From: Leptospiraceae bacterium
Lineage (GTDB): Bacteria > Spirochaetota > Leptospiria > Leptospirales > Leptonemataceae
Direction: 5' to 3'
NCBI GenBank assembly: GCA_020440915.1
Contig: JAGRNE010000005.1
Coordinates: 1 to 35,857 of the forward strand
Length of the DNA stretch: 35,857 nt
Shown here: positions 1 through 35,857 of the stretch, piece by piece
Layout: every line of letters begins with the position of its first letter
Numbering within the stretch: position 1 is the stretch's first letter
Translations under genes and position numbers: made by a program
Notes under the pieces: generated by a model
What the model was told of the DNA's origin: nothing
Database searches by the model: none
Seen by the model: the letters and a program-made list of their open reading frames with translations, nothing else

Positions 1-1
1 C

Positions 2-709
2 AACACAAAGGCCCGGAACATCTTTCTGGGCATTGCTGTCTTTGCCGGAATCACCATAGTATGGAGCGCTCCTCCATCCGGACCCCGGCTTTCGGACGAA
101 GATCAGGCTGCTCAGGCGCTGTTCGGAACCGGTTCTGGCGATTCCGATTCCCGGCCGTCGTCCGCTTACCGCAGTGGCGAGCCCGGGGATTCCCTGTTCG
201 ATTCCGGCTATATGGATAGCGGTGTGGGGGACAACAACCTTCCGGACCGCCCGGAGGAAAGGCAGAGAGATACCGGAGATCCGGAAATTTTGGATCCCGT
301 TAGCAAAGGAAATCCCATCAATCCCCAGACCGGTCAGCCCTTTACAGACCGGCAAATGAAGCAGTTTGACGCCCTTCGCAAGAAATTCCCCGATAACTCC
401 GTAATTCCTACACGTATGACTCCGGAGCTGAAAGCCCGTCAGGAAGAGCGTCGGAAGGAAATCTATACCATCCAGGCCAGCATTGTTAAGAAGGAAGCTT
501 CGGCCGAACAGGTGAACGAGTATTACGATTATCAGCAAAAAGCCATGACCGACCGACTGGAGCTCATTGATTATGTTCTCAATGAATCCAAGGCCGACGT
601 TTCCGACGAAATGCGCAAGAAATTAGAGCAGGTGCGGGAGATGAATGAACGCACGTTAAAAAGCTACGAAGATGCGCGCACTAGGGCTCTGAACACCGTG
701 GGCAAATGA
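2..709 (+). CDS. Hypothetical membrane-anchored or exported protein, 5' end cut by window
   Basis: The frame is open from the first bases to a TGA at 707-709, giving 235 visible residues, and the true start lies upstream. The first visible residues form a hydrophobic run (IFLGIAVFAGITIVW) that looks like a signal peptide or single membrane anchor. About 90 residues of low-complexity, Ser/Gly/Asp/Pro-rich linker follow. The last 100 residues or so are highly charged and probably helical or coiled coil. An internal ATG at 212 could be mistaken for the start, but the open frame and the upstream hydrophobic segment argue against it. I do not recognise the family. It is followed 61 bases later by two exported DUF4139 proteins on the same strand, so an envelope role is a guess from position only. 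Confidence 0.7.
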   Translation, partial: NTKARNIFLGIAVFAGITIVWSAPPSGPRLSDEDQAAQALFGTGSGDSDSRPSSAYRSGEPGDSLFDSGYMDSGVGDNNLPDRPEERQRDTGDPEILDPVSKGNPINPQTGQPFTDRQMKQFDALRKKFPDNSVIPTRMTPELKARQEERRKEIYTIQASIVKKEASAEQVNEYYDYQQKAMTDRLELIDYVLNESKADVSDEMRKKLEQVREMNERTLKSYEDARTRALNTVGK

Positions 710-770
710 GCTGAATTGCTGGACAGGATTCGACCCGGGCATTAAAAACAGGCTTCCATCCGGAGGCTCT

Positions 771-2891
771 ATGCGATTTTTTGAACCCGCCTTTCGTGCA
801 GGCGTCTATCCTAATATGAAATCTGTCTCTGCCCGTCCCGGGCTTGTGGCGCTGGCGGCCTGTCTTGCATTCCTGCCCCTTTCGGCCGAAAGCGATTCCC
901 GGGAAACGGAACCTCTGTCCGCCGATTCCAGAATTAGCACCGTCCATGTTTTCGACGGCCAGGCCCTTTTAGTTCGTAAGACTTCCATTACATTACCCGC
1001 CGGTCGCAGTCGAGTTTCCTTTGCAGGCCTTCCGGAAAAACTGCTGGATCAGACAGTCCGCCTGCGACTGAAGAGCGCTTCCGATCTGCGACTTCTGGAT
1101 TTAAGGGTGGAGACTGTGGTGGAAAAGGAGTTTCGCTCCCTGGAAGCCGAAAAAGCGGAGAAGGAACTAAAGGCGGCGGAGCAGGAATTACGTGAGGTCA
1201 CGGCCCTGTATCTGGCTCAGATGGAACAGAAAAAAGCCCTTTCATCCGTGGACCTGAAGCCGGGAGAAAACCAGAGACCTGTAGTCTCCATAGAACGATG
1301 GAAGGCAATCTTCGGATTTGTGGACCAATCCCTGGAAGCTATCAATCAGCGGCTCAATGCATTGCTGGGCCGCATCGATGGGGCGCGTCGAAGACTGGAG
1401 ATTGCGCTTACTGTTGCGGAAAGATATAAGAGCCAGAGCGAGACAAAAAGAAAGACAGTGCTTGTGGATCTGGAAGCGCCCCGGGCCGGGCAGTACGAAA
1501 TCGCTCTGGAGTACGGCGTGGATGATGCGGGTTGGTTTCCTCATTATCGCCTTACTCTGGACGAATCCAGGGCAAGCCGGCCCATGGTTCATCTAACTTC
1601 TGCAGTCTACATCTACAATGAAACCGGCGAAGACTGGAGCAGCGCAAAGGTTTCACTTTCCACTGCGGATTTGACCAATCCCAGTCGACTTCCGGAGATT
1701 CGCAAGTGGACCATCGCTTCGGTGATTCGCCCGGAAAGGGAGCACATAGCTCAGAAGGACTCACCGTCTCGATCTCCAATGGTCCAGAAGTCCAACGATA
1801 TGGAGCGCTCGGTGGCCGAAGAAGCGTATGCCGATGAGCCGGCCCCGGAGGCCAATTCCACCACCGCCTACAAGCCGGCGCCTCAAAAAAAAGAGGAAAA
1901 GTTCATCAAGCAACAGCAGCGCATGGAGCAATCGGTGAACGAGATTCGGGGTTACTATGAAAAGAACCTGGCCGATGTAAAAGAAGATCTGGCAGACCAG
2001 AAAGCCCGGGAGGCCAGGGATCTAATGGAAGACTTTCGGGAATCGGTAAACAAGCAGGAAACTTACTACAACAATAGGGACTTCAGCAATGCCCGACAGT
2101 TCTCCAACAGAACTCTGGAAATCATCAAGCGTCTTTCTCCGTCCGAGCGTGCCCGTTTCGAACGCGAAATCAAGCAGGCAGAGAAAATTCAGTCCTGGTC
2201 CTATGAAATGGAGCAGAGCAAGCTCCTTCGATCGAAACTTACAGCCCCTGGCCGACAGGTGCCCGGAGATTTCTCCATGGACGCTCCGCTGGCAGTGAGC
2301 GTTGCTTCCGATGGAGTGCTACGATCTGTATTCATTTCCGAGGATAGCTACAGCGCCACATTGAGCTATGAAGTCTCGCTAAACGACTCCCCGGGCGCCT
2401 ATCTTACTGCAGCCATTGACTTTACGGGGAAGCAAGCGCTGTTGTCCGGACCCGTAGAAGTCTATTACGGCGAAGACTTTGGCGGAACGTCCCACCATCC
2501 AATGGTGACTGCAGGAGAAACCTACAATCTTAACCTGGGCCGAGATCCAGACATAGAAATCGAGCGCGAAGATAGGGAGTACGAAACCTCCGAAGGCCTT
2601 TTTGGAGGCAAACGTGCCGTGCGCTACGAAACCACGTTCAAGATACACAATCGCCGGAGCTATGCAATCACCATGGATTGCTTTGGCGCTGTGCCCCGAT
2701 CTTCGGACGATCGAATTTCCATTGAGAACGTTCAGCTGAACCCTGCTCCGGTAGAGAAGGAGGACAACGGAATTGTGCGATTCCGCCTGAATCTGAAGGC
2801 CAATGAGCGGTCCAGCATTCGAATGAGTTTTCAGCTCATCCATGATCGGGATGTTCTTCCCGTAGTCCGAGCCGCCGGAGGTTCCCGATGA
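771..2891 (+). CDS. Exported MuiA-family protein (DUF4140/DUF4139), 706 aa, with charged insert
   Basis: A DUF4140-like beta domain (about residues 55-120) is followed by a long coiled coil (about 120-230) and a DUF4139 domain that starts around residue 235. The DUF4139 signature is clear: an aromatic GWFPHYRL segment and then TGEDWSSAKVSLSTADL. About 150 residues of Lys/Glu-rich, probably helical sequence (roughly 345-500) interrupt DUF4139 before its C-terminal part resumes. An ATG at 771 has a GGAGG five bases upstream. An ATG at 816 would give a more compact signal peptide (hydrophobic core VALAACLAFLPLSA) but has a poorer ribosome site. The protein should be exported. Family members are known as mucoidy inhibitor A-like, and their biochemical function is not established. 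The stop overlaps the next gene by 4 bases (ATGA), so the two are probably translationally coupled. Confidence 0.85.
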   Translation: MRFFEPAFRAGVYPNMKSVSARPGLVALAACLAFLPLSAESDSRETEPLSADSRISTVHVFDGQALLVRKTSITLPAGRSRVSFAGLPEKLLDQTVRLRLKSASDLRLLDLRVETVVEKEFRSLEAEKAEKELKAAEQELREVTALYLAQMEQKKALSSVDLKPGENQRPVVSIERWKAIFGFVDQSLEAINQRLNALLGRIDGARRRLEIALTVAERYKSQSETKRKTVLVDLEAPRAGQYEIALEYGVDDAGWFPHYRLTLDESRASRPMVHLTSAVYIYNETGEDWSSAKVSLSTADLTNPSRLPEIRKWTIASVIRPEREHIAQKDSPSRSPMVQKSNDMERSVAEEAYADEPAPEANSTTAYKPAPQKKEEKFIKQQQRMEQSVNEIRGYYEKNLADVKEDLADQKAREARDLMEDFRESVNKQETYYNNRDFSNARQFSNRTLEIIKRLSPSERARFEREIKQAEKIQSWSYEMEQSKLLRSKLTAPGRQVPGDFSMDAPLAVSVASDGVLRSVFISEDSYSATLSYEVSLNDSPGAYLTAAIDFTGKQALLSGPVEVYYGEDFGGTSHHPMVTAGETYNLNLGRDPDIEIEREDREYETSEGLFGGKRAVRYETTFKIHNRRSYAITMDCFGAVPRSSDDRISIENVQLNPAPVEKEDNGIVRFRLNLKANERSSIRMSFQLIHDRDVLPVVRAAGGSR

Positions 2892-4558
2892 ATCGCTTCC
2901 ACAGCAGCCGAGATCAGGATGCCGGCCAGGTCTTTCGCCGATCCAGTAACGGGGCCAGCGCTGGGCGATGGGGCAGTGTTCTGGCTTTATTTTTTGTGGT
3001 TTCCGGCCTTGGCGCTCAAACCCTGCCCTTCCCCATAGAGAGTGTAGTTCTCTACAACGATCGCGCAATGGTGCGGCGAGCCGCGGAAGTGCCGCTGAAG
3101 GCCGGTCTCAATCGTATCATCTATCGCGGCCCGGCAGTGAAACTGAAATCCGATTCACTGTCCGGGTTCTGCGCCCATAGTAGTTGCATTGTGCAAAGTG
3201 TGTGGACCCGCACCGATAAGTCCGATCAGTCGGTGGATACCCGGCTGGCCGCTCTTGAAATGGAGCGAAAGGAACTTCAAACCAGGCTGGATGCCATGAA
3301 TCGGCAGAAGGAAAAGCTGGAAACCCTGGCCAATCTGAACGATCGTTTCCTGGGCTTGCTCTTGCAAGGGGTGTCGGACTCTGCCTTTGAGGCTGCCATC
3401 GCCGCCAATAAATGGCAGAATGCACGGCAGGAGATAGCGCGAAGCAGCGATGACCTACAGCTGGATATTCAGAAACTGTTACGCAAAAGGGACGATCTAA
3501 AGGAAGAGCTGGACCTTGTGGAATCCCGCATCGAGCAGCTTGCATCAGATCTCTCGGATGAAATCCGACTGGTAGAACTTACCCTCTATGTTCCCGAAGC
3601 GATGAAAGTTAAGGCTGGCTTCGATTACATGGTGGAGGATGCCAGGTGGGATGTTTCCTACAACCTGGATTACCGGGAGGGCGCCGCCAGGATCCCCGGC
3701 AAGGTTGTGGGCCTTATACAGCAAAGCAGCGGCGAAGACTGGGTAAACGTTAAACTGGAGCTATCCACTTCGCGTCCGGACCGAGGCGGGAAACGGCCGG
3801 CGCTGTCGGCACTGCAGGTCTACGCTCGAGAGGTTCAAACCACCACCGACATCGTTACACAGAACGAGGCAGTGGACATGGATGGCGTCCGCGACGGGGA
3901 ATCCGGAGAAGATCGTTCGCAGGCCAGCGAAAAACGTCAGATTCGTTTTCAGATTCCGGACCGAGTAAGCATACCGTCCGGACGTCGCTATCAAAGAATT
4001 ACAGTAGCTTCCCTGGATCTGGAGATTCTGGATCAACATCTTCGAGTGGTGGGGCAGGCTTCGTCCAGTGCGCACCGGGCCCTGCAGCTAAAGAATCGCT
4101 CCACCTATTCCATGCTTCCCGGAAAGGCTTACATCTACGGCGCCGAAGGCTATATGGGAATGACCTATATTGACTACACTCCTCCGGGAGCCGAACTTCT
4201 GGCCGGACTGGGTGTTAGCGGCGATGTGCGAATAAAGCGTCGGATCTATCGAAGGCAAAAGGATGCCGGTTTGATCTCCTCCAATCGCATCTACATGACG
4301 GAAATCAGCCTTCAACTTGAGAACCCTTCTTCCCGGGACCAGAAGATTCGGCTATTTGAGCGCACCCCCACATCCTCCACCGAGAAAGTGAAAGTGCGAA
4401 TCCTGGAGGGGACCACGTCCGGCCACAAAGAGCTTTCGCCGGGTAGCGGAATCCTGGTCTGGGATTTCAATATGAAAGCTGGCGAAAAAAGGGAAATCAA
4501 ACTCTCTTATGAGGTAGAGGTGCCGGAAGGGGTTTCCGGAAATTTCTATGGCAATTAG
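2888..4558 (+). CDS. Second exported MuiA-family protein (DUF4140/DUF4139), 556 aa
   Basis: This is a paralogue of the preceding protein with the same architecture but without the large insert. A signal peptide (hydrophobic core SVLALFFVVSGLGAQ, about residues 30-44) leads into a DUF4140-like domain beginning IESVVLYNDRAMVRR. A coiled coil (about 110-215) and a DUF4139 domain follow, with an aromatic DARWDVSYNLDY segment and SGEDWVNVKLELSTSRP. The C-terminal part ends in a typical beta-rich section. The ATG overlaps the previous stop by 4 bases. The thiolase-like gene begins about 25 bases downstream with no visible terminator between, so it may be cotranscribed. Two adjacent, diverged DUF4139 proteins suggest a hetero-oligomer at the envelope, which is inference. 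Confidence 0.85.
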   Translation: MNRFHSSRDQDAGQVFRRSSNGASAGRWGSVLALFFVVSGLGAQTLPFPIESVVLYNDRAMVRRAAEVPLKAGLNRIIYRGPAVKLKSDSLSGFCAHSSCIVQSVWTRTDKSDQSVDTRLAALEMERKELQTRLDAMNRQKEKLETLANLNDRFLGLLLQGVSDSAFEAAIAANKWQNARQEIARSSDDLQLDIQKLLRKRDDLKEELDLVESRIEQLASDLSDEIRLVELTLYVPEAMKVKAGFDYMVEDARWDVSYNLDYREGAARIPGKVVGLIQQSSGEDWVNVKLELSTSRPDRGGKRPALSALQVYAREVQTTTDIVTQNEAVDMDGVRDGESGEDRSQASEKRQIRFQIPDRVSIPSGRRYQRITVASLDLEILDQHLRVVGQASSSAHRALQLKNRSTYSMLPGKAYIYGAEGYMGMTYIDYTPPGAELLAGLGVSGDVRIKRRIYRRQKDAGLISSNRIYMTEISLQLENPSSRDQKIRLFERTPTSSTEKVKVRILEGTTSGHKELSPGSGILVWDFNMKAGEKREIKLSYEVEVPEGVSGNFYGN

Positions 4559-4582
4559 GCCGGGTTTTTGCAGCCTGGTAGC

Positions 4583-5716
4583 ATGACTGCGATTCACGTT
4601 GTTTCCACGGCCCGGCGGCCGGTAGAAAAGGCCTCCGAAATCCCATCCTGGGAAATGGGAGGACAGTTGTTGAAGCAGGCCATGGCAAAGGCCGGTTTGG
4701 AATCGGTGGATGCAGTTTACGCCTCCAGCATGATGAGCGGCGAACTGGAAGGTCAGATGCATCTGGCCTCATTGATCGCGGACGAAGCAGGGCAGTCAGG
4801 GGCAGAAGCTATGGACATAGCTGCCGTCTCTGCCAGCGGAGCGGCGGCCATTCGCGCAGCATATCTGGCCATTAAGAGCGGCGAAGTTCGCTCCGTGGCA
4901 GTGGTGGGCGTGGAGAGAATGTCGGCCGCGGATGCCGGGCCGGTGCTGCGAAAAGCCCTGCATGCCGTGCGCGAAGCGGATCAGACCATGGTGCTGAAGA
5001 ATGCTTCCGCCTTCGCTCTGTATTTGCAGCGGTATGGAGTGGCCTACGAATCATTCGCAAACTTTGCCATCAATGCCCACCGGAATGGGGCCCGGAATCC
5101 TCTAGCGCTCTTTCAAAAGGAAATCGATCAAGACAAGGTCCTGGAAGCCCGGGTGATTGCAGAACCGCTCCGTCTGTATGACTGTTCTCCGGTATGCGAT
5201 GGTGGGGCCTGCATCATACTTAGTCGGGCCGACTTTAAGTCCGGTCCGGTGAAGCTTACGGCCAGCGCATGCGCCACAGATCGATTTATCCTGGAGGACC
5301 GACTGGAGCCGCTGGATTTTTTGGCGGCGCGAAAGAGTTTCCTGAAGGCCTGCGAAACCAGCGGACGTAAATCTGCAGACTTCAAGTTCTTTGAAGTGCA
5401 CGATGCATTTAATATTATGGCCTGTCTCTGTCTGGAGGCCTGCGGATTCGCAGAGAAAGGACAGGGCTTTCGCCTGGCCGAATCAGAAGACATCTTTCCA
5501 GAGGGAGATCTGCCCATCGCCACCATGGGCGGCCTCAAAGCTCGAGGCCATCCCATTGGCGCCACTGCATTGTACCAGGCTGCGGAGATATTCGCACAAC
5601 TAACCGAAACCGCAGGGCAAAATCAGCTTCCCGGGGACAAAATCGGTCCTGCACTGATGCAAAGCATTGGCGGCGCCGGAACGACTCTCTTTACACACTT
5701 CTTCGAACCGGCATGA
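4583..5716 (+). CDS. SCP2-type thiolase-like protein lacking the nucleophilic cysteine
   Basis: The fold is a thiolase of the SCP2/archaeal acetyl-CoA acetyltransferase type, 377 aa from ATG 4583. An upstream TTG at 4568 is possible but has no ribosome site. Recognisable blocks are VSASGAAAI (79-90 region), VVGVERMS, SPVCDGGACI, EVHDAFNI with His273, and GGLKARGHPIGATAL with His323. Family members carry a nucleophilic Cys in the C-x-S-G block. Here that position is Ser83 (TCT at 4829-4831). The conserved His residues of the HDAF and GHP motifs remain. Known SCP2-like thiolases condense or cleave acyl-CoA through the Cys, so this protein may bind acyl-CoA or use a different chemistry. It lies upstream of an acyl-CoA dehydrogenase, which suggests a fatty acyl-CoA context. 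Fold confidence is high; function is uncertain. Confidence 0.85.
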   Translation: MTAIHVVSTARRPVEKASEIPSWEMGGQLLKQAMAKAGLESVDAVYASSMMSGELEGQMHLASLIADEAGQSGAEAMDIAAVSASGAAAIRAAYLAIKSGEVRSVAVVGVERMSAADAGPVLRKALHAVREADQTMVLKNASAFALYLQRYGVAYESFANFAINAHRNGARNPLALFQKEIDQDKVLEARVIAEPLRLYDCSPVCDGGACIILSRADFKSGPVKLTASACATDRFILEDRLEPLDFLAARKSFLKACETSGRKSADFKFFEVHDAFNIMACLCLEACGFAEKGQGFRLAESEDIFPEGDLPIATMGGLKARGHPIGATALYQAAEIFAQLTETAGQNQLPGDKIGPALMQSIGGAGTTLFTHFFEPA

Positions 5717-5767
5717 ACCGGACCGGCGCCCCCGGCAATACCATGCCCGGATACACAAGGAGGAGCA

Positions 5768-5884
5768 TTGCATCTCAATTGGACTCAAATGGCCCGGCGC
5801 ACACGAGAGAACATCGACATAAACTTACAGATTTCAATTGCGCCGGTTGCCTTCACCTGTTGCTGTTGTCCTGTATCCACTTAG
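5768..5884 (+). CDS. Possible 38-aa small protein with a CCCC cluster
   Basis: In the 188-base gap between the thiolase-like and acyl-CoA dehydrogenase genes there is a near-perfect Shine-Dalgarno sequence, AAGGAGGAG at 5757-5765. A TTG codon lies at 5768 and opens 38 codons to a TAG at 5882-5884. The C-terminal part reads APVAFTCCCCPVST, with four consecutive cysteines. The spacing between GGAGG and the TTG is short (4 bases). The ATG further in (5789) is too far from the ribosome site. It could be a leader ORF for the downstream gene, a small metal- or thiol-binding peptide, or chance. Confidence 0.25.
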   Translation: MHLNWTQMARRTRENIDINLQISIAPVAFTCCCCPVST

Positions 5885-5904
5885 CCGGATAGGGGAGAAA
5901 AGAT

Positions 5905-7680
5905 ATGATAGCAAAGAACTATTTCTCAGAAGACGAAGATCTGAAACTCATGTTCGAGCGTTTGGTTGATTGGCCAGCCGTAGTGAAGGAGGTAGAGGGC
6001 GAGGATTTTGCCCATCATCAGAGCTATCAAAAAACCGGCGACGAGCTCTATGCTATGGCCCCGTCCAGTGTAGAGGAGGCAGTGGAGTTTTACCGATCCA
6101 GCCTCGAAGCCCTGGGTGACTTCTGCGGCAAGGAGATCGCGCAAGCATCCGCCACCCTGGATCAAGCCGGCCTTCGCTTCGAAGACGGAGTGGTCAACTT
6201 TCCGGATGAGGCAATCAAGTTATTTGAGACGTTTCGCGACACCGGTCTATTGCCCTATGCCATTCCCCGAGAAGGTGGCGGATTGCAGATGCCTGCGGTG
6301 ATGTGGGCTTTTGTTAACTTTCTTTTAACCCGGTCGGATGTATCTTTCTCGATGCTCACCGGCCTTGCAAACCTGGCGCAAATCGTCACCCGCTATGGGA
6401 CAGATGACCAGATCCAGCGCTTTGCAAAGCCCATGGCCATGGGCCAGCATCTGTTTGCCATGGCTTTGACCGAGCCGGATTACGGGTCGGATCTGGGCAA
6501 CTGTAGAACCGTGGCCACAAAGCAGCCGGACGGCTCTTACAGGCTCAACGGCACAAAACGGTTCATTTCGCAGGGTTGTGGCATAGGCCCTTACCCCGCC
6601 ATTATGATCACTCTTGCACGCACAGGGCAGTCCGGAGCCCGGGGACTTTCGGCTTTTCTTGTGCGCAGCTCGGATGCCCAGATCGGCGGCATCGAAAAGA
6701 AGATCGGTATCCATGCATCGCCTACCTGCGAGGTCGTTCTGGAGGATACGCCGGGGGAGCTTATCGCCGAAGAGGGGCAGGGCCTGACCAAATGCACCAT
6801 CGGAATGACAAGTTTCATGCGACTAATAAGCGCATCCGGCGGTCCCGGCGGCGCATGCGCAGCACATGCGGAAAGCAAAAAGTACGCAAGCGAGCGCATT
6901 CAATTCGGTAAGACCATCGATCAAATACCGGCCGTAGCAGACATGCTCGATATGATACGCCGGGAAACCACGGCGATGCGTCTGATGTGTCTGGAAACCG
7001 GCGTTGCCATAGATAAATATCAGCACCGACAAATCCGCCTGGAAAAGCAGGGGCTAAAGGATCGCGATATCCGAAAGGATGAAACGATTCAGCACTGGAG
7101 TCGTCTGGCTGCCTTCTTTACTTCCCTGGCCAAATACTATTGCTCCGAAAAAGGGATGGAATGCACCTCCGTAGCGCTACAGATACACGGCGGCGCCGGA
7201 TATACCAATGACTACGATGTGTCTCGTATGTTTCGTGATGCCCGGGTGAACACAATCTACGAGGGAACAAGCCAGTTGCACGTTGGCATCAGCGTTGCGA
7301 TGGTGGTTGCTGGCATGGCCGGCGACGGATACCTTCGGAGGTACTTTGATGCACTGCTCGCCGATATCCCGAAGCCCGGTTCTCTCCTCACGGAAATCCG
7401 CGAAATTCTGGATACGGCCATTCCATTGTATCGTGCCCTTTCTGATGGAGTGCGGGAACGCTTTGCCGAGCAATTGGTACTGACGGCAGCCCGCTATATG
7501 TGCAGTCTTGTATTTGAGCGCGCCACAGCCAAACTGGGAGAGGAAACTCCGGCCCACTGGTTTGGCGACCGGGAGGCCTTTCATCTGGACAGCCTTGCCG
7601 TGGCTCAGGCGGCCCTTACTAGAATTAAGAATGCGGAGAAGGTTTATCATTCGCGAAGAGAGACTGCCAACGCCCAATGA
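5905..7680 (+). CDS. Acyl-CoA dehydrogenase family protein, 591 aa
   Basis: An FAD-dependent acyl-CoA dehydrogenase that oxidises the alpha-beta bond of acyl-CoA in beta-oxidation. Visible family blocks are ALTEPDYGSDLGNC (middle-domain acyl-CoA/FAD contact), the RLNGTKRFIS block, the flavin-contacting LQIHGGAGYTNDYDVSRMFRDAR segment, and IYEGTSQL with the catalytic base Glu453. The protein is longer than the roughly 380 aa of short-chain enzymes. An extended N-terminus (about 60 aa) and a C-terminal helical extension of about 110 aa match the long AcdA/FadE-like subgroup that acts on longer substrates. Start ATG 5905 has AGGGGAG about 8 bases upstream. The electron acceptor would be ETF, which is not encoded here. 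It is probably expressed with the thiolase-like gene, although the gap between them is 188 bases. Confidence 0.93.
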   Translation: MIAKNYFSEDEDLKLMFERLVDWPAVVKEVEGEDFAHHQSYQKTGDELYAMAPSSVEEAVEFYRSSLEALGDFCGKEIAQASATLDQAGLRFEDGVVNFPDEAIKLFETFRDTGLLPYAIPREGGGLQMPAVMWAFVNFLLTRSDVSFSMLTGLANLAQIVTRYGTDDQIQRFAKPMAMGQHLFAMALTEPDYGSDLGNCRTVATKQPDGSYRLNGTKRFISQGCGIGPYPAIMITLARTGQSGARGLSAFLVRSSDAQIGGIEKKIGIHASPTCEVVLEDTPGELIAEEGQGLTKCTIGMTSFMRLISASGGPGGACAAHAESKKYASERIQFGKTIDQIPAVADMLDMIRRETTAMRLMCLETGVAIDKYQHRQIRLEKQGLKDRDIRKDETIQHWSRLAAFFTSLAKYYCSEKGMECTSVALQIHGGAGYTNDYDVSRMFRDARVNTIYEGTSQLHVGISVAMVVAGMAGDGYLRRYFDALLADIPKPGSLLTEIREILDTAIPLYRALSDGVRERFAEQLVLTAARYMCSLVFERATAKLGEETPAHWFGDREAFHLDSLAVAQAALTRIKNAEKVYHSRRETANAQ

Positions 7681-7812
7681 GTTAATGAGGGGCGACATGC
7701 ACAGCAATTCGCCCCGGCGTTCGCAGCAGCCGGGCGGACTGCTTGCTAAACAAATCCCTGAAAAACCAGAGCCGCAGGATACCTTTGGCGAGGGCGGGCT
7801 CCGAAGGAACAC

Positions 7813-7834
7813 AGGAGCGAAGGCGGCGGCTCCT
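7813..7834. repeat. REP-like inverted repeat between acyl-CoA dehydrogenase and selO
   Basis: AGGAGC (7813-7818) and GCTCCT (7829-7834) form a perfect 6-bp inverted repeat with a 10-base G+C-rich loop. The minus strand reads GTAGGAGCC followed by a G+C-rich loop and GCTCC, the form of the GTAGGAGC-type REP palindromes known from other bacteria. No T-run follows, so it is not a convincing terminator. Only one copy is seen in the window, so identity as a dispersed element is unproven. Confidence 0.35.
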
Positions 7835-7929
7835 ACCAGGAACTGCGGTACGCCGGCCCGAGGTCCAGCGCCATTTTTTGTGGGCCAGCACTGAAGGATG
7901 TGAGTACCCTGTGTTCAGGCCCGGAATCG

Positions 7930-9390
7930 ATGATAACATTTGATAATACGTATACCAGTCTGCCCGAGAAGTTTTATGTGAAGGTTCAGCCAGAAGCAGT
8001 ACCCCATCCTCAGCTCTTTGCCTTCAACGATGAACTGGCCCGGCAACTTGGTCTTGACCTTTCTTCTCTGTCGGAAGAGCAGCGTGCTGCGATCTTTACA
8101 GGTCAGGCATTGCCGGAGGGCGCGAGCTCCCTATCTCTGGCCTATGCAGGACATCAATTCGGACAGTTTAATCCGCAGCTGGGGGATGGCCGGGCCCTGC
8201 TTCTGGGCGAAGTGGTGGCCCCCAACGGCGAACGGTATGATATACAGCTAAAGGGTTCCGGCGCCACTCCCTGGTCCAGGGGCGGCGACGGTAAGTCCTG
8301 GGTGGGCCCGGTAATCCGGGAATATATCGTCAGCGAAGCCATGCATCACCTGGGTGTGCCGACCACGAGGGCTCTGGCGGCGGCCACTACAGGTGAACGA
8401 GTGTTTCGCGAAAGTCCCTTACCTGGCGGAATATTTACCCGCGTCGCTTCCAGTCATATTCGCATTGGTACCTTTGAATATTTTGCAGCCCGCCGCGACA
8501 CAGAGAGTCTAAAGATACTGGCGGACTATGCAATAGATCGCCACTACCCGCAGTGCAGGCGGGCGGAAAACCCGTACCTGGCTTTTCTGGAAGAAGTGGG
8601 TCAAAGGCAAGCTGCACTGGTTGCAAAGTGGATGTCTCTGGGTTTCATACATGGGGTAATGAACACAGACAACATGGCTATCTCGGGGGAGACCATCGAC
8701 TATGGCCCGTGTGCCTTCATGGATATCTTCTCCAGCCAGAAGGTATTCAGCTCCATTGATCGGGGCGGCCGCTATGCCTACGGCAATCAGATAAGGATCG
8801 CACAATGGAATCTGGCCCAGCTGGCCAATTGCCTGGTGCCTCTGGTGGATGCAGACAGTAACAGCTCTGTTAAGAAGCTCCAGCAGTGCATAAGTCCCTT
8901 GATGGATATCTACGACGAAGAGTGGCTGAAGGCCATGGCAGCCAGGTTCGGCATTTTCGAACCCCGTTCAGAAGACGCAGAAATCGTGCAGGCTTTCTTG
9001 AGCAACCTGGAAGAGCAAGGTTTGGACTTCACAATTGAGTTTCGGAGGCTTGCTGATTGGATGGCCAGAAAGTGCTCAGAGGACAGCCCGGATGCTACCG
9101 AAGACGACGGATTGAAAAGCTTCCGCGAAATGTGGCTCAGGCGCGTTGGTCAACAATCGCAGAGCCTTGAGCAGGTAGCGCAGCAAATGCAACAGAGCAA
9201 CCCGGTGTATATTCCGCGCAATCACCAGGTGGAGCGGGCAATCCAGGCGGCACTGGCAGGCGACTTTTCGGTATTTGAGCGAATGAATGATTGCCTGAAA
9301 AAGCCTTTCGAAAAGCGTGATGAGTTTGCCGAGTTTGAGCTGGCGCCGGAGCCCCGGGAAGTGGTTACCGCAACCTTTTGCGGCACATAG
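7930..9390 (+). CDS. selO: Protein adenylyltransferase SelO (YdiU/UPF0061)
   Basis: SelO is a pseudokinase-fold enzyme that transfers AMP from ATP to Ser, Thr or Tyr of target proteins, with a role in redox stress in E. coli. The 486-aa product from ATG 7930 has the usual length and N-terminus (FDNTYTSLPEKFY). Diagnostic blocks are SLAYAGHQFGQFNPQLGDGR, DIQLKGSGATPWSRGGDGK, GFIHGVMNTDN and DYGPCAFMD. Asp247, Asn248 and Asp257 occupy the metal-binding positions with the family spacing. The C-terminus ends FCGT, placing Cys484 where animal homologues have selenocysteine. A GTG at 7900 would add 10 residues with no family match, so the ATG is preferred, although its ribosome site is weak. It is monocistronic, closed by hairpins downstream. 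Confidence 0.95.
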   Translation: MITFDNTYTSLPEKFYVKVQPEAVPHPQLFAFNDELARQLGLDLSSLSEEQRAAIFTGQALPEGASSLSLAYAGHQFGQFNPQLGDGRALLLGEVVAPNGERYDIQLKGSGATPWSRGGDGKSWVGPVIREYIVSEAMHHLGVPTTRALAAATTGERVFRESPLPGGIFTRVASSHIRIGTFEYFAARRDTESLKILADYAIDRHYPQCRRAENPYLAFLEEVGQRQAALVAKWMSLGFIHGVMNTDNMAISGETIDYGPCAFMDIFSSQKVFSSIDRGGRYAYGNQIRIAQWNLAQLANCLVPLVDADSNSSVKKLQQCISPLMDIYDEEWLKAMAARFGIFEPRSEDAEIVQAFLSNLEEQGLDFTIEFRRLADWMARKCSEDSPDATEDDGLKSFREMWLRRVGQQSQSLEQVAQQMQQSNPVYIPRNHQVERAIQAALAGDFSVFERMNDCLKKPFEKRDEFAEFELAPEPREVVTATFCGT

Positions 9391-9400
9391 GCGGCCGGCT

Positions 9401-9431
9401 GGCCTTTCCTTCGGCCGCCGCAGGAAAGGCC
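9401..9431 (+). terminator. Hairpin after selO, possible terminator
   Basis: GGCCTTTCCT (9401-9410) and AGGAAAGGCC (9422-9431) form a perfect 10-bp stem with an 11-base loop, starting 11 bases after the selO stop. The trailing sequence is only TTTCC, so the U-tract is weak. It may be a terminator or an mRNA 3'-end stabilising hairpin. Confidence 0.5.
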
Positions 9432-9502
9432 TTTCCGGATCGGATGATTCCAGGTCATCCATAGCGGTTAAGAGCCATTTATAGAGATTTTTAGCAATGC
9501 GC

Positions 9503-9562
9503 GCCCATTCATACGCAATCATGCCCATTCATGCGCAATCATGCCCATTCATGCGCAATCAT
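9503..9562. repeat. Three tandem copies of a 20-bp unit
   Basis: The unit gcccattcatgcgcaatcat occurs at 9503-9522, 9523-9542 and 9543-9562. The first copy differs by one base (atacgc for atgcgc). The two downstream copies are identical. It lies in non-coding DNA between convergent genes, so copy number could vary without affecting a protein. Confidence 0.9.
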
Positions 9563-9615
9563 CTGCATGGAGGCCCGTAAGTTGTCATTGGATGATTCGG
9601 TGCCGGCGCTGAGAT

Positions 9616-9645
9616 AAAAAAGGGCAGAGAACTCTCCGCCCTTTT
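9616..9645. terminator. Bidirectional intrinsic terminator between selO and S1-domain gene
   Basis: The hairpin has the stem AAAAGGGC / GCCCTTTT with an inner AGAG/CTCT pairing. It is flanked by an A-run on the left and TTTT on the right, so each strand gives a stem followed by U residues. It lies between convergent genes ending at 9390 (+) and 9747 (-) and can end transcription from both. Confidence 0.75.
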
Positions 9646-9746
9646 GCAATGACTATCGCAAGGCCGAAGGTGGCCTGCGATCTCGGTGGCCCGGTGGCCC
9701 GGTCTTAAGCTACCCTTCGGATGGTGCTGTCCTTACCTGATAGGAA

Positions 9747-10913
9747 TCAGGATTTATCGTTCTGATTTAACGAAGCAAGCAATGCCTTGCCGAAGCTGGA
9801 AACCTCTTCCTTTTGCTCTGGCTGGTTTTCTTGCATATATTGTTCGTATTCCTTTCGTGCATCTGCATCTTGAACTCGTCTGAGCGAAAGGCTGATTTTT
9901 TCTCTCTGACGATCCACATCCAGGATCATGAGTCGTAGCTGTTCGCCACGATGGAATTCTTTATCGGCTGCCACACCTCGGGGAAGGCCGGTTTCGCTCA
10001 TGGGAATGAGCCCGCTGAAGCCATCCGGCAGTCTTGCGAAAACGCCAAAGTTCTTGATGGATTCTACGGTAGCCTCCACGATATCACCAGGCGAGAAAGG
10101 CATCTGCCCCTGCCATGGGTTTTCCAGAAGAGATTTCAGAGATAGAGTAATTCGTTCTTCTTTCCAGTCGATAGAAAGCACCTTTACGCGGATAGGCTGA
10201 CCTGACTTCACAACTTCAGAAGGATGGCGAATTCGCTTGTAGGAAAGCTCGGACAGAGGAATCAGTCCTTCCATTCCTCCAATGTCTACGAAAGCGCCAA
10301 AGTCCAGAAGATTGGTTACAGTTCCCTGAATAATGGCGCCTTCTTCCAGTTCATGCTGAAGAACTTCCTTCTGACGTTCCTTTTCCATGTCGCGAAAGGA
10401 ACGATGGGAAACCACAACTTTGCGATCGGATAGCTCGATGACCAGAAAGCTGAGCATGGTTCCGGCGGCCGGATCTCCTTCCATTTGAGACATGGGGCAA
10501 AAAGCCAGGGCTTCGCCCAGCATTACTTCGTAGCCACCTTTGATTTTGCGATGAACGCTGCCGCGTACCGGAAGCTTCTGCTCCAGGCTGTGCTCCAGAA
10601 TCGCTTTCTGGGCTTTTCCGGTAGGATAAAGAGTAAGGTGCAATTCGCCGTTGTCGCGGGACAGGACGTAAGCCTGGATAACTTCTCCAGGGTTAACTGT
10701 CACCCGATTGTCCTGATCCAGAAGTTGAGCCTTTGGAATGACGCCGGCCCCCATGGAAGTGTTAACAAAGATGAAATCCTTATCTGTTGTGCTTACGATT
10801 CTGGCCTGCACCGGGGTTCCGGCTCTGGTTTCCTGACGATGCTCAAGGCTGGCCTCCAGCAATTCGGCGAAAGATGAGTCCGCCTTTTCTCTTCCGATCT
10901 GCTTACTTTTCAT
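9747..10913 (-). CDS. S1 RNA-binding domain protein with four S1 repeats, 388 aa
   Basis: Four S1/OB-fold repeats are visible at about residues 33-100, 113-180, 199-268 and 283-355. The third (GTVTNLLDFGAFVDIGGMEG) and fourth (ATVESIKNFGVFARLPDGFSG) are canonical, with GLIPLSEL and GLIPMSE ends. The first two are more diverged. The protein should bind single-stranded RNA and act in translation or RNA metabolism. Ribosomal protein S1 of spirochaetes usually has more repeats, so this is better called S1-like than rpsA, although it could be a short S1. ATG 10913 is preceded on the minus strand by AAGAGGGG at good spacing. Only 29 bases separate it from the divergent rhomboid-like gene. The bidirectional terminator at 9616-9645 closes it. 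Confidence 0.88.
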   Translation of the reverse strand: MKSKQIGREKADSSFAELLEASLEHRQETRAGTPVQARIVSTTDKDFIFVNTSMGAGVIPKAQLLDQDNRVTVNPGEVIQAYVLSRDNGELHLTLYPTGKAQKAILEHSLEQKLPVRGSVHRKIKGGYEVMLGEALAFCPMSQMEGDPAAGTMLSFLVIELSDRKVVVSHRSFRDMEKERQKEVLQHELEEGAIIQGTVTNLLDFGAFVDIGGMEGLIPLSELSYKRIRHPSEVVKSGQPIRVKVLSIDWKEERITLSLKSLLENPWQGQMPFSPGDIVEATVESIKNFGVFARLPDGFSGLIPMSETGLPRGVAADKEFHRGEQLRLMILDVDRQREKISLSLRRVQDADARKEYEQYMQENQPEQKEEVSSFGKALLASLNQNDKS

Positions 10914-10942
10914 AGGATACCCCTCTTGTTGTGCTTGCTAGT

Positions 10943-11872
10943 ATGAGTTCAAAGAACGATTACGGAATCATGCAGGCTGGATCACAGATTACCGTCCCTC
11001 CCGTATCCCAGGGGGTATTCCGAGTATTGGTACTCCTGGTATCCGCTTTCGTTCTGGAAGTCATTGCAGGTTTCATGGGCACGGATTTACGTCCACTTGC
11101 CCTGCATTTTGGTCAGAATTTTCACCCTGCCCAGATTCTCACTCACATTTTTGTAACGGACCCTCGCCCGGGAGTGCCTATTCTCAGCAAGATCATCTCC
11201 GTTCTCTTTGAAAGTATAATCATCTATGGATTCGGCAGCCAGCTTGAGATGCTCTGGGGTCGGCGCCATTTTCTGCGATATTTCCTGATCTCATTGCTGG
11301 GTGGGATGGTGGTCTGGGGCCTGGTCGGACCTTTTCTGCCTGGCCTGCAGGTCTGGGGTTTTGGCGCCGCAATAGCAGGAATGTTGCTGGCCTACGCAGT
11401 CATCTGGCCGGATCGTCAGGTGCTTCTGTTTTTCGTCATTCCGGTAAAAATGAAATGGCTGATCCTGGGGCTTTTCGCATTCGTTTTCCTTTTCGCCCTG
11501 GGCGGAAGCTTCGAAACGGTGGTTCTTTACTCTGGCGGCGCACTGGCCGGAGCGCTCTACTTATTTTATCATGCGCGAAGAGGAAGAGTAATGGCCGAGT
11601 CTGGCTTTCGCTATGAAGGAAGCACAAGAAGCTCATCGGTTTCCGGCGGAATCGGCGATCGTTCAAAGGAGAAAAAATCCGGCGGGCTTTTTGGCTGGCT
11701 GGAAGATCGCAAGAAGAAGAAGCGGCTGAAAAAGAAGCAGGAAGAGATTGATCGCAGAATCTCTATGAAGGAAGAAGTAGATCGTCTTCTGGAGAAGATC
11801 TCGAGAGATGGCATGGATTCCCTTTCGCGCAAAGAGAAGGCCTTTCTGGATAAGGCTTCCCGTGAATTCTAG
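10943..11872 (+). CDS. Rhomboid-family pseudoprotease with DUF6576-like C-terminal tail
   Basis: A polytopic membrane protein with the six-segment rhomboid layout (about residues 15-210) and a cytoplasmic Lys/Glu-rich tail. The L1-loop region contains LEMLWGRRHFLRYFLIS, matching the E-x-x-W-G-x-x-x-F/Y-L-x-x-F/Y block of rhomboids. The catalytic motif G-x-S-G is replaced by WGFGAAIAG, with Gly141 at the Ser position. The catalytic His before GG-A-L-A-G is replaced (Tyr196-Ser197-GG). The protein therefore should not be a serine protease. The tail ends EEVDRLLEKISRDGMDSLSRKEKAFLDKAS, matching the DUF6576-type domain found after bacterial rhomboids. ATG 10943 is chosen over a GTG at 10931 (ATG 10970 is also possible); none has a clear ribosome site. 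Confidence 0.8.
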   Translation: MSSKNDYGIMQAGSQITVPPVSQGVFRVLVLLVSAFVLEVIAGFMGTDLRPLALHFGQNFHPAQILTHIFVTDPRPGVPILSKIISVLFESIIIYGFGSQLEMLWGRRHFLRYFLISLLGGMVVWGLVGPFLPGLQVWGFGAAIAGMLLAYAVIWPDRQVLLFFVIPVKMKWLILGLFAFVFLFALGGSFETVVLYSGGALAGALYLFYHARRGRVMAESGFRYEGSTRSSSVSGGIGDRSKEKKSGGLFGWLEDRKKKKRLKKKQEEIDRRISMKEEVDRLLEKISRDGMDSLSRKEKAFLDKASREF

Positions 11873-11893
11873 ATACTGGATAAAAAAATCGTT

Positions 11894-11915
11894 CCCGGAA
11901 TTCCAAACCTCCGGG
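11894..11915. terminator. Candidate bidirectional terminator between convergent genes
   Basis: CCCGGA (11894-11899) and TCCGGG (11910-11915) form a 6-bp stem with a 10-base loop in the 51-base gap between the rhomboid-like gene (+) and the Lcl-domain lipoprotein gene (-). An A-run at 11883-11888 supplies U residues on the minus strand, and CCCTATTTT follows on the plus strand. The stem is modest. Confidence 0.45.
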
Positions 11916-11923
11916 CCCTATTT

Positions 11924-13048
11924 TCAGAGCAAATCCACCACGCAGTGCACCGGAAGATTGGTTGCTTTTGACGTAGTCTGCATGTCGAACGGAGTGGCGC
12001 TGGTGCGGATGGAAAGTGCATCGGTGATGGCAGAGTATACCGCTGTGCTCGCGGTCCACATGCTGGTCGTGCCATTAGGGAAAAAGGAATCGTTCATCAT
12101 GGAGCCAGAAGAGCTGGAGTAATCTGGCACGGATAGCACCTCCAGAACAGACGGTAATCTCCATCCATTCAGACCTGCCGTCCCATCCAGGGCGGCACAA
12201 CTCTGTAGAGCGGTTTGCCAGTTCATGGTTTGTGCCGGACCTGCGCAGTTGCCGGATGTATCCAGAGTTCCCCCGGAAAGCAACGGACAGCTTGTCCAGT
12301 ACTGGTTCAAACCTGTGGCCTTCACAAGACCGGGCTGCACAGATGCGAAGGTTTCCAGCGCTAGCGTCGGCCCCGTTACGCAAAGCGCATATCGTGTGTT
12401 CGTTTTCGCGTAACTGATAAGCGCGCCGGTGGAAATGTTATTGGCCAGTGCATTGGTGGGGTTCGCCAGTTGTGTGGTATTGGACCAGAGGCCGGTGGCT
12501 CCCGGAAATCCCGGAAAGTAAGCGGCAGGAATAGCCGGCGCTCCTCCATGGTACTCAAACAGAGTGGAAAGTTCTCGATATTCAGGTACTCTCCAGGCGC
12601 CGTATGTACTTGGCGGCAACGCGGCGCAGGAAGTCTGAGCGGCGGCAAAGTCCACCGATTGTGCGGAGCCGGTGCAAGTTGTACCATCCCAGGTCATACC
12701 CAGAACACATCTGCGCCAGAGGATGCCGGTTTCCATATCCTTTGCAATCCAGCCATCATTCTGAATGCGAAAGGACCGGCTTCGAATATACTGAGCATCC
12801 TGCCGAGGAAATCCAGATGCCGGGCAGGCCACCATGGCAGCGTTATCGTAACATTGGCTCAGCTGCGAATGTGGAAGGCGAAAGGAGTCTATCTGCGAAG
12901 ACAGTGCCACCATGGTTGCCAGAAAATCGCAATCCGGATCCCCTGGATGGCAGGGAGTCGATTGTATGCATGACGGAGCCGCAAGAAGAGCACTCAGCAG
13001 GACCGAGTAGAATGCGGCACGAAGCTTTGAATGCCTGGTTACTCCCAT
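11924..13048 (-). CDS. Lcl C-terminal domain (DUF1566) lipoprotein, 374 aa
   Basis: Two copies of the DUF1566/Lcl domain are seen, recognisable by the paired motifs WRVPEYRELSTL and WRLPSVLEVLSV. Each follows a segment of the type WxxA-x-x-x-C-A and precedes a W-T/S region (TGLWSNTTQ, TSMWTAST). The domain occurs in surface proteins including a collagen-like Legionella adhesin and is abundant in Leptospira lipoproteins; the ligand is unknown here. The start at 13048 gives a compact signal peptide ending LLAAPSC with the lipid-attachment Cys27. A start at 13084 would add 12 residues. CGGAAG lies about 8 bases before the chosen ATG. The sequence is rich in Ser, Thr and Cys, as expected of a secreted protein with disulfides. 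Confidence 0.8.
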   Translation of the reverse strand: MGVTRHSKLRAAFYSVLLSALLAAPSCIQSTPCHPGDPDCDFLATMVALSSQIDSFRLPHSQLSQCYDNAAMVACPASGFPRQDAQYIRSRSFRIQNDGWIAKDMETGILWRRCVLGMTWDGTTCTGSAQSVDFAAAQTSCAALPPSTYGAWRVPEYRELSTLFEYHGGAPAIPAAYFPGFPGATGLWSNTTQLANPTNALANNISTGALISYAKTNTRYALCVTGPTLALETFASVQPGLVKATGLNQYWTSCPLLSGGTLDTSGNCAGPAQTMNWQTALQSCAALDGTAGLNGWRLPSVLEVLSVPDYSSSSGSMMNDSFFPNGTTSMWTASTAVYSAITDALSIRTSATPFDMQTTSKATNLPVHCVVDLL

Positions 13049-13135
13049 AGACAGTCTTCCGAGAACAGATCCTGAAATACCCACCGAGGGAATTCTGGTC
13101 GGTGCAACTACTGGGTACAGTTTAGAATCCGGACC

Positions 13136-13987
13136 TCAGGAATCCAGAAAAACCCGCAGCGTTTCGAGAAAAGTGTCCTGAGCGCTATAATGCAACCAGT
13201 GGTCTGCACCTTTCAATTCCAGGACTTTGCATGCAGGAAAAAACTGGCGAAACAATTCCTTATCCGAATCCTGTATGTAGTTGGACTTCTCTCCTTTCAT
13301 AGCGAGGGTTGTACCTTCATACTGCAAATTCGGAAAGTCCTCCTGGAATCCTTCCAGATAGGCAGCATTCTTTAGCGCCGAAACGTTGATACCCCAGCGA
13401 TAGCCATTCGTATCACGCACCAGGTTCATCTGCAGAAACCTTCGAACGGCGGGTAAAGGATGGATCTGAGCCATGGCTTGATCGATTTGTTGTCTGCTAC
13501 TGAAGCCCGAAACATCCATCTCCAGAGCCTGAAACTCCGGACCATGGTGGGGCTCATAGGAGCGAGGCGCAATGTCGACAACTATGAGTTTTTGAACGAG
13601 GTCCGGAAACACCAGGGCCAGTCCCATGACTGCCAGTCCTCCCATGGAATGTCCCAGGTACACGGCCGGCTTTTTCAGATGCTCCCGATGCCATCGATAA
13701 AGATCGGCTACCATGTCGTACAGAGTATGCGATGGATGATGCGGGCTGTTGCCATGATTCCGCTGATCCACTGAATACACCGGCCGCTCATCGGACTGGA
13801 CCTGGGCAATGGACTGCCAGTTTCTAGAGGAGCCAAAAAGTCCGTGGACCAATACCAGCGGCGCCGGTTCCGATGAGGAACCCTGCTGCTTCGAATTCTT
13901 GAAAGGCTCGAAAGAATGGGAAAGGGCCACAGTTTCTGTGGCCCTGATTCGATTCTGTAATTCGGTGCGGCTGGAAGTGTCAGCCAT
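13136..13987 (-). CDS. Alpha/beta hydrolase, YbfF-like esterase, 283 aa
   Basis: An alpha/beta-hydrolase fold protein. LVLVHGLFGSSRNW carries the oxyanion-hole HG motif. VDQRNHGNSP is the conserved strand-4 loop. The nucleophile elbow is GHSMGG with Ser114. The catalytic His is in GADHWLHYSAQ near the C-terminus. The overall pattern resembles YbfF/abhydrolase-11 esterases, so short-chain acyl ester or thioester hydrolysis is likely; the substrate is unknown. The ATG at 13987 overlaps the stop of the upstream M48 protease gene by 8 bases, so the pair is probably translationally coupled. A longer start at 14047 would overlap by 68 bases and is less likely. About 40 poorly conserved residues precede the hydrolase core. 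Confidence 0.88.
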   Translation of the reverse strand: MADTSSRTELQNRIRATETVALSHSFEPFKNSKQQGSSSEPAPLVLVHGLFGSSRNWQSIAQVQSDERPVYSVDQRNHGNSPHHPSHTLYDMVADLYRWHREHLKKPAVYLGHSMGGLAVMGLALVFPDLVQKLIVVDIAPRSYEPHHGPEFQALEMDVSGFSSRQQIDQAMAQIHPLPAVRRFLQMNLVRDTNGYRWGINVSALKNAAYLEGFQEDFPNLQYEGTTLAMKGEKSNYIQDSDKELFRQFFPACKVLELKGADHWLHYSAQDTFLETLRVFLDS

Positions 13988-14951
13988 CGCAAGCTTTGCG
14001 AATATTGTCGAAGTAGGGAGTGGAGATGATTCCCCGTCCGCCCCCACCTACAGAAGCAGCCAGTTCATGCATTTGTTTTACCCGCTCCTCGGCCGGAGGA
14101 TGTGTTGTCATGGCATCGTTCAGCTTGGAGAATAGTTCGCTTTCATCGTCGCCACCGGACTCAATTTCATAGAGTTTTTCGTAGAACTTGCCCACGTAAT
14201 CTTTGTGATAGCCTGTCTGCACCGATGTGCGAAAGGCCACACGATCCGCCTCCATTTCATCTTCCTGGGAGTTGGCAAAGAATGCGTACTTACTGATCAA
14301 ATAACCTGTTCCTGCTCCCAGACCTGCGCCGATCAAAGAGGCTTTGGCCACGCAATCGTCGTCGCCTTTGGGACAGGCGGATCGACCGATGGCGAATCCC
14401 AGGATTAGCCCTATGAGAGCGCCTATACCGGTGTACATCCAGTCATCTTTCTCATTTTGCATTCTCTCTGCAGTGTGGCGAGCTTTGATATGTCCAATTT
14501 CATGCCCCAGCACTCCGGCCAGCTCGGCTTCAGTTTCTGCCATGGCGACCAGGGGACGGGTGACAAAGATGGTACCGGCAGGAAGAGCAAATGCATTGGG
14601 ATAGGGGGCTTCGACCACGCGGAAGGAATAGGTGTAGGGATTGCGAGCCAGGCCATTGCGGGCCACAATGTTCTGACCGATTCGGTTCACGTATCCCTGC
14701 ACGGCGCCGTTCTGCATCCTGGGGAAGTCTTTTTCGATCTCAGGCAAAACCGATGCAGTAAGTTGCTTCTCCTGGTCTACGGTAAGAGCCGAATCCTGTC
14801 CGGTGTTATCGCCTTCTCTGGCGCGGTCGCCGCTAACGCAGGCAGCCATAAGAGTGGGGACCGCGGCAAGAAATGACCGACGGCCGACAGGAGTGGAGGT
14901 CCATTTCTGGAGCCAGTACTCCAGTTCTTCATTATCTACTGTATGGGGCAT
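13980..14951 (-). CDS. M48-family zinc metalloprotease, lipoprotein with glycine-zipper segment
   Basis: HEIGH (150-154) gives the two His ligands and catalytic Glu. EMEAD, starting at Glu232, supplies the third zinc ligand. NAFALPAGTIFVT is the usual M48 substrate-strand block, as in BepA/LoiP-type periplasmic proteases. The N-terminus carries GRRSFLAAVPTLMAAC, a twin-arginine-like signal ending in a lipobox (Cys38), so it may be a Tat-exported lipoprotein. An inserted glycine-rich hydrophobic region (about 173-222) with two hairpin-like helices resembles a glycine zipper. Likely job: quality control of outer-membrane or periplasmic proteins. It is coupled to the downstream hydrolase and divergent from the MoxR cassette, with an 11-bp motif shared upstream of both directions. 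Confidence 0.9.
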   Translation of the reverse strand: MPHTVDNEELEYWLQKWTSTPVGRRSFLAAVPTLMAACVSGDRAREGDNTGQDSALTVDQEKQLTASVLPEIEKDFPRMQNGAVQGYVNRIGQNIVARNGLARNPYTYSFRVVEAPYPNAFALPAGTIFVTRPLVAMAETEAELAGVLGHEIGHIKARHTAERMQNEKDDWMYTGIGALIGLILGFAIGRSACPKGDDDCVAKASLIGAGLGAGTGYLISKYAFFANSQEDEMEADRVAFRTSVQTGYHKDYVGKFYEKLYEIESGGDDESELFSKLNDAMTTHPPAEERVKQMHELAASVGGGGRGIISTPYFDNIRKACDG

Positions 14952-14952
14952 G

Positions 14953-15071
14953 GGTGCTATGGTAATCGGTCTGACCCATAATCAAGTAAAAAAGGGCAGA
15001 CGGTGCACATTTTCATCCTTCCGCATTACTCCATGTCATGGGAATCAGGGATTCTACTTGACCATAGCACC
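14953..15071. promoter_or_regulatory. Divergent control region with paired 11-bp motif
   Basis: GGTGCTATGGT at 14953-14963 is the exact reverse complement of ACCATAGCACC at 15061-15071. The motif therefore occurs in sense orientation upstream of both divergent genes: 1 base before the M48 protease ATG and 27 bases before the SpoIIM-like ATG. Inside it, TCAAGTA (14982-14988) and TACTTGA (15055-15061) form a second inverted pair. No strong -10/-35 pair is evident. The site may bind a regulator or act in both 5' leaders. Confidence 0.45.
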
Positions 15072-15098
15072 AGGGTGCAGGCTTGATCGGCCACCTCT

Positions 15099-16082
15099 AT
15101 GACTCCTGCCGCCTGGATAGAGAAATGCAGTCCCGATTGGAACCGATTTCAGGTTCTACTCAGATCCATGGAGTACAATCCTATGGGGGCCACCGCAGAA
15201 GAACTGCGCGAGTTTTCCCGGCTCTACAGAAAAGTAACTACCGATCTTTCGTTGGCCACTGTCTATCGATTACCAGAAGACCTTTCCGATCGGTTGCAGG
15301 ATCTGGTGAGCAGGGCCCATAGCTTTCTTCATTCCGGCCGAAAAGACCGGGGACGGTTGCGAAAGTTTTTTCTAGAAACTCTTCCTGCAGGAGTATTCTC
15401 CGATCGCTATGCCTGGAGCTGCATCGCCATATTCTATATTCTGTTTTCCATCACCGGCATCCTGGGTTATCAGTACAGGGATTTTGCCTCCTCGATTCTT
15501 GGCGAAGCGACGCTTCAGCAATACGAATCCATGCATTCCGGCGAAAGGGAGGAAATCACCGCTGGAGATTCGCTGATTGGCTCCAGCTACTACATCCTGA
15601 ACAATTTGAGTTTATCTTTGCTTTGCTACGGTCTGGGCATTCTTGCCGGGGTGGGCTCGCTCTATATGCTGGTCTACAATGGCTTCTACCTGGGAACGCT
15701 AATTGGATTTCTTTTGCATTCGCCGGCCAGGGACAATATCCTCAACTGGATTCTGGCTCATGGGCCCTTTGAACTCACCGCCATTGGCCTGTCCGCAGGG
15801 GCCGGTCTTCGCACCGGTCTGGCTTTCTTTAGCCCTGGAAGTAATACTCGCCTGCGGGCCGTAACGGAAGCAGGATTGCGAAGCGTCCCCGCTCTTACTG
15901 CCGATGTAATTCTCACATTCATTGCGGCTTTTATTGAAGGGTTTGTGGCGCCTTCCGCGCTGCCCACAGAGGCCAAAGCAGCCATTGGCATAATTTGCTT
16001 TGTTCTGATAATTTTATACTTCGTCATCTATGGCTGGAGGGTGCATTCTGGACGTACGCCGGATACAATACGAGCTACGTAA
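15099..16082 (+). CDS. SpoIIM/DUF95-family membrane protein, first gene of MoxR cassette
   Basis: The 327-aa product has an amphipathic N-terminal cytosolic region of about 105 residues and then about five or six membrane segments. These include WSCIAIFYILFSITGILGY, SLLCYGLGILAGVGSLYML, a long central pair, and two near the C-terminus. HGPFELTAIGLSAGAGLRTG is the signature of the stage II sporulation M / DUF95 family. In non-sporulating bacteria such proteins are regularly encoded beside MoxR ATPases and DUF58 proteins, as here, and are thought to form the membrane part of that system; the biochemical role is unknown. ATG 15099 has a poor ribosome site. The next gene overlaps its last 53 bases, so the cassette is densely packed. 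Confidence 0.85.
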   Translation: MTPAAWIEKCSPDWNRFQVLLRSMEYNPMGATAEELREFSRLYRKVTTDLSLATVYRLPEDLSDRLQDLVSRAHSFLHSGRKDRGRLRKFFLETLPAGVFSDRYAWSCIAIFYILFSITGILGYQYRDFASSILGEATLQQYESMHSGEREEITAGDSLIGSSYYILNNLSLSLLCYGLGILAGVGSLYMLVYNGFYLGTLIGFLLHSPARDNILNWILAHGPFELTAIGLSAGAGLRTGLAFFSPGSNTRLRAVTEAGLRSVPALTADVILTFIAAFIEGFVAPSALPTEAKAAIGIICFVLIILYFVIYGWRVHSGRTPDTIRAT

Positions 16083-16854
16083 GCGAAGAGCGGACGAGAT
16101 CCTGGACTTCGCTTTTGTGGTTATCCGCGAGAAGATGGGCCAGATTGTGCGAATTACGGCTCCCTTTATTCTGGCATTTCTGGCACTCAACATGGCGCTG
16201 GTATACCTGATCCGTGCTTCCGGCGAGCAGGAAAGCGGAGTGATTCAGCTCCTGCTGCTTCCAGTGGTATTGCTTGAACTTATGGTGCTTCAGGTGCCGC
16301 TATTCCATATGAATGCGCGCTGGCTTTTTGAGGAAAAAGTGGCGGACCGAACAATCTGGAAAGACACCGGCCGCACCTTTCTTCCTTTTCTGGGACGAAT
16401 CATCCTTCCTTATTTGATTCAACTTGTTCTGGCGCCGCTGCTGCTGCCGCTCTGGAACGTCCTGATTCGTAGCTTCTACCGACCGGAAGTGCTATTTCTG
16501 GAAGGGCTTCGCGGTCGGGATCTGCGCCGCCGTATCTCTTCGCTCACCTCGGCTTTTCAGGTCTTTACTTTCTGGATCTTTCATGCGGTACTGTTCTGGG
16601 TGGCCATGTATTTGAGCCTGACCTTTTGCGAAGCGATTCTGGAACTGCTTCGGGTCCAGAACTATCAGCAGTTCACCGCCTTTAACCTGGCCTCGCCCCT
16701 CTTTCTACTTCTCTTGATGCTTTATTCTGTATTCTTCGCCGTTTCTCGGTTCCTTTTTTATGTTGATGCGCGCACCTATCTGGAAGCCTGGGATCTGGAA
16801 TTGCAGCTCATTCGAGGTCTGGACGAGATGACTTCGCAAAAGAGGATTAGCTGA
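16030..16854 (+). CDS. Polytopic membrane protein of MoxR cassette, unknown family
   Basis: The 274-aa product has about five hydrophobic segments, at residues 44-61, 71-93, 124-146, 175-200 and 218-245. An N-terminal basic helix (VRRIQYELRKRRADEI) precedes them. Between segments 3 and 4 lies EVLFLEGLRGRDLRRRISSL. This faintly recalls the E-x-x-x-x-x-A-L-R-R-S loop of the glycerophosphodiesterase membrane-domain superfamily, a weak resemblance only. In comparable cassettes of other bacteria this position is often taken by an RDD protein; I see no RDD motif. The start overlaps the SpoIIM-like gene by 53 bases in another frame. A start further in is possible because GGAGG lies just after the ATG, but no standard in-frame start follows at good spacing. 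Confidence 0.75.
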   Translation: MAGGCILDVRRIQYELRKRRADEILDFAFVVIREKMGQIVRITAPFILAFLALNMALVYLIRASGEQESGVIQLLLLPVVLLELMVLQVPLFHMNARWLFEEKVADRTIWKDTGRTFLPFLGRIILPYLIQLVLAPLLLPLWNVLIRSFYRPEVLFLEGLRGRDLRRRISSLTSAFQVFTFWIFHAVLFWVAMYLSLTFCEAILELLRVQNYQQFTAFNLASPLFLLLLMLYSVFFAVSRFLFYVDARTYLEAWDLELQLIRGLDEMTSQKRIS

Positions 16855-16856
16855 AA

Positions 16857-17603
16857 ATGGACGGCGTTTTGCGCAGACTATCTTCCGCGGCAATTCTGCT
16901 GAGTCTTTGTACCCTGGTAGCTGTCTTCGCCAGCGGTTGCGAAGAATTCAAGGACATGACCGGTCAGGGAAAGGCCGAGGAAGATTTGACCGCCTATGAG
17001 AAAGAACTCAAGGAAATGTCCTGGTACGATTGGGATCGCCGGGACTACAGAAAGTTCAAGAAAGAGGATCTGGATCCTTACCTGGAGGACGATCGCAAGC
17101 GACCGGCTTCTTCGGATTCTTCCGGCTCTGCGGGGTTCAATTTCACCATTATGCTCTATGTCGTTGGTGGGGCAGCCATAGTTGTTCTTTTGTATTTGAT
17201 CTTTCGCAACGGCTTTTCCTTCAAGCGAATGGGGCGGGCCAGAGATGAACCGGAAGTGGACATCGGTTATAGCGCCGAGGCTCCGCGAAAAAGGGATCCT
17301 CTATTTGACGATGCATTGAAGGCGCTGGAAGAAGAGCGCTATTCCGATGTGATGGAAGTGCTTCTGGAAATACTGGTAAGGTTCAGCCATTCAGAAAACT
17401 ACCTTGCTCGAAGGTCCGGTTTCACTCCCCGGGAGTTTCAGCGCATGGTGCGAAAGGTGGCTCCGACATCTTTTGTACAGCTTGCGGACGATCTATCTCC
17501 TGCTTTCGAGGAAACGGTGTACGCGTTGCGACCCCGCTCCCATCAGTTTTATCTCGATATGATTCATCGAATGGAAAAGCAGTTGCAGGGAGTGGGACGA
17601 TGA
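16857..17603 (+). CDS. Lipid-anchored single-span protein of MoxR cassette (DUF4129-like)
   Basis: A 248-aa protein. The signal peptide ends in a good lipobox, VFASGC, with Cys28. A charged periplasmic segment (29-95) is followed by one membrane span (about 97-116), so the remaining 130 residues should be cytosolic. The C-terminal part (ALKALEEERYSDVMEVLLEIL, then FTPREFQRMV) has the layout of the DUF4129 cytosolic helical domain: a helix pair with a short T-P/R-E-F/L motif that occurs in MoxR-DUF58 clusters. The assignment is by position and pattern, not strong similarity. It starts 2 bases after the previous stop and overlaps the next gene by 4 (ATGA). A lipid anchor plus a membrane span in one small protein is unusual. 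Confidence 0.7.
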   Translation: MDGVLRRLSSAAILLSLCTLVAVFASGCEEFKDMTGQGKAEEDLTAYEKELKEMSWYDWDRRDYRKFKKEDLDPYLEDDRKRPASSDSSGSAGFNFTIMLYVVGGAAIVVLLYLIFRNGFSFKRMGRARDEPEVDIGYSAEAPRKRDPLFDDALKALEEERYSDVMEVLLEILVRFSHSENYLARRSGFTPREFQRMVRKVAPTSFVQLADDLSPAFEETVYALRPRSHQFYLDMIHRMEKQLQGVGR

Positions 17604-19024
17604 CGTTCCGGAACTGGATGGGCCCTGTACGGGCTATTTCGCTGCTCGCATTGGCTTATCTGGCCCATTGCACCGAGCCTCTCATTGTAGAGATGTACGG
17701 TATGGATGGAGTGGAAAGCATCAATGCCTTCGATCTGTTCGACGAATCTCTGGCTAAAGATGTGGATGTGCAGCGAAAGGGTTTTCTGGAGGCTTCCTTC
17801 TTCGAAGAGCAGGATGTAGTACTCTTTCTGGATCGCTACGGAGATGGCCGGGCCTACGCAACGCTCATCCCCTATTTGAATCGACTGAACCGGACCTGGG
17901 AATCCGACGAGGAGTCCGGAACCACTGCATCCTTGTTGATTCTGTTACGGGACTCGGATGCCAGCGTAGAAGCATGGCGAAAAATCGCGCTGGACATGCC
18001 TGAAGACACCAAAGCCAGGCGAGTCTCGGAAGAGGTACTGGCTTATAGAATCTTTCAGATGCATTTCCAGCGCGCTTTCTACGATTCCTTTCTGGGGCTC
18101 AAACAGACCAAAGCGCCGGAAGAGGAAAGAATACCCCGGGATCTACCTGTGGAAATGCAGGGTCCTTTTCCGGTGCTGTCCGAGAAAAACTGGAAACCCA
18201 TGTCAGAATGGTACGTGCCTTCCCGTTTTGCCGAAAAGGATGCGACCTGGAATTATAATCCTCACTGGCGATCTCGCATGCCGGACCTGGAAGAGGCGGA
18301 GTCCAGACTGGGCCCGCTACCCGCCGCATTGCCGGTTCGGCGCTTCCTGGAACCTTCGGATTACATCGGTTTTGGACCGCCCCCGGAATCCACCGGCGAG
18401 CTTGATCCTGTTACCGCTGAAGAACTGGACGACTATGCCCGTTTTCGCTCGGGGCCTCGCACCATCATTAGCGTGGCCGGCCGCCCACTACTGGTAAGAA
18501 TACAGTATGGCCGAATTCCCATCTATATTATGGCAGGCAGCGAGCCATTCTTGAACTGGCATATGGCACGGTCGGAGAATCGTTCCTTTCTCACCTTTCT
18601 GCTGTACGCAGTTTCTGAACGCAACGCCTCTGAGCCGCTCAAGGTTACCTATATACAGCGCGGCCTGGCCCCGGCGGAGCAGATGGCTTCCCAGGAACGC
18701 AGCCTGGTGTTTCTCTTTTTCGAGGAGCCCTGGGGCATTATTCTAGGTCTTTTTATCCTGATTCTATTCGTCTTCATCTGGGCTCGCTTTCCCCATGACA
18801 GAACGCCCCTTCAGGCGCAGGAATCGGGCAGTCGGCGTTTTAGCGAGCACTTCGAAGCCCTTGGTAGTCGAATGGTCCGGTCCAGGCAAAGAACAAAGGG
18901 CCTGGCGCCCTTGATTCGCTACAAGAAGAAGGAAAGTATAGATAAAGTATTTCCCGAATTGGAACAGAAAATCAAGTTAAAGGAAGAAACCATCCTGAGC
19001 AGGGTGCGTAAACTCTGGGAGTAA
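17600..19024 (+). CDS. Large periplasmic/lipid-anchored protein of MoxR cassette (DUF4350-like position)
   Basis: A 474-aa protein. A signal peptide ends LAYLAHC, with a possible lipid-attachment Cys24; His before the Cys is non-standard. A long periplasmic domain (about 25-377), a single membrane span (about 378-396, WGIILGLFILILFVFIW) and a basic cytosolic tail of 78 residues follow. DUF4350 proteins occupy this slot in related cassettes and have a Rossmann-like extracytoplasmic domain followed by a span. Here GPRTIISVAGRPLLVRIQYG and AYATLIPYLNRL could be such a core, but I cannot establish homology. The ATGA overlap with the preceding gene and 3-base spacing to the MoxR gene indicate one transcript. 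Confidence 0.7.
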   Translation: MTFRNWMGPVRAISLLALAYLAHCTEPLIVEMYGMDGVESINAFDLFDESLAKDVDVQRKGFLEASFFEEQDVVLFLDRYGDGRAYATLIPYLNRLNRTWESDEESGTTASLLILLRDSDASVEAWRKIALDMPEDTKARRVSEEVLAYRIFQMHFQRAFYDSFLGLKQTKAPEEERIPRDLPVEMQGPFPVLSEKNWKPMSEWYVPSRFAEKDATWNYNPHWRSRMPDLEEAESRLGPLPAALPVRRFLEPSDYIGFGPPPESTGELDPVTAEELDDYARFRSGPRTIISVAGRPLLVRIQYGRIPIYIMAGSEPFLNWHMARSENRSFLTFLLYAVSERNASEPLKVTYIQRGLAPAEQMASQERSLVFLFFEEPWGIILGLFILILFVFIWARFPHDRTPLQAQESGSRRFSEHFEALGSRMVRSRQRTKGLAPLIRYKKKESIDKVFPELEQKIKLKEETILSRVRKLWE

Positions 19025-19027
19025 AGA

Positions 19028-19990
19028 ATGCTTAGTGAGCAAGAACAGGCACAGATGCGCGATGCTTTTCGCAAACTAAAGGAACAGATGAGCGAGGTCT
19101 ACGTTGGTCAGCTGGATCTGATCCGGGGAATCCTTGCGGCTTTGTTCGGGGGAGGCCATGCTCTCATTGAAGGAGTGCCGGGTCTGGGAAAGACTCTGCT
19201 GGTAAGGACGCTGGGCAGCATTCTGGGATGTGAGTTTAACCGAATCCAGTTTACCCCGGACCTCATGCCTTCCGACATTACCGGTTCGCATATATACGAT
19301 CAAAAAGAGCAGAAGTTTGTGTTCTATCGCGGCCCGGTATTCACAAACCTGCTTCTGGCCGATGAAATCAACCGCGCTCCTGCCAAGACACATTCCGCTC
19401 TTCTGGAGATAATGCAGGAAGCGCGCATCACTGTGGATAACAGCACTTTTCAGGTAGATGAACCATTCTTTGTAATGGCCACACAGAATCCGGTGGAATC
19501 TGAAGGAACTTACAATCTGCCGGAAGCTCAGCTGGACCGGTTCCTGGTAAAACTCTATATCGATTATCCGGAAGAGGGCGAAGAGACCAGTATCTACACC
19601 CAGCATGCTGGTCGCGGAGAGCCGGAGCCCGAAAAGCTGAAACCGGTGATGACCGCCAAAGGCGTGCTCAAGGCCATGCAACTCTGCGAAAAAGTAACTC
19701 TTTCTGAAAGCATAATCGAATACATAACCCGACTAGTCCGCGAAACCCGGAAAAGGATCGAAGTGCAACTGGGCTGCTCTCCGCGGGCGGGCATTGCCTT
19801 GATTCGCACATCCCGGGTTCTGGCCCTCATGAATGGCCGGGATTATGTAATTGCCGATGATATCAAAGAAATGGCCCCGGCCTGCTTTCGCCATCGATTG
19901 ATTCTGACTCCGGAAAGCGAAGTGGAAGGAATGAAGCCGGATGACATTGTGAACAGCATTCTAGAATCCGTCGAGGTGCCCGGAACCTGA
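19028..19990 (+). CDS. MoxR-family AAA+ ATPase
   Basis: A 320-aa AAA+ ATPase. Walker A is GVPGLGKT (49-56). Walker B is LLLADEINRA with Asp112-Glu113. ATQNPVESEGTYNLPEAQLD is the sensor-1 region typical of MoxR proteins. The C-terminal lid has SPRAGIALIRTSRVLALMNG (sensor 2). MoxR ATPases act as chaperone-like remodelling enzymes that work with vWA-domain partners. The immediate downstream gene is a DUF58 protein, the standard partner. The ribosome site GGGAG lies 6 bases before ATG 19028. This is the only energy-using component of the six-gene cassette and so the likely motor. Confidence 0.95.
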   Translation: MLSEQEQAQMRDAFRKLKEQMSEVYVGQLDLIRGILAALFGGGHALIEGVPGLGKTLLVRTLGSILGCEFNRIQFTPDLMPSDITGSHIYDQKEQKFVFYRGPVFTNLLLADEINRAPAKTHSALLEIMQEARITVDNSTFQVDEPFFVMATQNPVESEGTYNLPEAQLDRFLVKLYIDYPEEGEETSIYTQHAGRGEPEPEKLKPVMTAKGVLKAMQLCEKVTLSESIIEYITRLVRETRKRIEVQLGCSPRAGIALIRTSRVLALMNGRDYVIADDIKEMAPACFRHRLILTPESEVEGMKPDDIVNSILESVEVPGT

Positions 19991-19991
19991 G

Positions 19992-21335
19992 ATGTTCTAT
20001 CCCACCAATCGATTCTGGTATCCTCTGGTTGTTCTGGCATTCCTGTCGGTGGCAGTGGCGGGAATACTGTACTTCATACCTTCCTTGCGGATCTACTACG
20101 AAACCGCCCGGCTGATTATCCTTGGAACCCTGGGATTCTGGTTTGCACTTGGATTTCTGGACGCGGCCACCATTCCGGGGCGAAAGCGATTTCTGGTGGA
20201 GCGCCGGGCAGATCGAATATTCTCCCAGGGTTTTCGCCATCATGTAACTCTGGAATTTCACGTTAGAAAAACCTTGCTGGGCCGATTCAGGGTCCAGGTG
20301 GCGGACCATGCTTTTGAGTCTGCCAGGCATTACGGGATGCCGTACGTTGGCGAGTTTCGCCGGGGAGTAAATACACTTTCCTATCGGATTCGCATCGCCC
20401 GTCGCGGGCTGTATCCCTTTCGGCATATCTATCTTACTGCATTTTCTCTGATGGGGTTCATGCGCGGGATTCATCGGATTTCCTGCGCCACCGATGTCCG
20501 TGTGTATCCGGACTTGAAGGCCATTAGCCGGTACCTTCTTCTGGCTCGCAAAAGCCATCTGGGCTTGATGGGCGTAAGGAAATTTCGTCGGCGGGGCGGC
20601 GATCAAGAGTTCGAGAGGCTAAGGGATTACACCAGGGACGATGAATTCCGTCACATCGATTGGAAAGCTACGGCCCGTAATCAAAAGCTGATTGTCAGGG
20701 AATACGAAATGAACCGCAACCAGAGCGTTTTGTTTCTTGTGGATTGCGGCCGAACCATGACGGCCACAGATGAAACCCGATCCTATCTGGATTATGCGAT
20801 CAACGGATCTCTACTGCTGACTGCGGTGGCCGAACGGCAGCAGGACCGGGTAGGATTTCTGGCCTTTTCAGACCGCGTCCTGCGCTATGTTAAGCCTGCC
20901 AGAAACAACCGGGAGAAGATTATCCAGGCCGCTTATGACCTGGAGGCCGGCTACGCAGAAAGCGACTATGAAGGGGCTTTTCGATTCCTGAACACGGTAC
21001 TGCGAAAGCGCACTCTTCTAATTCTTCTTACGACCATCATAGACGATCGTACCGCAGAGATGGTCCATGCATACCTGGGCACATTGAGCGGAAAACATCT
21101 GCCTTTTGCGGTCATGCTCAACGCACCCGATTTGCACCGAAGCCTGGAGTCCCCTCCTGAGACTCTGGACCGGGCCTTTTACCAGGCGGGAGTAGCCGAT
21201 TTTCTGTTATGGAAGGCGGAGCTGTATCAGAAATTAAAGAATCGTGGAGTGCTGGTGCTGGATACTCTTCCAGAGGATTTAAATGCCGGGATTATTAATG
21301 AATACCTGCGCATCAAAGCGCGAAACCTTCTCTGA
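19992..21335 (+). CDS. DUF58 protein with N-terminal membrane hairpin and vWA-like domain
   Basis: A 447-aa partner of the MoxR ATPase. Two membrane segments (about 8-32 and 37-59) are followed by a beta-rich region. The DUF58 signature is DEFRHIDWKATARNQKLIVR, starting at residue 217. A vWA-like domain then opens VLFLVDCGRTM. Its metal-site motif is degenerate: Asp251-Cys-Gly-Arg-Thr instead of D-x-S-x-S. TLLILLTTIIDDRT gives the later vWA strand. DUF58 proteins are regularly encoded next to MoxR genes and are presumed targets or adaptors of the ATPase. It starts 1 base after the MoxR stop and is the last gene of the cassette, convergent with the SGNH esterase gene 84 bases downstream. Confidence 0.92.
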   Translation: MFYPTNRFWYPLVVLAFLSVAVAGILYFIPSLRIYYETARLIILGTLGFWFALGFLDAATIPGRKRFLVERRADRIFSQGFRHHVTLEFHVRKTLLGRFRVQVADHAFESARHYGMPYVGEFRRGVNTLSYRIRIARRGLYPFRHIYLTAFSLMGFMRGIHRISCATDVRVYPDLKAISRYLLLARKSHLGLMGVRKFRRRGGDQEFERLRDYTRDDEFRHIDWKATARNQKLIVREYEMNRNQSVLFLVDCGRTMTATDETRSYLDYAINGSLLLTAVAERQQDRVGFLAFSDRVLRYVKPARNNREKIIQAAYDLEAGYAESDYEGAFRFLNTVLRKRTLLILLTTIIDDRTAEMVHAYLGTLSGKHLPFAVMLNAPDLHRSLESPPETLDRAFYQAGVADFLLWKAELYQKLKNRGVLVLDTLPEDLNAGIINEYLRIKARNLL

Positions 21336-21419
21336 AGGCCAGGATGCCATAACTCCCAGGAATCAACGCAGATGATGGACCACCGCTCTAAACCGGCGCA
21401 ATGGTAAGAAAGCCGGATT

Positions 21420-22169
21420 TCAGTTCTGGATTCTGCTTTCCAGCTCCGGCTCCAGATCTTTCCAGATGTTTGAGGCCATGATCTTCGTGCCTTCCACTGT
21501 CGGATGGATGCCATCTTTCTGGTTGAGCGTTTCATTCCCGGCTACCCCCTGCAGCGGAAAGGATATCAGATGGATCTTTTGCTTTCTGGCAACTTCCGGG
21601 AAGATCTTTCGAAAGTCAGCGGCATATTGCGGTCCCATATTGGGGAAGGTCATCAATTCGTAGAGAAAAATAGTGATCTTCGGATTGTGCCCTCTTGCCT
21701 TTTCCACTATGGAATTTAGATTGGAGCGGATTTCATCCAATGCAATGCCGCGCATACCATCATTGGAGCCCAGACCGATAACAAGAAATTGAATATTCTT
21801 TCGGTTCTTGAAATAGAAGTCCAGGCGCGAAAGCCCGCCGGCAGTGGTATCGCCGGAAACGCCGCCATTGATAACTTCAAGACTCCAGCCTTTTGCATCT
21901 ATCTTTTTCTGAATCAGCGCTGGCGCTGCCTGAAACTTTTCCAGGCCCAGACCTGCAGTAAGGCTATCGCCCAGGAATAGGATGGCCGGTGCACTGCTGG
22001 ACGGCTTTTCCGGGCTGGCCTTCTGCACATCGTCGCCTTTTTCGCAATTCGATGTTAGAAGAACGGGCAGAAGAAGTAGAGCGAACGAAAACAGAACGCT
22101 TTTGCGTTGAACCCGGAACCGACGGGAAGTCTGCGCTTTCTTATTTGCAAAAAAGGGAGGGTTTCGCAT
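21420..22169 (-). CDS. SGNH/GDSL-family esterase lipoprotein (TesA-like)
   Basis: Block I is LFLGDSLTAGLG with nucleophile Ser69. Block II is INGGVSGDTTAGG with the oxyanion Gly. Block III is GLGSNDGMRG with the oxyanion Asn. Block V is DGIHPTVEG with the Asp-His pair. The arrangement matches TesA-type arylesterase/lysophospholipase, so it likely hydrolyses lysophospholipids, acyl esters or thioesters in the periplasm. ATG 22169 has GAGGAAT upstream and gives a signal peptide ending LLTSNC (Cys42), a spirochaete-type lipobox with Asn at -1. A longer open frame from 22376 runs into the upstream gene and has no signal peptide at its start. Only 38 bases separate it from the glycerophosphodiesterase gene, so the two phospholipid-degrading enzymes are probably an operon. 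Confidence 0.9.
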   Translation of the reverse strand: MRNPPFFANKKAQTSRRFRVQRKSVLFSFALLLLPVLLTSNCEKGDDVQKASPEKPSSSAPAILFLGDSLTAGLGLEKFQAAPALIQKKIDAKGWSLEVINGGVSGDTTAGGLSRLDFYFKNRKNIQFLVIGLGSNDGMRGIALDEIRSNLNSIVEKARGHNPKITIFLYELMTFPNMGPQYAADFRKIFPEVARKQKIHLISFPLQGVAGNETLNQKDGIHPTVEGTKIMASNIWKDLEPELESRIQN

Positions 22170-22207
22170 TGTCCATTCCTCACAGGGCCGAGGTTGCCGG
22201 GCCCAAA

Positions 22208-23122
22208 TCAAAGCTGATTTCCTGCCCCCGGGCCTGCGTTTGCGGTTCGAAGCTTCAGCGCCAGGGAAGGTATATCGGTCATGATTCCATCCACCGGCAG
22301 GCCAAGCAAGGTCTTCATATCCTCTTCTTCGTTGATGGTCCAATAATCCACGCGGAGCCCTCGACGGTGGGCCCATTCCAGGAACTCGGCATCTGCTCGA
22401 AGAGCAGGCAGGACGGAACCCGGTCGAAAGGGAAGCTGCAATGCCTGGAAATCGAATTCACAGCGCGCCTCCAGAAGGTAACAAATGGAGGCATGGATGA
22501 CTTCGCCGGTGTTGGCGGAAGTGGGAAGGGAAGACTGACGCCGGAACTCCTGGATGGCTTCCTTGTGGGCGCTGCCTACAATGACATCCTTTCGATCCTG
22601 TCTCGGAGCCAGCAATCGGGCCACTTCCCGGGCCAGTTCCTTGCTTTCGTTTTTTAGTTCGATGTTCACCGGCGTTCCCGGAAACCGGCCCAGGAACTCC
22701 TCCAGAGTGGGGATGCGTTCGCATTCCTGGCAGCCGGCAGGAATGGGAAGGGATTGCACTTCCTTCAAAGTCAGTGCAGGAATGGATTCCGATCTACCGG
22801 CCATCCTTTCCAGGGTATCATCATGAAATATTACTACCACTCCATCGCTGGTAAGCTGCACATCGGTTTCCAGCACATCTACGCCCAGATCCAGGGAAGC
22901 CTGAAAAGAAGACAGAGTGTTTTCCACCGTGTTTCGGGTAAGTCCTCTATGAGCAAAAATCAACCTTTCTCCGGAAGGCCGAAAAAAGGACTCCGGAAAG
23001 CTACGAATTTCGGCACGACCGCTGTTAAAGGCGAAAACGGTAAATCGGGTCAAAACAAAGGTAGAAATGACCAGAGCCAAAAATCCTATTCCGTACCACA
23101 TCATTGAACGATTTCGAATCAC
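22208..23122 (-). CDS. Membrane-anchored glycerophosphodiester phosphodiesterase
   Basis: A GDPD TIM-barrel enzyme that cleaves glycerophosphodiesters to glycerol-3-phosphate and an alcohol. IFAHRGLTRNTVENT contains the catalytic His-Arg. LETDVQLTSDGVVVIFHDDT contains the metal-binding Glu-Asp and second His. NIELKNE and the C-terminal DYWTINEEEDM and GIMTDIPSL complete the domain. One N-terminal membrane segment (GIGFLALVISTFVLTRF) anchors it. I chose GTG 23122, which has GGGGG at about 9 bases and gives a basic N-terminus before the span. ATG 23104 or 23101 are alternatives without a ribosome site, and 23221 would run into the divergent gene. It is likely cotranscribed with the SGNH esterase. 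Confidence 0.9.
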   Translation of the reverse strand: MIRNRSMMWYGIGFLALVISTFVLTRFTVFAFNSGRAEIRSFPESFFRPSGERLIFAHRGLTRNTVENTLSSFQASLDLGVDVLETDVQLTSDGVVVIFHDDTLERMAGRSESIPALTLKEVQSLPIPAGCQECERIPTLEEFLGRFPGTPVNIELKNESKELAREVARLLAPRQDRKDVIVGSAHKEAIQEFRRQSSLPTSANTGEVIHASICYLLEARCEFDFQALQLPFRPGSVLPALRADAEFLEWAHRRGLRVDYWTINEEEDMKTLLGLPVDGIMTDIPSLALKLRTANAGPGAGNQL

Positions 23123-23180
23123 GATTCTATTCCCCCAGTATCCTCTGGTATCTACAGGCCCGGAATAGGAAAGAAAAAAT

Positions 23181-23240
23181 ATGGTAACTCTGACGCTATG
23201 TTGCAGAATGCCGCCATGCATGGCAGCGATGTGGATGTAA
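23181..23240 (+). CDS. Possible 19-aa upstream ORF overlapping the GHKL ATPase start
   Basis: AGGAAAG (23167-23173) lies 7 bases before ATG 23181, which opens 19 codons ending TAA 23238-23240 and includes the residues TLCCRMPPC. It overlaps the start of the ATPase gene in another frame. The ATPase start (23198) has no ribosome site at proper distance, so translation of the short ORF might couple to it. Chance is also possible. Confidence 0.2.
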   Translation: MVTLTLCCRMPPCMAAMWM

Positions 23241-23962
23241 AAGACCGAGAAAAGATACTGAGTGCGGTCAACGAAGGCAAAAGGGTCCGATTCCTGACCT
23301 ATTCCCTTACCGATACCATGGAACGGCAGCTGGACTTCGTAATTGCGGCCATTCTAAAAAAGCACCACCATGCGCCATTGCAGAGCACTCTGTACTCCTG
23401 TCTCAAGGAACTGGTAGTCAACGCCACCAAAGCCAATGCGAAACGAGTTTTCTTCGAAGAGCTAGGCCTGGACATAAACAACGCCGAACAGTACCGCCAG
23501 GGAATGCAGAAGCTCAAGGGTTCCATGTCCGAGAAATGGATTCGGGAGTACGGTGAGAAGGCCCGGCTCAAGGGGCTGGAAACATCCATAACGTTCGATC
23601 ATACCGATGAGGGACTGCGCATTCTTGTACTTAACGATACGGATTTGATTGGCGCGGATGAAACCAGGATCCGGGAAAAGCTGGCCGAAGGGATGAGCTA
23701 CGACGATTTACTCTCTTTCTACATGGCCAACGGCGATCAGACGGAAGGGGAAGGTATGGGACTGGTGATGAATCTTCTGCTGCTGAAGGGAGAAGAAACG
23801 GATCCGGCGCTGTTTCGCATTGGCACCGTGGATGGCAAAACCATGGGCAGAATTGAAATCCCCTTCAATGCAAATTTTCAAAGCGTTCGGGGCAAGGATC
23901 CCCGGGGCTGGAGGGATCGGCCCGCTGAAGAAACCATCAATTTGAATTTTACTCGCAGTTAG
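23198..23962 (+). CDS. Stand-alone GHKL (histidine-kinase-like) ATPase domain protein, 254 aa
   Basis: The N-box is CLKELVVNATKANAKR with Glu71 and Asn75, as in histidine kinases and anti-sigma factors. Residues 138-152 (GLRILVLNDTDLIG) occupy the G1 position but lack the usual D-x-G-x-G. GEGMGLVMNLL (184-194) is a good G2/lid box. About 55 residues between the N-box and G1 form an extra helical insert. No DHp domain, receiver or membrane span is present, so it is not a classical sensor kinase. It may bind ATP as a regulator or anti-sigma-like protein, or phosphorylate a partner. The start at ATG 23198 is uncertain; ATG 23216 is an alternative. It is divergent from the glycerophosphodiesterase with a 75-base gap. 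Confidence 0.75.
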   Translation: MLQNAAMHGSDVDVKDREKILSAVNEGKRVRFLTYSLTDTMERQLDFVIAAILKKHHHAPLQSTLYSCLKELVVNATKANAKRVFFEELGLDINNAEQYRQGMQKLKGSMSEKWIREYGEKARLKGLETSITFDHTDEGLRILVLNDTDLIGADETRIREKLAEGMSYDDLLSFYMANGDQTEGEGMGLVMNLLLLKGEETDPALFRIGTVDGKTMGRIEIPFNANFQSVRGKDPRGWRDRPAEETINLNFTRS

Positions 23963-24124
23963 GCACCAGCGGGATTCGACTCCACAGCCCGGCCCGTCTG
24001 CGGCCAGGACGATCCGACTTTCCGGCGTTTCGCTGAAGGACTGACCTGGATGCGCCGCCGGGCCTGGAAAGCGTCCTTTTGGCGTTCCGAATAAAGAGTG
24101 CAGCCCGTTCTACCAGACCATCGA

Positions 24125-24160
24125 ACTCAGCCGGAAAGCCGGACTCAGTCCGAAAGCCGG
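24125..24160. repeat. Two imperfect 18-bp direct repeats
   Basis: actcagccggaaagccgg (24125-24142) is followed directly by actcagtccgaaagccgg (24143-24160), with two mismatches. They lie in the 234-base gap between the convergent ATPase and cytochrome genes. Each contains a small CCGG-AAAG-CCGG-like hairpin. No T-run follows, and no gene is seen in the gap. Confidence 0.6.
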
Positions 24161-24196
24161 GTCCCCGGCGGGTAACGATGGGATTCAAGAAACGTA

Positions 24197-25699
24197 TCAA
24201 TCCAGTGGGCTGCCGAGTAGAATATCTTCGGAATGAATGATTCGCTGCCGGGGATAATGTTGCCGAAGTCGGCTGATTCTGGATCTATACTTCTCGTTTG
24301 TACGCGCCGCTGTGTTTTCCATGTACTCTGCATTTTTTTCTGTCAGGCGAACATGAACTGCTTCCAACCGTAGACGTTGCGGAGGTTCGTCCAGATGCAT
24401 TTCATCCTGCCATATGCGAATTTCGCCCGAACGAAGCCTGTTGTCGGCGATCTGTCGGGCTTCCGGCTCCCACTCCCAGTGCTGGCCAATGCGATAGCTC
24501 TTCTCCGCTTTTTCGGAAGTAGGATAAGCGATGACTTTCACCAGGATGAATCGTTCCGGATCGCCGGTGGGCAGATGGTGGGCTGTATCCTTGTTCGCCA
24601 TCCGGATGGTAAATCTCAGCGTTCCGCTGGCCGGGATCCATTCATAGCCGACCAGCGAAAGGTCCAGGCCCGAGCGATACCCGCCTTTTTCCTGATAAGG
24701 CAGCAGGGAAAACTCTTTGGGAATACCGCCGCCTATAAAATAATGTAGATGGGAACGCCTCTCCGGAAAGTCCCCGGCCACCGAAGCGATCTTTCTTTCG
24801 AGCTCTGGCATATGGCAACTGGAGCAACTGCGATCCGAAAGTTCAGACTTTGCCAGCTCATTTCCCGTATCGAAGAAGCAAACCAGAGAGGAACTAACTT
24901 TGTAGGTAACGTTGTGACAATCCAGGCAGCGCTTCTGAAGCGACTTTCTGTCTGCCACTACCGGATGCGGAGCCCGACCCGTGCCCAGGGGCCCCAGGAC
25001 TACAGTGCGACCATCCACGTTTCGCAGATGACATGTGGCGCAGGTTACGCCTTCCTCCATCATGGAAGGATCAAAGCGCGGATTCTTTTCGTGTACTGGC
25101 TGTAGAAGATCCCCGTCCTTTACCTTTCGCACGATGGTTTCTCTCTGGTTGCCCACCGGAATATGGCAGTTCAAACAGAGCCATTCCGGTGAAGTAGGCT
25201 TGGAGAGCTCGGACTGGAATTGCAGATCGGAAAGAGCATGGGCATGGGTGGATCGGGACCATTCTTCGTAATGACTGGCATGGCAGGTGCTGCAATCTTT
25301 TGCAGTAATTCCAGGACTTCCCTGTAACGGACCCATGTTTTCCATGGGCAGAGCCCAGGACTGGTCGGGAAACATGGACTGAACCGAGACTTCCGTGGAT
25401 TCTGCCCCATTCTCCATTTCTGTAGCTTGCGGTATCTTTACCTGGTCGGAGCCTTCTTTGCCACAACCTGCCAGAGCAAAAATGCCAGCAAGGGCAAGAA
25501 CCGGCGCCGCAAGATACGGACGATATGCGAATGCCGCGCAGGACCGGTAACTCGAAGACCAGCCAAACCGGGGCGCAGAAGGCCAATAGCCAGAAGCGAA
25601 GTATTTCCCTGGTCGGAATTGGATGATGGAACTCAACGTCTGCGATAGCAGATTCTTACCCGCGTAGACAATGGCATGTACTGACCTACTGCCATTCAT
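24197..25699 (-). CDS. Penta-haem cytochrome c lipoprotein, 500 aa
   Basis: Five C-x-x-C-H haem-binding motifs are present: CSTCH (136), CLNCH (175), CATCH (220), CLDCH (258) and CSSCH (292). Extra His residues such as HASHYEEW and HAHAL could be axial ligands. The first part resembles cytochrome c554-type multihaem proteins. The last 200 residues are a beta-rich domain without haem sites. ATG 25699 overlaps the rhodanese stop by 4 bases (ATGA), with GGAG 9 bases upstream. A strong lipobox, FALAGC, lies unusually far in (Cys79) after about 60 non-hydrophobic residues, and no alternative start codon is seen nearer. It probably carries electrons at the periplasmic side. Being coupled to a rhodanese suggests sulfur chemistry, which is inference. 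Confidence 0.9.
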   Translation of the reverse strand: MNGSRSVHAIVYAGKNLLSQTLSSIIQFRPGKYFASGYWPSAPRFGWSSSYRSCAAFAYRPYLAAPVLALAGIFALAGCGKEGSDQVKIPQATEMENGAESTEVSVQSMFPDQSWALPMENMGPLQGSPGITAKDCSTCHASHYEEWSRSTHAHALSDLQFQSELSKPTSPEWLCLNCHIPVGNQRETIVRKVKDGDLLQPVHEKNPRFDPSMMEEGVTCATCHLRNVDGRTVVLGPLGTGRAPHPVVADRKSLQKRCLDCHNVTYKVSSSLVCFFDTGNELAKSELSDRSCSSCHMPELERKIASVAGDFPERRSHLHYFIGGGIPKEFSLLPYQEKGGYRSGLDLSLVGYEWIPASGTLRFTIRMANKDTAHHLPTGDPERFILVKVIAYPTSEKAEKSYRIGQHWEWEPEARQIADNRLRSGEIRIWQDEMHLDEPPQRLRLEAVHVRLTEKNAEYMENTAARTNEKYRSRISRLRQHYPRQRIIHSEDILLGSPLD

Positions 25700-26760
25700 G
25701 GCTCTTTCTCCAGAGGGTATTTGTCCGGATCGCCGGCGGACCAGAACCACATGCTGCCGGCGAAGTTAGAGGCCTTAAATCCATGATGCCGCAGCAAGGC
25801 CGTAACCATGGCCGATCGTACACCTCCGGTGCAATAGGGAACAATTCTCTGCTCTTCCCGGATACCATGATCTAGCAGCAGCTGGCGAATTTGCGCTTTC
25901 GAAAGAGAGTAACCGTTTGGATCCAGAAAATCCTGAAAGTAAATATGCTTTGCTCCCGGTATATGCCCGCCACGACTTTCGCCGTATGGTGTTTGCCCCT
26001 GGTATTCAACCTTCTCTCGAACGTCCAGAATTGCAATATCATCTGCTTTGAAGCGTCTGCCCAGCTCCTCTCTGGAGATGGTATAAGGAACGTCTACAGT
26101 CTGCCCTTCCTGCATCTTCGCATCCGCGTAGTCTGTGTCATTTCCCAGGACTGCCGGTGACGGATGTAAGGAAGGTTCGCTTCTATTCTTTTTTGTAAGA
26201 TCTCCTTTCATGGGTCCTACACTGGTTTCCAGATATGGTACCAGACTCTGATAGCCTCCATCTACAAGATAGCTATTGCGAATTCCTGCCTCTCGAAGCA
26301 TCCAAACGATTCTTCCTTCTTCGCCCCAGCCATTCCTGGCTCCTCCGTACACAAAAACCAGGCTATCTTTCTGGACACCGAGTTCGGAGAGGCGCGCCTG
26401 AAGTTCTTGCTCTGCAAGCAGCATTCCTCTTTCTTCATCTTTGCGGGAAAAGTCTTTCCAGGCGATATGTGTGGCGCCTGCGATATGGGCGGTTACATAG
26501 ACTCCATAGAAACGCGCATCCAGCAAGATGGCCTGCTGTATGCTGGAGGATGCATCGCCTGGATGCACAATCCAGGGTGTTGACGAAGGATGATGAGGGG
26601 CCGGGCCCGAGCCCGCCATAGTACAGTTTGCAACAGTCATAAGTAAAGCAACGAAGACAGGAGAAGAGCGGTAAATAGCCTTCCAAAGGGGCCGCCTTAG
26701 ATTCTCCGCAGGAAGCGACGCCTGGATGTCGGCTCGGCGAAGACTTTGTTGCAGATCCAT
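25696..26760 (-). CDS. Exported double-rhodanese sulfurtransferase, predicted lipoprotein
   Basis: Two rhodanese domains. The N-terminal one (about 65-190) contains ILLDARFYGVYVTAHIAGA and LVFVYGGARNGWGEEGRI, with Gly in place of the catalytic Cys. The C-terminal one (about 235-345) has AILDVREKVEYQGQTPYGES, GHIPGAKHI and the active loop PYCTGGVRS with Cys310. This is the layout of thiosulfate/3-mercaptopyruvate sulfurtransferases. The loop is C-T-G-G-V-R, closer to thiosulfate-type loops than to C-G-S-G-V-T, but substrate preference is not certain. The N-terminus has a hydrophobic stretch ending LLMTVANC (Cys46), a relaxed lipobox, so it should be periplasmic. It starts 1 base inside the epimerase stop (TAATG) and is coupled to the cytochrome gene. 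Confidence 0.9.
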   Translation of the reverse strand: MDLQQSLRRADIQASLPAENLRRPLWKAIYRSSPVFVALLMTVANCTMAGSGPAPHHPSSTPWIVHPGDASSSIQQAILLDARFYGVYVTAHIAGATHIAWKDFSRKDEERGMLLAEQELQARLSELGVQKDSLVFVYGGARNGWGEEGRIVWMLREAGIRNSYLVDGGYQSLVPYLETSVGPMKGDLTKKNRSEPSLHPSPAVLGNDTDYADAKMQEGQTVDVPYTISREELGRRFKADDIAILDVREKVEYQGQTPYGESRGGHIPGAKHIYFQDFLDPNGYSLSKAQIRQLLLDHGIREEQRIVPYCTGGVRSAMVTALLRHHGFKASNFAGSMWFWSAGDPDKYPLEKEP

Positions 26761-27734
26761 TAGAGTTGCTTCCGATGGTAATCAACGGTTCGCTTGAGCG
26801 TTTCCTCAATAGGGCGGATCTGCAAGCCCAGATTGCGAATTTTGGTGTTGTCCAGAAGCTTCTTTCTGCCTCGCTGACGTACTCGATCTACAGTCATTTT
26901 GGGCGGCCGGCGGGTGAACCAATCTGACATCTTCTCCATCAAAAATCCTACTGCATATACAAGAAATCGGGGCAGGCGAAGACCAGGTCCGGGAACACCG
27001 CTGACCTTTTCCAGCAATCCAAAGAACTCCTTTAGAGATACATCATGACCGGCCAGAATGTAGCGTTCCCCGGCTTTTCCTTTTTCCAGAGCCAGTATCT
27101 GGCCTTCGGCCAGGTCATCCACGTCGATGACATTGAAGTAGCCATAGAAGTAAAAGGGAATCTTTTGTCTCAGAAAATCCTTTACTACCTTTCCCGTGGG
27201 CCCGGTATCTCCCGGCCCAAATGGGCCCGATGGATTTAATATGACGATTTCCGGGCTATCGGATTTCTCAATGAACTTCCAGACTTCCTGTTCTGCCAGG
27301 AATTTGCTCCTGGTGTAGTGGGAGCTCTTCTTGTATTCCTTGAACGGAGTATTCTCGTCGGAGAGGCCTCGCGGATTCCAACCTATGACGTTTTGAGTGC
27401 TGGTGTAGACAATTCGCTTCACACCCTTCTCTCTGGATTTTTCCAGTAGTAGCCTTGTTCCGTCCACATTTACACGGTACATAGGCGAAAAGTCTGCCAT
27501 CCATTGCGCATGTATGGCGGCCAGGTGGAATACAAAGTCCACTCCGTCCAGGGCTATATCCAGGTCCGAATCGCTGGTAAGGTTTCCGTCCAGGATCTCT
27601 ACGTCCAGGCCGTCCAGCCGATCTCTGGGCTCAGAAGGAAGAGCCAGAACTCTCACTCTGTATTTTCTTTCCAGAAGGTTGCGCACTACGTGGGAACCTA
27701 TGAATCCGGCCCCTCCGGTTACCAGGCAAAGCAT
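26760..27734 (-). CDS. NAD(P)-dependent epimerase/dehydratase, HpnA-like extended SDR
   Basis: An extended short-chain dehydrogenase, 324 aa. The nucleotide-binding motif GGAGFIGSH is at 7-15, and the catalytic Tyr140-x-x-x-Lys144 is in SHYTRSKFLAEQE. Segments such as YRVNVDGTRLLLE, NPSGPFGPGDTGPTGKVV, FNVIDVDDLAEGQILALEKG and GERYILAG follow the pattern of hopanoid-associated sugar epimerases (HpnA) and dihydroflavonol-reductase-like proteins. HpnA-type function is plausible in hopanoid-making Leptospirales, but no other hopanoid gene is in the window. It is first in the operon, followed by the rhodanese and the cytochrome. The ribosome site before ATG 27734 is weak. Confidence 0.88.
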   Translation of the reverse strand: MLCLVTGGAGFIGSHVVRNLLERKYRVRVLALPSEPRDRLDGLDVEILDGNLTSDSDLDIALDGVDFVFHLAAIHAQWMADFSPMYRVNVDGTRLLLEKSREKGVKRIVYTSTQNVIGWNPRGLSDENTPFKEYKKSSHYTRSKFLAEQEVWKFIEKSDSPEIVILNPSGPFGPGDTGPTGKVVKDFLRQKIPFYFYGYFNVIDVDDLAEGQILALEKGKAGERYILAGHDVSLKEFFGLLEKVSGVPGPGLRLPRFLVYAVGFLMEKMSDWFTRRPPKMTVDRVRQRGRKKLLDNTKIRNLGLQIRPIEETLKRTVDYHRKQL

Positions 27735-27901
27735 ACAACCCGGTGCCTGCAGGGCAGAATCGTGTCAAGACGAGCCCGGTCTCCGCCGGGGGTCCTGCAA
27801 TGCACTAGGGCTCGATGGCTGAGGAACCGACTCGGGGCCGAGCCTTCAGGAAGACCGGGGGAACGGAGAATAATGCAGCGCTTTGAAGGGTCAACAGCAA
27901 G

Positions 27902-28381
27902 ATGAGCAAAACAAAACTAATAGAGATACATACGGTGGTGGCCGCCGATCCAGATACCGTTCGTCGATCTTTGAATCGAAAACTCTTCGAAGCATTGAAT
28001 CCTCCTTTTCCTCCGGTTAAGGTCCTTCGATTCGACGGCATCCAAAAGGGAGGAATTACCCATCTAAGCCTCAATTTCTTCTTATTTAAGCAAGAATGGA
28101 TTAGCGAAAACACCAGGTCGGAGTCCAGCACAGAAGACGGGGGTTTCCAATTTGTGGATGAAGGGCGAAAACTGCCCTTCTTTCTTGCATTCTGGCGGCA
28201 TACGCATATTTTCGCAGAAATCCCCGGGGATACGGATCTGTCACAGACTCGTATTACGGACCGGATTGAATACCGGGGCAACGGAATGATGGGGCTTTTT
28301 TTGCAACCCATACTGGTCTTGCAGTTCAAATACAGAAAGCCTGTATATCGGAGAATCGCTTCTGGCGAATTTCTCCAGTAA
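27902..28381 (+). CDS. START/SRPBCC-like protein, 159 aa
   Basis: A small cytosolic protein without signal peptide. The pattern is N-terminal IEIHTVVAADPDTVRRSLNR, a run of beta strands (ITHLSLNFFLF, WISENTRSESS, FFLAFWRHTHIFAEI, TRITDRIEYRG) and a C-terminal helix (QPILVLQFKYRKPVYRRI). This matches the helix-grip SRPBCC fold used to bind hydrophobic ligands. The assignment is by pattern and moderate. It lies 60 bases before a PlsC acyltransferase on the same strand, so a lipid-related role is plausible. ATG 27902 has no strong ribosome site. Confidence 0.65.
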   Translation: MSKTKLIEIHTVVAADPDTVRRSLNRKLFEALNPPFPPVKVLRFDGIQKGGITHLSLNFFLFKQEWISENTRSESSTEDGGFQFVDEGRKLPFFLAFWRHTHIFAEIPGDTDLSQTRITDRIEYRGNGMMGLFLQPILVLQFKYRKPVYRRIASGEFLQ

Positions 28382-28441
28382 CAATTCCAGGAAAGAATTC
28401 CCCGGGGCTGAAGCAGGGGAAGAGGGAAAAGGAGTAGGGCG

Positions 28442-29131
28442 GTGTCGGAAATCTACAGAAAATACGAAGGTCATCCAGGTAAGAAGCGGTATGCAGTGTG
28501 GCTGCTGGAGCTTCTCGGACGCGTTTACACCAGGCTGCGATTTAATATGAAGGTGGAAGGCCTGGAAAACATGCCACCGAAAGGGGCAACCCTGGTTCTG
28601 GCCAAGCATGTGCGCAACTCCGATATACCCCTGGGTCTGGTGCGAGCCATTCATCCGGTGCGATGGGATGTCTGGTGCATCATGAAGGATACCCTGGCCA
28701 AAGGACTGGCCGCGAAATTCTTTTTGAATTGCGGGGGCATCCCGGTGGATCGCAAGAATCCGGAAAAGAGCAAGAGGGATCTACTGGTGGCCCGAAAGGC
28801 TTTGCACGATGGCCGTCTGGTGACTATCTTTCCCGAGCAAACCCACTTCAAGGGCAAAATGGGTAAAGGCCGCACCCCCGGATTTCGCTTTGTGATGGGA
28901 AGACCGGAGAATCCGGTGCATGTAGTCCCCATTGGTTTTGAGTATCTTTTCCACAAATTTCCGCGCCGCACGGAAGTGTTTATTCGCATCGGGAAGCCGG
29001 TTCCCTACGACAATCATTCGGTTCCGGAAACCTTTCTGCATGAAAGGATGCATGAAATCGCGCAACTAAGCGGGCTCCAGTACAATCACGAACCGGTGAC
29101 CAGAGGAAAGCCCACCAGCGTAAAAGTCTGA
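28442..29131 (+). CDS. PlsC-type 1-acylglycerol-3-phosphate acyltransferase family protein
   Basis: A 229-aa acyltransferase that transfers an acyl chain to a lysophospholipid or related acceptor at the membrane. The catalytic H-x4-D motif is KHVRNSD with His56 and Asp61. CGGIPVDRKNPEKSKRDLL is the substrate-binding G-x-I-x-V-x-R block. FPEQTHFKGKMGKGRTPGF is motif III, with Gln in place of the usual Gly of FPEGT. VHVVPIGFEY is motif IV. The GTG start at 28442 has AAGGAG about 8 bases upstream. The 3' end overlaps the convergent adenylate cyclase gene by 46 bases, so both proteins end in shared DNA. Confidence 0.88.
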   Translation: MSEIYRKYEGHPGKKRYAVWLLELLGRVYTRLRFNMKVEGLENMPPKGATLVLAKHVRNSDIPLGLVRAIHPVRWDVWCIMKDTLAKGLAAKFFLNCGGIPVDRKNPEKSKRDLLVARKALHDGRLVTIFPEQTHFKGKMGKGRTPGFRFVMGRPENPVHVVPIGFEYLFHKFPRRTEVFIRIGKPVPYDNHSVPETFLHERMHEIAQLSGLQYNHEPVTRGKPTSVKV

Positions 29132-30393
29132 ATGGGTTGCACCCGGCCTTTGACGCGAACCCGGGCTACGCTTTCGAATTGAGCTGGATCGGTCTGTTCG
29201 ACGATTTCACGACTTACGATAAGCCGGCGCTTTAGCAGTTTGCAGAGTCCTTCCAGTCTGGAAGCAGTGTTTACTGTATCTCCCAATACAGTGTATTCCA
29301 GTCTGTTTTCCGAACCTATGGTGCCGGCAAAAACCTCGCCGCAATGTAATCCAATGCCAATGTCCAGCTTTGCAGAGATGCCATTGAGGCTGCGATTGAA
29401 GTCTGGTAGCATGGTAATCATGTCCCGGGCGCATTCAACTGCAGCTCGGGCATCCTCTGAAGGTCCCCGGGTTTCCGGCACTCCAAAAACCGCCATAACT
29501 GCATCGCCAATGAACTTATCGATCATCCCTCCGTGGCGAAAGATGATGTCTGTGATCTTTTCCCGGTAATCGGTGAGCATGCGGGCCACATCTTCCGGCG
29601 GCAGGTTTTCAGATAGCGATGTAAATCCTCGTATGTCGCTGAACAGGACTGTAACGTATCGCCTCTCGCCGCTATGCAGTTGGTCTGGATTGGCTACCAG
29701 TCTCTGAGCAAGTTCCGGACTGAAGTAACGAGAAAGCAAAGTCTTCTGGGCTTCCACGCTGGCCAGCCGCTGCAGCATGGAAAGAGAACGGCGGATAGTA
29801 AGTCCGGTGGTCAATGCCACCAGTGCAAAGAGTACCGGCCTCGTCGGGATAACATCTGCCAGAATCACTCCTTCTCCCATGACATATTCATACCATTGTC
29901 TGGTGGATTCTATTCCATAATGCAGGCAGATGGCAATGGTTCCCACATGGATAACCATGAACAGTGTAAAGGAAATAAGGATGTATTTGAGTCGAAACTG
30001 AAAGGCAGGAATCAGAAGGGGGATCAGATAATAATAGTTGGTGGGGTTCTTAAGAGTGAAACCTGCATTTTGCGGGCTTTCGGTGAGCTGCCAGAAAACC
30101 AGAACTCCGGTAATCAGAGCATAGTCCGCTACAAGAGTCAAATAGTTGAACAGCTTGATGGCCATTCTATGATTGCTCATCAGAACCAGGGTGTGCAGAA
30201 CCGTGATACCAACGAAGACTGCAAGAGCAACGATGTTTATGATGGCGCGCTCATCGCCTTTCATGCTGGCTGCATTCCATAAGATGGCTATTGCAATGAA
30301 GACAATGGCTCCGTAGCGAAATCGGTTGCCCAATCTTGCTCCGCGGACTTCTTCTTCCTGAATAATCCGTTCTATGCTGCCCGATTTATTCAC
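29086..30393 (-). CDS. Integral-membrane class III adenylate cyclase
   Basis: A 435-aa protein with about six membrane spans (residues 25-200), a coiled linker and a class III cyclase domain. Metal ligands are Asp253 in LFSDIRGFT and Asp297 in FIGDAVMAVFG. Lys293 and Thr368 sit at the base-recognition positions, a pair typical of adenylate rather than guanylate cyclases. Transition-state residues Asn375 and Arg379 are in NTASRLEG. It should make cAMP in response to an unknown membrane signal. All catalytic residues for a homodimer are present. The start is GTG 30393, overlapping the upstream hydrolase stop in GTGA. The last 46 bases overlap the convergent plsC-like gene. Confidence 0.92.
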   Translation of the reverse strand: MNKSGSIERIIQEEEVRGARLGNRFRYGAIVFIAIAILWNAASMKGDERAIINIVALAVFVGITVLHTLVLMSNHRMAIKLFNYLTLVADYALITGVLVFWQLTESPQNAGFTLKNPTNYYYLIPLLIPAFQFRLKYILISFTLFMVIHVGTIAICLHYGIESTRQWYEYVMGEGVILADVIPTRPVLFALVALTTGLTIRRSLSMLQRLASVEAQKTLLSRYFSPELAQRLVANPDQLHSGERRYVTVLFSDIRGFTSLSENLPPEDVARMLTDYREKITDIIFRHGGMIDKFIGDAVMAVFGVPETRGPSEDARAAVECARDMITMLPDFNRSLNGISAKLDIGIGLHCGEVFAGTIGSENRLEYTVLGDTVNTASRLEGLCKLLKRRLIVSREIVEQTDPAQFESVARVRVKGRVQPIQTFTLVGFPLVTGS

Positions 30394-31712
30394 TGACTCT
30401 TTTCGGTCTTGCCGGTGGGTCGGCTACTAAAGTTTTCCATCAATACTGAGCGAAGTATTCTGGAAGTGGCCGGATCGTTTAGAATCTGGAAGTGATTTCT
30501 GCCCAGAATGCAATGCACTCGATTGGGAGCATTCTCTTTGCTTGCATAGACTCGCGCAGAAAGATACGCCAGGGAAACCTCTTCTACAACGCCATCGCCC
30601 AGCCAGGACTCCCAGACGTTGTTGTTCTTGCTGAGAAGGCTATAGATTTGCGTGGCCGGTACATCGTCCAGCTCGCCGAAGTAGAGTTGCTCGCTTTCTT
30701 CCTCGGGCCGAATGCGACCTCGCCCCAGGTCTTTAATGGCCTGGCTTCGTTCCAGTTCCGGATAGTCCAGCAATTGATTGGCCAGCTGAGATAGACCGGC
30801 CAGACCCAGGCCGATCCAGAAGCCCATTTTTTCCAGAAAGGAACCTGCATCCGGAGAACTGATCATCAAGACGTGCCGGATCCACCTGGATACACTGCCT
30901 GCCGCTGCATGTTCTTCATTATTCTCAGAAAGGCCGGGGCGGTTTTTGTCCTGGTAAAGCGCGGAACGAAGTATGAGTCCTCCTTCGCTGTAGGCCACCA
31001 CATCAATGATTGGCTGATGTTGATTGTGGATGGAATCCAGGATGGAAAGCAATTCCTTCCCGGTAGCAGGAATGGATTGCAACGGAGGAAAGCGGAGGTA
31101 GGCGCAGAACCCGTTCAGGGAATCCACCGTTTCGTCGAAGGAGAATGGAGTGCCGGAGTTGCTCCACAGGGTCTCATCGGAGAACAGGCCTGGCACAAAA
31201 AGCACCAGTCTTTCCTTGCCCGATGCCTTGAAATCCTTCACCAGCTCTTCTGTAGAAATGTCTTTTCCACCTTTCCTCAAAGAGGTGCGAACATCAGTGC
31301 CCGAGCGCGTAAAGGATGGTCCCATTATGCTCACTGCCGGGACATTTTCCATTATAGAGCGCTTCACCGAACTATCCGCCAGACGGTAGGACTCCATGGT
31401 GGCATCCATGGCCCCTTCAAATGCCTGGTGTAAGTCCGCCAGGGTTACTTCCAGAGCTCCAGCCGGGTCGAGGGCGGCCTTCTGCAATTGCTCCCCCGCT
31501 GTTTTTACCGCCCTGGCAAATCCGGTGCGATCTACAAACGGGGAATCCGAAAGCCTTTCTAACTGTTGACCGGACCAGGAGAGGCTGCGCGACAAAAATC
31601 CCTGGAGTAGTTCTGCTGCATCCCGGGGAATGGCTTTGTTGATTTCCTCTTCCAGTTTCTGGTGTTCCGATTTCTGTTCTGATTTTCTGGAATCCGATTC
31701 CGACTCATCCAT
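30390..31712 (-). CDS. Lipase-like alpha/beta hydrolase, 440 aa
   Basis: A cytosolic or peripheral hydrolase. A charged helical N-terminal region (about 1-170) precedes an alpha/beta-hydrolase core. RLVLFVPGLFSDETLW is the oxyanion-loop strand. DVVAYSEGGLILRSAL is the nucleophile elbow, A-Y-S-E-G. LGDGVVEEVS and LGRNHFQILNDP hold candidate acid and His residues. The pattern resembles PGAP1/lipase-type hydrolases, with GRNHF replacing the usual G-x-x-H. ATG 31712 is preferred because the longer frame to 31886 begins with a Cys-rich stretch unlike the rest; the GAGGGGG upstream of 31712 is rather distant (about 17 bases). The stop overlaps the cyclase start (GTGA), so hydrolase and cyclase are coupled. 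Confidence 0.75.
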   Translation of the reverse strand: MDESESDSRKSEQKSEHQKLEEEINKAIPRDAAELLQGFLSRSLSWSGQQLERLSDSPFVDRTGFARAVKTAGEQLQKAALDPAGALEVTLADLHQAFEGAMDATMESYRLADSSVKRSIMENVPAVSIMGPSFTRSGTDVRTSLRKGGKDISTEELVKDFKASGKERLVLFVPGLFSDETLWSNSGTPFSFDETVDSLNGFCAYLRFPPLQSIPATGKELLSILDSIHNQHQPIIDVVAYSEGGLILRSALYQDKNRPGLSENNEEHAAAGSVSRWIRHVLMISSPDAGSFLEKMGFWIGLGLAGLSQLANQLLDYPELERSQAIKDLGRGRIRPEEESEQLYFGELDDVPATQIYSLLSKNNNVWESWLGDGVVEEVSLAYLSARVYASKENAPNRVHCILGRNHFQILNDPATSRILRSVLMENFSSRPTGKTEKSQ

Positions 31713-31740
31713 GGTGCAATGGCAACGGGCCCCCTCTGAT

Positions 31741-31824
31741 TTACAAGTCTTTCGGAAAAGGCTTGTAAGGACACTTCCCGGGCTCTCATGCTGGCATGGA
31801 CGGAAAAAAATACATAGACCGTCC
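31741..31824. promoter_or_regulatory. Two inverted repeats in the divergent hydrolase/aldehyde dehydrogenase region
   Basis: TTACAAG (31741-31747) and CTTGTAA (31762-31768) form a perfect 7-bp inverted repeat with a 14-base spacer. GGACGG (31798-31803) and CCGTCC (31819-31824) form a 6-bp one with a 15-base A-rich spacer. Both lie in the 202 bases between the divergent starts at 31712 (-) and 31915 (+), a usual place for operators. No clear -10/-35 was identified. Confidence 0.35.
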
Positions 31825-31914
31825 GAAAGGCAGCGCAGCCGGCATGTACCGGGCGCCAATGGCGCTTCATCCCGAATAAGCGGCATATGAAGACGTCTGC
31901 AGGATCAGGGGGAA

Positions 31915-33537
31915 ATGATGTCAGAAGTATCGATTCAGGAAAAAAAGGATCTGGTAGGCACCGGCGGAAAAGTGGCCATTAGTCCGGCTACCGGAGAAAT
32001 CATTGGCGAATACACCAGCACCAATCTGGAATCCGTTCCGGAGATCTTCGCCCGCGCCCGTCAGGCTCAGAAGGAATGGGCAGGATACAGCTTCTCGAAA
32101 CGCAAGAAGCACATCCTCAAGATGCGCGATTACATTGTGGAGCATGCAGAAGAACTGGCGGATATTGTAAGCAAAGAGAACGGCAAGTCCAGAGTCGATG
32201 CGCTGGCCACCGAAGTGGTACCCTGCGCTCTGGCCGCCAACTGGTATGCAAAGAATGCTCGTAGAATTCTCAAACCTTTTGGCCTGGCCGGCTCCACAAT
32301 TCTATTCTTCAACAAAAAGAATCAAATCATTCATGTGCCCCTGGGAGTTGTGGGGATAATAAGTCCCTGGAATTATCCTCTTTCCATACCCTTTGGCGAA
32401 GTGGCCATGGGTTTGATGGCCGGAAATGCAATTGTGCTGAAAGTGGCCGGAGCCACAGTAATGGTAGGAAAAGCCATCGAAAGGATTGTAGATGCGGCCG
32501 AGCTTCCTTCCGGTCTTTTTTCGCATGTAATTGGCAGCGGCGGTCAGGTTTCCACAGCCATGTTTCACAATGGCGTGGATAAGATCTTTTTTACCGGAAG
32601 CGTTCCTACTGGCAAAGAGCTCATGCGACAGGCTGCAGATACTCTTACTCCCCTTTCTCTGGAACTGGGCGGAAAGGATCCCATGGTAGTATTTGATGAT
32701 GCGGATCTGGAAAGGGCTACCAACGGCGCTGTCTGGGCCGGCTATCAGAATGCAGGCCAGAGCTGCGGCGGAGTGGAAAGGATATACGTTCAGGAAAAGG
32801 TCTATGATCGATTTGTGGAGCTTCTGGCCAAAAAGACCTCTGCTCTGCGTCATGGACCCGACCTGGATTTTGATGTGGATATGGGCTCCATGACCACCGA
32901 AGCACAAAAAAACATAGTGCACCGGCATGTTCAGGCAGCCCTGGAGAATGGAGCAAAGGTGGTGGCCACTTCGCGCTCCATAGATTCCGCATCAGAGCAA
33001 AAGGGATTTTTCTACCCTGCAACCCTGGTAACAGGCGTAAATCATGATATGGATTTAATGCGCGAAGAGACTTTTGGCCCGGTGCTTCCAGTAATGAAGT
33101 TTCGCACAGAACAGGAAGCTGTGGAACTGGCCAACGACAGCACCATGGCATTGACCTCTTCTGTCTGGACAAAGAGCAAAAAGAGGGGCAGGCGAGTGGC
33201 CGCTGCATTGCAGTCCGGCGTTACAACGGTAAACGATCATCTGTACACCCATGGAATGTCCGAAACTCCCTGGGGAGGCTGGAAAGAATCCGGCATGGGT
33301 CGAACCCATGGTAAGTTTGGGCTTCTGGAGATGACTCATACGAAGCTTATCAACTATGACATCCTCTCTGCGAAGCGAAATATCTGGTGGCATCCCTTCT
33401 CTCGAAGGACCTACGACGCTCTTCTACAGGCCCTGAGGTTCAACTATGCCGGCGGAAATCCCTTCCGCAAGCTAATCAACGGTCTGAAGCTTATGAGCTA
33501 CATGATTCCCAAAATGTTCGGTAACTGGAAAGTCTAA
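31915..33537 (+). CDS. Aldehyde dehydrogenase family protein, 540 aa
   Basis: An NAD(P)-dependent aldehyde dehydrogenase. IISPWNYPLSIPFGEVAMGL holds the conserved Asn. FFTGSVPTGKEL is the cofactor loop. The general base Glu250 is in LELGGKDP, and the catalytic Cys284 is in NAGQSCGGVERI. EETFGPVLPV is the family motif near the end. A C-terminal extension of about 60 residues after the domain (NIWWHPFSRRTYDALLQ onward) is basic, aromatic and partly hydrophobic, as in membrane-associated fatty aldehyde dehydrogenases. Long-chain aldehyde oxidation is therefore likely but inferred. The tandem ATGs at 31915/31918 follow GGGGGA; the second has the better spacing. The FabG-like gene follows after 143 bases. 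Confidence 0.93.
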   Translation: MMSEVSIQEKKDLVGTGGKVAISPATGEIIGEYTSTNLESVPEIFARARQAQKEWAGYSFSKRKKHILKMRDYIVEHAEELADIVSKENGKSRVDALATEVVPCALAANWYAKNARRILKPFGLAGSTILFFNKKNQIIHVPLGVVGIISPWNYPLSIPFGEVAMGLMAGNAIVLKVAGATVMVGKAIERIVDAAELPSGLFSHVIGSGGQVSTAMFHNGVDKIFFTGSVPTGKELMRQAADTLTPLSLELGGKDPMVVFDDADLERATNGAVWAGYQNAGQSCGGVERIYVQEKVYDRFVELLAKKTSALRHGPDLDFDVDMGSMTTEAQKNIVHRHVQAALENGAKVVATSRSIDSASEQKGFFYPATLVTGVNHDMDLMREETFGPVLPVMKFRTEQEAVELANDSTMALTSSVWTKSKKRGRRVAAALQSGVTTVNDHLYTHGMSETPWGGWKESGMGRTHGKFGLLEMTHTKLINYDILSAKRNIWWHPFSRRTYDALLQALRFNYAGGNPFRKLINGLKLMSYMIPKMFGNWKV

Positions 33538-33550
33538 GACTCGCTTCGCC

Positions 33551-33572
33551 CGCCAGGGCATGAATTCTGGCG
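33551..33572 (+). terminator. Weak hairpin after the aldehyde dehydrogenase gene
   Basis: CGCCAG (33551-33556) and CTGGCG (33567-33572) form a 6-bp stem with a 10-base loop, 13 bases after the stop. No T-run follows, so termination is doubtful; it could be a processing or stability hairpin. The remainder of this 143-base gap shows no gene. Confidence 0.25.
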
Positions 33573-33680
33573 CCGCTTTGCGGCCGGTACGACAGGCGTA
33601 CGCATGGCAATTGCGGCGAAACCATCGGCAATAGTTGAGATCAATATCAAGAAAAAAGAGGAAGTAATCAGGGAAGATCT

Positions 33681-34451
33681 ATGGAGCTGGAAGGCAAAAC
33701 AGTAGTAGTTACAGGGTCGGCGGCCGGTCTGGGCAATGCCATGATTCGCGCATTCGCCGCGAAAAAGGCGCGGGTGATCGTCAGCGATATCAGTCAGGAG
33801 AAGGTGGATGAAGCAGTTAGCGCTCTTTCCTCGGAAGGCATTCAGGCGCTGGGAATGGCCTGTAATGTAGCCGATGAGAAACAGGTAGAAGATCTCTTTG
33901 CGCGGATAGTCAAAGAGACGGGCCGTCTGGATGTGGCTGTATTGAATGCAGGGATTCTACGGGATGGCAAGCTGGTAAGCGTGGACCGTCAGACCGGCGC
34001 TGTAAAAGATAAAATGAGTCTTCAGCAATGGCAATCTGTGATAGACGTGAATTTAACTGGAGTATTTCTCTGCGCCCGCGAAGCGGCGGCCAGCATGATC
34101 GGCCTGCAAAGTCCAGGGGTTATCATTCCCATTTCATCGGTGGCCAGGCATGGAAACCCGGGCCAGACCAACTACTCGGCAGCCAAAGCAGGGGTTGCCT
34201 CCATGACCCGACTCTGGGCGCTGGAGTTGTCCCGCCATTCCATTCGAGTGGCGGGTATTGCCCCTGGATTTATTGCCACTGAAATGGTGCTTTCGGTGAT
34301 GAATCAGAAGGCCCTGGAGCAATGGCAGCAAAAGATTCCCATTGGTCGACTGGGCAAGCCAGAAGAGATTGCAGCCACCGCTGTCTTTATCGCCGAGAAT
34401 GACCTGGTGAACGGCGAGATCATGGAAATCACCGGCGGGGTGCGTGTGTGA
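33681..34451 (+). CDS. FabG-like short-chain dehydrogenase/reductase
   Basis: A classical SDR, 256 aa. The cofactor motif TGSAAGLG is at 11-18, NAG in VLNAGIL, and catalytic Ser152, Tyr165 and Lys169 are in [31 protein letters not shown] follows the active site as in 3-oxoacyl reductases. [13 protein letters not shown] is the typical C-terminal NG-x-x-x-x-x-GG. It probably reduces a 3-oxoacyl or oxidises a 3-hydroxyacyl thioester. AGGGAAG lies just before ATG 33681. Its last codons overlap the GTG start of the 7TM sensor gene (GTGA), so the two are translationally coupled. Confidence 0.92.
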
Positions 34452-35857
34452 GTGCAGGCCGGTTTTCTGTAGCCTTGCTTCTGGTGCTGGCGGGTTTCGC
34501 AGTACAGGCTCCCGTTGTTGCGCGCAGCCCCCATCAGGTATCTGCGCTGGAGTTGAAACCTCAAATGCGTGGAGTTCCTTTGCAGCCCCATGCGCTCTAC
34601 CTACTGGATAAAGGCGACGGCGCCGGCAGATTTCAAAGCGTCCGGGAAATCCGGGCCAGAAGCGAAGAATTCTCTGCGATGCAGGACAATTCCTTTGGCT
34701 ATTCTACGGGCGTTCTCTGGGTTCGATTTCGAATTAAGAATCCGCAGTCCGAGCGCCTTCGCCTATTTCTGGAATACGATTTTCCTCCGTTTGATGATAT
34801 CCAGGTGTACCGGTTCAGGTCGGGCTCGGAAGAGAGCGGACTCCTGGAGCCTGTGGCCCGCGGCGGCGATCGCCATCGATTCTCTCAGAGGGAAGTTGAT
34901 TTTCGCAATGTAGTTTTTCCTTTTGAGCAGGAAGCGGGATCCCAGTACGAATATCTGCTCAGATTGCAGACCAGCAGTTCCCTGGTTTTTGCGCTCAACG
35001 TCTATACTGGCGAGGAATTGGGTTCCTACATTGGCAATGAGCAAATCGTGCTGGGCCTTTATTATGGCATCATGCTGGCCATGGTGGTTACAAACCTCTT
35101 CTTTCTTGTTTCTACTCGCGATCGCACTTATCTTTTCTATTTACTCTACATCCTGGCCTACGTGCTTTTTCAGGCAACTCTCAATGGTCTTACATTCCAG
35201 TATCTCTGGCCGGAATCGGTGGAATGGGCAAACAACTCCTTACCCTTTTTTATCTTTCTGGCCTGTATGGGTATTCTGGTATTCTGCAGAAGTTTTCTAA
35301 ATGCCAGGCAGCACACCCCGGGCACGGATCGACTGTACTGGATCGTCATTGTGTTTAACGCGGCCGGTCTATTCTCCGCTCTTTTTCTCTTTGATTATCG
35401 CATTAATCTAATTGCTGCGGTGCTGCTAACTTTAACGACGCTGGCTCTGGTGCTGGCCAACGGAATCCATACGTTTGTGCTGGGAGTGCGTCAATCGCGC
35501 TTCTTTCTGGCGGCCTGGGCCCTCTTTTTGCTGGGTGGCGGGCTGAATGTTCTAAAATCGGCCGGTCTTCTGCCGGATACCTGGATTACAACGTACGGCA
35601 TACAAATCGGTTCAGCTCTGGAAGTGATGGTACTTTCCCTGGGACTCGGAGATCGAATTAATCAGCTATCCAATTCTCTACAACGAAACGTCAAAGAGCT
35701 GAGAGTTGCCAGAAGCGAATCCGAGATTGTAGGAATCCGACTGAGAAACCTTGTAGAGGAGGCTGACGATTTTATTTTCACTCTGGACGAGCTCTGGAAT
35801 TTCACCATGGTGAACAAGGCTTTCCAGCGAAACCTCAAGTATTCCCAGGAAGAGCTA
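34448..35857 (+). CDS. 7TM-DISM sensor protein with PAS domain, 3' end cut by window
   Basis: From GTG 34448 the frame stays open for 470 codons to the window edge. A signal peptide ([18 protein letters not shown]) leads into an extracytoplasmic beta-sandwich of the 7TMR-DISMED2 type (about 35-190), including [16 protein letters not shown] and [18 protein letters not shown]. Seven membrane segments follow (about 200-405), starting [21 protein letters not shown] coiled-coil linker (about 408-430) leads into a PAS domain ([12 protein letters not shown], then FTMVNKAF). Such receptors usually end in a histidine kinase, GGDEF or PP2C output, which here lies beyond the window. GTGA overlap with the FabG-like gene suggests cotranscription. 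Confidence 0.88.

Follow-up and report, generated by a model that had tools for sequence, protein, structure and literature searches.

Gene Organization and Sequence Features

The window analyzed here, a stretch of 35,857 nucleotides from a Leptospiraceae draft genome, carries three consecutive genes on its minus strand, which encode an HpnA-like NAD-dependent epimerase/dehydratase that probably lies outside the module discussed below (positions 27734-26760), an exported two-domain rhodanese, that is, a sulfurtransferase (26760-25696), and a pentahaem c-type cytochrome (25699-24197). An earlier note on this DNA had described the three genes as overlapping, and both junctions read in this way in the sequence: epimerase and rhodanese have 1 nt in common within TAATG, while rhodanese and cytochrome have 4 nt in common within ATGA. 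The cytochrome ATG is preceded by GGAG at 8 nt, and the site upstream of the rhodanese ATG is weak. Homologues of the cytochrome (63-71% identity) and of the rhodanese are both present in the same four other genomes of the genus, the rhodanese copy of G002 being in fragments, and the two genes are therefore not chance open reading frames.

The rhodanese matches PF00581 in two stretches (E 4.1e-25). Its first domain is devoid of Cys, and the second carries the catalytic loop CTGGVR (25816-25833, minus strand), which is found as CTGGVRS with the sole catalytic Cys in all seven homologues. Apart from the putative lipid-anchor Cys, the mature protein contains no Cys other than this residue, Cys310. 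Judged by its Pfam domains and catalytic Cys loop, the protein belongs to the rhodanese superfamily and is predicted to be an active sulfurtransferase. It shares the two rhodanese domains with Azotobacter RhdA (1e0c), with 3aax and with other two-domain thiosulfate/mercaptopyruvate sulfurtransferases, but differs from the RhdA type in being exported, in its CTGGVR loop and in being paired with a cytochrome.

The cytochrome matches PF13435 (E 1.5e-8) and contains exactly five CxxCH motifs, in line with the five haems that had been predicted: CSTCH (25280-25294), CLNCH (25163-25177), CATCH (25028-25042), CLDCH (24914-24928) and CSSCH (24812-24826), all on the minus strand. Five motifs are likewise found in each of the 11 cytochromes compared, together with five invariant His outside the motifs; this number matches the five haems, all of which are probably bis-histidine ligated. 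Between haem motifs 4 and 5 lies an invariant non-haem Cys (Cys274 in precursor numbering; 24878-24880, minus strand), which is conserved in 11/11 cytochromes; both solved relatives, 5ze8 and MccSep, have a Cys at the aligned position. Unpaired cytochromes retain it too, and it is thus not specific to a partnership with the rhodanese. The Ig-like domain carries an HxxPTGDPER motif (24551-24580, minus strand), in which His374 is a candidate haem ligand and Asp380 is aligned with Sec325 of MccSep. The five non-motif His, the single invariant non-haem Cys and the single catalytic Cys of the rhodanese are details that this analysis adds.

Both the rhodanese and the cytochrome had been called lipoproteins. 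For the cytochrome this prediction is firm, as its lipobox, LAGC, is canonical; counted from the ATG, a very long leader of 78 residues precedes the lipobox Cys, and an in-frame TTG at codon 22 offers an alternative start. For the rhodanese the call is weak, because its lipobox VANC is non-canonical, with Asn at -1, and because the signal region of three of the seven homologues (G039, G025, and G043) has no Cys.

Family Placement of the Cytochrome

In comparisons of profiles and folds, the cytochrome falls, at a distance, near proteins that combine five haems with an Ig-like domain, namely Thermochromatium c552, ExtKL and MccSep, its haem part being of the Cytochrome_C554 type. When a profile of the 11 cytochromes was compared with solved structures, 5ze8 scored best (E 1.5e-9) and MccSep reached 4e-6, each in three segments; reaction-centre cytochromes matched in one segment with an E of 1.8e-7, better than MccSep. 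The profile was needed in order to reach solved relatives, since phmmer with one unpaired cytochrome as query found none at E<=0.1; the window cytochrome alone met solved members at an E of only 0.12. A profile of the part following haem 3 retrieved 5ze8 at 1.4e-4, and MccSep was absent from that list.

The predicted structure points in the same direction. Foldseek ranked 5ze8 first (E 8.9e-7; runner-up 2.7e-4), and VIA aligned model residues 257-418 with it at Z 11.5 over 141 residues (rmsd 3.0, 15% identity). The C-terminal Ig-like beta domain superposes on 5ze8, although folds of this sandwich type are common, and Ig-like domains with no relation to it score as high as Z 10.2. The model is not reliable in its haem half, which has a mean pLDDT of 43.8, with residues 1-266 under pLDDT 50.

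Beyond the five haems, the Ig-like domain and the aligned free Cys, the H-x-x-PTG motif is common to the penta-haem cytochrome c552 of Thermochromatium tepidum (5ze8) and the spirochaete proteins; in contrast, c552 has Ala where the latter carry Asp, and identity in the aligned part is low. With the multihaem cytochrome c selenoprotein MccSep (9wt8 and related entries), on which our literature search found no paper, the haem segments, the free Cys and a G-H-x-x-P-x-G loop are aligned, but the segments bearing the Cys and Sec alignments score merely 9.9 and 4.4 bits. No selenocysteine was found at this loop of the Ig-like domain; Asp occupies the site in all ten members that cover it, in a weak segment alignment.

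Among NCBIfam families, the ExtKL model NF040886 gave the lowest E, 1.4e-10, and matched 10 of 11 members at E<=0.01; all 11 are matched by UshA-like and NrfH models. The ExtKL equivalog cut-off of 250 bits was not reached by the window cytochrome (15.6 bits) or by the protein of G059 (39.2 bits), and no protein exceeded it in the 51 genomes searched.

Conservation of the Gene Pair

At the thresholds used, 392 Spirochaetota genomes yielded seven carriers of the rhodanese, ten of the cytochrome and five of both. The genes are adjacent in all five, and a sixth genome (G002) holds the rhodanese as a fragment at a contig end, so that the conservation of the pair in other genomes, which the earlier note had proposed to check, holds in 6/6 genomes with both genes. 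The same note had named orthologues that are not co-located as evidence against a link, and this was partly observed: five of ten cytochrome genomes are partnerless (G009, G011, G016, G059, and G002, the last solely because its rhodanese is cut), as are two of seven rhodanese genomes (G025 and G043), but wherever both genes occur they are neighbors. G011 does possess a weaker rhodanese relative, on a different contig from its cytochrome.

Since synteny within the genus extends over about 20 kb around the pair, co-location at that level was discounted. The pair recurs in another family, in G039, where the genes are adjacent between different flanking genes and overlap by 1 nt (4 nt in the window and in G003); this case consists of one 4.2-kb draft contig and could be a binning error. 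Counted by genus (167 in all), carriers of one or the other gene number 6 and 4 and coincide in 2, which gives a hypergeometric P of 0.006 when kinship is ignored. A single clade of paired cytochromes is not recovered, as that of G039 groups with the unpaired one of G009 (support 92/90), and the branching order of the rhodanese tree is not supported. A single scan of named genome contigs returned three loci. No relatives of the cytochrome were found on plasmids; the rhodanese has matches in 72 plasmid records at less than 60% identity, with values of 25-31% for the ten that were listed. Neither protein matched defence-system models.

Search for Sulfur and Conduit Partners

Partners of known sulfur pathways were also searched. 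SoxB was over its cut-off in 0/48 genomes of the class and gave no match at E<=0.001 in the five genomes of the genus, with weaker matches in 10/48 class genomes, G039 among them; a Mo-co_dimer domain was absent from all 48. Neither Sox-type oxidation of sulfur nor a partner of the sulfite-oxidase type was found. The ExtH equivalog NF040901 (cut-off 200 bits) was likewise exceeded in none of the 48 class genomes, and had no match in the genus at E<=1e-5. As for a route through the outer membrane, Pfam gave no porin match among the 29 window proteins scanned, and MtrB/PioB had none in the five genus genomes. One strong MtrB/PioB match occurs in G007.

Proposed Function of the Pair

The earlier note had suggested an undescribed sulfur-linked electron pathway, which is too strong a wording: according to passages of two papers, Geobacter extHIJKL encodes the rhodanese lipoprotein ExtH, the outer-membrane protein ExtI, ExtJ and the pentahaem selenocytochrome ExtKL in one cluster (PMC6148476, PMC5877670). 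In metal-reducing Geobacter, a rhodanese lipoprotein gene thus shares a cluster with the gene for a pentahaem cytochrome of the same kind, though a distant one, and in both cases the rhodanese varies fast and the cytochrome is steadier (for Geobacter, PMC6148476). The window pair is therefore a variant of a combination already known, one that has Asp in the place of Sec and beside which no porin was found. Unlike in the Geobacter cluster, its rhodanese and cytochrome genes directly overlap, its cytochrome is far below the ExtKL cut-off and its genus yielded no ExtH match.

We tentatively favor, at slightly less than even confidence, the view that rhodanese and cytochrome together make up an extracytoplasmic redox module of two proteins, functioning like ExtH and ExtKL but with no adjoining porin found. 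Gene structure, family placement, conserved adjacency and invariant residues are observed; from these we infer a functional partnership, a substrate, a direction and roles for individual residues. The exported rhodanese would load a chalcogen atom onto its single Cys310, which could be sulfane sulfur donated by thiosulfate, polysulfide or a thiol persulfide, or else selenium derived from reduced selenium species; such sulfur or selenium chemistry is suggested by the rhodanese fold and the CTGGVRS loop. The loaded Cys310 would then be presented at the cytochrome, whose five haems would supply or remove electrons. The likeliest points of contact or catalysis would be Cys274 and the Asp380 loop at the place of the MccSep selenocysteine. 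As a first guess the pair would work in the direction of reduction, yielding sulfide or selenide from a persulfide or selenium species, with the epimerase being incidental. The adjacency in 6/6 genomes (G002 being contig-cut), the genus-level P value, the family placement, the rhodanese loop with its sole Cys in 7/7 homologues, the invariant Cys of the cytochrome and the cited Geobacter literature speak for such a module. Against it speak the cytochrome carriers without such a rhodanese (half of them) and the two rhodanese genomes without cytochrome, the split of the paired cytochromes in the tree, the retention of the free Cys in unpaired cytochromes, the distant placement with its weak MccSep segments, the lack of SoxB, Mo-co_dimer, ExtH and MtrB/PioB matches in the genus, the single draft contig of G039 and the unreliable haem half of the model.

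A somewhat unlikely alternative is that the cytochrome acts as a general electron carrier of the envelope, in the periplasm or at the outer membrane, and that the rhodanese is a co-transcribed enzyme of stress response or of cyanide/sulfide detoxification, with no direct partnership. This location has been proposed for other pentahaem relatives, four genomes keep the cytochrome without the rhodanese, and the five extra invariant His suggest a wire rather than an open catalytic haem. Passages in the literature discuss cable-bacteria relatives as putative nanowire formers (PMC11976967) and report an ExtKL homologue as highly expressed in syntrophic Seep-SRB2 (PMC10553843). Against this reading, the two genes are again adjacent and overlapping in a second family, where other genes flank them.

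It is distinctly unlikely that the cytochrome reduces another small molecule (nitrite, hydroxylamine, selenite or tellurite) with the rhodanese confined to delivering or removing thiol-bound intermediates. Weak matches to models of NrfH, NrfB and octahaem tetrathionate reductase occur in some or all members, and loss of extI is described in PMC5877670 as impairing selenite/tellurite reduction, with ExtKL proposed to participate; yet the window scores are far below the cut-offs of these models, and CxxCH motifs only, together with the extra His, leave no obvious open haem. Very unlikely, in turn, is a role of the rhodanese as an accessory of cytochrome assembly that keeps the invariant or haem-binding Cys in the right sulfur state, which would suit the order of the genes (rhodanese, then cytochrome, overlapping in three genomes) and the invariant non-haem Cys, but cytochromes with the same Cys occur without the rhodanese.

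That all three genes form a lipid- or hopanoid-linked operon is hardly credible: HpnA (TIGR03466) is the best-scoring NCBIfam model for the epimerase, which overlaps the rhodanese in the window and neighbors the pair in G001, G003 and G004 too, but its 304.6 bits fall below the cut-off of 367.65, gaps of about 70 to 320 nt (by the ORF starts used) replace the overlap in those three genomes, the short G039 contig has no HpnA-like gene, and squalene-hopene cyclase (TIGR01507) gave no match at E<=0.001 in five genus drafts (77-94% complete). Of the two roles that the earlier note had left to this gene, a lipid link is thus without support, the hopanoid connection being rejected, and the other is the more likely one; with its sub-cut-off score, its adjacency confined to one genus and no cyclase match, the epimerase is probably incidental.

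Returning to the redox module, we speculate that the whole pentahaem and Ig-like family might consist of haem-wired chalcogen enzymes rather than plain wires, in which the Cys and the Asp/Sec/Ala loop carry a persulfide or perselenide and which, in these Leptospira relatives, a dedicated one-cysteine rhodanese loads or unloads directly; we regard this broader idea as unlikely. If it is true, the two proteins together would act outside the cytoplasm as a reductase or oxidase of persulfide (or selenium). Altogether, a two-gene form of the Geobacter combination of rhodanese and pentahaem cytochrome is now known from the Leptospira lineage as well, with no porin found nearby and without selenocysteine. 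This form may represent the core of the unit and offers a simple system for asking what such cytochromes do, and the answer for the invariant non-haem Cys and the Sec/Asp position would bear on ExtKL, MccSep and c552 as well.

Locus and Genomic Context

The three overlapping genes described in the earlier note hold on re-examination: all lie on the minus strand, with the HpnA-like epimerase (27734-26760) meeting the rhodanese (26760-25696) at TAATG and the rhodanese meeting the cytochrome (25699-24197) at ATGA, and GGAG is found 8 nt upstream of the cytochrome ATG. Promoter- and terminator-like matches in the window were no more frequent than in shuffled sequence. The source genome is a 78% complete draft of 3.70 Mb, in which the window is contig C406, and a scan of named genome contigs located the same locus in the deposited genomes Spirochaetaceae bacterium NP120, Spirochaetaceae bacterium NP47 and Leptospiraceae bacterium HKST-UBA07.

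Among the 29 window proteins scanned with Pfam, those encoded beside the pair are an acyltransferase, a nucleotide cyclase and proteins for the turnover of lipids or phosphodiesters; the 29 include neither a further cytochrome nor a sulfur enzyme or porin. The 48 genomes of the class in our set, which are drafts, yielded no SoxB or hopene cyclase over the cut-off, no Mo-co_dimer and one MtrB/PioB (in G007); these searches of draft genomes revealed no partner pathway in the genus of the window. The MtrB/PioB porin match itself (L118, G007:C21:834-3131; E 3.1e-86) hints at an outer-membrane electron conduit in the genus of G007.

Several other features of the window were recorded. The 254-aa protein at 23198-23962 shares 77-90% identity across the genus and has no Pfam match at E<=1; the 159-aa protein at 27902-28381 has no match at E<=1 in Pfam or NCBIfam, and one-cluster ORFs (156-196 aa) occupy the corresponding place in loci L065, L066 and L067. 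Two overlapping DUF4139/DUF4140 genes form a tandem at 771-4558. A single run at 15099-21335, kept in the fetched stretches of the genus, comprises SpoIIM, three proteins lacking a Pfam match at E<=0.001, a MoxR-type ATPase and DUF58 genes.

Distribution of the Rhodanese-Cytochrome Pair

In a survey of 392 Spirochaetota genomes, the rhodanese (E<=1e-35) was detected in seven and the cytochrome (E<=1e-40) in ten (11 genes), with both present in five; in a sixth, G002, a rhodanese fragment adjoins the cytochrome at a contig end. Conservation of the pair in other genomes, which the earlier note had proposed as a check, is borne out in part: the two genes are adjacent on the same strand in 6/6 genomes that have both, G002 as a fragment, and four genomes carry the cytochrome alone (G009, G011, G016, G059) and two the rhodanese alone (G025, G043). 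Since five of the six pair genomes belong to one genus and share a syntenic block of about 20 kb, they were counted once. The remaining genome, G039, belongs to another family; its pair overlaps by 1 nt, has no flanking genes in common with the genus, and lies on a 4.2-kb contig whose end falls inside the cytochrome gene. Counted by genera, both genes occur in 2 of 167 (carriers 6 and 4; P 0.006, kinship ignored).

The singletons, a weaker rhodanese relative that G011 encodes elsewhere in its genome than its cytochrome, and the grouping of the G039 cytochrome with the unpaired one of G009 in the cytochrome tree (support 92/90) speak against a tight unit. The chief rival explanation, in which the cytochrome is a general electron carrier and the rhodanese beside it is unrelated, appears rather unlikely to us. 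The unpaired cytochromes of G059 and G011 are preceded by a conserved protein of 314-332 aa with a Cys-ending signal region (L070 9351-10349; L072 2553-3497). Neither Pfam nor NCBIfam matches the G059 copy at E<=1, and this protein may represent a different partner for the cytochrome.

The Rhodanese

The rhodanese gene product contains two rhodanese domains (mean pLDDT of the model 58.5), the first devoid of Cys and the second bearing a CTGGVRS loop that is invariant in 7/7 homologues. Apart from the putative lipid-anchor Cys of the genus members, the mature protein has no Cys but that of this loop; the lipobox, VANC, is atypical, and in three homologues the signal region lacks Cys. Of the 18 genes of the syntenic block compared between the window and G001, G003 and G004, that of the rhodanese diverges most, with a BLAST identity of 36.5-39.2% where the others keep 55.8-90.2%; by multiple alignment its identity is 44-47%. 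In the stretch from GGHIPGA to the catalytic loop, G003 has 53 extra residues, G001 has 62 and G004 has 11, the two longer insertions being found at loci L066 and L067.

The Pentahaem Cytochrome

The cytochrome, which matches Pfam Cytochrome_C554, combines five CxxCH motifs with a C-terminal beta domain; its lipobox, LAGC, is canonical and is preceded by an unusually long leader. In the AlphaFold model the haem half is poor (mean pLDDT 43.8) and high-confidence stretches lie in the C-terminal part. Among solved structures the model comes closest to the Thermochromatium tepidum penta-haem cytochrome c552, 5ze8, which Foldseek finds at E 8.9e-7 with a low TM-score (0.27-0.29) that is expected because the haem half is poorly modeled; VIA superposed 141 residues on it with Z 11.5 and an rmsd of 3.0 A, where unrelated Ig-like domains reach 10.2. 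Taken singly, the window cytochrome matches 5ze8 no better than E 0.12. A profile of 11 spirochaete cytochromes matches 5ze8 (E 1.5e-9), reaction-centre cytochromes (1.8e-7, one segment) and the multihaem cytochrome c selenoprotein MccSep (4e-6), and a profile of four unpaired cytochromes ranks MccSep first (E 3e-5). The ExtKL model is matched at E<=0.01 by 10/11 cytochromes, the lowest value being 1.4e-10; every one of the 11 also matches the UshA-like and NrfH models, whose best values (1.4e-7 and 5.8e-7) are less strong. A study on cable bacteria proposes a pentahaem family with an Ig-like domain that includes ExtKL and Gsu2801, and finds the small members of this family to be structurally homologous to c552 (PMC11976967). 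The window cytochrome is a diverged member of this pentahaem and Ig-like kind. The genome from which the window comes also encodes another related cytochrome (L078 3347-4711, G000:C167), which has HHFPTGD as a motif and six copies of CxxCH.

Exactly five non-motif histidines are invariant among the members covering each site (alignment positions 75, 168, 242, 297 and 372); together with the five haem-motif histidines, they would suit five bis-histidine haems. One non-haem Cys (precursor residue 274) is invariant in 11/11 cytochromes and aligns with a Cys in both 5ze8 and MccSep. The selenocysteine of MccSep, numbered 325 by counting along the sequence and from the variant name U325A, aligns with the Asp in HxxPTGDPER, a motif of the spirochaete proteins; this Asp is invariant in 10/10 cytochromes covering the site and replaced by Ala in 5ze8. 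The aligned segments are weak (4 to 11 bits), and these single-residue pairings are likely, not certain.

Relation to Geobacter ext Clusters and Proposed Function

Literature searches on the pair in spirochaetes and on rhodaneses with multihaem or pentahaem cytochromes, which covered few subscription papers, turned up no account of the spirochaete pair. The extHIJKL cluster of Geobacter sulfurreducens codes for ExtH, a rhodanese lipoprotein, ExtI, a protein of the outer membrane, ExtJ and the pentahaem ExtKL, in which a selenocysteine is predicted; in 10 of 18 extHIJKL regions the rhodanese beside extIJKL is a different one, with <40% identity to ExtH (PMC6148476). This variability resembles the fast-changing rhodanese of the window pair. 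Without extI, the reduction of selenite and tellurite is impaired (PMC5877670). Since a cluster of rhodanese and pentahaem cytochrome has been described in Geobacter, the window pair is a variant of a known combination.

Our favoured, though tentative, reading of the pair is a two-protein extracytoplasmic chalcogen redox module, for which, beyond the sequence and family facts, we infer the mechanism throughout. Cys310 of the rhodanese would carry sulfane sulfur or selenium, and the cytochrome would exchange electrons with the chalcogen held there, its Cys274 and Asp380 loop being the likeliest points of contact.
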